Shown in pieces: positions 1 to 64,000 of a stretch of 64,000 bases of DNA. Source of the DNA: Streptomonospora salina (GTDB taxonomy: Bacteria > Actinomycetota > Actinomycetes > Streptosporangiales > Streptosporangiaceae); contig NZ_JACHLY010000001.1 in NCBI RefSeq assembly GCF_014204715.1, positions 62,001 through 126,000 of the forward strand, read 5' to 3'. A program made the translations under genes and the position numbers. The notes under the pieces are model-generated. The model saw only the letters and a program-made list of their open reading frames with translations. It ran no database searches and was not told the origin of the DNA. Numbering within the stretch: the first letter of the stretch is position 1; the number at the start of each line of letters is the position of its first letter.

Positions 1-80
1 ACGGCCCGTATACGGGCTGTGCGGCGAGCGTCTGTTACGAACGGGACCTGCGGGCGGACCGCGAGCGGGCGCAGGTCTGA
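1..80 (+). CDS. 3' end of an unidentified gene cut by the window edge
   Basis: An open frame enters from the left edge and stops at a TGA at 78-80, giving 25 residues that end in a charged tail (RDLRADRERAQV). The reading frame and the composition fit the C-terminus of a forward-strand protein, but there is too little sequence to name a family. The perfect palindrome at 4-17 lies inside this frame. It could also be a chance open frame in GC-rich DNA. Confidence 0.35.
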   Translation, partial: GPYTGCAASVCYERDLRADRERAQV

Positions 81-172
81 TTCCGCCGGCGCCGGGGCGC
101 CGCCTCCCCGGATTCCCGCCCCGGTGCCGCCGGGGCGGGCGGCGCCGCTGTAGGCGCCGGTCCGCTCCGCGG

Positions 173-466
173 TCAGGAGGTTTCGGTCTTGAAGGGGTCG
201 TGCTCGGCCAGCAGCTTGTCCAGGCGCGCCTGGTCCACCCGGCCGTGCACGGTCGACTCCTCCTGCCGGTCGCGCACGCACTTGGCCAGAGTGAACGCCG
301 AAGTGATCACGTAGAGCAGGCCCAGTGCGAGGAACGCGCGCATCCACGGGTCGACGGGCAGGAAGGCCACGCCCGTCGCCACAGCGGCGGCCGAGACGCC
401 GAACGACAGCGCGGCCTGGACGAAGAACGCCTGTGTGTTGGTGGGTCGTACCTGTGTGGTGCTCAT
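173..466 (-). CDS. YiaA/YiaB family inner membrane protein
   Basis: A 97-residue protein with two predicted membrane helices (about residues 13-35 and 42-62) joined by the short, strongly conserved turn LPVDPWMRAFLALG, followed by a charged cytoplasmic tail with AKCVRDRQE and ARLDKLLAEHDPFK. This is the pattern of actinobacterial YiaA/YiaB domain proteins. Their biochemical role is unknown; they are small inner membrane proteins. The ATG at 466 is chosen because the similarity to the family starts there, while the longer open frame upstream is only antisense to the following gene. It is transcribed in the same direction as the acyltransferase gene at 559-2640, about 90 bp downstream of it. 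Confidence 0.85.
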   Translation of the reverse strand: MSTTQVRPTNTQAFFVQAALSFGVSAAAVATGVAFLPVDPWMRAFLALGLLYVITSAFTLAKCVRDRQEESTVHGRVDQARLDKLLAEHDPFKTETS

Positions 467-558
467 GGGTCCATGCTGGCCGCCGTCCGGCCGCGCCGCC
501 CGAGTACGCGTACTCAATTCGCGCCCGGCCCCCCCGGGGCCGCGGGGTCCGGGCGCTG

Positions 559-2640
559 TCACCCGCCGCGGAGGTAGGACGCGGCCGCCTCCTCCAGCTC
601 CGGCGCCAGCAGACGGGCGTAGGTGGCGGTGAGGTGGTGGCTGTCGCGGTAGACGAGCACGTTGCCGATCACGGGCGGGCAGGTGCCTGCGGTGCAGATC
701 CGATCGCTGAGGTCGACGAGGCCGGCGTCGCTCTCCCGGGCGGCGATGACCTGCGGGTCGTCGTCGGAGAACGCGTCCTCGGCCGGCTGCTCGCACTGGG
801 CGAGGTCGTCCTTGTGCAGTGACACGCATTCGGGCAGGCGGGTGCGGGTCGTGGGGGTGTCGCGGATGGCGACGACGTCGGTGCCGGCGTCTTCGAGCGG
901 CGACCACAGCCGGTTCATGCCGGCGGCGATGGCGGCGCGGCCGTCCTCCGGGGAGGCGGCCCCGTACCCGTCGGCCATCGAACTGGAGCTGGTGAAGACG
1001 AGCTCGGGGTGCAGGCCGCCGGTCAGTTCGTCGAGCACGGCGCGGTTGTAGCGCTTGCACGCGTCATAGGGACCGCCCGTGCCGGACTCCAGGTCGGCGA
1101 CGGTGAACCCGCAGGCGGACTTGGTGAAGGTGTGCAGCCGCCAGCCGCGTTCCCGGGCGATCGTGCGCAGGGCGGGCGCCCATTGGGCGGCGTGGGAGTC
1201 GCCGACCAGGGCGACGGTGGTGTCGGCGTCGTCGGGACCGTAGACGCAGGGGTCGGGGCGGGTGTCGGCCTGGGACGCATGGCAGCCGGCGTCGTAGACG
1301 TCGGGAATGTCCTCGCCCGCGGCCACCGCCGAGGGATACAACGGCACCGCACCCGACCCCATCGGCTCCGACGTACCCAACGCCGCCGGCCCCACATGCT
1401 GCACCGGATCGAACTCCGCCCCCTTGAGCCACTCGTAGCGCCCCACCTGAACCGCACCGACCAGCACCACCACCAACGCCGCCACCACAGCGAACACCCC
1501 CGCCCGCCGGCCCGACCGCAACAGCCCCCACCGGCGCACCGGATCCTCCACCGCCACCTTGGTGCCCCACGCCAACACCACCGACACCACCACCGCCAGC
1601 CCCGCATACAACGGCTCCAGCCGCGCCGAACCGGTCAGCGCCGACGCGAACACGATCACCGGCCAATGCCACAGATACAGCGGATACGAGATATCGCCGC
1701 CGAAACGCGCGGGACCACTCGCCAGCAGCCCGTAGGAGGACCACCGCCCCCCGTTGCACCCCGCCGCGATCACCGCCGCCGCCCCCGCGACCGGCACCAC
1801 CGCCGCCACCCCCGGAAACGGCGTCTGATCGTCATAGGCCAGCACCGACCAGCCGATCGCGGCCAGACCCGCCCAGCCCAGCACCCACCGCACCCGCACC
1901 GGCCACACGATCCGCACCGACGCCACCGCCAGCACACCCCCCGCCGCCAACTCCCACATCCGGGTCTGGGGCAGGAAATACGCCGGCTGGGGATCGGTGG
2001 CCGTCAGCACCGCCGAGAACCCCAGCGACACCGCCAGCACACCCCCCGCCGCCGCCAGCGCCACACGGCGGCGCCCCCACCGGGGCCCGCCCGCCGCCCA
2101 CGCCGCGAACAGCAGCGGCCACAGCAGATAGAACTGCTCCTCCACCGCCAGCGACCAGAAATGCTGCACGGGACTGGCCGCCGACTCCGCGGCCAGATAG
2201 TCCACCGACTCCCCGGCCAGGAACAGGTTCTCCACATACACCGCACTGGCCACCAGCTCCCGCGCCGTCTCCGCCAACCGCGTCGCCGGCAGCAGCCACA
2301 GCGCCGCCAGCCCGGTCCCCACCAGCACCACGCTCGCCGCGGGCAGGATCCGCCGGATACGGCGGACGTAGAACGCCCCCAGCGACACCCGCCCCTCGGT
2401 GCGGGCCTCGCGCAGCAGCAGCGACGTGATCAGAAACCCCGAGATCACGAAGAAGACGTCCACACCCACATAGCCGCCGGGCAGCAGATCGTGATCGACG
2501 TGATAGACGAGCACGAGCGCCACCGCCACGGCGCGCAGGCCCTGCACCTCCGGCAGGAAACGCCGTTCAGAGCCGCCGGCAGGAGAAGCGGCACGCACGT
2601 CCTGGGACCTGCCGAATGCGGAAGGTGTCTGGGTGCCCAC
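559..2640 (-). CDS. Acyltransferase-3 / SGNH fusion membrane protein (OafA-YrhL type)
   Basis: 693 residues. The N-terminal half (about residues 25-395) is an acyltransferase-3 domain with roughly ten membrane helices and the family signatures LPEVQGLRAVAVALVLVYH (catalytic His region) and GVDVFFVISGFLIT; VRRIRRILPA follows. The C-terminal part (about 420-690) is an extracytoplasmic SGNH hydrolase-like domain with the block I motif VALVGDSHAAQW and a late DSHHLT motif that supplies the Asp-His pair. Such proteins O-acetylate cell-surface polysaccharides, glycolipids or peptidoglycan, passing an acyl group across the membrane to the SGNH domain. Start is a GTG at 2640; the ribosome site is weak. 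Codon third positions in the membrane half look less extreme in GC than in the neighbours. The acceptor substrate cannot be told from sequence. Confidence 0.9.
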   Translation of the reverse strand: MGTQTPSAFGRSQDVRAASPAGGSERRFLPEVQGLRAVAVALVLVYHVDHDLLPGGYVGVDVFFVISGFLITSLLLREARTEGRVSLGAFYVRRIRRILPAASVVLVGTGLAALWLLPATRLAETARELVASAVYVENLFLAGESVDYLAAESAASPVQHFWSLAVEEQFYLLWPLLFAAWAAGGPRWGRRRVALAAAGGVLAVSLGFSAVLTATDPQPAYFLPQTRMWELAAGGVLAVASVRIVWPVRVRWVLGWAGLAAIGWSVLAYDDQTPFPGVAAVVPVAGAAAVIAAGCNGGRWSSYGLLASGPARFGGDISYPLYLWHWPVIVFASALTGSARLEPLYAGLAVVVSVVLAWGTKVAVEDPVRRWGLLRSGRRAGVFAVVAALVVVLVGAVQVGRYEWLKGAEFDPVQHVGPAALGTSEPMGSGAVPLYPSAVAAGEDIPDVYDAGCHASQADTRPDPCVYGPDDADTTVALVGDSHAAQWAPALRTIARERGWRLHTFTKSACGFTVADLESGTGGPYDACKRYNRAVLDELTGGLHPELVFTSSSSMADGYGAASPEDGRAAIAAGMNRLWSPLEDAGTDVVAIRDTPTTRTRLPECVSLHKDDLAQCEQPAEDAFSDDDPQVIAARESDAGLVDLSDRICTAGTCPPVIGNVLVYRDSHHLTATYARLLAPELEEAAASYLRGG

Positions 2641-2974
2641 GGGATGCTCTCGTTACGGGAATCATCGGCGATCAGGGAGGGCGGGCGGGGCCCGGGTGCC
2701 GAACGCGCCCGGCCGCTCCTACGGGGTCGAGGTAGGACACCCCTCCGAAATGCCCCATACCCTCCGGTCTCCGACGAGAACACTAGTCCGGTCGGCACCC
2801 CTGCGGGACCGCCGTCCGGCGCGGCCCGATGCGGCCACGGCCCGGGCGGACCGGCCCCCTGCCGCCCGGGCGGCGCGCCGTGGCAAGCTGGCGGCCACCG
2901 CCCGCTACCCCCGCATTTGACCAAATTGTGGGATTTCGATTTCGCACAATGAGATCAGACGGTAGGTTGCCGCC
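2641..2974. other. Divergent intergenic region with an inverted repeat
   Basis: This 334-bp gap separates the leftward acyltransferase gene from the rightward methyltransferase gene. Near the methyltransferase it becomes AT-richer and holds TTGACC at 2917-2922 (a possible -35) and an inverted repeat ATTGTG at 2925-2930 and CACAAT at 2945-2950, separated by 14 bases. I see no coding sequence in it. The repeat may be an operator, but no regulator gene is adjacent. Confidence 0.35.
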
Positions 2975-3730
2975 ATGGCAGTACAGCGATGGGACGCCCG
3001 GCTCTACGACGACCGCCATTCCTTTGTCGCCCGCCACGGGGACGACCTCCTCGGCGAACTCGCCCCCCGTCCCGGCGAGAGGATCCTCGACGCCGGATGC
3101 GGTACGGGCGAACTGACCGCCGCCCTGGCCGACGCCGGAGCCGACGTGGTGGGCGTCGACGCCAGCCCGGAGATGATCGACCGCGCCCGTGTGCGCTTCC
3201 CCCACCTCGACCTGCGCGTGGCCGACGTGCGCGAACTGGACGTCGAGCCCGGCTTCGACGCCGTACTCAGCAACGCCGTGCTGCACTGGATCCCCGAAGC
3301 CTCCGCCGCCGCCTCCTCCATGGCCGCCGCCCTGCGCCCCGGCGGCCGGCTGGTCGCCGAACTGGGCGGCGCCGGGAACATCGCCGCCGTCCGTGCCGCC
3401 GCCCACACCCTGCGCGCGGAGACGGGCCTGCCCGGCGCCGAGGAGGCCTGGTACTTCCCCGGCATCGACGAGTACTCCGGCGTGCTGGATGCGGCCGGAC
3501 TGAAAGTCACCGGGGCCTGGCTGTTCGACCGGCCCACCCGCTTGGAGGGCGAGGACGGCCTGGCCGCCTGGCTGCGCATGTTCGGCGCCCCGCTGACCGC
3601 CGGCGCGGCCGACCCCGACGACTTCATCGGCCGCCTCACCCAGCGGCTCCGCCCGGTGCTGCACCATACCGGCGGCTGGTGGGCCGACTACGTGCGCCTG
3701 CGCGTCTCGGCCGCCAAACCCCTGGGATGA
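2975..3730 (+). CDS. Class I SAM-dependent methyltransferase (trans-aconitate methyltransferase-like)
   Basis: 251 residues with a Rossmann SAM-binding domain: motif I LDAGCGTGELT (about residues 39-49), the acidic end of strand 2 VVGVDASPEMI, motif II VLSNAVLHWI and motif III after LRPGGRLV. The FDAVLSNAVLHWIPE stretch is typical of the Tam/COG4106 group that methylates small carboxylic acids or acts in unknown secondary steps. ATG at 2975 follows a GGTAGG ribosome site at suitable spacing. The substrate is not visible. It stands alone, with the arginase-fold gene about 130 bp downstream. Confidence 0.88.
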   Translation: MAVQRWDARLYDDRHSFVARHGDDLLGELAPRPGERILDAGCGTGELTAALADAGADVVGVDASPEMIDRARVRFPHLDLRVADVRELDVEPGFDAVLSNAVLHWIPEASAAASSMAAALRPGGRLVAELGGAGNIAAVRAAAHTLRAETGLPGAEEAWYFPGIDEYSGVLDAAGLKVTGAWLFDRPTRLEGEDGLAAWLRMFGAPLTAGAADPDDFIGRLTQRLRPVLHHTGGWWADYVRLRVSAAKPLG

Positions 3731-3861
3731 TCCTGCGAGCGGCGGCCCGGTCACCGCTCCGGCGCCCCGGCCGGGTTTACCCGCGGACGTGGCCGCTATC
3801 GGTCGCCTCCCGTGCGCCGCCGCCCCCACGGGCCGACCCCGCGCGGACCTAGGGTGAACCC

Positions 3862-4692
3862 ATGGTGTGGCAGCGCGGAATCGACCTGGTGGTCCCCCTG
3901 TGGCAGGGCGGCGACGACGTGCGTGTCGCCGCCGGCGCCGGCGCGCTGGCCCGGCTGGTGCCCGCACAGGCCGGACGGATGCACATCGCCGTCTCCGAAG
4001 GACCCCGCACCGCCCGCGACGGCGTGCGCAACCTCGACACCGTCGCCCAGACCACCCGCGGCATACGCGAGCGCCTGGCCCACCGCTCCCCCGACAGCGT
4101 CCTCACTCTCGGCGGCGACTGCACAAGCGACCTCGCCGCCGTCGACCACCTCGCCCGTCGCCACCCGGGCATGACCGTCTACTGGATCGACGCGCACGGC
4201 GACCTGAACACGCCCGGTACCTCCCCCAGCGGGCTCGCCCACGGCATGGTGCTGCGCACACTCCTGGGAGACGGCCACCCCGAGCTGACCGGCGCGGCCG
4301 GCCCCGCGCTGCGGCCCGACCAGGTGGTGCTCGCCGGTGTACGCGACCTGGACCCGCCCGAGCGGGCCTATATCGCCGCCAACCCCGTCACCGCGCTCGG
4401 TCCGGACGACGTCGGCGCCGATCCGGCGCGGCTCACCGCCGGGCGCCCCGCCGGCTCCCCCGCTTACGTGCACCTGGACACCGACGTGTGCGACCCCCGG
4501 GAGATGCCCGCCGTCTCCGTGCCCGCACCGGGCGGCCCGGGCACGGCCGCCGTCGCGAGCGCGCTGGCCGCGATCGCCGCCCACCACCGCGTGGTGGGGG
4601 TGGCCGCCGCCGAGTACACCCCGGTGGTCGAGCACGACGAGGACCGCCTCAGTCGGCTGCTGGGCGGTCTGGACCTGATCGGCGGCGTCTGA
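3862..4692 (+). CDS. Arginase/agmatinase-fold family protein
   Basis: 276 residues of the ureohydrolase fold. Metal-ligand motifs are visible as GGDCTSD (residues 84-90), WIDAHGDLNTP (109-118, with D110, H112 and D114) and HLDTDVCDP near residue 210. In classical arginases the first motif is GGDH; here the His is a Cys (C87), and the third motif reads DTDVCDP where DxD supplies two ligands. The family contains arginase, agmatinase, formiminoglutamase and proclavaminate amidinohydrolase, all using a binuclear Mn centre; the substrate here is not predictable and activity with the Cys ligand is uncertain. No nitrogen-metabolism neighbours are present. A hairpin at 4755-4780 follows the gene. Confidence 0.8.
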   Translation: MVWQRGIDLVVPLWQGGDDVRVAAGAGALARLVPAQAGRMHIAVSEGPRTARDGVRNLDTVAQTTRGIRERLAHRSPDSVLTLGGDCTSDLAAVDHLARRHPGMTVYWIDAHGDLNTPGTSPSGLAHGMVLRTLLGDGHPELTGAAGPALRPDQVVLAGVRDLDPPERAYIAANPVTALGPDDVGADPARLTAGRPAGSPAYVHLDTDVCDPREMPAVSVPAPGGPGTAAVASALAAIAAHHRVVGVAAAEYTPVVEHDEDRLSRLLGGLDLIGGV

Positions 4693-4754
4693 GGCGGCGG
4701 GGATCCGGCGGCACACACCACGGCGCGCCTCCCCTGCCTCCGGTGGGGGAGGCG

Positions 4755-4780
4755 GCACCCGGGGCCCGGCCCCCGGGTGC
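4755..4780. terminator. Terminator-like hairpin after the arginase-fold gene
   Basis: A perfect 10-bp stem GCACCCGGGG / CCCCGGGTGC with a 6-base loop lies 63 bp after the stop codon. There is no T-tract, which is usual for GC-rich actinobacterial terminators. Function is inferred from position and stem strength. Confidence 0.5.
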
Positions 4781-4906
4781 GTCCCGGCCCCATGGTTTTC
4801 GGAGGGGGCCTCCACCACCGCCGGTTCCGGCCCCCGGCAGGCGCGGCCGGACACCCGCGGGCCGTCGAGGCTGACCGCACGGTCCACGGCGACCTATGCT
4901 GCGGGG

Positions 4907-5101
4907 ATGGACCTCTTGATCGTGTGCCAGGCCTGCCAGGGGAGCGGGATGCGCGTCGCCGTCGTCGGCTACTCCGGCAGCGACCTGACCGGGGAGATGG
5001 TGGTGCCCCGCCGCTGCAGCGAATGCACCGGCTCCGGGCGCATGCGCACCTCCGGCTGGACCGCCGCTTCCGACCCCGACGACGGCCCCGGGACACGGTG
5101 A
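4907..5101 (+). CDS. Mini-protein with two CxxCxGxG motifs (DnaJ-like zinc knuckle)
   Basis: A 64-residue protein carrying CQACQGSG at residues 8-15 and CSECTGSG at about 38-45, separated by a segment rich in small and hydrophobic residues. These are the repeats that bind one zinc ion in the cysteine-rich domain of DnaJ-type co-chaperones; a single pair is enough to form one zinc centre. No J domain or substrate domain is attached. Small free-standing proteins of this kind occur in actinomycetes without a known role. The ATG at 4907 has a short purine-rich stretch upstream. It is flanked by convergent genes and is too short for other inference. Confidence 0.7.
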   Translation: MDLLIVCQACQGSGMRVAVVGYSGSDLTGEMVVPRRCSECTGSGRMRTSGWTAASDPDDGPGTR

Positions 5102-5236
5102 TCCCTCGCCGGGCACGGCGCCCGCGCGGCGAGGCCCGGTTCCCGGGTCCGGGAACCGCCCGGCCGCGGCGGCGCCGCGGCGTTGCGGGGGTTTCGGGCC
5201 GCACCCGGGCGCGCGGCGGTCCCGCGGCGGCAGGCC

Positions 5237-6256
5237 CTAGTCCAGCCGCAGCCACCCCGTGGGCGCCCGCCAGTGGCGGCCGTCGTCCAGATGCTGTACG
5301 ACCGCCCGCTCCAGTCGGGTGCGCTGCGGCGCGCGGCCGGTGTCGACCTCGGCCATGCCGAAGACGAAGCGGAACACGTCGGCGTCGCCGGGCGCGTATG
5401 CGCCGCCGTCCACGGGGGTGAAGAGCCGCTGGAAGGCGAGGATGTTGGACGCGTCGGGCACGTACTGCGCCAACTGCGGGTCCAGCAGCCACGACGAGCA
5501 CGCGGCGAGGGGGTAGTCGGCGCCGAAGTGGGTGCGGAAGAAGGTCCGGGCCCGCGCGAGCGACTCGGCCACGCCGGCGGCGTCCAGCGGGCCCTCCGCC
5601 GGAATGTGGATCCGCAGCAGCGGCGCGCCGTAGGCGAACTCCGGCCCCAGCGCCGCGGCCCGCTCCCGGGTGTACCAGCGCGCCGCTCCGTCGGCGTGCA
5701 CGCGGCTCGGCTCGTACTGCAGGCGCCCCAGCTCGTAAAGGCCGCAGCGGAAGTGCAGCGCCGTCCACGTGGCGGTCTCCAGACCCGAGCGCCCGAACAT
5801 GGCGCGGGTCTGGGCGACGTGCCGCCCGGTGTCGGCCAGGGTCGCGGCGGTCACCGGTGCGGGTACGCCGCTGCGGGCATGGGCGGCCTGCACCAGGGGC
5901 GCCGCGGCCGCCAGCGCCACGATCGGTGCGCACCGCAGCCGGGCGTCCTCGGCGTGCACCAGCACCGGCCATTCGGGCCGGTCGGTGCAGCCGCGGGTGA
6001 GGTCGCCGGCCAGGCGCGCGTACATGGCCCCGACGACCCACAGGAGCTCCTCGGGCCAGGAGGCGTCGGGCCACAGCGCCGCGAGCTCGTCCTCGTCGGC
6101 CGGCTGCAGCCCCAAGGGGGCCAGAGCCCGGCGGGCTCCGGAGGCGGGGGGAATGCCGGCTCCGGTCTCGGGCGGTCCCGCTTCGGCGGCGCGGGCCAGC
6201 CAGTCGCGGGTCTGATCGTCCAGCCCGAGGCGCCGGGCGGCCGCATCTGCGTCCAT
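5237..6256 (-). CDS. Two-domain acyltransferase-like protein (NAT_N / GNAT C-terminal type)
   Basis: 339 residues from the ATG at 6256. The sequence is rich in Trp and aromatic residues and has the two-part layout seen in actinobacterial GNAT-like acyltransferases: an all-helical N-terminal half (about 1-160, with ELLWVVGAMYARLAGD) and a C-terminal half with ALHFRCGLYELGRLQYEPSRV and LLRIHIPAEGPL, ending with a conserved FRFVFG segment. Many bacterial genomes annotate it only as acyltransferase domain-containing. No classical GNAT pyrophosphate loop (QxxGxG/A) is evident, so activity is uncertain. It diverges from the AMP-binding gene at 6401, with 144 bp between the starts. Confidence 0.7.
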   Translation of the reverse strand: MDADAAARRLGLDDQTRDWLARAAEAGPPETGAGIPPASGARRALAPLGLQPADEDELAALWPDASWPEELLWVVGAMYARLAGDLTRGCTDRPEWPVLVHAEDARLRCAPIVALAAAAPLVQAAHARSGVPAPVTAATLADTGRHVAQTRAMFGRSGLETATWTALHFRCGLYELGRLQYEPSRVHADGAARWYTRERAAALGPEFAYGAPLLRIHIPAEGPLDAAGVAESLARARTFFRTHFGADYPLAACSSWLLDPQLAQYVPDASNILAFQRLFTPVDGGAYAPGDADVFRFVFGMAEVDTGRAPQRTRLERAVVQHLDDGRHWRAPTGWLRLD

Positions 6257-6400
6257 GCGCCCATCATGCGAGCGCCGCACCGCGGGCACAACGCGGTTTC
6301 GCCGAAAGCAGACCCTGGGACGCACGTCACAAGAGGCGACATAGTCTGATACACGGACAACCCGAACTCGACCGAACACCGGACAAGGGGACGACCACCG

Positions 6401-8026
6401 ATGCCCGACCCGGCGCAGCAGGCACGCGACTGGCTCGCCACATACGACACCCCCGCCGCATCAGTGGCCGAACTCCTCTGCGACCGCCATCCCCGCGAGC
6501 GCGTCGCCCTCACGCAGATCGGGCCCGACCTCCGGGGCGAGGACCTGACCTACGGCGAGCTCGCCGACCGGTCCGCGGCGCTGGCCGCGGGCATGGCGGA
6601 GCTGGGGGTGGGCCGCGGCGACCATGTGGCCACCATGGTGGCACCGAGCACCGAACTGGCGGTGGCAGCGCTGGCGGTGTGGCGGTTGGGCGGTGTGCAC
6701 CTGCCGCTGCTGACCGCCTTCGCCCCCTCGGCGATCGCGCACCGCCTCGCCCCCGGCACCGCGCTGATCGTCTGCGACGACGACCAGCGGGCCAAGCTCG
6801 ACCCGGGCCCCGATCTGCCCGCCGACGCCGTGGGCCGGGTCGCCACCACCGGCGGCGCGCCGCTGCGCGCGGGTGACAGCACCCTTGCCGGGTTGGAGGC
6901 GGCGGGCGCGGGGGCACCGGTTCCGGCCGCGGCGGTGGGCGGCGACGCCCCCTTCGTGCTGATGCACACCGCGGGCAGCGCCGGTCCCGCCAAGGCGATC
7001 CCGGTTCCGGTGCGGGCCCTGGCGGCCTTCCACGCCTACCACCGTTTCGGCCTGGACGTCGTCGACGACGACGTCTACTGGAACACCGCCGACCCCAGCG
7101 GCGCCTACGGCCTCTACCACGGCCTGATCTCGCCGCTGCTGGCCGGACACCGCACGCTGCACCTGGACGCCGGGATCGACCCGGAGCTGGTGCTGGACGT
7201 GCTGGAGATCCACGAGGTGACCAACCTGGCCGCGGCCCCGACGATCTACCGCTCGCTGCGGGCGACGCTGAAGACCCTGCCGCCGGAGATCGCCCTGCGG
7301 CGGCTGTCCAGCGCGGGCGAGCCGCTGGGCGCCGACGTCTTGGAGTGGGCGCGCGACGTGTTCGGCGTTGCCGTGCGCGACCATTACGGCCAGGTCGAGT
7401 TGGGCATGTGCGTCGGCCACGCCAACCACCCGGACCTGGCCGCCGAACCCGCCGACGCGGACTCGCTGGGCGCCGCGCTTCCGGGGTGGCGCGCCAGTGT
7501 GCTGGAGCCGGCCTCCGACGAGGAGGCCCCGCCGGGCGCGTTCGGCCGGATCGCCGTCGACGTCGCGGAAAGCCCGCTGATGTGGTTCACCGGCTACCGG
7601 GATGCGCCCGCGGCCACCGCGGCGCGGTTCACCCCCGACGGCCGCTGGTACCTGACCGGAGACACCGGTACCCGCGACCGCGCGGGGAGTCTGTACTTCT
7701 CCTCCCGCGACGACGACGCCATCCTGACGTCGGGGTACCGCATCGGCCCCTACGACGTGGAGTCGGCGCTGCTGGAGCACCCGGCGGTGCAGGAGGCGGC
7801 CGTCTACGGGGTGCCCGACGAGGTGCACGGCCAGCTCGTGGCGGCGACCGTGGTGCTCACCGAGGGCGCCGCCGGCGGCGACGACCTGGCCGAGGACCTG
7901 CGCGAGGTGGTGCGCAGCCGGTTCGCCTCGCACGCCTACCCGCGGCGCATCACCTTCGCCGACGAGCTGCCGCGCAGCCCGTCGGGCAAGATCCGGCGGG
8001 CGCGCCTGGGCCGGCACGGGGCCTGA
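6401..8026 (+). CDS. AMP-binding acyl-CoA ligase (acetyl-/medium-chain acyl-CoA synthetase type)
   Basis: 541 residues of the ANL adenylation superfamily, which activates a carboxylic acid with ATP to an acyl-adenylate and then a CoA thioester. Visible motifs: A3 phosphate loop HTAGSAGPAK (about 193-202; the usual T[ST]GTTGxPK is altered, with the final Lys kept), A5 YGQVELGM, A7 YLTGDTG, A8 SGYRIGPYDVE and the A10 catalytic lysine in SPSGKIRRARLG near the end. The GxxxGPYDVE hinge and the length suit the acetyl/propionyl/medium-chain ligases. Substrate unknown. A purine-rich region precedes the ATG at 6401. It converges on the pterin dehydratase gene 25 bp downstream. Confidence 0.87.
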   Translation: MPDPAQQARDWLATYDTPAASVAELLCDRHPRERVALTQIGPDLRGEDLTYGELADRSAALAAGMAELGVGRGDHVATMVAPSTELAVAALAVWRLGGVHLPLLTAFAPSAIAHRLAPGTALIVCDDDQRAKLDPGPDLPADAVGRVATTGGAPLRAGDSTLAGLEAAGAGAPVPAAAVGGDAPFVLMHTAGSAGPAKAIPVPVRALAAFHAYHRFGLDVVDDDVYWNTADPSGAYGLYHGLISPLLAGHRTLHLDAGIDPELVLDVLEIHEVTNLAAAPTIYRSLRATLKTLPPEIALRRLSSAGEPLGADVLEWARDVFGVAVRDHYGQVELGMCVGHANHPDLAAEPADADSLGAALPGWRASVLEPASDEEAPPGAFGRIAVDVAESPLMWFTGYRDAPAATAARFTPDGRWYLTGDTGTRDRAGSLYFSSRDDDAILTSGYRIGPYDVESALLEHPAVQEAAVYGVPDEVHGQLVAATVVLTEGAAGGDDLAEDLREVVRSRFASHAYPRRITFADELPRSPSGKIRRARLGRHGA

Positions 8027-8051
8027 CGCCGCGGCCCGCGCCGCCGCCAGG

Positions 8052-8357
8052 TCACTGCCGGGCGCCGGCGTCGCCGGCGAGATCGTCGATGCGCGCGGCC
8101 AGCGCCAGATCGGCCTCGGTCACCCCGCCGGCGGCGTGGGTGGTCTGGTGGAAGGTGATCCGGTTGTAGCGGATGTCGATGTCGGGATGGTGACCGGCTT
8201 CCTCGGCCGCGTGGGCGACCGAGGTGACCAGGCGGATCCCGCTCAGGAAGTCGGGCATGCGCACGGTGCGCCGGATCGCGTTGCTCTTGCTCTCCCGCTC
8301 CCAGCCGTCGAGCCGCTGCAGGCCGTCGGCGATCTGGTCTTCGGTGAGCAGGTCCAT
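8052..8357 (-). CDS. 4a-hydroxytetrahydrobiopterin (pterin-4a-carbinolamine) dehydratase
   Basis: 101 residues matching the small pterin-4a-carbinolamine dehydratase fold. The catalytic signature HHPDIDIRYNRITFHQTTH (residues about 60-78) shows the expected His-His-Pro, the aromatic residue and the distal His. The enzyme dehydrates the 4a-hydroxypterin formed by pterin-dependent hydroxylases; in many bacteria without such a hydroxylase the role is unclear and may concern molybdopterin metabolism. The start MDLLTEDQIADGL at 8357 is the conserved family N-terminus; the longer frame upstream lacks similarity. No hydroxylase gene lies nearby. Confidence 0.93.
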   Translation of the reverse strand: MDLLTEDQIADGLQRLDGWERESKSNAIRRTVRMPDFLSGIRLVTSVAHAAEEAGHHPDIDIRYNRITFHQTTHAAGGVTEADLALAARIDDLAGDAGARQ

Positions 8358-8500
8358 GGGTGTTCTCCCGGGTGTGGTCGGACGGTGCCTTGCGGTGGGG
8401 GTCCTACCGCAGCGGGATGGGCGGTAATCCCATCGGATGCCGCAGACCATTGCCTTTACGATGTAGATCTAAAATGTGGGGCGGGTCCGCCGGGTACGGA

Positions 8501-9355
8501 TCACGCCTGGTCCTCGGGGCCCGCCGGGGCCTCGCCGGGCGGGTGGTCGTCTTCGTCGACCTCCACGCTGGGCACCCCGCCGGGCGACGGGGGCGCCGTC
8601 GGATCCTGCGTGGCGCCCGGCTCGGTGCCGGATCCGGTGTCCGGCGAGGACTCCGGTGCCGGCGTGGGCGGGGGCGGCGGGGTGGCCTGCGCCGTGACGT
8701 TGTACAACAGCAGGTATACGGCCGTCACCACCGCCGCCACCAGCAGCAGCACCACCAGCAGCGCCGCGGCGGTCGGCCATCCTCCCCACGCGCGCCGCCG
8801 GACCGCCGCCGGCGGCGGTCCGGCGGCCGGCGCCGGCACCGCCGCGGACGGGACGGGGCCGCGGCCGGCCCGGGCTCCGGCGCGGGCGGGCTCGGGCGGA
8901 TAGGAGCCCGACAGCCGCCGCAAGCCCACCATGGCCCACGACCAGGCGGCCGCCGCCGGAGTGGCCCCGCTCTCGGCCCAGTACGGGGCGTAGGAGGGCG
9001 CGGCCGCGGCGGTACCGCGCTCCGCCTCGTCGCCGCCGGCGGCGACGGGCTCCAGGTAGGCCTCGGCGCCGCGCCCTCCGGCGTGGCGCACCGCCACCCA
9101 CGACGCCGCCGGGCTGGACAGGCTGGAGGCCACCACCGCCGGCGGGCGGTCCAAACCCCGTCCCCGGCCCACGGCGGCGGCGAAGCGGTCGCGCGCGGCG
9201 GGGTCGGCCGCGGCCCCGGAACTGAGCATGGCGATGCTCACCCGGCGCCCGCGGGAATCGCGGGCGCCGTAGACGACGCCCTCGGGCGTCGCGGCCACCC
9301 GTTCGGTGAGCCGGAACGGCCCGAGCTGGCGCGGATCCGCCTCGTGCAGGGACAC
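8501..9355 (-). CDS. Single-pass membrane protein with a degenerate kinase-like N-terminus
   Basis: 284 residues. Residues 10-75 (LGPFRLTERVAATPEGVVYGARDSRGRRVSIAML...) resemble the first strands of an actinobacterial Pkn-type Ser/Thr kinase N-lobe, including the glycine-rich turn and the VAI strand, but the catalytic HRD and DFG regions are missing. A single hydrophobic helix (about 196-220, LLVVLLLVAAVVTAVYLLL) is followed by a Pro/Thr/Ser-rich extracytoplasmic tail of about 60 residues. Start is GTG at 9355 behind a strong AAGGAGG. It is divergent from the MoxR operon (about 160 bp between starts), so co-function with that operon is possible. It is either a pseudokinase sensor or an unrelated secreted-tail protein. 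Confidence 0.65.
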   Translation of the reverse strand: MSLHEADPRQLGPFRLTERVAATPEGVVYGARDSRGRRVSIAMLSSGAAADPAARDRFAAAVGRGRGLDRPPAVVASSLSSPAASWVAVRHAGGRGAEAYLEPVAAGGDEAERGTAAAAPSYAPYWAESGATPAAAAWSWAMVGLRRLSGSYPPEPARAGARAGRGPVPSAAVPAPAAGPPPAAVRRRAWGGWPTAAALLVVLLLVAAVVTAVYLLLYNVTAQATPPPPPTPAPESSPDTGSGTEPGATQDPTAPPSPGGVPSVEVDEDDHPPGEAPAGPEDQA

Positions 9356-9515
9356 CGGGGCCTCCTTCGCCTGACCGCGGCCGCAGCGGCACCGGCGCGG
9401 CCGCCCGGAGACGACCGGTTCCGCACGGGGTCAGCGGGTAGCATCGCCGGTGTGTGACCATCAACGTACCCGGCGGCGCGCGGCCGCACCGCGCCGCACT
9501 GGAAAGGCTGGTGAC

Positions 9516-10598
9516 ATGGCCGAGGCCGAGGCCGACCCCGCGGGCGGCCGCGCGGGCGGGCAGCAGCCCAGCGGGCGCCCGGGCGTCCCCGCGGGCGAGC
9601 CCACACGCCTGCTGCGCGCCGCCCTGCACGAGGTCTCCACCGTCATCGTCGGCCAGGACCGGATGATCGAGCGCGGCATGGTGGCACTCATCGCCCGCGG
9701 CCACTGCCTGCTGGAGGGCGTGCCCGGCATCGCCAAGACCCTGGCGGTGTCCACTCTGGCCAAGGTCACCGGCGGCTCGTTCGCCCGCGTGCAGTTCACA
9801 CCCGACCTGGTCCCCTCCGACATCGTGGGCACCCGCATCTACCACCCCTCCACCGAGCGGTTCGACGTGGAGTTGGGGCCCGTCTTCGCCAACTTCGTGC
9901 TCGCCGACGAGATCAACCGGGCCCCCGCCAAGGTCCAGTCCTCGCTGCTGGAGGTCATGGCCGAGAAGCAGGTGTCGCTGGGCGGCACGACCTATCCGCT
10001 GCCCGACCCCTTCATCGTCATCGCCACGCAGAACCCGGTGGAGTCCGAGGGGGTCTACCCGCTTCCCGAGGCCCAGCGCGACCGGTTCCTGATGAAAGTC
10101 ACGGTGGACCATCCCCGCGCACACGAGGAGATGGAGATCCTGCGGCGGATGAGCGCCCGGCCGCCCGAACCCCACCAGGTGCTGGACCCGGTCACGCTCG
10201 GGGAGCTGCAGCACGACGCCGAGCGGGTGCACGTCCACCAGCTCGTCTCCGACTACGTGGTGCGCCTGGTGATGGCCACACGCGAGCCCGAGAACTACGG
10301 GGTGCCCGAGCTGAGCCGGGTCCTGGAGGTCGGCGCGAGTCCGCGCGCCAGCCTGGGGCTGGTCGCGGCGGCGCGGGCGCTGGCCCTGATCCGCGGCCGC
10401 GAATACGTGCTGCCCGAGGACGTGCGGGTGCTGGCGCGCGACGTCATGTCCCACCGGCTGGTGCTGACCTTCGACGCGCTGGCCGACGGGGTCACCACCG
10501 GCCAGATCGTCGACCGGGTACTGGCGGCCGTTCCGCCGCCCCGGGTCGTCTGGGACGACCCGCCCAGCGGCGAACAGGCCGCGGCGGCGACACGGTAG
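9516..10598 (+). CDS. MoxR-family AAA+ ATPase
   Basis: 360 residues. Walker A is GVPGIAKT (about residues 75-82), Walker B LADEINRAP (about 133-141), sensor 1 IATQNP and the arginine finger region PEAQRDRF; a C-terminal AAA lid follows (about 240-340). MoxR ATPases act as chaperone-like machines for activating or maturing partner proteins, generally those with VWA domains. It is the first gene of a MoxR-DUF58-VWA operon, with the next start 9 bp after its stop. The ATG at 9516 follows GGAAAGG; the longer upstream frame is non-conserved. Residues 5-35 are a low-complexity Gly/Ala/Pro linker. Confidence 0.93.
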   Translation: MAEAEADPAGGRAGGQQPSGRPGVPAGEPTRLLRAALHEVSTVIVGQDRMIERGMVALIARGHCLLEGVPGIAKTLAVSTLAKVTGGSFARVQFTPDLVPSDIVGTRIYHPSTERFDVELGPVFANFVLADEINRAPAKVQSSLLEVMAEKQVSLGGTTYPLPDPFIVIATQNPVESEGVYPLPEAQRDRFLMKVTVDHPRAHEEMEILRRMSARPPEPHQVLDPVTLGELQHDAERVHVHQLVSDYVVRLVMATREPENYGVPELSRVLEVGASPRASLGLVAAARALALIRGREYVLPEDVRVLARDVMSHRLVLTFDALADGVTTGQIVDRVLAAVPPPRVVWDDPPSGEQAAAATR

Positions 10599-10607
10599 GA
10601 GGCGGAC

Positions 10608-11588
10608 ATGCCCGAGCGCCCCTCCCCCGGACTCGACCCGCGGATGCATACGGCACTGCACCGGCTGGACCTGCGCATCGTCCGCCGCCTGGAGGGCCTG
10701 CTGCACGGCGAGCACCTGGGACTGCGGGCCGGCCCCGGCAGCGAGTCCGCCGAGGCCCGGCCCTACCAGCCGGGCCAGGACGACGTACGTCTGATGGACT
10801 GGTCGGTGACCGCGCGCACCACCCAGCCCCACGTCCGCGATCTGGTCGCCGACCGCGAGCTGGAGGCTTGGACGCTGCTGGACCTGTCGGCCAGCATGGA
10901 CTTCGGCACCGCCGAGGAGGGAAAGCGCGACGTCGCCATCGGCGCCATGGCCGCCGTCACGGTGCTCACCCAGCGGGTCGGCGACCGCTTCGGCGCCCAC
11001 TTCCTGCACCGGGGGCGGATCCGCCGCTGGCCGGCGCGGTCGGGCAAGGCGGCTCTGATGTCGCTGCTGGCGACGGTTGCGGCCGCTCCCGCCGGCGGCG
11101 GCGACGCCGGCTCCGCGGGCGCGACACTGGCCGAGGCCCTGGAGGACCTGGCCCGCACCCGTTCCCGGCGCGGCCTGCGGGTGGTGGTCTCCGACTTCCT
11201 CGACACCCCGCCCGAGGCCGTCTCGGCCGCGTCGCCGGCGCCCTGGGAGCGGGCGCTGCGCAGCCTGGGCACCCGCCACCAGACGCTGGCGGTGGAGATC
11301 GTCGACCCCCGTGAACTCGACCTTCCCGACATAGGATTGGTCACGATGCAGGATCCGGAGTCCGGACGCACCCGCGACGTCCGCCTCACCCCGCAGCTGC
11401 GGGACGACTACCGCCAGGCCGCCCGGAACCAGCGCGCCGCCGTACGGGCGGCGCTGCGCCGGTGCGGGGTGCCCCACCTCCTGCTGCGCACCGACCGCGA
11501 CTGGATCACGGACGTGGCGCGGTTCGTGGTGGAACAGCGCCGCACCGCCCACCGGCTGTCCCGGCACACGCCGGCCATCCCCCGCTGA
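10608..11588 (+). CDS. DUF58 domain protein of the MoxR operon
   Basis: 326 residues. The DUF58 core is marked by the motif RPYQPGQDDVRLMDWSVTART (about residues 48-68), conserved in this family and shared with the VWA-like fold; LLDLSASMDFGT follows and looks like a MIDAS-type DxSxS loop. No membrane helix is seen, so it is probably cytoplasmic. DUF58 proteins always travel with MoxR ATPases and are thought to be their clients or adaptors. The ATG at 10608 has TAGGAGG in front, 9 bp after the moxR stop. The VWA gene follows after about 47 bp. Confidence 0.9.
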   Translation: MPERPSPGLDPRMHTALHRLDLRIVRRLEGLLHGEHLGLRAGPGSESAEARPYQPGQDDVRLMDWSVTARTTQPHVRDLVADRELEAWTLLDLSASMDFGTAEEGKRDVAIGAMAAVTVLTQRVGDRFGAHFLHRGRIRRWPARSGKAALMSLLATVAAAPAGGGDAGSAGATLAEALEDLARTRSRRGLRVVVSDFLDTPPEAVSAASPAPWERALRSLGTRHQTLAVEIVDPRELDLPDIGLVTMQDPESGRTRDVRLTPQLRDDYRQAARNQRAAVRAALRRCGVPHLLLRTDRDWITDVARFVVEQRRTAHRLSRHTPAIPR

Positions 11589-11635
11589 GTCCCGCACCGG
11601 CCCGGGCGCCGGAGGAACGCAGAAAGGACGACCGG

Positions 11636-12583
11636 GTGACCTTCCTATCGCCAGGCTGGCTGTGGCTGCTGCTCGCCCTGGCCGCGCTCGTCGCCGCCTA
11701 CGTCGTGCTGCAGTTCCGCCGCCGCGAGAACACGCTCAGGTTCACCAACCTCGCACTGCTGGACCGGGTGGCGCCCCTGCGTGCGAGCTGGCCGCGCCAT
11801 ATCGGCGCCGTCCTGTACTTCCTGGCCGTGGCGGCGCTGATCGGCGCGATGGCCCGGCCGGCGATGTCGGTGGAGGTGCCGCGGGAGCGCGCCACGATCA
11901 TGGTCGCCATCGACGTCTCCCCTTCGATGGCCGCCAACGACGTCGACCCCGACCGGCTCAGCGCCGCCAAGGAGTCCGCGCGCGGGTTCGTCGACGCGCT
12001 GCCCGACCGGTTCAACGTGGGCTTGGTGGCGTTCTCCTCCACCGCCACCGTGGTCTCCACCCCCAACCAGGACCACCAGGCCGTGGCCGACTCCATCGAG
12101 TCCCTGCAGATGTCGCCGGGCACCGCCATCGGGGAGGGGGTGTTCACCTCCCTGGAGTCGATCCGCTCCTTCGACGAGGAGGCCGGGGACGATCCGCCGC
12201 CCTCGGCGATCGTGCTGCTGTCCGACGGCGAGAACACCAGCGGGCGCCCGATCACCTCGGCCGGGCGGACCTCGTCCGACATCGGAGTCCCGGTCTCCAC
12301 GATCGCCTTCGGCACCGGGGCCGCCATCATCGAGATCAACGGGGAGCCGGTCGAGGCCGACATCGACAAGGGGGCGCTGGAGCGGCTGGCCGCCGACACC
12401 TCCGGCCACTTCTACGAGGCCGAGTCCGAAGCCGAGCTCAGCGACGTCTACGACGACATCGGGTCGTCGCTGGGAAGCGAGACCGTCGACCACGAGATCG
12501 TCACCCGGTTCGTGTTCGTCGGCCTGGTGCTGGCGGCCGCCGGTGCGGTCGCCTCGATGGTGTGGAACCAGCGGGTGCCCTGA
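11636..12583 (+). CDS. BatA-like membrane protein with von Willebrand A domain
   Basis: 315 residues. N-terminal membrane helix (about 4-24, SPGWLWLLLALAALVAAYVVL), a second helix near 60-80, a VWA domain (about 88-285) with a MIDAS motif DVSPSMAANDVDPDR and later LLSDGENTSG, and a C-terminal helix near 290-312. This is the BatA architecture: metal-dependent protein-binding module tethered to the membrane. In aerotolerance and stress systems BatA-like proteins act with MoxR and DUF58 partners. GTG at 11636 is chosen because the signal-anchor starts at once and AAAGGAC lies upstream. It closes the three-gene operon; a small hairpin lies at 12673-12690. Confidence 0.92.
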   Translation: MTFLSPGWLWLLLALAALVAAYVVLQFRRRENTLRFTNLALLDRVAPLRASWPRHIGAVLYFLAVAALIGAMARPAMSVEVPRERATIMVAIDVSPSMAANDVDPDRLSAAKESARGFVDALPDRFNVGLVAFSSTATVVSTPNQDHQAVADSIESLQMSPGTAIGEGVFTSLESIRSFDEEAGDDPPPSAIVLLSDGENTSGRPITSAGRTSSDIGVPVSTIAFGTGAAIIEINGEPVEADIDKGALERLAADTSGHFYEAESEAELSDVYDDIGSSLGSETVDHEIVTRFVFVGLVLAAAGAVASMVWNQRVP

Positions 12584-12672
12584 CAGGCCGGGCGTCCGGC
12601 CGCGCAGCGCCGGGACCGGGCCGGCCCCCGGGACACCCGCCGTGCGAGAACGGCCCGCCCGGCGCCGCGGCC

Positions 12673-12690
12673 CTGGCCGTTTCCGGCCAG
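12673..12690. terminator. Small hairpin in the gap after the MoxR operon
   Basis: A 7-bp stem CTGGCCG / CGGCCAG with loop TTTC lies 90 bp after the VWA gene and 155 bp before the HAD gene. It may end the operon, although the distance is long and the stem is short. Confidence 0.3.
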
Positions 12691-12845
12691 CGCGGATCCG
12701 CCGCGCGGAACCACTGGTCCCATCGGCGCCGGTTGGAGCGGCGCTGCTGACCCGCGCCGGGGCCGCTACCGCGTTTGCCCAGTTCGCCCGGTACCGTGGC
12801 AGTGTTTGCGGTTGCCCTCATCCTTGGGACGACGGAAAAGGAACG

Positions 12846-13607
12846 ATGCCCCCAACAGCCCCCGCACCCGAGGCGATCTTCTTCGACCTCGACGACACCC
12901 TGCTCGACGACCGCGCCGCCAGCTCGGCGGGCCTGCGGGCGATCATGGAGCGCCTCGGGCACCCGGAGTTCTCCGCCGCCCGCCGGTTGTGGGACGTCCA
13001 GACCGACATCTCCTTCGGCGCCTATATCGCCGGGCGCCTCACACTGGAGGAACAGCGCCGCGAGCGGGTGCGCGCCCTGGCCGTCCAGGCCGGGCACTCC
13101 CACATCTCCGACGAGCACTGCGACGAGCTGTACCAGCTCTACCTGTCGGCGCACCGCTCGGCGTGGGCCCCCTTCCGCGACGTGGCGCCCGTGCTCGGCG
13201 AACTGGCCCGCAGCGGGCTGCGGCTGGGCCTGGTGACCAACGGCATCGAGCAGCTTCAGCGCGACAAGCTGGCGGTGCTCGACATCGCCGCGTTCTTCCC
13301 CGCCGTGGTCTGCGCCGACACCGCCGGCGCGGGCAAGCCCGACCCCCGGATCTTCCTGACCGCCTGCCAGGCCGTCGGCGTTCCGCCCGAGCGCACCTGG
13401 CACGTGGGCGACCAGTTGCAGGCCGACGCCCTCGGCGCCATGGCCGCCGGCCTCTACCCGGTACTGGTGGACCGCCACGAGCGCGACGAGGAAGGCGGCG
13501 ACGTGTGGACCGTGAACGGGCTGGAGGAGGTCCTGCGGGTGGTGCAGGCAGCACGGCCGCCGGCGCCCCAGGCCCCGGTCGGCCGCACCGCCGACGCCGG
13601 GCTGTGA
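12846..13607 (+). CDS. HAD-superfamily hydrolase (YjjG/5'-nucleotidase-like)
   Basis: 253 residues. HAD motif I FFDLDDTLLDD (residues about 12-22, nucleophile first Asp), motif II LVTNG, motif III GKPDPRIF with the Lys, and motif IV HVGDQLQADALGA are all present, with an alpha-helical C1 cap between motifs I and II. This set fits phosphatases acting on phosphorylated sugars or nucleotides. ATG at 12846 follows AAAAGGAA. Its stop overlaps the GTG of the NUDIX gene by 4 bp, so the two are translationally coupled, which suggests a joint role in clearing nucleotide derivatives; this is inference. Confidence 0.9.
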   Translation: MPPTAPAPEAIFFDLDDTLLDDRAASSAGLRAIMERLGHPEFSAARRLWDVQTDISFGAYIAGRLTLEEQRRERVRALAVQAGHSHISDEHCDELYQLYLSAHRSAWAPFRDVAPVLGELARSGLRLGLVTNGIEQLQRDKLAVLDIAAFFPAVVCADTAGAGKPDPRIFLTACQAVGVPPERTWHVGDQLQADALGAMAAGLYPVLVDRHERDEEGGDVWTVNGLEEVLRVVQAARPPAPQAPVGRTADAGL

Positions 13608-14476
13608 GCGGTCAGGGCACCGCCGGAGCGCCGCGGCGGGCACGCCGGGTCACCGCCCACCTCGCCCTCGTCGGCGACGACGGCCGCGCGGTGCTGCCCG
13701 CAGACCGGCCGCCCGGCGAGGAGCGCCTGCCCGGAGCGCGGGTGGGTTTCGGCGACGACCCGGCCGAGACCGCCCGCGCCGCCGCCGGTCTGGCCCCCGG
13801 ATCCCCGGTGGCGCCCTGCGAGGTGCGCACGGAGTTCGCCGAAACCCGGGCCGGCGACGGCACCGCGGTGGAGCTGCACATCGACCGGCTCTATTACACC
13901 GCCGACGCGGACCGGTCGGCGGCCGTGCCCTCCGGGCGCGGGCTTCCGGTGCGGGCGGCGGTCGCGCTGCCCGCCCAGCCCGGTCCCGAGGCCCTGGCCG
14001 AGGAGGAGGCCGCGCCCGCCGGCCCGGTGCTGCGGCGGTTCTCCTGTTACGGGGTGGTCACCGACGCGGCCGGGCGCATCCTGCTGTCGCGGATCGCGCC
14101 CGGGTTTCCGGGCGCGGGCACGTGGCACCTGCCCGGTGGCGGTGTCGACCACGGCGAGACGGCGCGGGCGGCGCTGCGGCGCGAGGTGGCCGAGGAGACC
14201 GACCAGGACTGCGGCGTGGGCGAGCTCATCGCGATCTCCCACCACCGCCGTATCCGCGATTCCGGGCCGGAGAGCGCCGAGAGCGACATCTACGCCGTGT
14301 GGGTGTTCTTCCACGCCCATGTGGAAGAGCCGCGTGCGCTGCGGGTGGCCGAGGTCGGCGGCTCCACCGACGACTGCGCGTGGTTCGCCGCCGCAGACCT
14401 CGCCCACATCCCGCTGTCGGCCACGGCCCGGCGGGCCTTCACCGAACTTTCGCGCGCGGACACGCCCGTGCGGTAG
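13604..14476 (+). CDS. NUDIX hydrolase with an extra N-terminal domain
   Basis: 290 residues. The NUDIX box GGGVDHGETARAALRREVAEETDQD (starting near residue 180) contains the required glutamates of the REVAEE helix, within a domain spanning about residues 145-285. Residues 1-140 show a weaker second NUDIX-like or beta-rich segment (LALVGDDGRAVLPADRP...GFGDDPAETARAAA) where the box is not intact. NUDIX enzymes cleave nucleoside diphosphates linked to another moiety. It starts with GTG overlapping the stop of the HAD gene (GTGA). It converges with the permease gene, with 46 bp between stops. Confidence 0.87.
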   Translation: MSGQGTAGAPRRARRVTAHLALVGDDGRAVLPADRPPGEERLPGARVGFGDDPAETARAAAGLAPGSPVAPCEVRTEFAETRAGDGTAVELHIDRLYYTADADRSAAVPSGRGLPVRAAVALPAQPGPEALAEEEAAPAGPVLRRFSCYGVVTDAAGRILLSRIAPGFPGAGTWHLPGGGVDHGETARAALRREVAEETDQDCGVGELIAISHHRRIRDSGPESAESDIYAVWVFFHAHVEEPRALRVAEVGGSTDDCAWFAAADLAHIPLSATARRAFTELSRADTPVR

Positions 14477-14522
14477 GGACACCGCCCGGCGGCGCGGTTC
14501 CACGGCGGCGGGCGCGGCGGCG

Positions 14523-15788
14523 TCAGCGGCGGTCCAGCACCGTGCGGCGCAGCGCCCATACCGCGGCCCCGGCCCCGACGACCGCGGCGCCGATCACCAC
14601 CGATTGCAGCGGCAGGCTGAAAGCCAGCACGAGGCACCCGGCCAGGCCCACCACGGGCACCAGCAGCGGCGGGCGGTTCTCACTCGGGCCCAGCCGCAGC
14701 GCCGAGGCGTTGGTGACGGCGTAGTAGACCAGCACGCCGAAGGCGGAGAAGCCGATCGCGCCGCGCAGGTCGACCACGAGCACGATCACGCACACCACCG
14801 CGCCCACGGCGATCTCGGCGCGGTGGGGTCCGCCGAAGCGCGGGTGCACGGCCGCCAGTGCGCGCGGCAGGTGCCCGTCGTCGGCCATCGCCGCCACGGT
14901 GCGCGAAACGCCCAGGGTCAGCGCCAGCAGAGCGCCGAGGCTGGCGAGTGCCGCGCCCACCGCCACCAGGGGCGTCAGCCCGGGCCAGCCGGCGGCGGTG
15001 ACGGTGTCGGCAAGAGGCGCCCGGCTGTCGGCGAGCCGGCCGTGGCCCAGGACGCTCAGCGCGGCGGTCCCCACCACCGCGTAGACGGCGAACACACCCA
15101 GCAGGGCGATGGCGATGGCGCGCGGGACGGTGGTGGCGGGCTCGCGGACCTCGCCGCCCAGTGTCGCGATGCGCGCGTAGCCGGCGAAAGCGAAGAACAG
15201 CATGCCCGCCGCACCCAGCAGCCCGAAGAAACCCGGCCAGTGGGTGTCGATCGCCAGGTGCGCGGCGTCGGCTTCACCGCCGCCCAGACCCACGGCGGCG
15301 ACTGCGGCCAGCACCGCCAGCACGATCGCCAGCAGCACCCGCGCCAGGCCCGTCGACGTGCGCACCCCGACGTAGTTGACCGCGGTCAGCGCTACCACGG
15401 CGGCCACGGCGAGCGGGCGGCTCCATCCGGGGGCCGCGTAGGCGGCGAAGGTCAGCGCCATCGCGGCGCACGAGGCCGTCTTGCCCACGACGAACGCCCA
15501 CCCCGCGAGGTAGCCCCACAGCTCGCTGAGGCGTTCGCGGCCGTAGACGTAGGTGCCGCCCGACTCCGGGTGGCGCGCGGCCAGCCGGGCCGAGGAGGTG
15601 GCGTTGCAGTAGGCGACCACGGCGGCGATCAGCAGCGCCACCCACATCCACGCACCGGCCTCGTCGGCGGCCGGCGCGAATACGGCGAACACCCCGGCGC
15701 CGATCATCGCCGCGGCGCCGACGGTCACCGCGTCGGCGGTGCCCAGCACCCGGGAGGATCCGGCCTGCGGTCCAGAAGAGGTGGTCAT
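14523..15788 (-). CDS. APC-family amino acid permease
   Basis: 421 residues and about 12 hydrophobic segments. The first helix carries the APC substrate-binding turn GAAAMIGAGVFAVFAPAA, and helix 6 has FFAFAGYARIATLGGEVREPATTVPRAI, the hallmark of amino acid/polyamine permeases (FAFxGxE region). It likely imports or exchanges an amino acid across the cytoplasmic membrane; the substrate is not predictable. ATG at 15788 has no strong ribosome site. It stands alone. Confidence 0.9.
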   Translation of the reverse strand: MTTSSGPQAGSSRVLGTADAVTVGAAAMIGAGVFAVFAPAADEAGAWMWVALLIAAVVAYCNATSSARLAARHPESGGTYVYGRERLSELWGYLAGWAFVVGKTASCAAMALTFAAYAAPGWSRPLAVAAVVALTAVNYVGVRTSTGLARVLLAIVLAVLAAVAAVGLGGGEADAAHLAIDTHWPGFFGLLGAAGMLFFAFAGYARIATLGGEVREPATTVPRAIAIALLGVFAVYAVVGTAALSVLGHGRLADSRAPLADTVTAAGWPGLTPLVAVGAALASLGALLALTLGVSRTVAAMADDGHLPRALAAVHPRFGGPHRAEIAVGAVVCVIVLVVDLRGAIGFSAFGVLVYYAVTNASALRLGPSENRPPLLVPVVGLAGCLVLAFSLPLQSVVIGAAVVGAGAAVWALRRTVLDRR

Positions 15789-16010
15789 ACCGGCCGAGTC
15801 TGCCCCACCGTGGTCACGTGTCAGTGAACTTCTCCCCTACCCGCGGCGACCACAACCGGCCGCACCCGGTGTCGGGGCGCGGACCCTGCGTCGACCGCAC
15901 CCGCGGCCGGTTCCGGCCGTGCGGGCGTGTCGCACGACCCGGCGGCACCGGCCGCGGAGGCCGGACCGCCGAGCGAATATGAGACCTATATCACTCCGGC
16001 CGTGCCGTGG

Positions 16011-16292
16011 TCAGCGCGGCCACGGCGTTCCGGTGTGCTCGCTGATGTCCTCGGCGGCCACCTGCCGGAGCTGGCGGGAAAGGTCGGCCAGCGCTCGCGA
16101 CACCGCGAGTTCGTCGCCGATCTCGGGAACGTCGTCGTCGGTGGGGTGCTTGCGCGCCATGCCGTGGCCGCGCAGGCCCGCCCCGTCCTGGGATTCGAGG
16201 CCGACTTCGGCCCATGTGCGGGCGGATTCGCCCTCGGCCTCCTCTGACAGCAGGATGTCGACGTTCCACCGCTTCATGGTGTGCATCGCCAT
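16011..16292 (-). CDS. DUF1876 family small protein
   Basis: 93 residues, or 91 if the ATG at 16286 is used. The sequence MKRWNVDILLSE...ARTWAEVGL, GHGMARKHPTDDDVPEIGDELAVSRALADLSRQL, ending with a Trp-Pro tail, matches the actinobacterial DUF1876 domain, an alpha-beta fold resembling the dsRBD. Function unknown; homologues are often stress-induced. The DUF1918 gene lies just upstream on the same strand (23 bp), and the two families commonly occur as a pair. Confidence 0.88.
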   Translation of the reverse strand: MAMHTMKRWNVDILLSEEAEGESARTWAEVGLESQDGAGLRGHGMARKHPTDDDVPEIGDELAVSRALADLSRQLRQVAAEDISEHTGTPWPR

Positions 16293-16314
16293 CCACCTCC
16301 CGTCGCCGCCGGGC

Positions 16315-16524
16315 TCAGCGCCCGGCGGCCTTCTCTTCGATATGGGCGTCGGGTCCGGGATAGACCAACGACTCGGACTCGGTGTCGACGTCCTCGTCCA
16401 GCCACCGGACCTGGTAGGGCGGCGCGCCCTCGCGGCCGCGCACCCGGGTGACGACCCCGGTGCGGCGGTGCATGTCGTCGCGGGGTCCTTCGACGACGAG
16501 GTGGTCTCCGATCCGGGCTCTCAT
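16315..16524 (-). CDS. DUF1918 family small protein
   Basis: 69 residues starting at the ATG at 16524. The segment MRARIGDHLVVEGPRDDMHRRTGVVTRVRG...GAPPYQVRWLDEDVDTESLVYPGPDA is the complete DUF1918 fold, a small SH3-like barrel. Function is unknown; it is a typical actinobacterial conserved hypothetical. It probably forms an operon with the DUF1876 gene downstream. Confidence 0.9.
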   Translation of the reverse strand: MRARIGDHLVVEGPRDDMHRRTGVVTRVRGREGAPPYQVRWLDEDVDTESESLVYPGPDAHIEEKAAGR

Positions 16525-16705
16525 CGCTCCTCCCCTCGACACGTTCTGCATGTGTCCTCACCTGCGAAAGTACCCACTATCCTGCGCCTGCTCACCGCGG
16601 AATTCAATGCCGTGGACGCGACGGGTCCGCAGGTGGGACCGGGTGCCAGCGAGCGGGCGGGGCGCGGTCCCGCGAGCGAGTGCGCGGCCGCTGCGCCGGC
16701 GCCGG

Positions 16706-17461
16706 CTACTCGACGCCCGCGCCGAGGGTGCGCCCGCCGTCGAGGGTGTGGGTCTGGCCGGTGACCCAGGAGGCGTCGTCGGAGGCGAGGTAGGCGATAG
16801 CGGCGGCGATGTCGTCGGGCACGCCCAGCCGACCCAGCGGGTAGCTCTTGGCGGTGGCCTCCTCGTCCTCGAACAGGGCCTCGGCGAACTTGGTCTTGAC
16901 CACGGCCGGGGCCACGGCGTTGACGCGCACACCCGCCGGCGCGAGCTCGTAGGCGAGCTGCTCGGTCAGGTTGATCAGTGCGGCCTTGCTGGCGCCGTAG
17001 ATCCCGATGCCGGGCGACGGGTGCTGGCCGGCCAGCGAGGCGACGTTGACCACGGACCCGCCGTTCTCGGCCATCCAGGCGTGGTGGACGGCACTGACCC
17101 AGGAGGCGGCGGCGATGACGTTGATCTCGAAGATCTTGGCCATCGCGGACGGCTCCAGGTTGACGATGGCGTCGAAGACCGGGTTCGTGCCGGTGTTGTT
17201 GACCAGCACGTCGATGCGCCCGAACTCCGCGAGGGTGCGCCGGACGACCTCGGCGCGGTGGTCGGCGTCGTGGGCCTTGCCCGCCACACCTACGGCGGTG
17301 CCGGCACCGCCGAGCTGTGCCACCGCCTGCTCCAGCGGTTCGGGGCTGCGCCCGGTGATGACGACCTTGCCGCCCTCGTCCACGATGCGCTGGGCGGCGG
17401 CCAGCCCGATGCCGCGGCTGGCGCCGGTGATGATGGCGACCTTGCCGGAAAAACGTCCCAC
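16706..17461 (-). CDS. Short-chain dehydrogenase/reductase (FabG-like)
   Basis: 251 residues of a classical SDR. Cofactor motif TGASRGIG (residues about 13-20), the NNTG motif (about 89-92), catalytic Ser in VVNVASLAG, YGASK (Tyr and Lys of the active site), and the late GVPDDIAAAIAYLASDDASWVTGQTHTLDGG segment typical of FabG-like 3-oxoacyl reductases. An arginine after the glycine motif (GRSPEP) favours NADP. Start is GTG at 17461 behind AGGAAA. The palindrome CCGACCGGTCGG 43 bp upstream suggests control by a TetR-family repressor. Substrate unknown. Confidence 0.92.
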   Translation of the reverse strand: MGRFSGKVAIITGASRGIGLAAAQRIVDEGGKVVITGRSPEPLEQAVAQLGGAGTAVGVAGKAHDADHRAEVVRRTLAEFGRIDVLVNNTGTNPVFDAIVNLEPSAMAKIFEINVIAAASWVSAVHHAWMAENGGSVVNVASLAGQHPSPGIGIYGASKAALINLTEQLAYELAPAGVRVNAVAPAVVKTKFAEALFEDEEATAKSYPLGRLGVPDDIAAAIAYLASDDASWVTGQTHTLDGGRTLGAGVE

Positions 17462-17503
17462 GAGGTTGTTTCCTTTCGTCCGTACGTCGACAGGACAACA
17501 CTA

Positions 17504-17515
17504 CCGACCGGTCGG
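17504..17515. promoter_or_regulatory. Palindromic operator candidate upstream of the SDR gene
   Basis: CCGACCGGTCGG is a perfect 12-bp palindrome between the SDR start (17461) and the upstream methyltransferase. Palindromes with the ACCGACCGGTCGGT core are typical of TetR-family repressors in actinobacteria. No TetR gene is in the window, so a distant regulator would be needed. Confidence 0.5.
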
Positions 17516-17715
17516 ATTGTGACGCAGTCCGCCGCCGCGCCCGTGCTCGCCCGCCCACCGGACGCACCGTCCGCGCAGCGCACCGGAGGTGCGGGCGCGG
17601 CTGGTAAGGTGCGCCGGTGGCGCCCGGACGGAGGATCTCCGGCGCGATCGGCGCCGGATTGCGGCGCGCCGGCGAGACGGGCCCCGACGGGGGCGCATGT
17701 GCGATGGGAGGCGCC

Positions 17716-18405
17716 GTGGAACGGCGCGGGCAGGACGGCGGCCCCGGCGGCGAGCACCGGGAGGGCCCCCGGCACTACTTCGACGCCGCCCCCGCCGCCG
17801 CCAGCCGCCCCGCTTCGGTCGACCTCGTGCTGCCCGATGTGCATCTGCGCCTGGGGACCGACCGCGGCGTATTCTCCGCCGACCGGGTCGACCTGGGCAC
17901 CCGCGTGCTGCTGGAGTCGGTGCCGGCGCCGCCGGCCGGGGGCCGGCTCCTCGACCTCGGCTGCGGCTACGGCCCGGTGGCCTTGGCCATGGCCGCTCGC
18001 GCGCCCCGGGCGTCGGTGCTGGGGGTGGATGTCAATGCGCGGGCGGTGGATCTGGCACGGCGCAACGCCGCGGACAACCGCCTTTACAACGTAGATTTTC
18101 ACATGGTCGACGCGAACGGCTCCCCTGCGGAGGACTCCGACCGGTCCCCCGACGCGCTCTCCCCGGAGGGCCCCTTCGACGCGGTCTGGTCCAACCCGCC
18201 CATCCGCATCGGCAAACCCGCACTGCACGCACTGCTGCGCACGTGGCTGGGCCGGCTCGCCCCCGGCGGCGCCGCCCACCTCGTCGTCCAGCGCAACCTG
18301 GGCGCCGACTCCCTGCACCGCTGGCTGGAGCAGGAGGCCGGCCTGGCCGCCGACCGCGCCGCCTCGCGGGCCGGCTACCGCGTCCTACGCGTCCAAGCCC
18401 CCTGA
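17716..18405 (+). CDS. Class I methyltransferase of the RsmC/MTS type
   Basis: 229 residues from the GTG at 17716, which has GGGAGG four bases upstream; longer starts exist but lack support. SAM motif I is LLDLGCGYGPVALAMA (about residues 76-91), the acidic residue after strand 2 is VLGVDVN, and the N-methyltransferase catalytic motif is SNPPIRIGK (about 160-168), the variant NPP[FYI] of 16S rRNA m2G methyltransferases of the RsmC family. Streptomycete homologues are annotated as methyltransferases of uncertain RNA target. The TrmH-family gene follows 124 bp downstream, so both may modify RNA. Confidence 0.87.
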   Translation: MERRGQDGGPGGEHREGPRHYFDAAPAAASRPASVDLVLPDVHLRLGTDRGVFSADRVDLGTRVLLESVPAPPAGGRLLDLGCGYGPVALAMAARAPRASVLGVDVNARAVDLARRNAADNRLYNVDFHMVDANGSPAEDSDRSPDALSPEGPFDAVWSNPPIRIGKPALHALLRTWLGRLAPGGAAHLVVQRNLGADSLHRWLEQEAGLAADRAASRAGYRVLRVQAP

Positions 18406-18529
18406 CACGGCGCCGCGCGGACATCCGCAGGGCGCCCACCCCTGACCTTCGCGCGCCGATACCGCTATCGTGGATACGAAAGCCGCACGTCCAGGCCCCA
18501 CCGACTCGCACACGAGGAACACACCGCAG

Positions 18530-19108
18530 GTGAGCACGCAGCTGCGCCCCACCGATGTCAAACGACTCAACCGCCACTGGCGCAGGCGCACCCAGGGCCG
18601 CATCGCCCTCATCGCAGAGTCCGTCACCCAGCCGTTCAACCTGGGATCCATCCTGCGCACCTGCGCGACCTTCGGGGTGGAGACCGTCTGGCTCGCCGGC
18701 AACTCCGCCGACCCCGACCATCCCCAGGTGGGCAAGACCGCGCTGGGCACCGAGCAGAAACTGCACCTGGAGAAGGCGGCCGACTCCGCACAGGCCGTCG
18801 CCGCCGCCCAGGCGGCCGGGTACCGCGTCACCGCCGTCGAACTCGCCCGCGACGCCGTTCCGCTGCACGAAGCACCGCTGGAAGGCGACGTGTGCCTGGC
18901 CGTAGGCGCGGAAGACCACGGCTGCACGCGCGCGCTGCTGTCGGCCGCCGACGCCGTGGCCTACATCCCCCAGATCGGCCGGGTCGGGTCGCTGAACGTG
19001 GCCGTGGCCGCCGCCGTCGCCGTCGCCGAGACCCGGCGCCGCGAATGGCAGGACCTGCCCGGATCCGCGGAAGACGCCGATCCCGCCGAGGCCGCCCGCG
19101 CGCACTAG
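18530..19108 (+). CDS. TrmH/SpoU-family RNA 2'-O-methyltransferase
   Basis: 192 residues from GTG at 18530 (GAGGAA lies 11 bases upstream; an in-frame ATG at 18470 would add 20 residues). The knotted SPOUT domain shows motif 1 ESVTQPFNLGSILRTCATFG with the catalytic Asn-Arg pair, motif 2 LAVGAEDHG and motif 3 YIPQIGRVGSLNVAVAAAVAV. The enzyme methylates the ribose of a tRNA or rRNA nucleotide. Lack of an N-terminal RNA-binding domain and the short length resemble TrmH/TrmL-type tRNA enzymes; the exact site cannot be read off. Confidence 0.9.
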   Translation: MSTQLRPTDVKRLNRHWRRRTQGRIALIAESVTQPFNLGSILRTCATFGVETVWLAGNSADPDHPQVGKTALGTEQKLHLEKAADSAQAVAAAQAAGYRVTAVELARDAVPLHEAPLEGDVCLAVGAEDHGCTRALLSAADAVAYIPQIGRVGSLNVAVAAAVAVAETRRREWQDLPGSAEDADPAEAARAH

Positions 19109-19361
19109 CGCCGACGCCGCGGCGGCCTGATCACGAGCTGCATCGACGGCCCCGATCCGGGGTCGAGGCGGGGCATCGGGGGAATATTTCCCGCTCCGCA
19201 TTCGTATCCACACACTGAAACCGACGCGAGAGAGGACACGTGGACCCGTCCCGAAGTACCGGCAGCGTCCCCGACGGACGCTGCTCCCCCGATTCCGGCG
19301 AGCCGCCTTCACCGGGTAGCGCCCGCACCGCAGACCGCTGCCGCGAGGCGGTGCGTGCGAC

Positions 19362-20744
19362 GTGAGCGTGATCCTGAGCATCTGTGTCGGAATGCTGGTG
19401 ATCCTGGTGCTGATCGCGGCGAACGGCTACTTCGTCGCCCAGGAGTTCGGCTTCATGGCGGTGGACCGCTCCCGCCTGAAATCCCGCGCCGGCCAGGGCG
19501 ACGCCGGAGCGCGGCGCGCACTCGACGTCACCGGCCGTACCTCCTTCATGCTCTCCGGCGCCCAGCTGGGCATCACCGTCACCGGCCTGCTGGTGGGCTA
19601 CGTCGCCGAACCGATGATGGGTCGTCAGGGCATCGGCGAACTGCTGGGATGGGCCGGTGTTCCCGACGGGACCGCCATCGCGATCGGAACGGTCTCCACC
19701 CTGCTGCTGTCCACCGTGGTGCAGATGGTCTTCGGAGAACTGTTCCCCAAGAACCTGGCCATCGCCCGCCCCGAGCCGGTGGCCCGGTGGCTGGCGCTGT
19801 CCACGACCGTCTATCTGCGCCTGTTCGGATGGCTGATCTGGCTGTTCGACCAGGCGGCCATCGTGCTGCTGCGCGCCGTGCGCATCCAGCCGGTCGAGGA
19901 CGTGCAGCACGCCGCCACGCCCCGCGACCTGGAGTACATCGTCGAGGAGTCGCGCGAGAGCGGGGACCTGCCTGCCGAGCTGTCCACGCTGCTGGACCGC
20001 ACGCTGGACTTCCACGACCGCACCGCGGAGCACGCCATGATCCCGCGTCCGCAGGTCTCCACCGTCGAGTCGGGTGATCCGGTCAGCCGGGTGGTCGACC
20101 TGATGGCGTCGGGCCACTCCCGGTTCCCGGTTCTGGGCGACGGCGTCGACGACATCGTCGGCGTGGTGTGCCTGCGCGACATACTGCACCTGGGCGACCG
20201 CGCGCTCGCCGAGGTGCGGGTCTGCGACGTCGCGCGCCTTCCGGTGCTGGTGCCCGGTTCGCTGCCGCTGCCGGCCGTGCTGGGCCGGTTGCGCGGCTCC
20301 GACGAGGAGTTCGCCTGCGTCGTCGACGAGTACGGCGGCCTGGCGGGCGTCATCACCACCGAGGACATCGCCGAGGAACTCGTGGGCGAGATCGCCGACG
20401 AGCACGACCCCGAGGACGCCGGCGAGGCGCGTGTGGGCGAGGACGGCAGCTGGCTGGTGCCGGGTGCGCTGCACGTGGACGAAGCCGAGCGGCTCATCGG
20501 CCACGACCTGCCCGAGGGCGACTTCGAGACCATCGGCGGGCTGGTGATCGCCGAGCTGCGGCGGCTGCCCGAGCCCGGCGACAGCGTCAGCGTCGACCTT
20601 CCCCGCCCGCCCGGTACCGCCGACGACGAGCCGCTGCGCACGGTGGATCTCGGCGTGCGCACCGTCGACCGGCACGTCCCCGAGACCGTGCGCCTGGAGC
20701 TGCGTGAGACACCGGTCGGCGAGCACAGCGAGGTGAGCGCATGA
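19362..20744 (+). CDS. CNNM/CorC-family transporter with CBS and CorC_HlyC domains
   Basis: 460 residues: DUF21/CNNM membrane domain of about four helices (residues 1-190, with YFVAQEFGFMAVDRSRL and GELFPKNLAIARPEP), a CBS pair (about 215-340, MIPRPQVSTVESGDPVSRVVDLM and VDEYGGLAGVITTEDIAEELVGEI) and a C-terminal CorC_HlyC domain (about 365-445, GDFETIGGLVIAELRRLPEPGDSV). Family members are Na-coupled Mg/Co exporters or regulators of magnesium homeostasis; older annotation as hemolysin is unsupported. GTG at 19362. Its stop overlaps the start of the next CNNM gene (ATGA). Confidence 0.9.
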   Translation: MSVILSICVGMLVILVLIAANGYFVAQEFGFMAVDRSRLKSRAGQGDAGARRALDVTGRTSFMLSGAQLGITVTGLLVGYVAEPMMGRQGIGELLGWAGVPDGTAIAIGTVSTLLLSTVVQMVFGELFPKNLAIARPEPVARWLALSTTVYLRLFGWLIWLFDQAAIVLLRAVRIQPVEDVQHAATPRDLEYIVEESRESGDLPAELSTLLDRTLDFHDRTAEHAMIPRPQVSTVESGDPVSRVVDLMASGHSRFPVLGDGVDDIVGVVCLRDILHLGDRALAEVRVCDVARLPVLVPGSLPLPAVLGRLRGSDEEFACVVDEYGGLAGVITTEDIAEELVGEIADEHDPEDAGEARVGEDGSWLVPGALHVDEAERLIGHDLPEGDFETIGGLVIAELRRLPEPGDSVSVDLPRPPGTADDEPLRTVDLGVRTVDRHVPETVRLELRETPVGEHSEVSA

Positions 20745-21751
20745 GCGAGATGAATCCGCTGCCGGCGATGGTGATCTCCGTGGGGATCATCGCACTGAGC
20801 GCGTTCTTCGTAGCGATCGAGTTCGCGCTGGTGGCCGCCCGCCGCTACCGCCTGGAGGAAGCGGCCGAGACCAGCGTGTCGGCCCGGGTGGCACTGAGGA
20901 GCGCGCGCGACCTCTCGCTTCTGCTGGCCGGGTCCCAACTGGGGATCACCCTGTGCACCCTGGCGCTGGGCGCCGTCACCAAGCCGGCCGTGGAGCACCT
21001 GCTGCACCCGCTGTTCAGCGGGTGGATGCCGACCGCCGCCTCCACAGCGGTGGCGTTCGTGCTGGCGCTGGTCGTGGTGACCTTCATCCACCTGGTCGTG
21101 GGCGAGATGGCGCCCAAGTCCTGGGCCATCTCCCACCCCGAGCGCTCGGCGACGCTGCTGGCGCTGCCGATGAGCGCGTTCATGTGGCTGACGCGGCCGG
21201 CCCTGCTGCTGCTCAACGGGCTGGCGAACTGGACGCTGCACCGGGTGGGCGTGCAGGCCGTCGACGAGGTCGCCTCCGGCCGCGGGCCCGAGGACCTGCG
21301 CGAACTCGTCGACCACTCGGCCAAGGCGGGTGCACTGGAGGAGGACCGCCGCGACCAGCTGGCCACCGCTCTGGAGATGAACTCGCGGCCGCTGCGCGAG
21401 ATCACCACGCCCCGCCAGGAGCTGGCGGCCGTGGCGCCCGCGGCCGTGCTGGAGGACGTCAAGCGCGTCTCCCGGGAGTCGGGCCATCTTCGGCTGGTGG
21501 TGTGCGAGGGCGCCGAGCCGGTGGGGGTGCTGCACGTGCGCGACGCGCTGACCAGCCCGCCCCAGACCACCGCCGCCGACCTGATGCGGCCGGTGCTCAC
21601 GTTGGAGGGCGACACGCCCATCTACGCGGCGCTGGGCGTCATGCGGGAGAGCCGCACGCACCTCGCGCTGGTGGAGGAGCAGGGCGACCTGGCCGGGCTG
21701 GTCACGCTGCAGGACATGCTGGACCGGCTGCTGCTCGACTCCGCGGCCTGA
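20741..21751 (+). CDS. Second CNNM/CorC-family membrane protein
   Basis: 336 residues: DUF21 domain of four helices (about 1-190, FFVAIEFALVAARRYRLEEAAETS and HLVVGEMAPKSWAISHPERSATLLALP), then CBS motifs (about 200-330, VCEGAEPVGVLHVRDALTSPP and LVEEQGDLAGLVTLQDMLDRLL). It lacks the CorC_HlyC domain of its partner upstream, with which it is translationally coupled by a 4-bp overlap. The paired arrangement is common in actinobacteria, and the two probably form a hetero-oligomer; this is inference. Confidence 0.9.
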   Translation: MSEMNPLPAMVISVGIIALSAFFVAIEFALVAARRYRLEEAAETSVSARVALRSARDLSLLLAGSQLGITLCTLALGAVTKPAVEHLLHPLFSGWMPTAASTAVAFVLALVVVTFIHLVVGEMAPKSWAISHPERSATLLALPMSAFMWLTRPALLLLNGLANWTLHRVGVQAVDEVASGRGPEDLRELVDHSAKAGALEEDRRDQLATALEMNSRPLREITTPRQELAAVAPAAVLEDVKRVSRESGHLRLVVCEGAEPVGVLHVRDALTSPPQTTAADLMRPVLTLEGDTPIYAALGVMRESRTHLALVEEQGDLAGLVTLQDMLDRLLLDSAA

Positions 21752-21771
21752 GCCCGCCGCGGACCCGACCG

Positions 21772-21808
21772 CCACGGCCGCCGCCCTCGGACGGGGCGGC
21801 GGCCGTGG
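21772..21808. terminator. Strong hairpin after the CNNM pair
   Basis: A perfect 15-bp stem with a 7-base loop (21787-21793) begins 21 bp after the stop codon of the second CNNM gene. No T-tract. It is well placed to end the two-gene operon. Confidence 0.6.
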
Positions 21809-21916
21809 TATGCGCACCCCGGCCCCCGGTATGCCGGTCCCGGGACCCGCCGGACGGGCCGCTACGGTGGATCCGGACGAATCGGGTGTCAACGGAAATG
21901 CGGGGATCACGGGGAC

Positions 21917-22858
21917 ATGGTGCAGGCTCGCGGAGCGGACCGGATGTGGGCGGTGGCCGTGGCCGCCGGGCTGTGGGGGACCTCGGCGCTGATGCGCGAC
22001 CCGCTGGCGCAGGTGCTGCCGGCCTCGACCATCGTGTTCTACGAACACGCGGTCGTCGTGGTCCTGCTGCTTCCGTGGCTGCTTCCGGCGCTGCGCGCGC
22101 TGGCCGCCTCCGGGCCCGCGGTGATCGCGGCGGTCGCGGTGGTCGGCGGCGGGTCGTCGGCGCTGGCGACCACGCTGTTCACCCTGGCTTTCACCGTCGC
22201 CGACCCCATTACGCCCCAGGTGCTGCAGAAGCTGCAGCCGGTCTTCGCGATCGTGCTCGCGGTGGTGCTGCTGGGCGAACGGCTCGCGCCGCGCTTCGGG
22301 CTGTACGCCCTGCCGGCCCTGGCCGGAGCGTGGGTCCTGGCCTTCGCCGATCCGCTGAGCGTGAGCGTGAGCGACGCCCGCGGCGCGGCGCTGGCGGTGG
22401 GCGCGGCACTGCTGTGGGCCGCCGGTACCGTACTGGGCCGACTGGCGGGCGCGCGGTTGTCGTTCCTGCACGTCACGGTGCTGCGGTTCACGTTCGGTCT
22501 ACCCGTCGCGCTGGCCATCACGCTGGTGTCGGGCGCCGGCCTGTCCGTGGGTGCCGCGCAGCTTCCCCGGCTGGTGCTGCTGGCGCTGATCCCGGGGCTG
22601 CTGGCGCTGACGCTGTACTACTGGGGGCTGCGCCGCACCGCGGCCAGCCGCGCCACGCTGGCCGAGCTGGCGTTCCCGCTGGTCTCGGCGGTCGTGGGCG
22701 CGGTGCTGCTCGGCGGGAGCCTGGAGTGGAGCCAGTGGGCGGGCGGCGCCGTGGTCCTGACCGCCGTCACCCTGATGGCGCTGAGCCGGACGGGGCCGCG
22801 GCCTTCGGGAGTGCGCGTTCCCGAGGACACTCCGGCCGCCCGCCCGCCGGTGCACTGA
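21917..22858 (+). CDS. EamA/DMT-family transporter
   Basis: 313 residues with about ten hydrophobic segments arranged as two EamA repeats. Typical motifs: AAGLWGTSALMRDPLAQV at the start, PQVLQKLQPVFAIVLAVVLLGERLAPR near the end of the first repeat, and RATLAELAFPLVSAVVGAVLLGGSLEWSQWAGGAVVL in the second. The family exports small metabolites such as amino acids or nucleotide sugars. Substrate is unknown. ATG at 21917 follows a poor ribosome site. It converges with the gene at 23106, with a 247-bp gap. Confidence 0.88.
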   Translation: MVQARGADRMWAVAVAAGLWGTSALMRDPLAQVLPASTIVFYEHAVVVVLLLPWLLPALRALAASGPAVIAAVAVVGGGSSALATTLFTLAFTVADPITPQVLQKLQPVFAIVLAVVLLGERLAPRFGLYALPALAGAWVLAFADPLSVSVSDARGAALAVGAALLWAAGTVLGRLAGARLSFLHVTVLRFTFGLPVALAITLVSGAGLSVGAAQLPRLVLLALIPGLLALTLYYWGLRRTAASRATLAELAFPLVSAVVGAVLLGGSLEWSQWAGGAVVLTAVTLMALSRTGPRPSGVRVPEDTPAARPPVH

Positions 22859-23105
22859 CCCGCGGCGCGCAGGAGCGGGGGCCGCGGCGTCCTGCGGCCG
22901 CGTGCACGGGGGTTTTCGGGCACGCCGCGCCTCCGGCGCGGCGGCCGGGGCCGGGCGTGCGCGGCGCGGGAGCGGTCGTAGCGCGTCGGTGGGGCGGGCC
23001 GGGTCCGGGGCCGTGCGGCGCGCGCGCACGTCGTCCGGGCGGAGCCCGTCCGGGCCGTTCCGGGTGGGCGGAGTGGGCGGGCGGGTGCGCGGTGGGGGCG
23101 CCTCC

Positions 23106-23648
23106 TCAGGCCGAAGCCGGCGACGCCGACAGGGCGGCGGCGAAGCGGTCGCGCACGCGCGGGTCGCAGTGGGCGGCTTCGAGGACGCGCAGCTCGCGGT
23201 CGGGATCGGGGCCGGCCTCGTGGTCGGTTCCCTCGCCGGCCGCTACCGGCATCGACGAGGAGCCGTCCCACCCCGGCATCGAGGGGAAGGTGACGTCGAG
23301 CACGATGCGTTCACCGCCGGACTCCACGAGCAGGTAGCGGTGCACGTCCCACATCCCGTCCTCGGGCAGGGCGGCGGCGGCCTCGTCGCCGAAGCGCTCG
23401 CCCGCGTCCTCGGGGGTGCACCGGTGGACCCGGTGGACCGGGCGGGGCCGTGTCTGGGGCCAGCCGTGCTCCAGGGCCGCGGCGAGCAGCTCGTGCTTGG
23501 TGGCGCTGGTGCCCTGCCATTCGTCCAGAGTGGCCTGGGCGGTGCGGGAGGCGGGGACTCCGAAGGGGATGCGGTGGACGGCGGCGACCACCTGGACGAG
23601 GGACGCGTCGGCGGGCAGGCCGGCCCGCGTGATGAGTGGATCCAACAT
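23106..23648 (-). CDS. Transglutaminase-like protein with Cys to Ser change at the nucleophile
   Basis: 180 residues. The segment RIPFGVPASRTAQATLDEWQGTSATKHELLAAALEHGW resembles actinobacterial transglutaminase-core proteins that carry GTCSTKH, where Cys is the nucleophile; here the position is Ser48. Later DVHRYLLVESGGERIVLDVTFP supplies the His and Asp in their expected order. If the comparison is right, the fold is kept while the thiol is lost, so the protein may be inactive or binding-only. No membrane helix. ATG at 23648. I recognise the fold only from these motifs. Confidence 0.55.
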   Translation of the reverse strand: MLDPLITRAGLPADASLVQVVAAVHRIPFGVPASRTAQATLDEWQGTSATKHELLAAALEHGWPQTRPRPVHRVHRCTPEDAGERFGDEAAAALPEDGMWDVHRYLLVESGGERIVLDVTFPSMPGWDGSSSMPVAAGEGTDHEAGPDPDRELRVLEAAHCDPRVRDRFAAALSASPASA

Positions 23649-23756
23649 GACGGCCAGCGTAACGAAGGGCGGGCGGTGCCCGGGCGGACGCCGACCGGGC
23701 CGGCCCGCGCCCGCCCGGGATGCGGGCGGGCGCGGGCCGGAGCGGACTCGGCGCCC

Positions 23757-24179
23757 TCAGCCGTTCTTGGTGGTGAGGGTGACCTCGATGTTGCCGCGGG
23801 TGGCACGCGAGTAGGGGCACACCTGGTGGGCGGCCTCGACCAGCTTCTGCGCCTCCTCCTGGGTCTTGCCGGGGACGGTGACCTCCAGCGCGACCTCCAG
23901 GGTCATGCCGTCGTCGGCGCTGCCCAGGCTCACCTCGGACTCGATCGTGGAACCCTCGACGGAGTCGCCGGACTCGCGGGCGACCTTCTTCAGAGCACCG
24001 TGGAAGCAGGCCGCATAGCCGACTGCGAACAGCTGCTCGGGATTGGTGCCGGGGCCGTCGTCGCCGCCCAGGCCCTTGGGCACGGACAGGTCGACGTTCA
24101 GGCGGTCGTCGGGGGTGCGGCCGTAGCCCTTGCGGCCTTCGCCCGTGACCTCGGCTTCGGCGGTGTACATGACCTTCAT
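23757..24179 (-). CDS. ohr: Organic hydroperoxide resistance protein
   Basis: 140 residues of the Ohr/OsmC fold. The two redox cysteines are in YAACFHG (C58) and VCPYS (C121); the family-type start MKVMYTAEAEVTGEGRKGYGRTPDDRLNVDLSVPKGLGG and the segment TNPEQLFAVGYAACFHGAL fit Ohr rather than OsmC. Ohr is a thiol peroxidase that reduces organic and fatty-acid hydroperoxides with lipoylated proteins as electron donors. ATG at 24179 follows GGAG. The ohrR gene is directly upstream on the same strand with an OhrR box ahead, so induction by organic peroxides is expected. Confidence 0.95.
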   Translation of the reverse strand: MKVMYTAEAEVTGEGRKGYGRTPDDRLNVDLSVPKGLGGDDGPGTNPEQLFAVGYAACFHGALKKVARESGDSVEGSTIESEVSLGSADDGMTLEVALEVTVPGKTQEEAQKLVEAAHQVCPYSRATRGNIEVTLTTKNG

Positions 24180-24261
24180 CGCACGTTCTCCTTCTCGGAT
24201 GGGCTCGGGCCCGCGACCCGGTGGCCGCGGGCCGCTGTCCCCGCCGCGCGCCGCCGCACCG

Positions 24262-24732
24262 TCACCGCCGGCGGCGGAGATCGTCGGCGGCGGCGGTGGC
24301 GGAGTCGGTGATCCGCTCCAGCTCCTGGCGCAGCTCCGCGGCACGGGCCGCGGAGACGCCGGTGGCGTCCAGCAGCGAAGCGGGGATGCCGGCGGCGTCC
24401 GCACGCAGTCGCGCGCCCGCGCTCGTGAGGGTGACGCGCACGACGCGCTCGTCGCCGCCCGTGCGGCTGCGCCGCAGGAGGCCGCCCGCTTCCAGGCGGC
24501 GCAGCAGGGGCGACAGGGTGCCCGAGTCGAGCCGCAGCCTGCTGCCCAGCTCCGTGACGGTGAGGTCGCCGTGCTCCCACAGCACCAGCATGACCAGGTA
24601 CTGCGGGTAGGTCAGGCCGATCTCGCCGAGCAGTTCCCGGTAGAGGCCGGTCAGCGCGCGCGAGGCGGCGTAGACCGCGAAGCACAGCTGGCTCTGCAGC
24701 GCCTGCGGGTCGGACTCCGACGTGTCGCTCAT
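24262..24732 (-). CDS. ohrR: Peroxide-sensing MarR-family repressor
   Basis: 156 residues from the ATG at 24732. The N-terminal sequence LQSQLCFAVYAASRALTGLYRELLGEIGLTYPQYLVMLVLWEHGDLTV aligns with OhrR from Bacillus, with the reactive cysteine at C17. The winged helix (about 45-110) ends with LDSGTLSPLLRRLEAGGLLRRSR...DERVV. Oxidation of the cysteine by organic hydroperoxide releases OhrR from DNA. It lies upstream of ohr in the same direction, behind the operator at 24771-24785, so it is autoregulated. The Tyr residues that contact the cysteine in Bacillus OhrR are partly conserved (VYAASR, TYPQY). Confidence 0.93.
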   Translation of the reverse strand: MSDTSESDPQALQSQLCFAVYAASRALTGLYRELLGEIGLTYPQYLVMLVLWEHGDLTVTELGSRLRLDSGTLSPLLRRLEAGGLLRRSRTGGDERVVRVTLTSAGARLRADAAGIPASLLDATGVSAARAAELRQELERITDSATAAADDLRRRR

Positions 24733-24770
24733 GGTGCGGGCGGCCCCCTCTCCTCCGACACTCAATTTAG

Positions 24771-24785
24771 CACAATCGAATTGTG
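24771..24785. promoter_or_regulatory. OhrR box
   Basis: CACAATCGAATTGTG, arms CACAAT and ATTGTG with a 3-base centre, 39 bp upstream of the ohrR start. It closely resembles known OhrR boxes (TACAATT-AATTGTA type). The assignment rests on the match, the arm symmetry and its position. Confidence 0.75.
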
Positions 24786-24810
24786 TGCAACCGGATAGGC
24801 GCCCGCCACG

Positions 24811-25251
24811 TCACCCGGGGTCCTGCGCGTCGCGCAGCTTGCGGGCGATGTCGCGCAGGCTGCGCAGTTCGTCGCGGCTGAGCACCGCGCCCACGCAGTC
24901 CTCGATGGCCGCCGCGTGGGAGCGTCCGGCCCGCCGCAGCACTCCGCGGCCGCGCTCGGTCAGCCCGACGACCGTGCCGCGCCGGTCGCCGGAGTCGCAG
25001 TCGCGGCTGACCAGGCCCTCGGCGGCCATGCGTGTGACCAGGCGGCTGATTCCGGGCTGGGTGAGCAGCAGGTGCCCGCCCAAATCGCGCATGCGCAGGC
25101 CCTCCGGACTGCGCGCGAGAGTGAACAGCACGTCGTACTCGCGCATGGAGACCTCGCTGCGGCGGAAGTCGTCCTGGAACCGGCGCATCAGTGCGATCTG
25201 AGCGCGGGCGAGCTCCTCCCACGCCTGCTCGGCGAGCTTGTCCCCGGCCAT
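24811..25251 (-). CDS. MarR-family regulator
   Basis: 146 residues. Winged helix-turn-helix domain of the MarR type: REYDVLFTLARSPEGLRMRDLGGHLLLTQPGISRLVTRMAAEGLVSRDCDSGDRRGTVVGLTERGRGVL, followed by dimerisation helices. The wing DRRG is typical. There are three cysteines, none in the OhrR position. Its target is unknown; its 3' end lies 26 bp upstream of the OhrR box, so read-through into ohrR is possible. ATG at 25251. Confidence 0.9.
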   Translation of the reverse strand: MAGDKLAEQAWEELARAQIALMRRFQDDFRRSEVSMREYDVLFTLARSPEGLRMRDLGGHLLLTQPGISRLVTRMAAEGLVSRDCDSGDRRGTVVGLTERGRGVLRRAGRSHAAAIEDCVGAVLSRDELRSLRDIARKLRDAQDPG

Positions 25252-25459
25252 TCATCCGCCTTTCCGCACCGGCGCCCCTGCCCGCCCCGGGTCCCCGGCC
25301 GCGGGCGCCGCCCGCGGCCGGATCCGGGCCGACGGTGCCGCCGACCGCCCGCCGCGGGCCCGTCACCGCCCCATGATTCCATCGCCGGACGGCGCCGCGC
25401 GGCGCCGCAGCGCCCGCAGCACGCGGCGGATGCGGCGGCGCGCGCCGCCCGCGGCCGGT

Positions 25460-27847
25460 TCAGATGGCGTTCCAGCGCTGCAGCAGGTGGAAGGCGCCCC
25501 ACCCCGGCAGCACCGGGAACCAGAACGTCAGCAGCCGGTACAGCAGCACCGCCGGGATCCCGACCGCCGCCGGCACCCCGGCCACGGTGGTCAGTCCGCC
25601 CAGCAGCGCGGCCTCGACCGCCCCCAGCCCGCCGGGGGTGGGTGCGGCCGAGCCGATGGCGTTGCCGGCCAGAAACACCACGGCCAGCGCGGCGATGTCG
25701 GCACTACCGCCGAACGCGGCCACGGAAAAGCCCAGGCACATCACGAACGCGGCGCTCAGCAGCAGGGTCCCGCCCACGCCCAGCAGCAGCCGGCGCGGGT
25801 GCTGCAGCAGGTCCAGCAACCGGGGCAGCGTGTTGTGGAAGTAGGGGCGCGCCCGCTCCAGCACCGCGCGGCGCAGGGCGGGCACCAGCAGCACCAGCGC
25901 TACCGCGACCGCCAGCCCGGCGGTGACCGCCAGGGCCGTCACCGAGGGCGAGAAGTCGGCGAGGTAGGCGGTGCCGGTCAGATAGGCGCAGATCAGCAGC
26001 AGGGGCACGTGCAGGATGAGCCCCACCGCCTGGGACAGCCCCACCGCCGAGATCGCCAGCCCGGCAGAGGCCCCCATACGGGAGACGTAGCGGGTGTTGA
26101 TCGCCAGCGATCCCAGGCCCGCCGGGGCGGCGATACGCACGAACGAGCCGGCGTACTGGACGAGGACCGTCGTCCACAGGTTCAGCGGAATCGGCACGAA
26201 CCCCATCAGCGCCATGGCCGCGGCGACCATGCACAGCGTCGAGGCGCCGAATGCGGCCGCCGCCCAGCCGAGGTCCGCCCCGGAGACGGTGGTCAGGTCG
26301 ACGCCGGCGAGCTGGTAGGCCAGGATCAGCCCCACGGCGGTGGCGACCGCGACGCTGACGACGGTGCGCGGGCGCATCCGCTCCAGCCGGGCCGGGCGGG
26401 CCGGCGCCTCGGGCACCGCGCCGGTGATCCGGGCGCGGACGGCGCTCAGCGTCTCGCGGTCGGCGCGCAGCCGGGCGCGTACCGCGAACGGCATCCCGGC
26501 GGACTGCAGGAACGGCAGGGCGCCCGCGGCGGTTTCGCGGCCCAGTACGCGGAAGGCCGACTCCACCGCGCGCCCCTCCCCCACACGCAGCGCCAGCACG
26601 GTCATCAGCGCCGCCACGTCCAGCGACGCCTTGATCGGGGAGGCGGCCACGGTGCCGTTGGCCAGGCCGGCGAAGACGACCCGCCCGTTGAGGCGCCGAC
26701 CGACGGTGGCGCCGTTGAGGTTGCCGTGGGCGATGCGGTTGCGGTGCAGCAGTGCCAGTTCGGCGAAGATCTCGTCGAGCGCCTCGTCGGTGAGCTCGTC
26801 GGTCGGCATCGCGTCGAGCGGCCGCAGCGGCAGGTGCTCGGTCACCAGCGCCACGGTGCCCAGCCCCAGCTCGCCGATACCCAGCACCCGCGGGCCGGCG
26901 GCGCCCGCTGCCCGGGCGGCGAAGTCCATCAGGGCGGCGTGCTCGACTCGGCGCTGGACGCCCAGCAGCACCGACGGCGCCGCCGGCCCGCGCAGCATCG
27001 CCGCCCCCAGCAGCCGCTTCCACACGCCGTTGGTGTCCTCGCTGCGGAACAGCACCACGTCCAGGCTCCGGCCGACGGTGTCGACGGCGTAGCGCTGGTT
27101 GCCTTCGGTGTCGCCGCCCAGCGGGGTCAGGCCCAGCGGCTCCCAGCCGAGGCGGCGCAACTCGCGTATCAGGCGGCCGGTGGCCGGAACCGGACGCGAC
27201 AGGCCCACGGCATAGGCGGCCACCGACGCGCAGGTCCAGGCGGCCACCACCGTCAGCAGCAGCGACAGCGGGGTGGTGACCCCCGCCAGCAGCACCGAGC
27301 CCGCGGTCAGCGCGATCCCGCCCCACATGGCGGCCCGCACCCGGGGCATGCGGCCCAGCGGCAGTGCCCGCACGTAGGCCACGGCCGCGGCGATGTAGGC
27401 GTGCAGCGGGGACGTGAGCAGGCTCTGGGCCTGCGGCCCCAGGAGTTCCTCCGGCAGCTGGCCGGCGGCGGCGAGCGCGTGCGCGGCGGCGTTGACCGCA
27501 CCGGCCAGGCCGTAGCCGAGGGCGGCCGCCGCCAGAGCGCGCACGATCTGGCGGAACTCCCGGCGCAGCAGCCGTTCCACGGCGGTGACCGCGATCAGCA
27601 CGGTGACGGCCAGGTTGGCCACACCGGCGGCGAGGGCGAGCACCGACGGCGGCAGCAGCGTGCGCAGTTCGGCCGGGTAGGCGGGTTCCTGGCCGTCGGC
27701 GGTGAAACGCACGGCGATCAGCACGGCGGCGATGACCAGCCCCCCGGCCGAGGCCACGAGCAGATCCACGGGCCTGCGCACGGTGGGGCCCAGTGCCGGG
27801 AGGCGCTCGTCGGACCCCTGGTTCGGCCCGGATCCCGCCGACGTCAC
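25460..27847 (-). CDS. Flippase-like (UPF0104/YbhN) membrane protein fused to a pseudokinase-like domain
   Basis: 795 residues. Residues about 25-245 form five or six membrane helices; about 255-470 is soluble and resembles a degraded protein kinase lobe (HRNRIAHGNLNGATVGRRL where kinases have HRDLKPxN, then VVFAGLANGTV where DFG would be, and DVAALMTVLALRVG); about 495-795 is a flippase-like LPG_synthase_TM domain of eight helices with IRIAAPAGLGSLAINTRY and APTPGGLGAVEAALLGGL, a signature of UPF0104. It probably moves or recognises a lipid, with the middle domain regulating it. The catalytic lysine and aspartate are absent, so the middle is likely inactive. GTG start at 27847. Confidence 0.8.
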   Translation of the reverse strand: MTSAGSGPNQGSDERLPALGPTVRRPVDLLVASAGGLVIAAVLIAVRFTADGQEPAYPAELRTLLPPSVLALAAGVANLAVTVLIAVTAVERLLRREFRQIVRALAAAALGYGLAGAVNAAAHALAAAGQLPEELLGPQAQSLLTSPLHAYIAAAVAYVRALPLGRMPRVRAAMWGGIALTAGSVLLAGVTTPLSLLLTVVAAWTCASVAAYAVGLSRPVPATGRLIRELRRLGWEPLGLTPLGGDTEGNQRYAVDTVGRSLDVVLFRSEDTNGVWKRLLGAAMLRGPAAPSVLLGVQRRVEHAALMDFAARAAGAAGPRVLGIGELGLGTVALVTEHLPLRPLDAMPTDELTDEALDEIFAELALLHRNRIAHGNLNGATVGRRLNGRVVFAGLANGTVAASPIKASLDVAALMTVLALRVGEGRAVESAFRVLGRETAAGALPFLQSAGMPFAVRARLRADRETLSAVRARITGAVPEAPARPARLERMRPRTVVSVAVATAVGLILAYQLAGVDLTTVSGADLGWAAAAFGASTLCMVAAAMALMGFVPIPLNLWTTVLVQYAGSFVRIAAPAGLGSLAINTRYVSRMGASAGLAISAVGLSQAVGLILHVPLLLICAYLTGTAYLADFSPSVTALAVTAGLAVAVALVLLVPALRRAVLERARPYFHNTLPRLLDLLQHPRRLLLGVGGTLLLSAAFVMCLGFSVAAFGGSADIAALAVVFLAGNAIGSAAPTPGGLGAVEAALLGGLTTVAGVPAAVGIPAVLLYRLLTFWFPVLPGWGAFHLLQRWNAI

Positions 27848-27865
27848 CTGATCGCCCGGAGGATG

Positions 27866-27885
27866 CCCCGGCCTTCAGGCCGGGG
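27866..27885. repeat. IS200/IS605-type end hairpin, copy A
   Basis: CCCCGGCC, loop TTCA, GGCCGGGG, preceded by GGATG and followed by AGGGG. This matches the usual shape of the tnpB/omega-RNA 3' end in actinobacteria (a GC stem with a TTCA loop, then GAGGATGTCAA), although the last part is not kept. No tnpB lies next to it, so it is a relic at best; an ordinary terminator is possible. Confidence 0.45.
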
Positions 27886-28176
27886 AGGGGTCCGGGACGG
27901 TTGCCCGCGCTTGTCCCGGTTCGACGTACACATGTCTCTCCTCTGCGTCATCTTCGTGGTGTGCGGACGGCGTACCGGTGCCGGGCCTACCGGGCCCCGC
28001 ACGCGGCCCGGGCAGGGGCCGGTCCCCCGCTGTGCGCATGCGCGGAGCTCGCACAATAGGGGAGGGCGCTGATGTGCGACGGCACGGGTTCTCCCTTCCG
28101 CGCTCGGCGACGAAGCAGGAAACCGCTGCTGCAAAGCGATCCGTGCAAGCGGAACCGTCCCGGACGGGACGGTCGG

Positions 28177-28200
28177 CTCCCCTTCCTTCAGGAGGGGGAG
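28177..28200. repeat. IS200/IS605-type end hairpin, copy B
   Basis: CTCCCCTTCC, loop TTCA, GGAGGGGGAG, a 10-bp stem with one G-T pair and the same loop as copy A, followed by GAAGCC and GGGATTCCAG. Orientation is ambiguous, since the reverse strand also starts with GGAATCCC. Found 290 bp from copy A. Confidence 0.4.
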
Positions 28201-28395
28201 GAAGCCGGGATTCCAGACTGCCCGAATCCGGGCGGTGCCTGCGCCAGCTCCGGTACGGCGGCGTGTCCGCCGAGCGCACGTCCGCGGAGGCGGCATCCCC
28301 GAGACCACCCTGCGTGACCGGAGTCACGCCGAGACGTAACCGCACCGGCACCGCCGGTCGACGGTGTGAAACATGCGGCGGGCACCCTCGCAGGC

Positions 28396-29295
28396 ATGGG
28401 TGACGACATGCGGACCGACCCGAACACGAGACCGAAGGCGCGCCGCCTGCCCGCCCCCCGGGGATTCTTCGGCCAGGAACTGGTGGATGTGGGCGGGCTG
28501 CTGCTGGCGGCGGGGGCAGCGCACCTGCTGGTGCTGTCGCTGGGCCACAGCGACCTGGGCGGCCGGTTGCTGGCCGCGGCCGGAGCGGTGCTGCTGGCGG
28601 CCTCGACCCTGCACCGTTGGCGAGCGCACCGCACCGGAGCCCGCACGTACGGCCGCGGCCCGGCGGCGCCGCACGGACGCGCGTCCCCGGCGCCGGAGCC
28701 GGCCGCCGGGGGCCGGGAGCGGCTGTGGCGAGTGCGCGTGGCCGTCGACGACGTACCCGGCGGGCTCGCCGCGCTCACCGCGCAGATGGCGCGCCACGGC
28801 GTGGACATCCGGCTGCTGCAGGTCCACCCCGCGGGCGAGGAGGCCGTCGACGAACTGTACGTGAGCGCGCCGGCCGGGATCGGCGCCGACGCGCTCGGCG
28901 AGGCCGCGGCCCGCGCCGGCGGGCGCCGCCCGGCCGTCGAGCCCGCCGACGTCCACGACCTGACCGATACCGCTACGCGCGCCCTGTCGCTGCTGGCCGG
29001 TCTGGCCGCGGGGCGGACGCGTCTGGAGGAGGCGCTGGGGGCGGTGTCGGGGGCCGGGACCGTCGAGCACCGCCCCGCTCCCCCGCCGGGGCTGGAAGCC
29101 GAGGACGTCCGGGGCACGCGGATATCGCTGCCCGATCCCGGGGGCGGCGTGCTGGTACTGAACCGCGCGGTCGCGTTCACCCCCGTGGAGTTCGCCCGGT
29201 GCCGGGCGCTGGTCCAGGCCGCCGGCTGCCTGCGGGAACGCCTGCACCTGCCCGCCGACGCCGCCCGCGCCGGTGAGGCCGGACCCGAGGACTGA
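28396..29295 (+). CDS. Membrane protein with C-terminal ACT domain
   Basis: 299 residues from the ATG at 28396 (28408 is possible). Two short hydrophobic stretches (about 31-50, GGLLLAAGAAHLLVLSLGH; 57-72) are followed by an Arg/Pro-rich linker and an ACT-type domain (about 110-180, VRVAVDDVPGGLAALTAQMARHGVDIRLLQVHPAG...AVDELYV), which binds small ligands, often amino acids. The last 110 residues have no identified fold. Homologues are common in actinomycetes with unknown role. No enzyme is fused, and no operon partner is visible; ALDH7 converges downstream. Confidence 0.78.
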   Translation: MGDDMRTDPNTRPKARRLPAPRGFFGQELVDVGGLLLAAGAAHLLVLSLGHSDLGGRLLAAAGAVLLAASTLHRWRAHRTGARTYGRGPAAPHGRASPAPEPAAGGRERLWRVRVAVDDVPGGLAALTAQMARHGVDIRLLQVHPAGEEAVDELYVSAPAGIGADALGEAAARAGGRRPAVEPADVHDLTDTATRALSLLAGLAAGRTRLEEALGAVSGAGTVEHRPAPPPGLEAEDVRGTRISLPDPGGGVLVLNRAVAFTPVEFARCRALVQAAGCLRERLHLPADAARAGEAGPED

Positions 29296-29406
29296 CCTGC
29301 GCCCGGATCGCCGGCGCGCGGCCTGGGCCACCCGGAGACCCGGCCGGCGCGGCACCCGGACCTCCTGCCGCGTCGGCCGCCGGATCCGATCAGCCGGTGG
29401 GCCCGC

Positions 29407-30942
29407 TCAGAGGAAACTCACGCCTTGGGCCAGCGGCAGCTCGGTGGAGTAGTTGACGGTGTTGGTGGCGCGGCGCATGTAGGCGCGCCAGGAGTCGGAA
29501 CCGGATTCGCGCCCCGCGCCGGTGGCCTTCTCGCCGCCGAAGGCGCCCCCGATCTCGGCTCCGGAGGTGCCGATGTTGACGTTGGCGATGCCGCAGTCGC
29601 ACCCGGCCGCCGACAGGAACCGCTCGGCTTCGCGCTGGTCGCGGGTGAACACCGACCCCGACAGGCCCTGCGGTACCCCGTTGTGCAGTTCCAGCGCCTC
29701 GTCGAAGGTGCTGTAGGTGAGCACGTACAGCACCGGGGCGAAGGTCTCCTCGCGCACGATGGCGGTCTGGCCGGGCATGCGCACCACCGCCGGGTCGGCG
29801 TAGTAGGCCTCGGGCGCCTGGTCCTCCAGCCGGCGTGCACCGCCGGTGAGCACGCTTCCCCCGTCCGCGCGGGCCGCCTGCAGGGCGCGGTCCATCGCGC
29901 TGTGGGCGCCCGCGCCGATCAGCGGCCCCACGAGGGTGTCCTCGGCGAAGGGGTCGCCGACGCGGCCGCGCAGTTCGGTGTAGGCGTCGGCGACGCGCGC
30001 CGTGAACTCCTCGGCGATGTCCTCGTGCACGATGAGGCGCCGCTGGGTGGTGCAGCGCTGGCCCGCCGTTCCGGCGGCGCCGAAGACCACCCCCTGCAAA
30101 GCGAGGTCCGCATCGGCCGAGGGCGCGACGATCGCTGCGTTGTTGCCGCCCAGTTCCAGCAGGTAGCGGCCCAGCCGGGAGGCCACCCGGGGGGCGACCT
30201 CGCGGCCCATGCGCACCGATCCGGTGGCGCTCAGCAGCGCCACCCGCGGATCGTCGACGAGCCGTTCGCCGACCTCGCGCCCGCCCACCAGGACCTGGTG
30301 CACCCCTTCGGGGGCGCCCACGTCGGCGGCGGCGCGCATCAGCAGCCCGTGGCAGGCCAACGCGGTCAGCGGGGTCGCCTCGGAGGGCTTCCACACGACG
30401 GTGTCGCCGCACACCAGCGCCACGGCGGTGTTCCACGACCACACGGCCACGGGGAAGTTGAAGGCGGTGACGACGCCGACCACACCCAGGGGGTGCCAGG
30501 TCTCCATCAGGCGGTGGCCGGGCCGTTCGGAGGCCATCGTGCGGCCGTAGAGCTGGCGCGACAGGCCCACCGCGAAGTCGCAGATGTCGATCATCTCCTG
30601 GACTTCGCCGGCGGCCTCGGAGCCGATCTTGCCGGCCTCGATCGTGACGAGGTCGGCCACGTCGCGCTTGTGCTCGCGCAGGAGCTCGCCCAGCCGCCGC
30701 ACGAGGCGGCCGCGCTCGGGAGCCGGAGTGTCGCGCCAGGTTCCGGCGAAGACCGACTCGGCCGTGGCGACGGCCCGGTCGGCCTCGGCCGGGCCGTCGG
30801 GCGCCAGTTCGAACAGCGTCCGGCCGGTGACGGGGGTGCGGGCGCGGTGCCCGGAACCCTCGGCCAGGGCGTCGGCGCCGCAGCGCCGCAGCGCGGTGCG
30901 GGCGCGTTCGCGCAGCTGCTCGGTTTCGGGTAGGGCGGCCAT
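29407..30942 (-). CDS. ALDH7-type aldehyde dehydrogenase (L-aminoadipate-semialdehyde / piperideine-6-carboxylate dehydrogenase)
   Basis: 511 residues from the ATG at 30942, preceded by AGAAGGAT. ALDH7 signatures: FNFPVAVWSWN, LLELGGNNA (catalytic Glu region), GTAGQRCTTQRRLIVHE (catalytic Cys) and the C-terminal GESG-SDSWRAYMRRATNTVNYS. Members oxidise 2-aminoadipate 6-semialdehyde in equilibrium with piperideine-6-carboxylate to 2-aminoadipate with NAD, in lysine catabolism or cephamycin precursor synthesis. No lysine aminotransferase is adjacent, but a 2-aminoadipate-type aminotransferase exists at 60613 in the window. Convergent with the gene at 28396. Confidence 0.87.
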   Translation of the reverse strand: MAALPETEQLRERARTALRRCGADALAEGSGHRARTPVTGRTLFELAPDGPAEADRAVATAESVFAGTWRDTPAPERGRLVRRLGELLREHKRDVADLVTIEAGKIGSEAAGEVQEMIDICDFAVGLSRQLYGRTMASERPGHRLMETWHPLGVVGVVTAFNFPVAVWSWNTAVALVCGDTVVWKPSEATPLTALACHGLLMRAAADVGAPEGVHQVLVGGREVGERLVDDPRVALLSATGSVRMGREVAPRVASRLGRYLLELGGNNAAIVAPSADADLALQGVVFGAAGTAGQRCTTQRRLIVHEDIAEEFTARVADAYTELRGRVGDPFAEDTLVGPLIGAGAHSAMDRALQAARADGGSVLTGGARRLEDQAPEAYYADPAVVRMPGQTAIVREETFAPVLYVLTYSTFDEALELHNGVPQGLSGSVFTRDQREAERFLSAAGCDCGIANVNIGTSGAEIGGAFGGEKATGAGRESGSDSWRAYMRRATNTVNYSTELPLAQGVSFL

Positions 30943-31443
30943 ATCCTTCTCTCCCCGTTGAGAGGCGGGTTCGGGCACCGGGGGTTTTCCCCGCGCCGTC
31001 GCGGACTAACCGCGTGTCGGCGGCACGGCGCGGGGGGCGGTCGGACGGCGCGGCGCCTGTGGGAGGCTGTGCGCCGGACGCCGCGCCCGGCACCGGCTTC
31101 GGGCCGCCCGGAAGCGCCCGGGTGCCCGGGTGCCCGCTCGGCTGCGGCACCGGCGACCGCGCTCTACCTGGAAGGAGGCGCGGCGTGTCCCCGCACGGCC
31201 GGGGCGGCACGCCGCAACGCAGATGATGAGGGGCACCGCTGTACCGGGTCCCCCCGCCGGAACACGGGGGCTCGCGGCCAGGGGGGCGAACGCCCTCCGC
31301 CGCCCGGCGCCACGCTCCCGCGGCGGCACCGACCGACACGTCCGCCCGCTCCAGCGGACGGACGGCTACGCCTACTCCACCCGAAAGGAGAAGGGCGTCC
31401 GCTCCCCGGCCCGCTGGGCGGGGAGTGCGCGCCCGACGCTCAG
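30943..31443. other. 501-bp intergenic region
   Basis: Divergent region between the ALDH7 gene and the C15-like gene. GC-rich with several weak hairpins. GAAGGAGG at 31171-31178 is followed by GTG at 31185 and a 13-codon open frame, which is too short to claim. AAAGGAG at 31383-31389 has no start codon nearby. I see no further structure. Confidence 0.5.
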
Positions 31444-32571
31444 ATGACCGTCGAGGAGTCCCGCACAGCCTTCGCCGCGCCGCAGGCGATACTGCGCCAC
31501 TCGGGGTTCGCCGCCGCGGCTCCGCTGTTCGCAGCCGACCTGGCCGCGGCCGCCGACGCCGACGAGGCCGAGGGGGTCGTCGCCGCACACGGGCGGCGGC
31601 TGTGGACCGAGGCGGTGCGCCAGAGCGACGGCGTCGCCGACGACCGCTTCCTGTACTGGGCGCGGTTGACGCTCAGCGGCCGGCTGCACGAGTGGCGCCC
31701 CTCCTTCCCCGTGGACGAGCAGCGCCGCGCAGCGCTGGCCGACCGGCTGGAGCGGGCTTCGCGCGGCCACGACGACCTGGTGTTCCCGCCCGACGACAAG
31801 CTGCTGCGGGTGGTCGTCGCCGGGTTCGACCCCTTCGGACTGGACGAGGACGTCCGGCGCTCCGACCCGTCCGGGGCGGCCGCACTCAGCCTGCACGGGT
31901 CGCGCCTGGAGGTGGACGGCCGCTCGGCGGTACTGCGTACCGCGGTCTTCCCCGCCCGCTGGCGGGATCTGACCGCGGGCATGGTCGAGCGGGCGCTGGG
32001 GCCGCACTACTCCCCCGGGCCGGGTGCGGTGGCCGCCGACGCGGTGATCACGGTCAGCCAGGGCCGACCGGGCCGCTTCGACCTGCCGGTCTACACCGCC
32101 GGGATGCGGGGCGCGGCGCCGGACAACGAGGGGGTGAGCGCGCCGGGACCCGTGCCGCCGCCGCGTGCGGCGCCCACCCTCGATCCGCTACCGGAGTGGA
32201 CGTCTTCCTCGCTGCCGCGCGAGGCCGTGGTGCGGCGCGCGGACGGGCGCTTTCCGGTGCACGACAACACCGAGGTCACCGAGGTGCCGGCGGCCGGAGG
32301 CGACCCAGTGACGCATCCGGGCGGTCCCACTCCCGGCGCGCGCCTGCGCGCGGGAGGTGCGGGCGACTACGTGTCCAACGAGGTCGCCTACCGCAATACG
32401 GTGCTGCGCGAGGCGACCGGGCGCGGTATCCGGTCCGGCCACGTCCGCACCCCGGTGCTGGAGCTCGACGCGTCCGACCCCGATGCGCTGACCTCGCCGG
32501 GCTTCGAACGCGACCGCGCCGACATCGTCGCGCAGCTGCGCGCGATCGTACAGGCGGCGCTGGAAGGCTAG
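31444..32571 (+). CDS. Pyroglutamyl-peptidase I (C15)-like protein with altered active site
   Basis: 375 residues. The C15 motif VVAGFDPFGLDE (about residues 119-130) and a C15-like region DYVSNEVAYRNTVLREATGRGIRSGHVRTP (about 308-337) are visible. In active pyroglutamyl peptidases the second segment reads YxCN with the nucleophilic Cys; here it is Ser311. H333 matches the catalytic His. Residues 1-110 and an insertion of about 80 residues make it much longer than the usual 215. The Glu of the triad is not obvious. So it may be a hydrolase of another kind or an inactive homologue. ATG at 31444 has a poor ribosome site. Confidence 0.65.
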   Translation: MTVEESRTAFAAPQAILRHSGFAAAAPLFAADLAAAADADEAEGVVAAHGRRLWTEAVRQSDGVADDRFLYWARLTLSGRLHEWRPSFPVDEQRRAALADRLERASRGHDDLVFPPDDKLLRVVVAGFDPFGLDEDVRRSDPSGAAALSLHGSRLEVDGRSAVLRTAVFPARWRDLTAGMVERALGPHYSPGPGAVAADAVITVSQGRPGRFDLPVYTAGMRGAAPDNEGVSAPGPVPPPRAAPTLDPLPEWTSSSLPREAVVRRADGRFPVHDNTEVTEVPAAGGDPVTHPGGPTPGARLRAGGAGDYVSNEVAYRNTVLREATGRGIRSGHVRTPVLELDASDPDALTSPGFERDRADIVAQLRAIVQAALEG

Positions 32572-32601
32572 CTGCGCCGTCCCGGCGCGCCGACGCACAG
32601 G

Positions 32602-32637
32602 AGCGCCCCGGTCCGGGCGGTACCGGACCGGGGCGCT
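32602..32637. terminator. Bidirectional terminator hairpin
   Basis: A perfect 14-bp stem AGCGCCCCGGTCCG / CGGACCGGGGCGCT with an 8-base loop (32616-32623) lies between two convergent genes (stops at 32571 and 32666). Clear candidate for a shared terminator. Confidence 0.75.
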
Positions 32638-32665
32638 GATCCGCGGCTGCCGACGGGGCGCGGTC

Positions 32666-33085
32666 CTAGTAGGACGGTTCCGACGACATTTCCGCGAAGA
32701 TCGCGGCGCCGTACAGGATCCACACGATGAGCCCGATGATCAGCACCAGGGCGAAGAGGATCCAGGAGATCAGCGTGCAGATGCGCGCGGCCTTGGGGTT
32801 GCTTTCGACCATGACCACGCCGATGATCGCCAGGACCAGACCGATCGTGGTTCCGCCGCAGGTCAGGCACATACCGATGACGTTGGCGACAAGCGCACCG
32901 ATGGCCGCGCCCTTGTTGGCGGGCGGCTCGGTTCCGGGACCGCCTCCCGGACCCCCGGGCGGGGGCGGCGGAGGGCCGTAGGCGCCACCGCCGCCGGGCG
33001 GGCCGGAAGGGGGCGGCGGGGGCGGCGGTCCGTAGCCTCCGCTGTTGCCGTAGGGCGGCTGACCCCCTGACGGTCCGTAACTCAT
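32666..33085 (-). CDS. Proline/glycine-rich two-helix membrane protein (DUF4190-like)
   Basis: 139 residues. Residues 1-58 are a Pro/Gly/Tyr-rich tail (repeats of GPPPPPP). Two helices follow (about 64-90, AIGALVANVIGMCLTCGGTTIGLVLAIIGVVMV; 103-128, LISWILFALVLIIGLIVWILYGA). This layout, common in actinomycetes, is a DUF4190-type small membrane protein of unknown function; the flexible tail probably lies in the cytoplasm. ATG at 33085, GGGAGGAAAC precedes. Upstream lies the 33502-33924 gene on the same strand, 416 bp away. Confidence 0.8.
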   Translation of the reverse strand: MSYGPSGGQPPYGNSGGYGPPPPPPPSGPPGGGGAYGPPPPPPGGPGGGPGTEPPANKGAAIGALVANVIGMCLTCGGTTIGLVLAIIGVVMVESNPKAARICTLISWILFALVLIIGLIVWILYGAAIFAEMSSEPSY

Positions 33086-33501
33086 GTGTTTCCTCCCCGG
33101 AATGCCCGGGCGGCGCGCTGGCCGGCGCCGCTGGGAATGTCTCGATGATGTGGGTACTGACGTGCACGGTTCGATGCGCACACGACCGCCGCGGTTCCGT
33201 CGGTTCGCTGGTCCTGCCCGATGCGGGCACGGAGGCGGCCGTCGTCGAAGACGCGCCGAATGCGGGATCAGGGCGTTCGAGTCCGCGGGGTCCGCCAGGG
33301 CAGCATACGGTGTTCCGCCCCCGGCCCAGTCGGGCAGGTCCCTGCGTACAGCGGGGTCGCCGCCGCACCCGGTGGTGCGCGTGGTGCCGGGACCGCCGCT
33401 GCGGAGCGCAGACGCCGGCGGCACCGCCCCTGCGCGGCATCCCCCCGGCGAGACCGATCGTGATGAAACCGAAACCGCACTGCCGTCCGCGGCGGCGCTG
33501 C

Positions 33502-33924
33502 TCAGCCCTCGTCCTCCAGGATCCCGTCGACGATGTCGCCCAGCACCCGCTCCCGGTCGTCGCCGGTGAGGTTGCCCAGTTCGGCCAGCGCGCCGGCGGT
33601 ACCCACCCGGTCGCCGGCGCGCCCCTCGACCACGCACAGCCGCACCACCTCGCGGGTGGGGATGTGCAGGAACCGCAGCTCGTCGGGCGGGGCGAGGTCG
33701 TAGAGGTTGATCGGGTAGCGGGAGTGGCGGTTGCGCCACTGCTCGGCACGCTTGAGAACGAAGCCGTGCAGCAGCGACTCCAGGATCTCGGGTGCGGACA
33801 GGGCGTCGGCGTCGCCCTGGGCCCGGCACTCGGCGCAGTTGGCCAGCTCGGCCTTGAGCAGGCGGCGGGCACCGGGGTGGACGACGTGCTCGGCGTTGAG
33901 CTTGCTGGGGTGTCGGTGCGCCAT
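33502..33924 (-). CDS. Hypothetical protein with CAEC motif
   Basis: 140 residues, not recognised. Charged, no membrane segment; motif NCAECRAQGDADALSAPE (about 29-46) has a CxxC pair that could bind metal or be redox active, and LYDLAPPDELRFLHIPTREVVRLCVVEG resembles an alpha-beta core. The ATG at 33924 has weak ribosome signals. It lies immediately next to the intron-derived sequence at 33977-34009 on the same strand, so its original promoter or N-terminus may have been lost. Confidence 0.55.
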   Translation of the reverse strand: MAHRHPSKLNAEHVVHPGARRLLKAELANCAECRAQGDADALSAPEILESLLHGFVLKRAEQWRNRHSRYPINLYDLAPPDELRFLHIPTREVVRLCVVEGRAGDRVGTAGALAELGNLTGDDRERVLGDIVDGILEDEG

Positions 33925-33976
33925 TGGTATTCAGGGGTGCGGTACCCGCATGGGCCCGTTTCCCCGTCCCCCTTTC

Positions 33977-34009
33977 ACTCCGTGCGTGCGGTTCACCCGC
34001 ATACGGCTT
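33977..34009 (-). ncRNA. Group II intron domain V-like relic
   Basis: On the reverse strand this reads AGCCGTATGCGG, loop GTGAA, CCGCACGCACGG, which matches the shape of bacterial group II intron domain V (a 34-base hairpin with the AGC triad at its base and a GNRA-type loop). Downstream sequence reads GAGTGAAAGG. No reverse transcriptase ORF is intact nearby, so only a tail fragment is left. The call rests on pattern recognition, not on folding. Confidence 0.45.
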
Positions 34010-34423
34010 GCCGATGATCTTCTTCGATCTTCTCGACCGGGGTACGCAGCGCCCGGACGACGGACGGTGCCGCCGAGCCTGAACAGTCCATGCCGGTCGA
34101 ACCGCTCCTGGGCCCGGCGCGGGCCCGACCGGCCCGGAGATTGCGGCCGCGGTCGCTGCGCATGAGCCGCTGGAGCCTGCAGAACCCGTCAGCGGCGGGA
34201 CGGGACGTCCCCCGCAGGCCCGGCACAGCTTCCAGGACACGGCACGGGCCCAGCTTAGGGCGTGTTTCCCGACGGGGGCGGTGTACTGGAAGGCAGCCCC
34301 GGCGAGGCGCCCTCCGGGACGCGGGCGGGCGACGCTCGGCGACAGGCGGCGTAGGCGGGCCGGGTCCTGTGCGCGTCGTGGGGGAGCTGCTCGCCCGTGA
34401 ACCCCGGTAGTACGTGTGTTCGC

Positions 34424-35003
34424 ATGCAGCTCCGGTACTCCTTCCGCCTGCACCCCAACGGCCCCCAGCGCCAAGCGCTGGCGCGAGCGTTCGGGTGCGC
34501 CCGCGTGGTCGACAACGACGCGCTGCGCGCACGGGAGACCGCCCGCACCGACGGCGGAGCGCTCCCCACGACGGGAGAACTGTCCCGGACAGCTGATCAC
34601 CGAACCGGAGAAGACCGACGAGCGCGCGTGGTCGGGCGAGGTGTCGGCCGTGGTCCTGCAACAGGCGCTGCGGGACCTGGACACCGCCTACCGGAACTTT
34701 TTCGACGCGCTGAAGGGAAAACGGCCGCGCACGGGCGCACCCCGGTTCGAATCCAAAAGGGACACCCGTCAGGCCGTGCGGTTCACCGCCAACGCCCGCC
34801 GGAGGATCACGACCGGCGGCGACCTGTCGCTACCCAAGATCGGGAACGTGCGCGTGACGTGGTCCCGCGCGCTACCGTCGGTGCCGTCGTCGGTGACCGT
34901 GGCCAAAGACAGCGCGGAACGGTACTTCGCGTCTTTCGTCGTCGAGACCGGCCGGGACGAGACGCTGCCCGAGACCACCGGCGAGGTCGGCGTCGACCTC
35001 GGG
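34424..35003 (+). pseudogene. tnpB: tnpB fragment (IS200/IS605, RNA-guided nuclease family), frameshifted and truncated
   Basis: The first 55 codons from ATG 34424 encode the TnpB N-terminal domain (MQLRYSFRLHPNGPQRQALARAF...ARVVDNDALRARE). Near 34590 the similarity moves to another frame: LITEPEKTDERAW, VSAVVLQQALRDLDTAYRNFF, KRPRTGAPRFESKRD, GDLSLPKIGNVRVTWSRALPS and ASFVVETGRDETLPETTGEVGVDLG, whose Asp (34995-34997) is the first RuvC residue. The rest of the nuclease, including the zinc finger and later RuvC residues, is gone. The element cannot make an active protein. The closest intact relatives are actinobacterial IS605 TnpB proteins of about 370 residues. Confidence 0.85.
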
Positions 35004-35046
35004 TTTGTGTTCAGGCTGATGGAGGGGGTGAGCGTGCCGCGGCCGG

Positions 35047-35569
35047 GACTGGTCGGACCGTGGTCGCACAAGTACCCGCACCTGGGTGTGCCCGGACCCG
35101 CCATCGGGTTCCTGCAGCAGTGCGTGCGCTGGTGGGACCGCCGGCTCAAGGGCGTGGACAACGACATCATGAGCGAGTCGACGGTGCGGACCTGGATGCG
35201 GGCGAGCATGCCGCCCCCACCGCCTACGAGGAGCGGCCCGGCCGCTGGGTGGGCGAGCCCCGCTGGTCCTCCCCGCGCGTCGGCCGCCGTACCCACCCGC
35301 TGGCCAAGGACCGCATCGCCGAGCCCGGCGAGGCGGTCGGCTCCGGGAGCGCATCGGTGGAGTCGCCGCTGACCGTGGGGCAGTACGCGGGCAAGCGGTG
35401 CTGCCCCGGCGGGAACGCCTGAGCCGAGGGCACGCCCCCGCTGGAGACGACCCGCCTGGCTCCGGGCGGTCGGCAGTGGAAGGTCGAGCGCGACCTGGTC
35501 GACTACGAGCCGTCGCTGCGGGTGGCCGCGCGCACCTGGAACACGGTCGTCCCGCGCGACCACGTCTGA
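35047..35569 (+). pseudogene. Decayed S15/CocE-NonD family hydrolase fragment
   Basis: Right after the TnpB fragment the same frame reads VGPWSHKYPHLGVPGPAIGFLQQCVRWWDRRLKGVDNDIM, the late catalytic-domain segment of peptidase S15/CocE esterases (GPWSH holds the catalytic His). A frameshift near 35215 continues as YEERPGRWVGEPRWSSPRV and SPLTVGQYAGKRCCPGGNA, stopping at 35420-35422. A last piece, LETTRLAPGG...YEPSLRVAARTWNTVVPRDHV, ends at 35569 and resembles the family C-terminus. More than 300 residues are missing. It is a gene remnant, probably cut by the adjacent insertion. Confidence 0.7.
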
Positions 35570-35634
35570 GGGCGCCGCAGTGTGGGCCGCGCCCGCTCGG
35601 TCGCCGGGGCCCGTGCGCCGCCCGCGGCGCGGGT

Positions 35635-36333
35635 TCACTCCGCCCCGGAGGACGGGGAACTCGCGCAGGAGCCCAGGTAGGTGACCCGGGTGCGTTCGGT
35701 GTGGTCGCTCATCAACCGGGCGGCCTCCTCTGGGCTGCCCGCCTGGACGGCGTCGATGATCCCGGCGTGCTCGTCCCAGGAGGCCATGCCGCGCGAGCGC
35801 GCGATGGGAGCGTAGTACCAGCGCACCCGCCGGTCGACCTGTGCGGCCAGCTCGGCCAGGACGCGGTTTCCCGAGGCTTCGATGACGCCGCGGTGGAAGT
35901 CGGCGTTGGCGGTGACCACCGAGTCGACGTCGGCGTCGGCGACCGCGTCGACGCCGGCGCGCCACAGGTCGCGCAGGTGCTCGACCCGGTCGGGTCCGGC
36001 GGACCGGGCCGCCAGGCGCGCGGCCTCGGTTTCGAGGACGGCGCGCACCGCCAGCAGCTGGTCGGCCTCGCTCTCGGTGGGGGTATGCACGAAGGCGCCG
36101 TAGCCGGGACGCAAGTCCACCCAGGCTTCGTTGCTCAGCCGCTGGAGGGCTTCGCGCACCGGCTGGCGCGAGACTCCGAGCTGCTCGGCGAGCTCGCTCT
36201 CGACCAGGTGCCGGCCGGGCGGGAGCTCCCGGGTGATGATGAGGTTGAGGAGGGTCTCGTAGACCGACTCGCGGAGCGGGACGGGACGCTGCACCCGCCC
36301 GCCCAGCGCGGCCTTCAACGGCTGTGTGGTCAT
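35635..36333 (-). CDS. FadR-subfamily GntR regulator, probable regulator of the oxalate locus
   Basis: 232 residues. N-terminal winged HTH (about 18-85): VYETLLNLIITRELPPGRHLVESELAEQLGVSRQPVREALQRLSNEAWVDLRPGYGAFV. C-terminal FCD effector domain (about 92-215) with likely metal-binding positions in ANADFHRGVIEASGN, the HAG of WDEHAGIIDAV and MSDHTERTR. FCD regulators usually bind a carboxylic acid that releases them from a short palindrome. A palindrome GTAGACAGTCTAC lies 39 bp upstream of the ATG (36333), and related sites precede six other transcription units in the next 15 kb, so I infer control of the oxalate/formate genes, with autoregulation. Ligand (oxalate, oxalyl-CoA, glyoxylate, formate) is unknown. 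Confidence 0.88.
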   Translation of the reverse strand: MTTQPLKAALGGRVQRPVPLRESVYETLLNLIITRELPPGRHLVESELAEQLGVSRQPVREALQRLSNEAWVDLRPGYGAFVHTPTESEADQLLAVRAVLETEAARLAARSAGPDRVEHLRDLWRAGVDAVADADVDSVVTANADFHRGVIEASGNRVLAELAAQVDRRVRWYYAPIARSRGMASWDEHAGIIDAVQAGSPEEAARLMSDHTERTRVTYLGSCASSPSSGAE

Positions 36334-36371
36334 GCCGCTCCTGCCCGTCGCACGGTGCTCGATCGAATGAT

Positions 36372-36384
36372 GTAGACAGTCTAC
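36372..36384. promoter_or_regulatory. GntR operator candidate 1 (gntR promoter)
   Basis: GTAGAC-A-GTCTAC, perfect arms of 6 bp, between the divergent gntR and panE-like genes, 39 bp from the gntR start. Most divergent member of the operator set, as expected for an autoregulatory site. Confidence 0.65.
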
Positions 36385-36611
36385 GAAATCCCGGCCGTGC
36401 CCGCAGTCCGAGCGGCGATCGCGGACCCGCGGGCGTCCCGCCGGCCCGCGATCGCACGGGGCGCTCCCGGCGGCGCGCCGACCGCCGCAGCCGCGCCCGC
36501 CCCCTGCGAACGAGGGTTCGGCGACGGAGAAGAACCGATGAAGTTACTTCTCGCCTGCATTCACCCGTTCCTTTTCCGCTGCCGACCCCTCGCCCGTGCA
36601 CCATCGTCAGC

Positions 36612-36627
36612 ATACTGTATACAGAAT
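36612..36627. promoter_or_regulatory. GntR operator candidate 2 (panE-like promoter)
   Basis: ATACTGTATACAGAAT contains the perfect palindrome CTGTATACAG at 36615-36624, about 30 bp from the ATG at 36655. Also contains TACTGT, a plausible TAnnnT -10 element. Closest copy to the consensus. Confidence 0.75.
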
Positions 36628-36654
36628 CGTTCGGGCGAGAGAACGGAGCACAGT

Positions 36655-37656
36655 ATGAGAATCGCCATCCTCGGCGCCGGCGCGATCGGCGCCTACGCGG
36701 GCGCCGCCCTGCACCGCGGCGGTGCCGACGTCCACCTGATCGCCCGGGGGCCCCACCTTGAGGCGCTGCGGGCCGAGGGCGTCCGCGTCCTCAGCGACCG
36801 GGGCGACTTCACCGCCCGGCCCGACGCCACCGACGACCCCCGCGAGATCGGGCCGGTCGACGTCGTCTTCCTCGGGCTCAAAGCCCAGCACTACGCGGCC
36901 TGCGGGCCGATGCTGCGCCCGCTCATGGGCCCGGGCACCGCCGTGGTCGCCGCGCAGAACGGCATCCCCTGGTGGTATTTCCACGGCACCTCGGGGCCCC
37001 TGGCCGAGCACCGGGTGCACACCGTCGACCCGGGCGGCTCGGTGAGCCGGGCGATCCCCGTCGAGCGCGCCGTCGGCTGCGTCGTCTACGCCGCGACCGA
37101 GATCGAGGCGCCCGGCGTGGTGCGCCACCTGGAGGGCACCCGCTTCTCCATCGGCGAGCCCGACGGCAGCGCCTCCCGGCGCTGCACCGGCTTCAGCGAG
37201 GCGATGAAGGCCGGGGGCCTGAAGTGCCCGGTCGAACCGGAACTGCGCGAGGACATCTGGGTCAAGCTGATGGGCAACATCACCTTCAACCCCCTCAGTG
37301 CGCTGACCCGCTCCACCATGGCCCAGATCTGCGGCGGGCGCTCCACCCGCGAGCTGGCGCGGGCGATGATGAACGAGACGCTCGGGGTGGCCTCGCGCCT
37401 GGGCATCGATCCCGCGATCTCCGTCGAGCGCCGCCTGGCCGGCGCCGAGCGCGCCGGCGACCACCGCACCTCCACCCTGCACGACGTCGAGCGCGGCCGG
37501 CCCATGGAACTCGACGTCATCCTCACCGCCGTCGTCGAACTCGCCGACCTGGTCGGCGCCGAGGTTCCCGCCCTGCGCACCGTCGACGCGGTGTCCCGAC
37601 TGCTCAACGACCGGCTGGTCGACGGAAGCGTGGCCGACCGCATGGCCGCCGCCTGA
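36655..37656 (+). CDS. PanE-like reductase, candidate oxalyl-CoA reductase
   Basis: 333 residues of the ketopantoate reductase family. NADP-binding GAGAIGAYAG (residues about 7-16), GLKAQHY, NGIPWWYF (glycine/asparagine turn at the NADP site), and the catalytic lysine region WVKLMGNITFNPLSALT, where the Lys and Asn are the active residues of PanE. The canonical reaction is ketopantoate to pantoate, but the location next to formyl-CoA transferase and oxalate transport genes and the operator in front point to another substrate: in Methylobacterium extorquens a PanE homologue (PanE2) is the oxalyl-CoA reductase that gives glyoxylate. I infer the same role. ATG at 36655; a start at 36538 is unlikely. 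Confidence 0.85.
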   Translation: MRIAILGAGAIGAYAGAALHRGGADVHLIARGPHLEALRAEGVRVLSDRGDFTARPDATDDPREIGPVDVVFLGLKAQHYAACGPMLRPLMGPGTAVVAAQNGIPWWYFHGTSGPLAEHRVHTVDPGGSVSRAIPVERAVGCVVYAATEIEAPGVVRHLEGTRFSIGEPDGSASRRCTGFSEAMKAGGLKCPVEPELREDIWVKLMGNITFNPLSALTRSTMAQICGGRSTRELARAMMNETLGVASRLGIDPAISVERRLAGAERAGDHRTSTLHDVERGRPMELDVILTAVVELADLVGAEVPALRTVDAVSRLLNDRLVDGSVADRMAAA

Positions 37657-37745
37657 GGCCCTGCCCTGCCCCGTGTCCGGCGAGGGGACGCCCCCTGCCG
37701 CCGCCCCCTCGCCTGCGATCCCTTGCCCGCCCTCGGAGTGCCGCA

Positions 37746-37759
37746 TACTGTAGACAATA
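37746..37759. promoter_or_regulatory. GntR operator candidate 3 (fdhA promoter)
   Basis: ATACTGTAGACAAT: left arm identical to site 2 (ATACTGTA), right arm degraded (GACA). It lies 59 bp upstream of the formate dehydrogenase catalytic gene. Confidence 0.6.
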
Positions 37760-37817
37760 TTGCTGTGATGTAATTGACACACCGCAGCGGCGACGAGATC
37801 CAAGCGAGGCCTTGAAG

Positions 37818-39788
37818 ATGCGATCGGACGACCACCAGCCCAGCAGCTACGAACGCCTCACCCGCCCGCTCGTCCGTGAGGACGGCCGGCTGCGTCCCGC
37901 CTCGTGGGACGAGGCGCTGGACCGCGCGGCCGAGGGCTTCCGCGCCGGCGTCCAGCGCCACGGCCCCGACACGTTCGGCATGCTCTCCTGCGCACGCGCC
38001 ACCAACGAGATGAACTTCGTGGCCCAGAAGTTCAGCCGCGTCGTCATGGGCACCAACAACGTCGACTCCTGCAACCGCACGTGCCACGCACCGAGCGTGG
38101 CCGGACTGGCCGCAGCCTTCGGTTCCGGAGGGGGCACCTCCTCCTACGCCGACGTCGAGGACACCGACCTGATCATCGTGTGGGGCGGCAATCCGCGCTT
38201 CGCGCACCCGATCTTCTTCCAGCACGTCCTCAAGGGCGTGCACAAGGGCGCCCGACTGGTCGTGGTCGACCCCCGCCGGACCTCCTCGGCCCAGTGGGCC
38301 GACCGCTGGCTGGGCCTCAACGTCGGCACCGACATCCCGCTGGCCCACGCGATCGGACGCGAGATCATCCACGCCGGGCTGACCAACGACGCCTTCATCC
38401 AGCGCGCCACCACCGGCTTCGAGGAGTACCGCGAGCTGGTCGAGCCCTGGACCCCGGCTGCGGCCGAGGCCGAGACGGGCGTGCCGGCCGAGGCCGTGCG
38501 CGAACTGGCCCACGCCTACGCCACCGCCGAGCGGGCGCAGCTGTCGTGGACGCTGGGCATCACCGAGCACCACAACGCCACCGACAACGTCAAGGCGCTG
38601 ATCAACCTCGCCTTGCTGACCGGGCACGTGGGCCGCCACGGATCCGGTCTGCAGCCGCTGCGCGGGCAGAACAACGTGCAGGGCGGCGGCGACATGGGCG
38701 CCATCCCCGACCGGCTGGCCGGCTTCCAGGACATCCTCGATCCCGAGGTCCGCTCGCGCTTCGAGTCGGTCTGGAACACCACCATCCAGCCGCACAAGGG
38801 CAAGACGCTGACCCAGATGTTCGAGGCGATGGACGAGGACGAGCTCAAGACGCTCTACGTCATCGGCGAGAACCCGGTGCAGTCTGAGCCCGAGACCTTC
38901 ACCACCACCCGCCGGCTGCAGCGGCTGGACCACCTGGTGGTGCAGGACATCTTCCTGACCAGAACCGCCGAACTGGCCGACGTGGTGCTGCCGGCCAGCG
39001 CCTCCTGGTGCGAATCCGACGGCACCTTCACCAACAGCGAGCGCCGCGTGCAGCTGGTGCGCAAGGCGCTGGACCCGCCGCCGGGGGCGCGCGACGACAT
39101 CGAGATCATGTGCGACCTGGCCCAGCGCCTGGGCCACGCCTGGCAGCGCCCTGAAGCCGAGGAGATCTGGGACGAGCTGCGCAGCCTCTCCCCGATCCAC
39201 CGCGGCATGAGCTACCGGCGGCTGGAAGAGTTGCAGGGCATCCAGTGGCCCTGCTTCTCCGAGGACAGTCTGGAACCCGGCTACCTGCACCACCGGCTGT
39301 GGTCGACCGATCCCCGGCAGCGCGGCGCGCCCGCGCCCTTCGGCATCGTGGGCCACTCCCCGCCGGTCGACCTGCTCGACGAGGACTATCCCTTCCGCCT
39401 GACCACGGGCCGCCGGCTGGACGACTACAACACCGGCGTGCAGACCAGCGGCTTCTCCTCGCCCATGCGGCGCGGGGAGGCGCTGGACCTCTCGCCCGAG
39501 GACGCCCGGCGGCTGGACATCGCCGACGGCGAGACCGTACGGGTCGCCTCGCGCCGCGGATCGGTGCTGGTTCCCGCCGCGGTCTCCGCGCAGATGCGCG
39601 CGGGGCTGGTCTTCATGACCTTCCACTTCCCCGATCAGGTCGACACCCAGCTGCTGACCATCGACGCCACCGACCCCGACGCCGGCACCGCCGAGTACAA
39701 GGCGGCGGCCGTGCGCATCGAGAAGACCGCCGAGGACACCGCACCCGCAGGGGCGGCCGGCCATGCGCCGGTTCCGGCATCGCCCTAG
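37818..39788 (+). CDS. NAD-linked formate dehydrogenase, catalytic molybdopterin part (split alpha subunit)
   Basis: 656 residues carrying the molybdopterin oxidoreductase and molydopterin-dinucleotide-binding domains. Active-site motif TNNVDSCNRTCHAPSVAGLA puts the catalytic Cys at C89 next to H90; other landmarks are VWGGNPRFAHP, GHVGRHGSGLQPLRGQNNVQGGGDMG and the C-terminal domain PFRLTTGRRLDDYNTGVQT. It oxidises formate to CO2. Its N-terminus begins at LTRPLVREDG, exactly where a full FdhA would follow its Fe4S4 domain; that missing domain is encoded at the C-terminus of the separate gene at 42139. No Sec codon: C89 is TGC. ATG at 37818; ends 328 bp before fdhB with a hairpin at 39841. 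Confidence 0.92.
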   Translation: MRSDDHQPSSYERLTRPLVREDGRLRPASWDEALDRAAEGFRAGVQRHGPDTFGMLSCARATNEMNFVAQKFSRVVMGTNNVDSCNRTCHAPSVAGLAAAFGSGGGTSSYADVEDTDLIIVWGGNPRFAHPIFFQHVLKGVHKGARLVVVDPRRTSSAQWADRWLGLNVGTDIPLAHAIGREIIHAGLTNDAFIQRATTGFEEYRELVEPWTPAAAEAETGVPAEAVRELAHAYATAERAQLSWTLGITEHHNATDNVKALINLALLTGHVGRHGSGLQPLRGQNNVQGGGDMGAIPDRLAGFQDILDPEVRSRFESVWNTTIQPHKGKTLTQMFEAMDEDELKTLYVIGENPVQSEPETFTTTRRLQRLDHLVVQDIFLTRTAELADVVLPASASWCESDGTFTNSERRVQLVRKALDPPPGARDDIEIMCDLAQRLGHAWQRPEAEEIWDELRSLSPIHRGMSYRRLEELQGIQWPCFSEDSLEPGYLHHRLWSTDPRQRGAPAPFGIVGHSPPVDLLDEDYPFRLTTGRRLDDYNTGVQTSGFSSPMRRGEALDLSPEDARRLDIADGETVRVASRRGSVLVPAAVSAQMRAGLVFMTFHFPDQVDTQLLTIDATDPDAGTAEYKAAAVRIEKTAEDTAPAGAAGHAPVPASP

Positions 39789-39840
39789 CGGCGGCGACCG
39801 CCGCGGCCCGCCGGCCCGGACCGCGGGGTCCGGGCCGCGG

Positions 39841-39875
39841 CCCCGGGTGCGCTGTTCGCCACCACGCACCCGGGG
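39841..39875. terminator. Hairpin downstream of the FDH catalytic gene
   Basis: An 11-bp stem CCCCGGGTGCG / CGCACCCGGGG with a 13-base loop starts 52 bp after the stop of fdhA. The flanking sequence can extend the stem. Likely terminator. Confidence 0.5.
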
Positions 39876-40067
39876 CGCGGGCCGCGGCTACGCGTCGGGG
39901 GCCGCACCGGCCGAGCGGATCCGGTGCGGCCCCGAAGTGCGGTACGGACGCGGCGTCTGCGGATGCGCCTCCCGGGTGCCTGCCCCGCGCGGCGCAGGCG
40001 CTGCCACCTGCAGCACAGCACGCCGACACGGACGCGGACAGGGGGTTGCCCACGGGAGGAATGAAGC

Positions 40068-40087
40068 ATACTGTAGCCCGTATACAA
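40068..40087. promoter_or_regulatory. GntR operator candidate 4 (NuoE-NuoF promoter)
   Basis: ATACTGTA, five bases, TATACAAA: two half sites instead of one compact palindrome. It is 30 bp upstream of the GTG at 40117, the same relation as sites 2, 6 and 7. Confidence 0.6.
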
Positions 40088-40116
40088 AGTCTGTGACCTG
40101 GCTTACATGATTCGAG

Positions 40117-42129
40117 GTGACCGGGGACGTGGACCTGCACTTCCTGGACGCAGTGCCCGAGGACGCCGAACGCGAGGCCGTGGACGCCGTCCTGGGTCCG
40201 CCGGATTCGGGATGGGACGGCGGCACCCGCCACGCGTCCGATCTGCGCTTCGCCGAGGGCGGCCACGTCGCCCGCGGCAGGCGCGACCTGCTGCTTCCGG
40301 CCCTGCACGCCGTCAACGACCGCGTGGGCTGGATCAGCCGGGCCGCGCTCGACTACATCTGCCGCCGACTGACGATCCCGCCGGCCGAGGCCTACGGCGT
40401 GGCGACCTTCTACGCCATGTTCGCACTCGAACGGCGCCCCCGCCGGGTGGTGCACGTATGCACCGACATCGCCTGCGCGGCAAAGGACTCCGCGAGCCTG
40501 TGCGCGCAGATGCGCGAGCGCGCCGGGGGGCCGGGCGGCGACGACGGGGAGTTCACCTGGCACGAGAGCCCGTGCCTGGGCCTGTGCGAACGCGCGCCCG
40601 CCGCGGTGTCACTGCAGGCCGGCGACCCGCCCCGCTACAGCGTCGCCGCCCCGGCACGCGCCGGCGAGATCATCCCCGAGCCGGGCGAGGTACCCGCCGG
40701 CGACACGCCCGCGGCCCCCGCGGCCGACGGACACGGCGCACCGGGCGACAGCCACGGGCCCCCGCTCGGCGGGGGCCGCCCGCAGCGCCGCACCACGTTC
40801 TCCCCCGACACGCTTCCCGGTCCCGCGCCCGAACCGCCGCCCCACGCCGCGGTCCCCCAAGCCGGCGACCCCGACCTCGTCCTGCTGCGCCGCATCGGCG
40901 TGGTCGACCCCACCAGCCTGGACGACTACCGCGCCAACGGCGGCTACGCGGCGCTCCGCGAAGCGATGCGCCTGGGGCCCAGCGGCGTCATCCGGGAGGT
41001 CGCCGACTCGGGGCTGGTCGGGCGCGGCGGCGCCGCCTTCCCGACCGGCCGCAAATGGGACGCAACCGCCAAACGACCCGAAACCCCGCGCTACGTCATC
41101 TGCAACGCCGACGAAAGCGAGCCGGGAACCTTCAAGGACCGGGTCCTCATGGAGGGCGACCCGTTCGCGGTCGTCGAGGCGCTGACCATCGCCGGCTACG
41201 CCAACAACGCCGCCGTCGGCTACATCTACATCCGCGGCGAGTACCCGCGGGCGCTGTGGCTGCTGGAGAACGCCGTCGAGCTGGCCCGGGAGCGCAACCT
41301 GCTGGGTACCGACATCCTCGGGTCCGGGTTCGACTTCGACATCGAGATCCGCCGCGGCGCCGGCGCCTACATCTGCGGTGAGGAGACCGCGATCTTCAAC
41401 TCGATCGAAGGGCTGCGCGGCGAGCCCCGCAGCAAACCGCCCTTCCCCGTCGAGCGCGGCGTCTTCGGCAAACCGACGGCCATCAACAACGTCGAAACCC
41501 TGGTCAACGTACTGCCGATCGTGCTGCACGGCGGCCCCGCCTACGCCTCCGTCGGCACCGGCCGATCCACGGGCCCCAAGCTCTTCTGCGTCTCCGGCGC
41601 CGTCGAGCGCCCCGGCGTCTACGAGGTGCCCTTCGGCGCCGACCTGCGCGCGCTCATGGAGATGTGCGGCGGCGCGGGCACCGGCCCCGACGGAGCGCAG
41701 CGCCTACCGCGGGCGGTGCTGCTCGGCGGGGCCGCCGGCGGGTTCGTCCGCGGCGACGAGCTCGACATCCCCCTGACTCTGGAAGGCGCACGCGACGCCG
41801 GGGCCACCCTGGGCTCGGGCGTCATCCTCGTACTCGACGACGACGTCGACCTCACCGCGATCCTCGTGCGCATCGCGGCGTTCTTCCGCGACGAGTCCTG
41901 CGGCCAGTGCGTGCCCTGCCGGGTGGGCACCGTCCGGCAGGAGGAGGCGCTGGTGCGGCTCTCCCGGGAAACGGGGGCACGCGACACCGACCTGGCGCTG
42001 CTGCGCGAGGTCGGCGACGCGATGCGCGACGCCTCGATCTGCGGGCTGGGCCAGACCGCCTGGAACGCGGTCGAGTCGGCGATCGACCGGCTGGGCGCGT
42101 TCGGCCCGCAGGAGGAATCAACCCGTTAA
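40117..42129 (+). CDS. NuoE-NuoF fusion: formate dehydrogenase NADH/FMN subunit
   Basis: 670 residues. N-terminal thioredoxin-like 2Fe-2S domain (about 40-165) with cluster cysteines C115, C120, C153 and C157 in the normal spacing. A Pro-rich linker of about 70 residues leads to a NuoF domain (about 245-660): NADH/FMN motif GRGGAAFPTGRKW, ICNADESEPGTFKDR, GAGAYICGEETA and the 4Fe-4S ligands SCGQCVPCRVGT plus a late Cys in ASICGLGQ. It passes electrons from the formate site to NAD, as in soluble FdsABG enzymes, where NuoE and NuoF are usually separate. GTG at 40117. It stops 9 bp before the Fe-S subunit gene and is co-transcribed with it. Confidence 0.93.
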   Translation: MTGDVDLHFLDAVPEDAEREAVDAVLGPPDSGWDGGTRHASDLRFAEGGHVARGRRDLLLPALHAVNDRVGWISRAALDYICRRLTIPPAEAYGVATFYAMFALERRPRRVVHVCTDIACAAKDSASLCAQMRERAGGPGGDDGEFTWHESPCLGLCERAPAAVSLQAGDPPRYSVAAPARAGEIIPEPGEVPAGDTPAAPAADGHGAPGDSHGPPLGGGRPQRRTTFSPDTLPGPAPEPPPHAAVPQAGDPDLVLLRRIGVVDPTSLDDYRANGGYAALREAMRLGPSGVIREVADSGLVGRGGAAFPTGRKWDATAKRPETPRYVICNADESEPGTFKDRVLMEGDPFAVVEALTIAGYANNAAVGYIYIRGEYPRALWLLENAVELARERNLLGTDILGSGFDFDIEIRRGAGAYICGEETAIFNSIEGLRGEPRSKPPFPVERGVFGKPTAINNVETLVNVLPIVLHGGPAYASVGTGRSTGPKLFCVSGAVERPGVYEVPFGADLRALMEMCGGAGTGPDGAQRLPRAVLLGGAAGGFVRGDELDIPLTLEGARDAGATLGSGVILVLDDDVDLTAILVRIAAFFRDESCGQCVPCRVGTVRQEEALVRLSRETGARDTDLALLREVGDAMRDASICGLGQTAWNAVESAIDRLGAFGPQEESTR

Positions 42130-42138
42130 GGAGGTCCG

Positions 42139-43080
42139 GTGAGCACACCGGTTGCTATTGGGACGCCTCGCCGCCTGGTCGAGGCCACCGTCGACGGGCG
42201 GCAGGTGCGCGTGCCCGAGGGGTCGACCATCCTGGACGCCTGCGAATCCGTCGGCACCGACGTACCGACCCTGTGCTACGGCGACACCCTCACGCCGCGC
42301 AACGCCTGCCGGGTGTGCGTGGTGGAGGTCGAGGGGGCGCGCACGCTCGTTCCCGCCTGCTCGCGCAGAATCGAAGACTCGATGTCGGTGGCCACCGACT
42401 CCGAGCGGGTCCGCCACAGCCGCAAGATGGTGCTGGAGCTGCTGGGCTCCTCCGTGGACCTGTCCACCACACCCGGCATCGCCGAATGGAACGAGCGCTA
42501 CGACGCCCGGCCCGAGCGCTTCGGCCCGCGAGCCGAACCCGCCACCATGGGCGAGCGCGACGCCCGCCGCGCCGGGGAGCACACGGTCGGCGACGGCACG
42601 ACCGCCGAGACCGTCGAGCAGCCCGTCAAGGACGACAACGATCTCTACGTGCGCGACTACGGCAAATGCATCATGTGCTACAAGTGCGTCGACGCCTGCG
42701 GCGAGCAGTGGCAGAACACCTTCGCCATCGGCATCGCCGGCCGCGGGTTCGACGCCGGGGTCTCCACCGAGCACGACCTGGCGCTGCCCGACTCCGCCTG
42801 CGTCTACTGCGGCAACTGCATCGAAGTCTGCCCCACCGGGGCGCTGATGTTCCGCTCGGAGTACGAGATGCGCCAGGAGGGTACCTGGGACGAGGAGAAG
42901 CAGTCCCAGACCACCACCGTGTGCACCTACTGCGGAGTCGGGTGCAACGTCACCCTCCACGTGCAGGAGAACGAGATCGTCAAGGTCACCTCGCCGCACG
43001 ACAACCCCGTCACGCACGGGAACCTGTGCATCAAGGGCCGGTTCGGCTACCAGCACGTACAGCAGCGACGCCGCGACTGA
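42139..43080 (+). CDS. Fe-S half of the formate dehydrogenase alpha subunit (Fer2 + 2x4Fe-4S + Fe4S4 domain)
   Basis: 313 residues from GTG at 42139 behind AAGGAGG. Domain order: Fer2 2Fe-2S domain (C46, C57, C60, C74), a segment (75-176) with no cysteine where related subunits have a His-Cys cluster, a ferredoxin-like pair (C177-C187 and C221-C231) and, at the very end, the Fe4S4 domain that normally opens the molybdopterin subunit (C262, C265, C269, C297; VCTYCGVGCNVTL and NLCIKGRFGYQHV). It stops at GRFGYQHVQQRRRD, just where the gene at 37818 begins its similarity. Together the two genes make one complete FdsA-like chain. A hairpin follows at 43085. Confidence 0.92.
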   Translation: MSTPVAIGTPRRLVEATVDGRQVRVPEGSTILDACESVGTDVPTLCYGDTLTPRNACRVCVVEVEGARTLVPACSRRIEDSMSVATDSERVRHSRKMVLELLGSSVDLSTTPGIAEWNERYDARPERFGPRAEPATMGERDARRAGEHTVGDGTTAETVEQPVKDDNDLYVRDYGKCIMCYKCVDACGEQWQNTFAIGIAGRGFDAGVSTEHDLALPDSACVYCGNCIEVCPTGALMFRSEYEMRQEGTWDEEKQSQTTTVCTYCGVGCNVTLHVQENEIVKVTSPHDNPVTHGNLCIKGRFGYQHVQQRRRD

Positions 43081-43084
43081 CACC

Positions 43085-43109
43085 GCGGCGGCCCATGCGG
43101 GGCCGCCGC
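43085..43109. terminator. Hairpin after the FDH Fe-S gene
   Basis: 10-bp stem GCGGCGGCCC / GGGCCGCCGC with a 5-base loop, 4 bp after the stop codon. Likely ends the NuoEF/Fe-S operon before fdhD. Confidence 0.55.
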
Positions 43110-43248
43110 AGCCGGGGCGGGTGCGATCGGACCGCGGTGCGGCGGCACGACTGAAACCCGGCCGGAGCGGGAACACCCCCCGCGTCCGGCCGCACCGACA
43201 GCACGCCGGGCGCGGGAAGCCCGGGCGCTTCCGGAAAGGGGCGGGTCC

Positions 43249-44109
43249 ATGGGACGGGTCACGGTCCGCGAGCGGATCCTGCGCATCCGCGACGGCGCGG
43301 CGCAGGAGCGCGCCGACACCCTGGTGGCCGAGGAGCCGCTGGAGATCCGGATGAACGGCCGGGCGCTGACCGTCACGATGCGCACGCCCGGACACGATTT
43401 CGACCTGGCGGCGGGGTTCCTGGTCAGCGAGGGCGTCATCACCGGCGCCGACCAGATCTCGACCATCCGCTACTGCGCCGGCGCCACCGACGACGGCTCC
43501 AACACCTACAACGTCCTCGACGTCGCACTGGCTCCCGGGGTCGCGGTGCCCGAGGCGTCGCTGGAACGCAACTTCTACACCACCTCCTCCTGCGGCGTGT
43601 GCGGCAAGGCCAGCCTGGAGGCGGTCTCCACCGTGGCCCACTGGTCGGTCGCCGGCGACGAGGCGAACTTCGCGGTGCCGGTCCTGTCGCAGCTGCCCGA
43701 CCGGCTGCGCGAGGCCCAGCGGGTCTTCGACCGCACCGGTGGACTGCACGCCGCCGGGCTGTTCACGCCCGAGGGGGAACTGCTCGCCGTGCGCGAGGAC
43801 GTCGGCCGGCACAACGCCGTCGACAAGCTCGTGGGCTGGGCCCTGCGCGAGCACCGGCTGCCGCTGCGCGGCAGCGCGCTGATGGTCTCGGGGCGGGCTT
43901 CGTTCGAACTCGCGCAGAAGGCGCTGATGGCGGGAATCCCGATGCTGGCCGCGGTCTCCGCGCCCTCGTCGCTGGCCGTGGAGCTGGCCGCCGACTCGGG
44001 GCTGAGCCTGGTCGGATTCCTGCGCGGCGCCTCCATGAACGTCTACGCCGGCCGGCAACGGGTCACCCTGGAGACGGCGTCCGCGACGCCGATGGCGGCC
44101 CCGGGGTGA
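43249..44109 (+). CDS. fdhD: Formate dehydrogenase accessory sulfurtransferase
   Basis: 286 residues. FdhD transfers sulfur from the cysteine desulfurase to the molybdenum/bis-MGD cofactor, required for active formate dehydrogenase. The key CxxC is C115-C118 in [12 protein letters not shown]; other signatures are [42 protein letters not shown], and [12 protein letters not shown]. The ATG at 43249 follows GGAAAGGGG. It lies 168 bp after the FDH Fe-S gene and has no operator of its own that I can see. Its presence supports the molybdenum nature of the FDH. Confidence 0.95.
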
Positions 44110-44333
44110 CCCGCCGACCGGGCCGGTAGGCGCGAGACCGGCCGGCGTGCACCAGCCCCCTGCGCCGGCCGGTCCCGACATTCCCCGCGCCGGACACGGC
44201 GGCCCCGGTCCGGGAGACGACCGCCGAGTCGGGGCCGGCGAACAACGAGCCCGGGGTTTCACCGGTGTCCAAGCACTGCGCCGGCAAAAGCCGCGCGCTG
44301 GACGTGCCGGTTCCACGTGCGTCCGGCGCACCG

Positions 44334-44915
44334 CTATTGCGGTTTCGCCGCCTTCTTCGCCGCCTTCTCGCTCTTTTTGAAAGCGCGGACCTCGGCGAGG
44401 GTCTGCTCGTCGACCACGTCGGCGATGGAGCGGCGCGCGCCCTGTTCGCCGTAGGCGCCGGCCGCCTCGCGCCAGCCCGGCGCCTGCAGCCCGAACTGCT
44501 TGCCCAGCAGCGCCAGGAAGATCCGCGCCTTCTGGTCCCCGTAGCCCGGCAGCGCCTTGAGCCGCTTGAGCACCTCGCGGCCCTCGGGTTCGCCCGAGGT
44601 CCACAGCGCGGCGGCGTCGCCGCCGTAGTGCTCGACGAGGTAGCCGCACAGCGTCTGGATGCGGCCCGCCATCGAGCCGGGGAAGCGGTGGACGGCGGGC
44701 TGCCGGGAGCAGACCTCGGCGAACTCTTCCGGGGCGGTGGCGGCGATGGTCCCGGCGTCCAGGCCGCCCACCCGGTCGGCGATCTTCTTCGGACCGGCGA
44801 AGGCCACCTCCATCGCCACCTGCTGGTCCAGCAGCATCCCGATCAGCAGCGCCAGCGGATCCGACGCCAGCAGTGCGTCGGCTTCGGGTTCTTGGACGAG
44901 GTGCAACGACGTCAT
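44334..44915 (-). CDS. HhH-GPD family base-excision repair protein
   Basis: 193 residues. Endonuclease III-like all-helical fold with a helix-hairpin-helix: LIGMLLDQQVAMEVAFAGPKKIADRVGG near the start and LKRLKALPGYGDQKARIFLALLGKQFG (about 117-143), where Lys in the K-rich loop would be catalytic in bifunctional enzymes. No iron-sulfur cysteines follow. A Lys/Ala-rich tail ends the protein (KKSEKAAKKAAKPQ). It probably removes damaged bases. It sits inside the oxalate locus but has no functional link visible; convergent with fdhD. Confidence 0.88.
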   Translation of the reverse strand: MTSLHLVQEPEADALLASDPLALLIGMLLDQQVAMEVAFAGPKKIADRVGGLDAGTIAATAPEEFAEVCSRQPAVHRFPGSMAGRIQTLCGYLVEHYGGDAAALWTSGEPEGREVLKRLKALPGYGDQKARIFLALLGKQFGLQAPGWREAAGAYGEQGARRSIADVVDEQTLAEVRAFKKSEKAAKKAAKPQ

Positions 44916-45164
44916 AGCCCCATGGTCCCAGCCGAGAGCCCTGACGGCACGCTCCGCGCCAGTGCGGTGGGGAAAAGCGGCGGAGGTCCGAGCGCTGGGA
45001 GCGGATCCGGCGGCGCGCCGCGGCGCGATCAGGCCGGCGGAGCCCGGTCGCTGTCGGCTGCGCCCGCGGGTCGCGGCGGTGGCCGCGCTGCGCGGAACCG
45101 GCCCGGCCGACGGCCCCGATGTCCCCGCCGGCCCGCACTGAGCGAGCCGGCGGGGCGGATCACC

Positions 45165-46712
45165 TCAGCCGCGGTCCGCGGGGACGTAGGTGTAGTCGGG
45201 GAAGTTGCCGGGCAGGCGCTCGCCGACCGGGCCGCGGGTGACGGCGTGGACCAGGAGCTTGCCACCCACGAAGGCGCCGCGCCAGGACGCGCCCCAGCCG
45301 CCGAACATCTCGTCGCGGTCGCCGCGCGAGCGCGGCCGGTTGATGCCGACCTTGAAGGCGCGGACCTCGTCGGCCAGCCGCGCTCCCAGGTCGGGGTCGT
45401 CGGTGGAGATGTTCGACACCAGGGCTCCGTTGCTGGCGTTCATGGCCGCCAGCAGCTCGGCTTCGGTGTCGACGAGCACGATGGAGTCGGCCGGGCCGAA
45501 GGGCTCGGCGTGGAACAGCGGGGAGGAGCGCGGCGGCTCCAGCAGGGACACCGGAGCGACGTAGGCGTCGGTGTTCTGGCCGGGCAGCAGGTGGGCGTCG
45601 TCGACCGACCCGCGGTACAGCGGCACCGCTCCGCCGGCGACGGCGTCGCCCACCTGGGCGGTGAGGTCCTTGGCTTTGGCGGCGTTGATGAGCGGGCCGA
45701 AGTCGAGCTCGGGCAGGTCGTCCCCGGGCGCGGAGACGGCCAGCGGGTGGCCGAAGCGCACCGAGTCCACCGCCGGCAGGTAGGCGCCGAGGAACCGGTC
45801 GAACAGGGAGCGCTGCACGACGAAGCGAGGATAGGCGGTGCAGCGCTGTTTCGCGTAGTCGAAGGTCGTGCGGACCTGTCCGGCGAAGGTCTCCCAGTCG
45901 CTGTATTCCCACACGCCCCAGCAGTTGAGCCCTTCCTGCTCCAGGATGTGGGGCTTGCCGAGGTCGGCGAGGTCGGCGGCGACCCGGCCGCCGGTGTCGC
46001 GGCCGCCGACGAAGGACACGCAGCCGATCTCGGGCGAGCGCACCAGCACCGGCGACAGGTTCCGTCCGCCGCCGCTGACCAGCGTGAAGGGCAGGCCTTC
46101 GCGCGCGGCCAGGGCCACGGCCAGGGTCAAGCACACCAGGCCGCCGTCGGTGGGGGTCTTGGCGACGGCGGCGTTGCCGGCCAGGGCCTGCACGCACATG
46201 GCGTGGGCCAGCACGCTCATCGGGTAGTTCCAGCTGGCGATGTTGCTGACCGGCCCCTCCAGCGGAGCGCGGCCCTGCATCATCTCCTCGATCTGCTCCA
46301 GGTACCACTCGGAGCCCGAGATCGCGCGGTCGACGTCCTGGCGGGCCAGCTTCCAGGACTTGCCGATCTCCCAGACCAGGGCGAGCGCGAGCGTGTCGCG
46401 GTGCTCGCTCCAGGCGTCGACGGCGGCGCGCACCCGCGCGCGGCGCTCCTGAAGCGGGACGACCCGCCAAGCGCGGTGCCGGTCGGCCGCCGCGCGCACC
46501 GCCGCCTCGGCGGTGTCGGGGTCGACCATGGGCGGGCCGGCGATCTCGGTGCCGTCGACGGGCGAGACGGCCAGGCGCGGTTCGCCGTCGGCGCGCCAGC
46601 GCCCGCCCCAGTGGTTGTGCACCCGGTCGGCGGCGAAGGCCTCGGGGGCGATCTCGCGGCAGCGCCGGTAGAGGGCGGTCCATTCGGTTCCGGGCTTGAG
46701 CATGAGCGTCAT
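45165..46712 (-). CDS. Aldehyde dehydrogenase of uncertain substrate
   Basis: 515 residues of the ALDH superfamily. Catalytic Cys is in YAKQRCTAYPRFVVQ, general base Glu in LEQEGLNCWGVWEY, and the nucleotide region SFVGGRDTGGRV differs from the usual SFTGSTxVG. It is somewhat divergent from known subfamilies. In this locus glyoxylate, formaldehyde or a C2/C3 semialdehyde is conceivable; glyoxylate is formed if oxalyl-CoA is reduced. The ATG at 46710-46712 has GGAAT upstream. It follows sucD on the same strand after 156 bp, so it may be the last gene of the sucCD operon. No operator in front of it. Confidence 0.75.
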   Translation of the reverse strand: MTLMLKPGTEWTALYRRCREIAPEAFAADRVHNHWGGRWRADGEPRLAVSPVDGTEIAGPPMVDPDTAEAAVRAAADRHRAWRVVPLQERRARVRAAVDAWSEHRDTLALALVWEIGKSWKLARQDVDRAISGSEWYLEQIEEMMQGRAPLEGPVSNIASWNYPMSVLAHAMCVQALAGNAAVAKTPTDGGLVCLTLAVALAAREGLPFTLVSGGGRNLSPVLVRSPEIGCVSFVGGRDTGGRVAADLADLGKPHILEQEGLNCWGVWEYSDWETFAGQVRTTFDYAKQRCTAYPRFVVQRSLFDRFLGAYLPAVDSVRFGHPLAVSAPGDDLPELDFGPLINAAKAKDLTAQVGDAVAGGAVPLYRGSVDDAHLLPGQNTDAYVAPVSLLEPPRSSPLFHAEPFGPADSIVLVDTEAELLAAMNASNGALVSNISTDDPDLGARLADEVRAFKVGINRPRSRGDRDEMFGGWGASWRGAFVGGKLLVHAVTRGPVGERLPGNFPDYTYVPADRG

Positions 46713-46868
46713 GGGATTCCCCTGGTGGTTGCGGTGCTGGGCGGATGCGGACCGCCGGCGGACCGCATCCGCCGGCTCGTGCGAGCCTGCCCCGGTTCCG
46801 GGTCCGCGGCTACGGCCGCGGCGGGTGTACTTCGGCGACTCTTCACGGTCTGTCGCGAGCGGCGATAA

Positions 46869-47747
46869 TCACCACAGCGCCCGGGCGATCCCGGCCGCCT
46901 CGGTCGGGGTCGTGCCGACCTTGACGCCCGACGCCTCCAACGCCTCCTTCTTCGCCTGAGCCGTACCCGCCGACCCCGACACGATCGCCCCCGCATGACC
47001 CATCGTCTTACCCTCGGGCGCGGTGAACCCGGCCACATACCCCACCACGGGCGTGGACACGTGCTCACGCACATACTCCGCCGCCCGCTCCTCGGCATCC
47101 CCGCCGATCTCACCGATCATCACGATCGCATCGGTCTCCGGATCCGCCTCGAACGCCGCCAGCGCATCGATATGCGTCGTCCCGATCACCGGATCCCCAC
47201 CGATCCCCACCGCCGTGGAGAACCCGATATCCCGCAGCTCATACATCATCTGATACGTCAGCGTGCCCGACTTCGACACCAGACCGATCCGCCCCGGCCG
47301 CGTGATATCGGCCGGAATGATCCCCGCATTGGACGCCCCCGGCGAAATCAACCCCGGGCAGTTCGGCCCCACGATCCGCGTCCGGTTCCCCGCCGACCGC
47401 GCATGCGACCAGAACGCCGCCGTATCGTGCACCGGAATCCCCTCGGTGATCACCACCGCCAGACCGATCCCCGCATCGACCGCCTCGACCACCGCCGCCC
47501 GAGCGAACTTCGGCGGCACGAACACCACCGTCACATCCGCCCCGGTCGCCGCCATCCCCTCGGCCACCGACGCGAACACCGGCACCGCACTGCCGTCGAT
47601 ATCCACCGCCGAACCGGCCTTGCGCGGATTCACCCCGCCCACGACACGCGTACCCGACGCCAGCATCCGCCGCGTGTGCTTGGTGCCCTCCGAGCCCGTC
47701 ATGCCCTGGACCAGCACCTTGCTGTCCTTGGTCAGGAAAACAGCCAT
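46869..47747 (-). CDS. sucD: Succinyl-CoA ligase alpha subunit, second copy type
   Basis: 292 residues, canonical SucD. CoA-binding domain [19 protein letters not shown] with [50 protein letters not shown], and the phosphohistidine segment [12 protein letters not shown]. It forms succinyl-CoA from succinate, CoA and NTP, and in reverse makes NTP. Within an oxalate locus, succinyl-CoA is a good CoA donor for formyl-CoA:oxalate CoA-transferase. The codon third positions show more A/T (GAT, ATC/ATA, GGT) than adjacent genes, which may mark a different origin. ATG at 47747 lies 18 bp downstream of the end of sucC; coupled. Confidence 0.93.
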
Positions 47748-47765
47748 CGTCCTTCTTCCCCGCCT

Positions 47766-48938
47766 CTACTTCGCGGCCAGCTCCGCGGCCTGGGCCGCAG
47801 CGCCGTCCATGGTCGGGGCCTGCACCACCGCGGGGTGCCCGGCCCGGGTCAGGATCTCGCGGCCCAGCTCGGCGTTGTTGCCGTCCAGGCGCACCACCAG
47901 CGGCTTGGACACGTCGTCGCCGCGCGCCGCCAGCATCTCCAGCGCCTGCACGATGCCGTTGGCCACCGCGTCACAGGCCGTGATCCCGCCGAAGACGTTG
48001 ACGAACACGCTCCGCACGTCCGCATCGCCCAGGATGATCTCCAGCCCGTCGGCCATCACCTCGGCCGACGCGCCGCCGCCGATGTCCAGGAAATTCGCCG
48101 GCTGCACCCCGCCGTGGGCCTCCCCGGCATAGGACACGACGTCCAGCGTGGACATGACCAGCCCGGCACCGTTGCCGATGATGCCGACCCGACCGTCCAG
48201 CTTGACGTAATTCAACCCCTTCTGTTCGGCACGGGCCTCCAGCGATCCGGATGCGCCGTCGTCGTGGAATGCGACGCGCTCGGGGTGGCGATCCAGGGCG
48301 TTGTCGTCGAGCGTGACCTTGCCGTCGAGGGCGAGGACGCGGCCGTCGGCGGTGCGGACCAGGGGGTTGACTTCGACCAGAGTGGCGTCCTCCTCCCGGG
48401 CCACCTCCCACAGCCGCTGCAGCACGGCCGCGGCGGGCGGGTGGACTTGCGGGGGCAGGCCCGCCTCGGCGCAGATCGCCAGGGCCGTGTCGCGGTCCAG
48501 TCCGCTCTGCGCGTCGACGGGGGTGCGTACCACGGCCTCGGGACGCCTCTCGGCGACCTCCTCGATCTCGACGCCGCCTTCGGCGGAGCAGATCGACAGG
48601 AAGCTCCGGTTGGCGCGGTCCAGCAGGAAGGAGGCGTAGTACTCCTCCGCGATGTCGCTCGCTTCCTCGATCAGGACGCGGTGCACGGTGTGCCCCTTGA
48701 TGTCCATCCCGAGGATCCGCTCGGCCTTGGCGCGGGCGTCGGCGGCGTCGTCGGCGACCTGCACGCCGCCGGCCTTGCCGCGACCGCCGGCCTTCACCTG
48801 CGCCTTGACGACGACTTTGCCGCCCAGGCGGGCCGCACTGAGCTCGGCCTGCTCGGGCGAGGCGGCCAGCTGGCGCTCGGCCAGCGGGACCCCGCGGTCT
48901 CCGAACAGTTGCTTGGCTTCGTACTCGTAGAGGTCCAC
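47766..48938 (-). CDS. sucC: Succinyl-CoA ligase beta subunit, locus copy
   Basis: 390 residues from GTG at 48938 behind GAGGAGG. ATP-grasp fold with [46 protein letters not shown] and [10 protein letters not shown]; the C-terminal domain has NIFGGI-type [17 protein letters not shown]. Binds ADP or GDP and the substrate acid; forms the active site with SucD. Family members with the same appearance include malate-CoA ligase, so the acid is not certain. An operator variant at 49000-49016 precedes it, so the gene belongs to the oxalate regulon. Confidence 0.93.
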
Positions 48939-48998
48939 CGAGCCTCCTCGGCATCGCTGTGTGTTCCGGGACCCTCCCTCTACCGTGATACGCGAGAT

Positions 48999-49017
48999 CG
49001 TATGCAGTATGCAATAC
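48999..49017. promoter_or_regulatory. GntR operator candidate 5 (sucC promoter)
   Basis: On the reverse strand reads ATTGCATACTGCATACGA, containing ATACTGCATAC, one change from ATACTGTATAC. It lies about 62-78 bp upstream of the sucC start. Confidence 0.55.
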
Positions 49018-49123
49018 CACGATGCGCGAGTCTCTGCCGCGGAAGACCGATCGCGCACCGCCGGCCGGCGTGAATCCACGAAAGAGATTCCCCGGCCTCT
49101 TCTCAACTTCGGTTCATCGACGC

Positions 49124-49137
49124 ATACTGTATACGGT
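49124..49137. promoter_or_regulatory. GntR operator candidate 6 (OFA transporter promoter)
   Basis: ATACTGTATACGGT; CTGTATACGG (49127-49136) is one base off the palindrome CTGTATACAG. It is 26 bp before the ATG at 49163. TACTGT may also be the -10. Confidence 0.7.
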
Positions 49138-49162
49138 CCACTGACACTGTGAGGTGCGCCAT

Positions 49163-50533
49163 ATGAACCACCCGCCCGCCGCCACCGCACCGGCCGACCA
49201 CCTGGCCTCGCCCTACGCGCCCCAGCGGCGCACCGGCGAACTGCACGACTGGAGCGGGCGCCGCTATGCGGTCGGGCGCCCGGCCCGCGAGCTGGCCGGA
49301 TCCGCCCGCGCCGTCCCGGCGGCCCGGGCGGTCGCCGCGGTGTCGGCGATCGGCGTCCTGCAGTTCGGCTACGGCGCCACCGTTCCGCTGCTGACGGCCG
49401 CCCACGGTTGGAGCCCGGCGGCCGCACTGCTGCCCTTCGCGCTGTGGACGCTGATCCAGGGCGGCAGCGCCCGACCGATCGCGCGGCTGCGGGAACGCGG
49501 CCTGCTGTCCCCGGCGCGGGCGATCACGGTCGGCGCCCCGCTGTGCGCCGCCGCGCTCGCGGCCGTCGGCCTCGGCAGCGGACTCGTCGGGATGCTCCTC
49601 GCCTACGGCCTGGTCGGCGGGCTGGGCGCCGGACTCGTCTACCACTCCGGCGTGCACGTGGTCGCCGCCTGGTACCCCGAGCGCCCGACCGCCCCCGCGG
49701 TGTGGGCGGGGGCCGGTTTCGCGCTGGGCGCGGCCCCCCTGGTCGCCGGCCTGGCCCTGGCCCAGACCGCCCACCTCGCCGCCGCGCCGTGGCTGGGCGC
49801 CGTGCTGGCGTGCGCGGTGGGTGCCGCCGGGGCGGGGATCCGCACGCCGCCGCCGGGCTGGTGGCCGCCCGAGACCGATCCGCGCGACTGGGCACTGCGC
49901 CGGCGCGAGCCCGTGGCCTGCTACGACCACTCGGCCTCCCAGGCCTGGCGCAGCGGCGCCCTGCCCGGACTGCACGCGGTGGTGGCGCTGGCCGGCGCCG
50001 CCGCCCTGGTGGACCTGGCGGTACTACCGGTCCTACTGGCCCAGCACGGGATCCCTCCCGGCTCCACCGCCGCGGCACTGGCGGTGCTGGTGGCCTCCAG
50101 CGGCCTGGGCCGCGCCGCCGCCGGGCGCTGGGGCGAGCGCGTGGGCCGGCGGCGCTTCCTCGTCGCCGCGCTGGCCGCCGGCGCGGCCGCGCGGTTCGGC
50201 CTGGTCTGCGCCGCACTGACGGGATCGGGCGGCGCCCTGGTGCTGATGGCCGTGCCCGCGGGCGTCGGCGGGGGCTGCTGCTATCCGCTGACGCGGACTC
50301 TGGCCCAGGACTTCTTCGGCCACCGCGCCGACGCCGACATCCCCGGACTCGTCTACAGCGCCAAGGCGGTGGGCGGGATCGCGGGTGTGGGCGGCGCGGC
50401 GGCCCTGATCGCCCTGGCGCCGCACGCCGGGCCCGCGTTGTGCCTGGCCGGTGCGGGTGCGGCCGGTGCGGGCGCGGCCGCGGTCGCGGCCCGACTGCGG
50501 CGCCCGGTGCCCATTCGCACCCTTCCGCTCTAG
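49163..50533 (+). CDS. OFA-family MFS transporter, probable oxalate/formate carrier
   Basis: 456 residues and about 12 membrane helices. After an N-terminal cytoplasmic tail (1-45), features include [76 protein letters not shown] in TM8 and [11 protein letters not shown] in TM11. OxlT of Oxalobacter uses an Arg in TM8 and a Lys in TM11 for the dicarboxylate; equivalents appear to be present (inferred from position). It probably imports oxalate in exchange for formate or protons. The ATG is chosen over an in-frame GTG at 49154 because GAGGTG lies at good spacing. It is divergent from sucC, each with its own operator. Confidence 0.83.
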
Positions 50534-50552
50534 ACACCGGACGGGGGCTCGT

Positions 50553-50587
50553 TTGACGTCTTCTCGACCGTTGAAGGCCAAGATTCC
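50553..50587 (-). repeat. IS200/IS605 tnpB 3'-end relic
   Basis: On the reverse strand the segment has GGAATC, then GGCCTTCA and a tail GACGTCAA, closely following the actinobacterial tnpB element end (GGAATCCCC..., TTCA loop, ...GATGTCAA). The stem is degraded. No tnpB is nearby, so only a scar remains. Confidence 0.55.
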
Positions 50588-50833
50588 AGCCTGCCGCTCG
50601 CACGGCTTCTGGCGAGTTCCCGCTTCAACGACCTGCGCCGGCACGGATGCGGGTCTTATCCGGCCTCCATCAGGCGTTTACCCTCTCCGCCCGTCCGGCG
50701 GCGAGCCACTGCAACGCCCGCTTGGTTTTCACGGGCAGTGATGACGCTACTACGAATCGGGAGCCCGATTCGCACGAATCCGAAAGCTAGAACACTTCCG
50801 CGGAAGACGGGTAGCCAGGTATCCATGAACGTC

Positions 50834-50849
50834 ATACTGTATTCAGTAT
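50834..50849. promoter_or_regulatory. GntR operator candidate 7 (ThDP enzyme promoter)
   Basis: ATACTGTATTCAGTAT: perfect inverted arms ATACTG / CAGTAT around TATT, the fullest arms of all copies, 24 bp before the ATG at 50874. Confidence 0.75.
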
Positions 50850-50873
50850 CCAAGCTAAGGAGGCGTTGATCAG

Positions 50874-52562
50874 ATGACTGACGACACGGGTGCAGACACC
50901 ACGATCTCCGGCGGCCACCTGGTCGCCAAGGCCCTCAAGGCCGAGGGGGTCGATGTGATCTTCACGCTCTGCGGCGGCCACATCATCGACATCTACGACG
51001 GTTGCGCCGACGAGGGCATCGACGTCATCGACGTCCGCCACGAGCAGGTGGCGGCCCACGCGGCCGACGGCTACGCGCGGGTGACCGGAAAGCCCGGATG
51101 CGCGGTCGTCACCGCCGGCCCCGGCACGACCGACTCCGTCACCGGCATCGCCAACGCCTACCGCGCCGAGAGCCCCGTGCTGGTCATCGGCGGGCAGGGC
51201 GCCCTCAGCCAGCACAAGATGGGTTCGCTGCAGGACCTTCCGCACGTCGACATGATCGGGCCCGTCTCCAAGTTCGCCGCGACCGTCCCGCACACCGAGC
51301 GGGTGGCCGACCTGGTCTCGATGGCGTTCCGGGAGTCGATGAACGGCGCCCCCGGCCCCTCTTTCCTGGAGATCCCGCGCGACGTCCTCGACGCCTCCGT
51401 ACCCGCGGAATCGGCCCGAGTGCCCGAGGCCGGCCGCTACCGCGCCTCCACCCGCCAAGCCGGCGACCCCGACGCGATCGAGCGCCTGGCCGAGCTGCTG
51501 GTGCGCTCCGAACGCCCCAGCATCCTGCTGGGCAACCAGGTCCAGACCACCCACGCCACCGAGTCGGCCGTCGACCTGGTGCGCACCCTCAACGTCGCCG
51601 CCTACATGAACGGCGGCGGCCGCGGCACCCTGCCGCCGGGCGACCCGCACCACTTCCAGCTCTCGCGGCGCCACGCCTTCTCCAGCTCCGACCTGATCGT
51701 CATCGTCGGCACCCCCTTCGACTTCCGGATGGGCTACGGCAAACGGCTGTCGGCCGACGCCACGGTCGTGCAGATCGACCTCTCCTACGCCACGGTCGGC
51801 AAGAACCGCGACATCGACCTGGGCATCGTCGGCGACGCCGACGTCGTCCTGTCCTCGGTGCTGGAGGCGACCTCCGCCTACGGCGACAACGGGGCGCAGG
51901 GACGCAAGACCTGGCTGGAGGAGCTGCGCCAGGTCGAGAACACGGCGCTGGACAAGCGGGCGCCGCTGCTGGGCTCCGAGGCCACGCCCATCCACCCCTA
52001 CCGCCTGGTCAGTGAGATCAACGAGTTCCTGACCGAGGACTCCATCTACATCGGCGACGGCGGCGACGTCGTCACCTTCTCCGGCCAGGTGGTCCAGCCC
52101 AAGGCCCCGGGGCACTGGCTGGACCCGGGCCCGCTGGGCACGCTGGGCGTGGGCGTGCCCTTCGTGATGGCCACCAAGTACGCCCGCCCGGACAAGGAGG
52201 TCGTCGCGCTGTTCGGCGACGGCGCCTTCAGCCTCACCGGGTGGGACTTCGAGACGCTGGTGCGCTTCGACATGCCCTTCATCGGGATCATCGGCAACAA
52301 CTCCTCGATGAACCAGATCCGCTACGGCCAGGCCGCCAAGTACGGCGCCGACCGCGGCGAGATCGGCAACACGCTGGGCGACGTGCGCTACTCGGAGTTC
52401 GCCGCGATGCTCGGCGGCTACGGCGAGGAGGTCCACACACCCGACCAGATCGGGCCGGCGCTGCGGCGCGCCCGCGAATCCGGCACGCCCTCGCTGATCA
52501 ACGTCTGGATCGACCCGGAGGTCTACGCGCCGGGGACGATGAACCAGACCATGTACAAGTAG
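50874..52562 (+). CDS. ThDP-dependent decarboxylase, candidate non-canonical oxalyl-CoA decarboxylase
   Basis: 562 residues, three-domain ThDP enzyme. N-terminal PYR domain has the catalytic Glu E57 in DVRHEQVAAHAADGYARV; the C-terminal domain has the ThDP/Mg motif FGDGAFSLTGWDFETLVRFDMPFIGIIGNN. The sequence looks closer to acetolactate synthase-like/HACL-type proteins than to Oxc of Oxalobacter: the region of the Oxc Tyr-Glu pair (QQGDYEEMDQ) reads MGSLQDLPHVDM, and the mid-domain RLNWxxxxG reads FDFRMGYG. The position right before frc and the operator in front make oxalyl-CoA to formyl-CoA + CO2 the likely job. Acetolactate or glyoxylate carboligation remain options. RBS AAGGAGG; stop 15 bp before frc. 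Confidence 0.8.
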   Translation: MTDDTGADTTISGGHLVAKALKAEGVDVIFTLCGGHIIDIYDGCADEGIDVIDVRHEQVAAHAADGYARVTGKPGCAVVTAGPGTTDSVTGIANAYRAESPVLVIGGQGALSQHKMGSLQDLPHVDMIGPVSKFAATVPHTERVADLVSMAFRESMNGAPGPSFLEIPRDVLDASVPAESARVPEAGRYRASTRQAGDPDAIERLAELLVRSERPSILLGNQVQTTHATESAVDLVRTLNVAAYMNGGGRGTLPPGDPHHFQLSRRHAFSSSDLIVIVGTPFDFRMGYGKRLSADATVVQIDLSYATVGKNRDIDLGIVGDADVVLSSVLEATSAYGDNGAQGRKTWLEELRQVENTALDKRAPLLGSEATPIHPYRLVSEINEFLTEDSIYIGDGGDVVTFSGQVVQPKAPGHWLDPGPLGTLGVGVPFVMATKYARPDKEVVALFGDGAFSLTGWDFETLVRFDMPFIGIIGNNSSMNQIRYGQAAKYGADRGEIGNTLGDVRYSEFAAMLGGYGEEVHTPDQIGPALRRARESGTPSLINVWIDPEVYAPGTMNQTMYK

Positions 52563-52577
52563 GCGGTGAGGATCCAC

Positions 52578-53807
52578 ATGAGCAAGGCACTGGACGGGGT
52601 CCGCGTCCTGGACATGACCCACGTGCAGTCGGGGCCCTCGGCCACCCAGATCCTGGGCTGGCTCGGCGCCGACGTGGTCAAGCTGGAAGCGCCTTCGGGC
52701 GACGTCACGCGGCGCCAGCTGCGCGACCTGCCCGACGCCGACAGCCTCTACTTCACGATGCTCAACGGCAACAAGCGCAGCATCACGCTCAACACCAAGA
52801 GCGACGAGGGCCGGCGCATCTTCCTCGACCTGGTCAAGCGCAGCGACGTGCTGGTGGAGAACTTCGCACCCGGCGCGCTGGACCGGATGGGCTTCACCTG
52901 GGAGACGCTGCACGGGGCCAACCCGCGCCTGATCTACGCCTCGATCAAGGGGTTCGGCCCGGGCGCCTACGCCGGCTTCAAAGCCTACGAGGTCATCGCC
53001 CAGGCCATGGGCGGCTCGATGAGCACGACGGGCTTCGAGGACGGTCCCCCCACGGCGGCGGGCGCCCAGATCGGCGACTCCGGCACCGGAATGCATACAG
53101 TCGCCGGTATCCTCGCCGCGCTGTACCAGCGCACCAGCACCGGCACGGGGCAGCGGGTCGAGGTCGCCATGCAGGACGCGGTGCTCAACCTGTGCCGGGT
53201 CAAGCTGCGCGACCAGCAGCGCCTGACGCACGGCCCGCTCGACGAGTACCCCAACGCCGACTTCGGCGACGAAGTCCCGCGCTCGGGCAACGCCTCGGGC
53301 GGCGGGCAGCCCGGATGGGCGGTGCGCACCGCGCCCGGCGGGCCCAACGACTACGTCTACGTCATCATCCAGCCCACCGGCTGGGAGCACATCACCCGCA
53401 TCATCGGCCGGCCCGAGCTCGCCACCGACCCCGAGTGGTCCACCCCGCAGGCGCGCCTGGACAAGCTCGACACGTGCTTCGGCCTCATCGAGGAGTGGTC
53501 GTCGTCGCTGCCCAAGTGGGAGGTGCTCGCCGCGCTCAACGAGCACGACATCCCCTGCGGGCCGATCCTGTCGACCCGGGAGATCATCGACGACCCCACG
53601 CTCAACGCCAACGGGATCGTCGCCACGGTCGACCACCCCCGCCGCGGCGCCTACAAGACCGTGGGCCTGCCCATCCGGATGTCGGACTCGCCCGCCGACG
53701 TCGGCCGCTCCCCCCTGCTCGGCGAGCACAACACCCAGGTCTACACCGACGAGCTGGGGCTGACCGCCGAGGACCTCGACGCCCTCAAGACGAACGGAGT
53801 GATCTGA
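52578..53807 (+). CDS. frc: Formyl-CoA:oxalate CoA-transferase
   Basis: 409 residues of the CaiB/BaiF class III CoA-transferases, very similar along its length to Oxalobacter FRC. Matches include LDGVRVLDMTHVQSGP, LYFTMLNGNKRSITLN, VENFAPGALDRMGFTWE, VAMQDAVLNLCRVKLRDQQRL and the flexible-loop motif GGGQPGW; the catalytic Asp is D167 in IGDSGTGMH (D169 in FRC). It moves CoA from formyl-CoA (or another donor) to oxalate, giving oxalyl-CoA. ATG at 52578 follows GAGGATCC; the alternative GTG at 52566 is less likely. It is the strongest evidence that the locus handles oxalate. Confidence 0.95.
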   Translation: MSKALDGVRVLDMTHVQSGPSATQILGWLGADVVKLEAPSGDVTRRQLRDLPDADSLYFTMLNGNKRSITLNTKSDEGRRIFLDLVKRSDVLVENFAPGALDRMGFTWETLHGANPRLIYASIKGFGPGAYAGFKAYEVIAQAMGGSMSTTGFEDGPPTAAGAQIGDSGTGMHTVAGILAALYQRTSTGTGQRVEVAMQDAVLNLCRVKLRDQQRLTHGPLDEYPNADFGDEVPRSGNASGGGQPGWAVRTAPGGPNDYVYVIIQPTGWEHITRIIGRPELATDPEWSTPQARLDKLDTCFGLIEEWSSSLPKWEVLAALNEHDIPCGPILSTREIIDDPTLNANGIVATVDHPRRGAYKTVGLPIRMSDSPADVGRSPLLGEHNTQVYTDELGLTAEDLDALKTNGVI

Positions 53808-53811
53808 GAAG

Positions 53812-55953
53812 ATGACAACGGTATCCGGCTACGATCGCGAAGCCGTCCGCGCCGTGCTCGACCGGGCCCGCTCCGAGAGCCGCAGCGCGCTGACCGCCCC
53901 CGAGGGCAAGGAGCTCGCCGAGGCCTACGGCATCCCCGTCCCCCGCGAGGCGCTGGCCACCAGCGCCGACGCGGCGGTGTCGCTGGCCGTGGAACTGGGC
54001 CTGCCCGTGGTCGCCAAGATCGTCTCGCCCGACATCCTGCACAAGACCGACGCCGGCGGCGTCGAGGTGGGACTCTCCTCGGCCGAGGAGGTCGAGGCCG
54101 CCTACCGGCGCATCGTCGACAACGCACGGTCCTACGACCCCCGGGCGACGATCGAGGGCGTGCAGGTGCAGCAGATGGTGGGCGGGGGCACCGAGGTCCT
54201 CATCGGGGCCACCACCGACCCCACCTTCGGCAAGGTCGCGGTGTTCGGCCTCGGCGGGGTGCTGGTCGAAGTACTCAAGGACGTCTCGTTCCGCCTGGCC
54301 CCCGTATCGGCCGCCGACGCCCGCGCCCAGATCGGCGACATCAAGGCCGCCGAGGTGCTCGACGGCGTGCGCGGCGGCGAAGCGGTCGACACCGACCGCC
54401 TCGCCGACGTCATCACCCGGCTGTCGGACCTGGTCACCGACTTTCCCGAGATCTCCGAAGCCGACCTCAACCCGGTCTTCGCCTCGGGCACGGCCAGCGT
54501 GGCCGCCGACCTGCGCTTCGTGCTCGACTTCGACCCGGTCCAGCCGCCCGCGCAGTTCAGCACCGAGGAGATCCTCGCCTCGATGAACCGCATCTTCAAG
54601 CCGCGCTCCATCGCGGTCGTCGGCGCCTCCAACGAGCAGGGCAAGATCGGCAACTCGGTCATCCGCAACATCGTCGACGGCGGATACGCCGGGCAGGTCT
54701 ATCCGATCAATCCCAAGGCCGACGAGGTCTACGGCCGCACCTCCTACGCCACCGTCGCCGACGCGCCCGCGGGCATCGACGTCGCGGTGTTCACGATCCC
54801 GGCCAAGCTCGTGCCCGCCGCGCTGGAAGAGGCCGGGCGCACGGGGGTGGCCGGCGCGATCCTCATCCCGTCGGGCTTCGCCGAGACCGGCGAGCACGAG
54901 CTGCAGGACGAGGTGCTGGAGGTGGCGCGCCGCCACGGCGTGCGGCTGCTGGGACCCAACATCTACGGCTACTACTACACCCCCGAGCACCTCTCGGCGA
55001 CCTTCTGCACCCCCTACGACGTCGCCGGCGGCACCGCGCTGTCCTCCCAGTCGGGCGGCATCGGCATGGCCATCCTCGGATACAGCCGCAGCACGAGCAC
55101 GGGCGTCTCGGCGATCGTGGGCGTGGGCAACAAAGCCGACATCGACGAGGACGACCTGCTGACGTTCTTCGGCCAGGACGACAACACCAACGCCGTCGCG
55201 ATGCACCTGGAGGACCTCAAGGACGGCCGCGCCTTCGTGCAGGCCGCCCGCGAGGTGGTGCCCCGGAAGCCGGTGGTGGTGCTCAAGGCCGGCCGCACGT
55301 CGGCGGGCGCGCGGGCCGCGGGCTCGCACACCGGCGCGCTGGCCGGCGACGACAAAGTCTACGACGACATCCTGCGCCAGGCCGGCGTCGTGCGGGCGCC
55401 CGGGCTCAACGAGCTGCTGGAGTACGGGCGCGCGCTGCCGGTGCTGCCCACGCCCGCCGGGGAGAACGCCGTCATCATCACCGGCGCCGGCGGGTCGGGG
55501 GTACTGCTGTCGGACGCGGTGGTCGACAACGGCCTGTCGCTGATGGAGATCCCGCCCGACCTCGACGCGTCGTTCCGCGCCTTCATCCCGCCTTTCGGGG
55601 CGGCGGGCAACCCCGTCGACATCACCGGCGGGGAGCCGCCCTCGACGTATGCGAACACCATCCGGCTGGGCTTGGAGGACCCGCGGGTGCACGCGCTGAT
55701 CCTGGGCTACTGGCACACCATCGTCACCCCGCCGATGGTCTTCGCCGAGCTGGTGGCCGACGTGGTCGGCCAAGCCCGCGCCGCCGGCATCGACAAGCCG
55801 GTCGTGGCGTCCCTGTCGGGCGACACGGAGGTCGAGGCCGCCAGCGCCCACCTGTTCCAGAACGGTGTGGTGGCCTACCCCTACACCACCGAGAAACCGG
55901 TCCAAGTGCTCGGCGCCAAGTATCGCTGGGCGCGCTCGGCCGGGCTACTCTGA
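53812..55953 (+). CDS. NDP-forming acyl-CoA synthetase (acetate-CoA ligase type), beta-alpha fusion
   Basis: 713 residues. N-terminal ATP-grasp domain (about 15-245): PVVAKIVSPDILHKTDAGGVEVGL, FGKVAVFGLGGVLVEVLKDV, EADLNPVFA. Then a CoA-binding domain (about 265-385, PRSIAVVGASNEQGKIGNSVIRNI) and a succinyl-CoA ligase-like domain (SSQSGGIGMAILGYS; the phosphohistidine in GSHTGALAGDDKVYDD). Archaeal acetyl-CoA synthetases (ADP-forming) often have the opposite order, alpha-beta. Makes a CoA thioester from an acid with ATP. Adjacent to frc (4 bp after its stop), it may prime the cycle with formyl-CoA, acetyl-CoA or oxalyl-CoA; the acid is unknown. Confidence 0.88.
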   Translation: MTTVSGYDREAVRAVLDRARSESRSALTAPEGKELAEAYGIPVPREALATSADAAVSLAVELGLPVVAKIVSPDILHKTDAGGVEVGLSSAEEVEAAYRRIVDNARSYDPRATIEGVQVQQMVGGGTEVLIGATTDPTFGKVAVFGLGGVLVEVLKDVSFRLAPVSAADARAQIGDIKAAEVLDGVRGGEAVDTDRLADVITRLSDLVTDFPEISEADLNPVFASGTASVAADLRFVLDFDPVQPPAQFSTEEILASMNRIFKPRSIAVVGASNEQGKIGNSVIRNIVDGGYAGQVYPINPKADEVYGRTSYATVADAPAGIDVAVFTIPAKLVPAALEEAGRTGVAGAILIPSGFAETGEHELQDEVLEVARRHGVRLLGPNIYGYYYTPEHLSATFCTPYDVAGGTALSSQSGGIGMAILGYSRSTSTGVSAIVGVGNKADIDEDDLLTFFGQDDNTNAVAMHLEDLKDGRAFVQAAREVVPRKPVVVLKAGRTSAGARAAGSHTGALAGDDKVYDDILRQAGVVRAPGLNELLEYGRALPVLPTPAGENAVIITGAGGSGVLLSDAVVDNGLSLMEIPPDLDASFRAFIPPFGAAGNPVDITGGEPPSTYANTIRLGLEDPRVHALILGYWHTIVTPPMVFAELVADVVGQARAAGIDKPVVASLSGDTEVEAASAHLFQNGVVAYPYTTEKPVQVLGAKYRWARSAGLL

Positions 55954-56173
55954 CCCGTGATCATCGTCGGGTAGCACCTGCCACACCCGGTGGCCGCCGA
56001 GCCGCCACGAAGCGGCCGCCGGGTACCCCGCCGCTGCGGCTTCCGCCAGAGCCGCGTCGGCGCAGATCCGCGACCATCCCGCCGGCCACGAGAAGGAGGT
56101 TGCGCGCGCAGGGGGGCGAATGAGGGGGCGAGACCAGCCCGCATCCGCGATCCAGCGAGGGAGAGCTCCACGC

Positions 56174-57781
56174 ATGGACTCCTCAGACATCAACTCCGAC
56201 CGGCCGCTGGGCCGTGATGACTCCCCCGGCACCGATGCGCCCGATGCGCAGGTGCCCGCACAGCGAGGCCCCTCGCCGGCAGAAGCCGGCGCCTCCGGCA
56301 CCGGCGCCGCTGACACCGGCGCGTCCGAGGCCCCCGGAGAAGAACGCTATTGGAAAGCGGGGCGGCTGGAGCGGATGCCGATCCGCGCCCTGCCCGACGC
56401 GCCGCCCTCCGTCCACCTGCTGGGGCCGACGGTCTTCCTCGTCGCCCTGGGCGTGGGAATGGGCGAGTCCTACATGTGGCCGCGGCTGGTCCTGCTGTTC
56501 GGCCCCGAGATCCGGTGGCTGTTCCTCGTCGGCGTCAGCCTGCAGGCCGTGGTCATGCTAGAGATGTCGCGCTATGCGATGGCCACCGGCGAGAGCATCT
56601 TCTTCGGTGCCGCGCGCGTGTTCAAACCGCTGATGTGGTTCTTCTTCGTCACCGCGATGCTCGTCTACATATGGCCGGGCCACCTGTCAGCGGGCGCATC
56701 GGCCTTCGAACGGGTGAGCGGGATCCCCTGGCAGGCCACTGCGGTCACCGGCATGCTGCTGGTGGGCGTCATCTTCACGATGGCCAAGGTCGTCTACAAC
56801 CTGCTGGAGAACGTCCTCTCCATCTGCATCGGCCTGCTGGTCGTGGGCACGTCGGTGGTGGCGGGCCTGGTCGGCAACCTGGCGGACCTCTCCAGCACCA
56901 TCACCGGCATGTTCGCCTTCGGCTACATGCCCGACGAGGCGCTGAGCGCGGCGTGGTTCCCCGTCATCGTCGGCTCCATCGCCTTCGCCGGCCCGTCGGG
57001 CATGCAGCAGATGTGGTACACCCTGCACCTGCGCGACAAGGGCGCCGGCATGGGCTCCCACATTCCCCGCATCCGCGGCCTGGCCCACGCGGGCGAGCAG
57101 GAGACCATGCCCACCCGCGGCTTCATGTTCGACACCTCCGAGCCGGAGGAGATGGCCAAGTGGAAGGGCTGGCGCCGGTGGGTCACCTTCGACGCGTTCG
57201 TGCTCTTCTGGGGCATCACGATGCTGGTGACCGTCTCCTTCACCGTGCTCGCCCAGGCCTCGGCACGGTTCGACCCCGGGGTCGTGACGGTCATCCGCGA
57301 CGGCGAACGCGACGCCGCGCTGGACGCGATGGCCGCCTCCTTCACCGCCGCCGGAAGCCCCGTCTTCGGCACCGTCTTCTTCCTGTTCATCTCCCTGATC
57401 GGCCTCAACGCCACGTTCGGCCTGTTCGACTCCTTCTCCCGCGGCCAGGCCGACATGACCTACTTCTTCGTCCCCGGCGCCCGACGTTTCAGCATGTCCA
57501 AGCTGTACGCGTTCTTCCTGTGGGGCGTCATCCTGTTCGGCATCGGCGTCCTGCTGTGGGGGCCGGCCGACGGCCCGGCGGGCATCCTGGACACGCTGGC
57601 GTTCCTGTCCACCTTCGCCATGGGCGCCTACTGCGTGACGCTGCTGCTGGTCAACAACCTGATGCTGCCCAAACCCATCCGGCCCGGCATCGTCACCAAC
57701 CTGATCATCGCCTTCGCCGCGGTGTTCTACCTCGGCATGCTGTTCTACTCGCTGTTCGCCTACGGGGTGGTGGTGAGCTGA
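56174..57781 (+). CDS. Nramp-fold transporter lacking the canonical metal motif
   Basis: 535 residues from the ATG at 56174 (GAGGGAGAG upstream). Residues 1-80 are cytoplasmic and acidic/Pro-rich; about 11 helices follow. The first helix reads VALGVGMGESYMWPRLVLLFGPEIRWL; Nramp metal transporters have DPGN here, so metal ligands are missing. Helix 6 region: VIVGSIAFAGPSGMQQMWYTLHLRDKGAG, where Nramp has an Ala-x-x-Met-Pro-His. These proteins are seen in bacteria as Nramp-family-like with unknown substrate. It overlaps the next gene by one base, which implies a joint complex. Its place next to frc and the acyl-CoA synthetase suggests an organic acid rather than a metal. Confidence 0.7.
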   Translation: MDSSDINSDRPLGRDDSPGTDAPDAQVPAQRGPSPAEAGASGTGAADTGASEAPGEERYWKAGRLERMPIRALPDAPPSVHLLGPTVFLVALGVGMGESYMWPRLVLLFGPEIRWLFLVGVSLQAVVMLEMSRYAMATGESIFFGAARVFKPLMWFFFVTAMLVYIWPGHLSAGASAFERVSGIPWQATAVTGMLLVGVIFTMAKVVYNLLENVLSICIGLLVVGTSVVAGLVGNLADLSSTITGMFAFGYMPDEALSAAWFPVIVGSIAFAGPSGMQQMWYTLHLRDKGAGMGSHIPRIRGLAHAGEQETMPTRGFMFDTSEPEEMAKWKGWRRWVTFDAFVLFWGITMLVTVSFTVLAQASARFDPGVVTVIRDGERDAALDAMAASFTAAGSPVFGTVFFLFISLIGLNATFGLFDSFSRGQADMTYFFVPGARRFSMSKLYAFFLWGVILFGIGVLLWGPADGPAGILDTLAFLSTFAMGAYCVTLLLVNNLMLPKPIRPGIVTNLIIAFAAVFYLGMLFYSLFAYGVVVS

Positions 57782-58362
57782 TGAGCACCCGCACCACCGC
57801 AGCAGGGCCGATGCCCGCAGCGCTCCAGTACGCCGAGGTGTCCGTTCCGGGGGTGGGCGTCGGGCTGGTCGCCGGCGTCTTCGCCGCCGGAGTGGCGGCC
57901 ATGGCCGGACTGCCCGCCGTGCAGATCGCGACGATCGCCGCCGGTCTGGGCCTGCCCCTGGCCCTGTTGGGAGCGGGCTACTGCATCCTGCTCGCCTTGG
58001 GCACGTTCGGGGTCGGCGCGCTCGGCCCGGTCGCCTTCTACTGGCTGGCCGGCTTCCCCCTGGCCCGGCTGACCGACCAGTACCTGGTCGCCGCCGTGCT
58101 CGGCCGCGACGAGGTACTGCGCGAGCCGCTGCTGTCGTTCCTGGCCTTCCAGGCGATGCTGAGCATGGGCTTCGCCATCGGGTTCCTGTGGCTGCACGAG
58201 CGGATCGCCCCCCACATGCTGATCCGCATCAAGGACCACAACCCCGTGGCCGCCGGCCTCGTCGGACGCTACGTCTCCCAGGCGACCGCCCTGGAGGAGC
58301 GGCGCGCGACCGCCACGCGGGAGCGTGCGGCCAAGCGGGGCCGCGGACGCGGCTCCCCCTGA
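57781..58362 (+). CDS. Small membrane protein coupled to the Nramp-fold transporter
   Basis: 193 residues, not recognised. Three or four hydrophobic segments (about 28-50, 55-75, 81-92, 125-140), then a cytoplasmic Arg/Lys-rich tail (MLIRIKDHNPVAAGLVGRYVSQATALEERRATATRERAAKRGRG). The motif LARLTDQYLVAAVLGRDEVLREPLLSFLAF follows the second segment group. Start ATG overlaps the stop of the transporter (TGATG), showing tight coupling. Probably an auxiliary subunit or assembly factor of the transporter. No homologue is known to me. Confidence 0.72.
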   Translation: MSTRTTAAGPMPAALQYAEVSVPGVGVGLVAGVFAAGVAAMAGLPAVQIATIAAGLGLPLALLGAGYCILLALGTFGVGALGPVAFYWLAGFPLARLTDQYLVAAVLGRDEVLREPLLSFLAFQAMLSMGFAIGFLWLHERIAPHMLIRIKDHNPVAAGLVGRYVSQATALEERRATATRERAAKRGRGRGSP

Positions 58363-58373
58363 GATGTAGTAAA

Positions 58374-58406
58374 CCGGTCCCGGGCGCGTGCGGCGCCCGG
58401 GACCGG
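58374..58406. terminator. Long hairpin ending the transporter operon
   Basis: A perfect 14-bp stem CCGGTCCCGGGCGC / GCGCCCGGGACCGG with a 5-base loop begins 11 bp after the stop at 58362. It is well placed to end the preceding operon; terC starts 36 bp later. A related sequence occurs after terC (59467-59484). Confidence 0.7.
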
Positions 58407-58441
58407 CTGCCCCGCGCCATCGCAACCGCTGGAGAACTCGC

Positions 58442-59464
58442 TTGGATATCGCACCTTGGGTCTGGGCAGCGACCATCGCCGTCCTGCTCGGCGTGATCGC
58501 GCTCGACTTCGCCATCATCACCCGCCGCCCCCATGAGCCGTCGATGCGCGAAGCCGCCGTCTGGGTCTCGGTCTACGTTTCGCTCGCGGTCCTGTTCGGG
58601 ATCGGCCTGTCGGCGTTCACCGACGGCCAGGCCGTGGACTTCTTCACCGGATGGATCGTCGAATACTCGATGAGCATGGACAACCTGTTCGTGTTCATCC
58701 TCATCCTCGGCTCTTTCGCCGTCCCCCGGGAGCACCGCCAACGCGTCCTGCTGGTGGGCATCGCCCTCGCGCTGCTGTTCCGCGGGCTGTTCATCGCCGC
58801 CGGCGCCGCGGCCGTCAACACCTTCGCCGGCGTCTTCTACCTCTTCGGCGCCTTCCTGCTCTACACCGCCTGGAAGCTGGTCTCCGGCGGCGGCGAGGAC
58901 GACGAGTACGAGGAGAACGCGGCCCTGAAAGCGGTCCGGCGGATCCTGCCCACGTCCGACACCTACGACGGCCACAAGCTGCTCACGCGCGTGAACGGCA
59001 CGCGCATGGTGACCCCCATGCTGATGGTGATGATCGCCGTCGGCATGACCGACATCCTCTTCGCGCTGGACTCCATCCCCGCCATCTTCGGCATCACCCA
59101 GGAGCCCTACCTCGTCTTCACCGCCAACGCCTTCGCGCTGATGGGCCTGCGCCAGCTCTACTTCCTCATCGGCGGCTTGCTGAACAAGCTGGTCTACCTC
59201 AGCTACGGCCTGGCGGCGATCCTCGGCTTCATCGGAGTCAAGCTGGTCCTGCACGCCCTGCACGAGACCACCGACCTGCACGTTCCCGAGATCCCCACCA
59301 TGGTTTCGCTGGTGGTGATCGTCGTGACACTGGGCGCCACCACGGTGCTGAGCCTGCTCAAGTCCCGCCGCGACGCCCGGGCCGACCAGGGCGCCGACGG
59401 ACCGGAGGCGGCGGACAGGTCCGGCGGCGGTGACGACGACCTCGACGAGCGGGTCTCCCTCTGA
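58442..59464 (+). CDS. TerC-family membrane protein
   Basis: 340 residues with 8-9 helices. TerC signatures are EYSMSMDNLFVFILI and DILFALDSIPAIFGITQEPYLVFTANAFALMGLRQLYF; acidic residues in these helices are proposed to bind Mn or other cations. Homologues export or help load manganese and protect against metal and tellurite stress. Start TTG at 58442 (MDIAPWVW) has CTGGAGAA upstream; the longer in-frame ATG would lie inside the preceding hairpin. The C-terminal tail is Asp/Arg-rich. Tail convergent with ddl. Confidence 0.9.
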   Translation: MDIAPWVWAATIAVLLGVIALDFAIITRRPHEPSMREAAVWVSVYVSLAVLFGIGLSAFTDGQAVDFFTGWIVEYSMSMDNLFVFILILGSFAVPREHRQRVLLVGIALALLFRGLFIAAGAAAVNTFAGVFYLFGAFLLYTAWKLVSGGGEDDEYEENAALKAVRRILPTSDTYDGHKLLTRVNGTRMVTPMLMVMIAVGMTDILFALDSIPAIFGITQEPYLVFTANAFALMGLRQLYFLIGGLLNKLVYLSYGLAAILGFIGVKLVLHALHETTDLHVPEIPTMVSLVVIVVTLGATTVLSLLKSRRDARADQGADGPEAADRSGGGDDDLDERVSL

Positions 59465-59466
59465 CC

Positions 59467-59484
59467 GGTCCCGGGCGCGGGACC
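59467..59484. terminator. Hairpin after terC (first of two)
   Basis: GGTCCC / GGGACC with a 6-base loop, 3 bp after the stop; shares CCGGTCCCGGGCGCG with the hairpin before terC. Confidence 0.4.
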
Positions 59485-59526
59485 GCCGCCGCGGCGGGTG
59501 CGGCATCGCCGTATCCGCCGCGGTGC

Positions 59527-59554
59527 CCCGCCGCGCCCGCAGGGGCGCGGCGGG
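59527..59554. terminator. Second hairpin between terC and ddl
   Basis: 12-bp stem CCCGCCGCGCCC / GGGCGCGGCGGG with loop GCAG, between the convergent genes. Likely terminator for both. Three tandem copies of GTGCCGGGGTC (last with one change) follow at 59558-59590. Confidence 0.6.
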
Positions 59555-59597
59555 TCCGTGCCGGGGTCGTGCCGGGGTCGTGCCGGGTCTGCAAGAG

Positions 59598-60557
59598 TCA
59601 GCCGGCGCTGCCGCGGGTCCAGGCGTTGAACGCCAGGTCGCGGCAGACGCGGGCGAAATCGAGTTCGGCGGCTTCGGCCGCCAGCGGGAACGTCGAGGTC
59701 TCGGTGAGCCCGGGAGCGACGTTGACTTCCAGGAACCGCACGCGGCCCGCGGCGTCGACGATGAGGTCGGTGCGCGAGTAGTCGCGCAACCCGAGCACAC
59801 GGTGCGCGGTCAGCGCGGCGTCGGCCGCGGCGCGGGCGGCCTCCTCCGACAGGCGCGCGGGGCTGAAGAACTCGGTGCGGCCGGGGGTGTAGCGGGCGGC
59901 GTAGTCGTAGACGCCGCCGTCGGGCACGATCTCCACCGCAGGCAGGTCGACGGGGCCGTCGCCGAGGTCGACCACGCCCACAGCGACCTCGGTGCCGTCG
60001 ATCCGCTCTTCGATGACCGCCTTGTCGCCGTAGGCGAAGCAGCTGACCATCGCCGCCGACAGCTCCTCGGCGGAGTCGACCGAGGTGGCCCCGAAGGCCG
60101 AGCCGCCCTGGTCGGGCTTGACGAACAGGGGCAGCCCCAGCCGGTCCACCACCCGCTCCAGCAGCGCCGGGGCGCCCAGGTCGTGGAACGCCGACTTGGG
60201 CAGCGTCACCCCGCGCGGCACCGGAACACCGTGCTGGGCCACCAGCGCTTTGGCGGCGGGTTTGGCGAAGGCGGTCCGGCATGCGGCGGGCGGCGCGCCG
60301 ACGTAGGGCACACCGCTCAGCTGCAGGATCTCCGCGGTGGCGCCGTCTTCGCCGGAGGCGCCGTGCAGGACCGGGAAGACCGCCTGCGGCGGGTCGGTCC
60401 GCAGCCGCTCCAGCAGAGCCGCATCGATGTCGGCGATGTGGGCCTCCACGCCCAGGCGACGCAGCGATTCGGCCACGCGCCGCCCCGAGCGCACGCTGAC
60501 CTCGTGCTCGGGCGACATGCCGCCCGCCAGTACGAGCACCCGCTCCAGATCGGCCAC
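59598..60557 (-). CDS. D-alanine-D-alanine ligase family ATP-grasp enzyme
   Basis: 319 residues from GTG at 60557 behind AGGAAGG. N-terminal domain with VLVLAGGMSPEHEVSVRSGRRVA and VFPVLHGASGEDGATAEILQLSGVPYVG (catalytic Glu of the first motif, GxxGEDG); ATP-grasp body PLFVKPDQGGSAFGATSV, and Mg site VRFLEVNVAPGLTETSTFPLAAEAA. Ddl makes the D-Ala-D-Ala dipeptide for peptidoglycan. The short N-terminal length suits a bacterial Ddl paralogue; because it is not next to murF or ftsZ genes it may be a second copy for another dipeptide. The neighbour upstream is an aminotransferase, 55 bp away. Confidence 0.85.
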   Translation of the reverse strand: MADLERVLVLAGGMSPEHEVSVRSGRRVAESLRRLGVEAHIADIDAALLERLRTDPPQAVFPVLHGASGEDGATAEILQLSGVPYVGAPPAACRTAFAKPAAKALVAQHGVPVPRGVTLPKSAFHDLGAPALLERVVDRLGLPLFVKPDQGGSAFGATSVDSAEELSAAMVSCFAYGDKAVIEERIDGTEVAVGVVDLGDGPVDLPAVEIVPDGGVYDYAARYTPGRTEFFSPARLSEEAARAAADAALTAHRVLGLRDYSRTDLIVDAAGRVRFLEVNVAPGLTETSTFPLAAEAAELDFARVCRDLAFNAWTRGSAG

Positions 60558-60612
60558 GGTCCTGCCTTCCTGCTGTGCTGCTGTGGGTGTCACCGGCCCG
60601 CTCCGCTGGTCG

Positions 60613-61938
60613 TCAGGGCAGGTCGGGGAAGGGGGATCCGTCGCCCGCTCCGGCCGGGGGCGACGTGTCGCCGAAGGTATCACGCAGCTCGGTCTCGCCC
60701 TCGATCACGCCGACGAGCCGGCGGACCCCTTCCCGGATCTGCTCGCCGGTGGGGTAGCAGAACGACAGCCGCATGCTGCGGCGGCCCTCGTCGGTGGCGT
60801 AGAAGCCGGTTCCGGGGACGTAGGCCACGCGTTCGTTGACCGCACGCGGCATCATGGCCTTGGCGTCGAGCCCTTCGGGCAGGGTCAGCCAGACGAAGAA
60901 CCCGCCGTCGGGCCGGGTCCACTCGGTCCCGGCGGGCATGAGCGTGTCGAGGGCACCGAGCATGGCGTCGCGGCGCTCCCGGTACATCTCGTTGAAGTCC
61001 TTGATCTGCTCGCGCCATGCGTGGTCGGCGAGGTAGCGGCGCACGACCATCTGGTTGAAGGTGGAGTGGCTGAGCATGGCCGATTCCGCGGCCAGCACCA
61101 GCTTGGCGCGCACCGCCGGCGGAGCCAGTGCCCAGCCGATGCGGAAGCCCGGCGAGAGCGTCTTGGAGAAGGAGCCGAGGTAGATGACGCTGTCGGGCGC
61201 CTGGGCGCGCAGCGGCGCCACGGGCTCGCCGTCGTAGCGCAGCAGGCCGTAGGGATTGTCCTCCAGCACCAGCAGGCCGTAGCGCTGGCAGATCTCCAGG
61301 ACGCGAGTGCGGCGTTCGGCCGCCAGGGTGACCCCGGCGGGGTTCTGGAAGTTGGGGATCGTGTAGAAGAACTTGGCCCGGCGGCCCTCGGCGGTCAGGC
61401 GCTGCAGCGCCTCCTCCAGCGCCTCGGGCACGACCCCGTCTCCGTCCATGGCGACGTGGCGGATGTCGGCCTGGAACGCGGCGAAGGTGTTGACGGCGGT
61501 GACGTAGGTGGGCGCTTCGCACAGCACCACGTCGCCGGGGTCGACGAAGACGCGGGTGACCAGGTCGAGCGCCTGCTGGGAGCCGACGGTGACGATGACG
61601 TCGTCGGCGGCGGCGTCGATGTCCTCCTCGGCCATGACCTCGCAGATGTGCTCGCGCAGTACGGGGTCGCCCTGGGCGGAGCCGTACTGCAGCGCGGTGG
61701 CGCCCTGCTCGGCGACGACCTGCTGGACGATGCGGCCGATGTCGTCCAGGGGGAGCGCGCTGACGTTGGGCATGCCGCCCGCCAGCGAGACGACCTCGGG
61801 ACGGGAGGCCACGGCGAACAGCGCGCGGACCTCCGAGGCCACCATGCCCCGCGTCCGGGCTGCGTAGCTGTCGACATAAGGGTCGATGCGCGAGCCCTGG
61901 ACCGAGGGCTGCCGGTGGGGTTCTCGGGGATCCTGCAC
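60613..61938 (-). CDS. PLP-dependent aminotransferase (2-aminoadipate/MocR-like class I)
   Basis: 441 residues from GTG at 61938 behind GGAGGT. Class I/II fold; PLP-Lys motif YLGSFSKTLSPGFRIGW, NPAG motif YTIPNFQNPAGVTLAAERR, Tyr/Asp PLP contacts DNPYGLLRYDG. No HTH domain precedes it, so it is an enzyme, not a full MocR regulator. It resembles 2-aminoadipate/aromatic aminotransferases (LysN/ARO8). A link with the ALDH7 enzyme at 29407 (aminoadipate semialdehyde) is possible. Reads towards the ddl gene, 55 bp apart, so both may be co-transcribed. Confidence 0.88.
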   Translation of the reverse strand: MQDPREPHRQPSVQGSRIDPYVDSYAARTRGMVASEVRALFAVASRPEVVSLAGGMPNVSALPLDDIGRIVQQVVAEQGATALQYGSAQGDPVLREHICEVMAEEDIDAAADDVIVTVGSQQALDLVTRVFVDPGDVVLCEAPTYVTAVNTFAAFQADIRHVAMDGDGVVPEALEEALQRLTAEGRRAKFFYTIPNFQNPAGVTLAAERRTRVLEICQRYGLLVLEDNPYGLLRYDGEPVAPLRAQAPDSVIYLGSFSKTLSPGFRIGWALAPPAVRAKLVLAAESAMLSHSTFNQMVVRRYLADHAWREQIKDFNEMYRERRDAMLGALDTLMPAGTEWTRPDGGFFVWLTLPEGLDAKAMMPRAVNERVAYVPGTGFYATDEGRRSMRLSFCYPTGEQIREGVRRLVGVIEGETELRDTFGDTSPPAGAGDGSPFPDLP

Positions 61939-62521
61939 GATCCACCTCCGCTGCCTGGGACGATGGTGCTGCCTGTGGCCGGTGGGACGCTTCGGCGGCG
62001 CCGCCGGTTCGCCTGATCCGCATACCGCGGTCCCGCGACACGTGTCCTGTCCGCCCGCCGCGGCACCCGGTTCGGCCGATCCCGGCCCAGTGTATGCTGG
62101 CCCGCCGCCGGTCCGCCCCGCGCCCTCCCCTGCGGAAGCACCGCGCCGCAGGACGGAGCCTTCCCGCCCACGCGGGCCGATGCGACCGCACTTACCCGAT
62201 CCTGACCGGTTCGTTGCCCGCCGGCGGTCTCCGGACCTGCGGCGGCGACCCGGGCGGGCTCCCCCCACCCGCCGCAGGCCGCCGCCTTCGAAGGTCCGCC
62301 CGCGTGATCGACCCGCTACCCCCCTCAAGGCACCGGGTACGGGCGGACGTGGTCGTCGCGGCCCCGCGCCGCTGCACATCCGACTCGACCGCATCACCCC
62401 AGGCACAAGCAAAGGTTGCACGGGGTTGCATTTTAACTACGCACGGTGTTTCCAGTGTTTCGAAGCACCCGCGGGCCGGGGAGCCGGCCCGGGGACGACG
62501 CACCGAGCCGCCGCGGGCGCC
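61939..62521. other. Intergenic region between the regulator and the aminotransferase
   Basis: 583 bp. Upstream of the aminotransferase it has CCAG-TGTATG-CTGG at 62087-62100. At 62414-62430 GGTTGCA occurs twice with a 10-bp period in an AT-richer patch (62400-62460) just past the end of the regulator gene. I see no coding gene. Confidence 0.5.
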
Positions 62522-63835
62522 TCAGCCCGGCAGCGGCGTGCCCGGCGCGGCGGCGCCGCGGGCCGCCTCGCCCCGGGCGCGCCGGATCCCGGGCGCACGC
62601 GAGGCCGGCAGCAGTTCGGCCGCGTGCTCGGGGGCGCGCACGCGCACCCGCAGGCCGTCGCCGAACCGGTAGGGGCGGCTCTCCACCACGCCGCCGAGGC
62701 GGCGGCGCAGGCGCGACATCTCCGCGCGCACGGTCACCAGCCGCTCGGCGTCGCCGAACAGCTCGCCGGCGAGCTCGGCGGCGCTGCAGCCCTGAGGACG
62801 GCGCGACAGCAGGAACAGCAGCTCGCAGTGGCGCAGGGTGGGCCGGTGTGTCCACGTCCCGCTGTGGCCGGAGACGGTCACCTGGGGCGCCGCGGCGTCG
62901 GCGAGATCCAGTACCACTTCGGTGGGCGACGGCTCCGCACCGGCACCGGGCCGCAGCAGCCACCCGCCCGGGAGGGGTTCCACGGCGCACTCCCCCAGCC
63001 CCGGCAGCCGGCTCCCCCCGCCCTGGAGGCGGCGGGGCAGCAGGACGCGGCGCGGCGGGTCCATGTGGACCGCCGTCGCCGTCCAGCCGTCGGAGTCGAC
63101 CACCAGGGCCTTTTCGCCGATGCCCGACAGCAGCGGCGCGGAGACCGCGCGCAGCCGCTCCAGGTGGGCGTGGTGGCGGCCGCGCAGCTGCGATTCGGCG
63201 TGCTGGGCGACGACACTGACCAGAGCCAGGGTGGCCGGGTGCACGGTACGGGCGGGGCCGGTCAGGTTGACGGCGCCCAGAGCGCGCCCGTCGCGCGGGT
63301 CGTGTACGGGCGCGCTGGAGCAGGTGGCCTGGTGCAGCCCGCGGGCGTAGTGCTCGGCGGAGTAGACCTGAAGCGGGCGGTCCACGGCCAGCGAGGTCCC
63401 CACGGCGTTGGTGCCCGCGGCCTCCTCGCTCCAGTGCGAGCCCTCGACCAGCCCCATGGCGTCGGCCATGCGCCGCATCCGCACCGGGCCGTCGCGCCAG
63501 AGCAGGCGGCCCCTGTCGTCGGTGACGACCATGACGTGGGAGGCGTCCTCGGCGACGGGCATCAGCGCGTCGCGCAGCATGGGCAGCAGGTCGGCCAGCG
63601 GCGAGGCGCCGCGGAGGGTCTGCAGATCGTCGCGGGCCAGCACCGGGGCGGGGCGGGCGTCGTCGGGGTCGATGCGGGACCGGCGCATCCGCTCCCAGGA
63701 ATCGGCGATGACCGGGCGGGGCCGGGCGGGCGGGCTGTCGCCGGCCAGGACCGCGTCGTGCACACGGCGCAGCAGCCGCGCGTAGTCCCTCGGGTCGACA
63801 CCGGCAGGCACTGCGGTGTCCAGATGCGGCTGCAC
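62522..63835 (-). CDS. GAF-domain transcriptional regulator with winged-helix C-terminus
   Basis: 437 residues from GTG at 63835; the frame is open further upstream to the window edge. Residues about 25-75 carry a helical segment (DYARLLRRVHDAVLAG...ADSWERMRRSRIDP), then a GAF-like sensor with FASTA-like PLADLLPMLRDALMPVAEDASHVMVVTDDRGRLLW, EEAAGTNAVGTSLA and HYARGLHQATCSSAPVHDPRDGRALGAVNLTG. These are features of AcoR-type activators. Instead of the sigma-54 AAA domain the C-terminus has a winged helix (TLRHCELLFLLSRRPQGCSAAELAGELFGDAERLVTVRAEMSRLRRRLG). Known actinobacterial relatives regulate alcohol/aldehyde metabolism. The target here is unknown. Confidence 0.82.
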   Translation of the reverse strand: MQPHLDTAVPAGVDPRDYARLLRRVHDAVLAGDSPPARPRPVIADSWERMRRSRIDPDDARPAPVLARDDLQTLRGASPLADLLPMLRDALMPVAEDASHVMVVTDDRGRLLWRDGPVRMRRMADAMGLVEGSHWSEEAAGTNAVGTSLAVDRPLQVYSAEHYARGLHQATCSSAPVHDPRDGRALGAVNLTGPARTVHPATLALVSVVAQHAESQLRGRHHAHLERLRAVSAPLLSGIGEKALVVDSDGWTATAVHMDPPRRVLLPRRLQGGGSRLPGLGECAVEPLPGGWLLRPGAGAEPSPTEVVLDLADAAAPQVTVSGHSGTWTHRPTLRHCELLFLLSRRPQGCSAAELAGELFGDAERLVTVRAEMSRLRRRLGGVVESRPYRFGDGLRVRVRAPEHAAELLPASRAPGIRRARGEAARGAAAPGTPLPG

Positions 63836-64000
63836 TATCGCGCCCCCGCTGAGCCGACGGATCCAGGACCCCTCAATCCTTGTCCCCGCGTGCGCGGGCG
63901 GCAACCGATACGCGAACAGGCGTAGCGCTTTGTGCAGCGGGAACCCCGAGTGGTCCCGAAAAGCCCGCTGCAGATCCCGGGTGTCCGCCGATTCGGCTTC
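63836..64000 (-). other. Open frame running off the right edge
   Basis: The regulator frame continues without a stop from 63835 to 64000, encoding RDHSGFPLHKALRLFAYRLPPAH among others. It may be an extended N-terminus starting outside the window, or a fragment of another gene joined in frame. Not decidable here. Confidence 0.3.

Follow-up and report, generated by a model that had tools for sequence, protein, structure and literature searches.

The 64-kb window (the whole stretch of DNA that was analysed) contains a cluster of genes for putative oxalate and formate use, and adjacent to these lies gntR (35635..36333, − strand), the proposed regulator for all seven of the sites described below. 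Its 232-amino-acid product passed the cut-offs for the GntR winged helix-turn-helix (PF00392; 69.3 bits, cut-off 27) and the FCD effector domain (PF07729; 94.7 bits, cut-off 24.3). The + strand encodes a panE-like reductase (36655..37656) that clears ketopantoate reductase subfamily cut-offs, an fdhA-like molybdopterin oxidoreductase corresponding to the catalytic part of formate dehydrogenase (37818..39788; TIGR01591, 647.3 bits, just below the cut-off of 666.25), a nuoEF-like NADH-binding fusion subunit of formate dehydrogenase (40117..42129), an Fe–S subunit (Fer2_4, Fer4 and Molybdop_Fe4S4; 42139..43080) and fdhD (43249..44109). On the − strand, sucC- and sucD-like CoA ligase subunits (beta, 47766..48938, with the start set at the GTG after GAGGAGGCT; alpha, 46869..47747) are followed downstream by an aldehyde dehydrogenase (45165..46712). 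The + strand further carries an MFS transporter (49163..50533; scanned from 49154), a ThDP enzyme that profile and structure matches place in the oxalyl-CoA decarboxylase / 2-hydroxyacyl-CoA lyase group (50874..52562), the formyl-CoA:oxalate CoA-transferase gene frc (52581..53807) and, 4 bp after frc, an ADP-forming acyl-CoA ligase (53812..55953; family level only, below cut-offs).

Frc passed the formyl-CoA transferase model (TIGR03253; 638.7 bits, cut-off 504.2), and we infer the oxalate/formate pathway beyond it. The ThDP protein failed the oxalyl-CoA decarboxylase model (TIGR03254; 237 bits, cut-off 739.4) and has a 2-hydroxyacyl-CoA lyase as its closest PDB relative; it may work as an oxalyl-CoA decarboxylase all the same. 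The MFS transporter matched the oxalate/formate antiporter model weakly and failed its cut-off (TIGR04259; 43.1 bits, cut-off 335), and the panE-like protein is, from the company of its gene, a candidate oxalyl-CoA reductase.

Seven palindromes in intergenic DNA

A search of the + strand of the window for ATACTGTATACAGTAT, which suffices because this 16-mer is its own reverse complement, gave exactly seven matches at ≤4 mismatches, the same seven that an earlier note had picked out and no eighth. Predicted operators precede the panE-like gene (36612..36627, +; 1 mismatch, 27 bp from the ATG), fdhA (37745..37760, +; 2 mismatches, 57 bp from the ATG), the MFS gene (49124..49139, +; 3 mismatches, 23 bp from the ATG at 49163) and the ThDP gene (50834..50849, +; 1 mismatch, 24 bp from the ATG). 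The site before nuoEF (start 40068, +; 3 mismatches) is composite, a TACTGT half being followed 7 bp on by a GTATAC dyad core (40068..40090, ending 26 bp before the GTG). Weak predicted operators with 4 mismatches each lie before gntR (36367..36382, −; 33 bp from the ATG) and before sucC (48995..49010, −; 56 bp from the start; scans of sucC used a start at 48953, not the GTG at 48938). The Fe–S subunit, fdhD, sucD and aldehyde dehydrogenase genes have no site of their own.

All seven sites are intergenic, as the earlier note had stated. Four of its site starts (36612, 40068, 49124 and 50834) were correct, and three were shifted (36372 to 36367, 49000 to 48995 and 37746 to 37745). Its site-to-start distances of 24–78 bp became 23–57 bp when re-read by eye from the start codons, and the left half ATACTGT, said to recur in six sites, is exact in five of the seven, the others reading AGACTGT (gntR) and ATACTGC (sucC) in the direction of transcription.

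The shared palindrome is real. One hundred first-order Markov simulations of the window gave a mean of 0.02 matches at ≤4 mismatches (maximum 1) against the seven observed, and the five matches at ≤3 mismatches compare with none in 100 shuffles. That the palindromes are chance AT-rich intergenic matches picked by eye would suit the two sites with 4 mismatches, which would not stand alone; given these simulations and shuffles, and the conservation of the site before the same genes in relatives, we rejected chance and base composition as their origin and regard the probability of this explanation as negligible.

For a measure of specificity, we used a cross-genus model built from 56 sites of other genera, selected upstream of the same genes with the consensus of the earlier note (≤4 mismatches). 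Four of 60 candidate training sites were dropped for missing G6 or C11, so that both positions are kept in 56/56 model sites and in 56/60 once the dropped sites are counted. The consensus core, CTGT-AT-ACAG, fits the palindromic GT-Nx-AC operator of GntR proteins with TKGT/ACMA boxes. In the window, the seven sites took ranks 1–7 under this model, including the weak sites before sucC (8.1 bits, E 0.48, sixth) and gntR (6.0 bits, E 2.4, seventh), with the next-ranked place at 53093 (4.8 bits); the panE site scores highest genome-wide (16.6 bits). Across all 5.6 Mb, the model hit five places at E ≤ 10, every one in this cluster. A ≤3-mismatch search of the whole genome found seven places, five of them in this cluster (reversed pattern, 2); the other two, C1:2181728 and C1:2802882, were missed by the cross-genus model at E ≤ 10 and treated as chance.

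Conservation with the pathway and the GntR gene

In two sets of relatives, the six operon heads (panE, fdhA, nuoEF, sucC, MFS and oxc-like) carried a site at 110/118 and 158/190 starts, compared with 1/101 and 3/175 starts of seven other cluster genes (reversed motif, 0); these counts are not independent, owing to relatedness among the genomes and to 9/80 loci that lie on contigs common to both sets. Loci with oxc, frc or panE that lacked any ≤3-mismatch site numbered 2/41 in the order set and 7/80 in the named set, and such clusters carry ≤3-mismatch sites in Nocardiopsis, Nonomuraea, Pseudonocardia, Saccharopolyspora, Plantactinospora and Mycobacterium loci, among others. A site lay ≤200 bp from the gntR start at only 15/41 and 16/83 starts (paralogues counted in). 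Autoregulation is frequent in the subfamily, though not a universal trait, and the weak site before gntR in the window makes it a possibility here.

By computation, the sites are also linked to the GntR gene itself. Matches to GntR at E ≤ 1e-40 occurred in 118/249 genomes of the order, and at least two sites at ≤2 mismatches were present in 88/100 genomes with both GntR and frc (five of the remainder had no such site and seven only one), 0/18 with GntR only, 1/3 with frc only and 1/128 with neither. Two of the three genomes with frc only (G061 and G221) have a contig end where gntR would sit, which leaves G231 as the sole informative case. One locus with a GntR orthologue and no frc (L107) retains a degenerate palindrome, ACACTGTCTACAGCCC. 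Since many related soil bacteria that have retained the pathway together with the regulator show this putative switch ahead of the same genes, the palindrome is very likely the binding site of the regulator, and the seven predicted operators are very probably controlled by the adjacent FCD-type GntR. Together with the cross-genus model and the operon-head conservation, this co-occurrence strongly supports the GntR regulon proposed in the earlier note for the listed genes.

Another regulator could bind the palindrome. One example is the GntR paralogue at C1:4968404 (64% identical), which might act by itself or jointly with the adjacent GntR. The recognition helices of the two proteins are nearly the same, so sequence alone is compatible with cross-binding; moreover, eleven genomes have a ≤2-mismatch site and no orthologue at E ≤ 1e-40, and ~2 kb or less from such a site there is a more distantly related GntR gene in G069, G133 and G231. 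On the other hand, 67 of the 88 genomes with GntR, frc and at least two sites contain just one GntR match at E ≤ 1e-40, which makes a second copy unnecessary, and the 20 kb around the paralogue contain no ≤4-mismatch site. Genomes that group with the paralogue (G107 and G142) have neither frc nor the site, the promoters of four paralogue-type genes that were read showed no good palindrome, and in G231, which keeps oxc and frc with a nearest GntR relative at 40%, the 18 kb surrounding oxc–frc lack any ≤5-mismatch site. We consider control by another regulator improbable and retain the adjacent GntR.

Promoter overlap and proposed repression

The earlier note suggested that TACTGT could be the −10 hexamer, which is supported for fdhA and nuoEF only; at the other promoters the −35 register differs or none was found. 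In the window, TTGCCC lies 17 bp before TACTGT at both fdhA (37723..37728; probable −10 at 37746–37751) and nuoEF (40046..40051; TACTGT half as probable −10), and across genera the spacing of 17–18 bp recurs from TTGNC at nuoEF (6/6) and from TTG at fdhA (8/12). For panE (TTGAC, 8/17 genera, own genus not among them) and sucC (TGGAC, 5/14) the spacing is 11–12 bp, so the −10 would fall on TATACN within the palindrome, and TGGAC ~31–32 bp upstream at the oxc-like gene (7/14) would put the operator near +1. No recurrent −35-like word was found before MFS and gntR in the genera compared. Overlap of the predicted operator with the core promoter is thus supported in five of the seven promoter classes.

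These registers bear on whether the sites might be nothing more than strong promoter elements shared by co-expressed genes, with TACTGT as −10 and no operator function. Consistent with this, besides the −35-like TTG at nuoEF and fdhA, the upstream half is better kept than the downstream half at panE (15:1), fdhA (10:2), nuoEF (6:0) and gntR (7:1; upstream better in 7/9 genera), or 38 versus 4 pooled, with 2 ties. However, oxc (1:5), sucC (4:3) and MFS (3:5) show no such asymmetry (8 versus 13, 20 ties), so a generally better conserved upstream half was rejected, and in these three the dyad is retained even as the −35 register shifts or goes unseen. The ≤2-mismatch site is also absent everywhere in 119 of the 128 genomes without GntR and without frc. 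A promoter-only role is therefore very unlikely, and an operator function is preferred. A less expected feature was the presence of extra half-sites beside the dyad, in 7-bp steps.

With considerable confidence, we read the seven palindromes as operators of the FCD-type GntR (35635..36333), which would repress the oxalate/formate transcripts until released by a carboxylate. From the sequence we infer that a GntR dimer would read two inverted half-sites around the GT-(2 nt)-AC core, on or beside the core promoters of transcripts for oxalate uptake, oxalyl-CoA formation, its splitting or reduction, and formate oxidation. The bound protein would keep RNA polymerase off these promoters, making repression there likely, and a pathway carboxylate (oxalate, oxalyl-CoA, glyoxylate or formate) at the FCD metal site would cause its release. 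N143, H147, H189 and H211, invariant in eight GntR orthologues, form the Asn plus three His metal-site pattern of the FCD domain, with the metal itself predicted. More speculatively, and with the odds against it, a single undescribed repressor might govern how several orders of actinomycetes use oxalate and formate, the 7-bp half-site steps placing two dimers or a tetramer on overlapping dyads on different DNA faces, with one half-site acting as −10 in some promoters. For oxalate/formate use in actinomycetes, the regulon names a specific regulator and operator that can be put to the test, and it flags pathway enzymes from genome sequence: the PanE-like reductase, the SucCD-like and ADP-forming CoA ligases, the aldehyde dehydrogenase and a divergent ThDP enzyme beyond the reach of the standard oxalyl-CoA decarboxylase model.

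Comparison with known systems

Local FadR-subfamily GntR regulons are a known kind of system; new here is the oxalate/formate instance. According to PMC4494728, the subfamily shares TKGT/ACMA boxes and catabolic regulons, MdcY and HypR have the same GT-AC spacing of 2 nt as the operator here, and a Pro at the helix position, assigned by eye to Pro58 of GntR, avoids a G/C pair, which fits the T in CTGT; in contrast to the present case, its main text mentions neither 'oxalate' nor 'formate'. No description of a GntR regulator of oxalate genes was found in the open-access literature searched; PMC5987411, the single paper there that combines 'GntR family', oxalate and formyl-CoA, just counts regulators in a proteome. 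In Escherichia coli, EvgA likewise controls formyl-CoA:oxalate CoA-transferase and oxalyl-CoA decarboxylase genes (yfdXWUVE), but as a response regulator and acid-response activator, unlike the GntR repressor proposed here (PMC3720670). PMC7797058 deals with Atu1419, an FCD/VanR-type GntR repressor from Agrobacterium fabrum with ATGTATACAT operators that share sequence with −10 boxes. Atu1419 differs in controlling hydroxycinnamate genes rather than an oxalate/formate pathway, and in acting as a tetramer on a 10 bp operator, compared with the conserved 16 bp palindrome here. Likenesses are the FCD domain, a TGTATACA-type palindrome overlapping a −10 box, a set of nearby promoters as targets (among them its own, a possible target here), and zinc ligands (Asn137, His141, His192 and His214) spaced, as compared by eye, like N143/H147/H189/H211; the GntR protein matched the Atu1419 structure 6Z74 at 9.4e-13.

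A conserved palindrome before operon heads

The palindrome ATACTGTATACAGTAT matched the window at five places with ≤3 mismatches, compared with none in 100 shuffles. At ≤4 mismatches, the matches were exactly the seven sites that the earlier note had picked out by eye as a GntR regulon (16-mers starting at 36367 (gntR), 36612 (panE), 37745 (fdhA), 40068 (nuoEF), 48995 (sucC), 49124 (MFS transporter) and 50834 (the oxc-like ThDP enzyme gene)); the Markov mean was 0.02 (100 simulations). Seven places in the host genome (5.6 Mb) carry the pattern at ≤3 mismatches, five of them within this cluster, and the reversed pattern gives two. We also trained a sequence-only model on sites (≤4 mismatches) that precede these genes in genomes from other genera (60 collected, 56 used and four dropped); the training sites were selected with the consensus of the earlier note and include one identical to the nuoEF site of the window. 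Applied to the host genome at E ≤ 10 (78 candidates from a loose first pass scored), this model returned seven matches, which fall at five places, none of them outside this cluster. With filters off, the seven sites were the top-scoring places of the window and the next place was 53093 (4.8 bits); the gntR site scored 6.0 and 4.6 on its two strands, and the two weakest of the seven fall below what the model alone would call.

Conservation was assessed in stretches from the host's order (40 plus the window) and in 80 named loci, nine of which come from contigs that the order set also covers; as the species are also related, the following counts are not independent trials. Sites with ≤4 mismatches lie ≤200 bp upstream of 110/118 (order) and 158/190 (named) starts of panE, fdhA, nuoEF, sucC, MFS and oxc, taking alignment starts as gene starts and allowing divergent genes (for example, sucC and MFS) to share one site. 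The lowest fractions were those of nuoEF (12/16; 8/12), fdhA (19/21; 10/15) and MFS (18/19; 25/37). A site preceded 1/101 and 3/175 starts of seven further genes of the cluster (fdhG, fdhD, hhh, aldh, sucD, frc and acd), and the reversed motif was never found before starts of cluster genes in either set. Counted separately and with paralogues included, gntR had a site at 15/41 and 16/83 starts. At least one site with ≤3 mismatches was present in 29/41 and 66/80 loci; two (order) and seven (named) loci lacked such a site yet carried oxc, frc or panE.

Candidate regulator

A match to the FCD-type GntR protein (35635–36333, minus strand; E ≤ 1e-40) is present in 118 of 249 genomes from the order; 109 contain the motif (≤2 mismatches) and 103 contain frc (formyl-CoA:oxalate CoA-transferase). 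At least two sites (≤2 mismatches) were found in 88/100 genomes with both GntR and frc, 0/18 with GntR only, 1/3 with frc only and 1/128 with neither. In the sole frc-only genome with sites, contig ends cut the sequence where gntR would lie, and a second (G221) is likewise cut; the informative one (G231) had no site at ≤5 mismatches around oxc–frc. The reversed motif occurs in 31/118 genomes with GntR and 20/131 without it, and single motif matches are therefore partly noise.

A second GntR gene of the host genome (64% identical; C1:4968404) could be proposed as the regulator instead. No site was found in the 20 kb around it, and 67 of the 88 genomes with sites have one GntR match only (E ≤ 1e-40), so this paralogue is not needed. 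It lies (L087 8022–11090; C1:4966022–4969090) directly after a moeA-like gene (molybdopterin transferase, translation read by eye), and the sequence preceding it in another stretch, L099, resembles that of L087. Comparison of L087 with L124 gave DNA identity of up to 91% to Streptomonospora alba (4.1 kb) in the paralogue region.

Proposed operator and promoter geometry

The earlier proposal that TACTGT is the −10 hexamer is supported for part of the putative regulon. A −35-like word lies 17–18 bp from TACTGT before nuoEF (TTGNC, 6/6 genera) and fdhA (TTG, 8/12 genera). The register differs before panE (TTGAC, 8/17 genera, the host's own not among them) and sucC (TGGAC, 5/14 genera), where the spacing of 11–12 bp points to TATACN as the −10, and before oxc, where TGGAC about 31–32 bp upstream of the site (7/14 genera) would place the operator near +1; MFS and gntR showed no recurrent −35-like word among the genera compared. 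The upstream half is better conserved in panE, fdhA, nuoEF and gntR, and not in oxc, sucC and MFS. A palindrome overlapping −10 boxes is reported for Atu1419 (PMC7797058). The protein–DNA rule of PMC4494728 agrees with the 2-nt spacing of the predicted operator and with the Pro that the GntR protein has at the position where this residue avoids G/C.

A third half-site (at least 5/7 bases) occurs 7 bp downstream of 15% of 183 operators, against a mean of 0.9% elsewhere (top other offset, 5%); when each gene of a genus was represented by a single operator, the counts were 13/81 and 4/48 for the two sets. The ten of 62 offsets that are in 7-bp phase held 23/60 and 14/29 of the half-site matches. 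Part of the excess may come from shared ancestry and overlap of the sets. Half-sites repeat at 7-bp steps at 40068–40090 of the window and in L116, L120, L076 and other stretches, suggesting overlapping dyads. In the nuoEF promoter, the centre originally noted is followed 7 bp downstream by a GTATAC dyad core, with TACTGT probably being the −10 half, and the best match in the L116 nuoEF promoter falls in the shifted (7-bp) register.

Genes, pathway and novelty

Pfam and NCBIfam scans of the cluster identified GntR/FCD, a PanE-like reductase, formate dehydrogenase subunits, FdhD, an aldehyde dehydrogenase, a SucCD-like ligase, an MFS transporter, a ThDP enzyme, a formyl-CoA transferase and an ADP-forming CoA ligase. 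The oxalyl-CoA-reducing enzyme of aerobic methylotrophs is PanE-like. Frc exceeds its curated cut-off. The ThDP enzyme (50874–52562, beside frc) scored 237 bits, under the oxalyl-CoA decarboxylase cut-off of 739, and its nearest solved structures are 2-hydroxyacyl-CoA lyases; we assign it to a divergent clade missed by the standard oxalyl-CoA decarboxylase model. The transporter is under the oxalate/formate antiporter cut-off. Because these two proteins miss their cut-offs, we only infer the pathway (oxalate to oxalyl-CoA, then to formyl-CoA and formate, or to glyoxylate) from Frc, the formate dehydrogenase and the neighbouring genes. Reduction of oxalyl-CoA to glyoxylate by aerobic methylotrophs is described in PMC3720670.

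The operator type and protein type are already known. No GntR regulator of oxalate genes was found in the open-access full texts searched, and on that basis the putative GntR regulon of oxalate genes is counted as new within these known types. This one putative regulon holds two distinct ADP-forming CoA-ligase systems, a SucCD-like one (46869–48938) and a fused one after frc (53812–55953); either may serve to activate oxalate or to recover ATP. Adjoining the 3′ end of gntR, an open frame (34397–35422, read by eye) resembles an IS605-type OrfB/TnpB transposase remnant.
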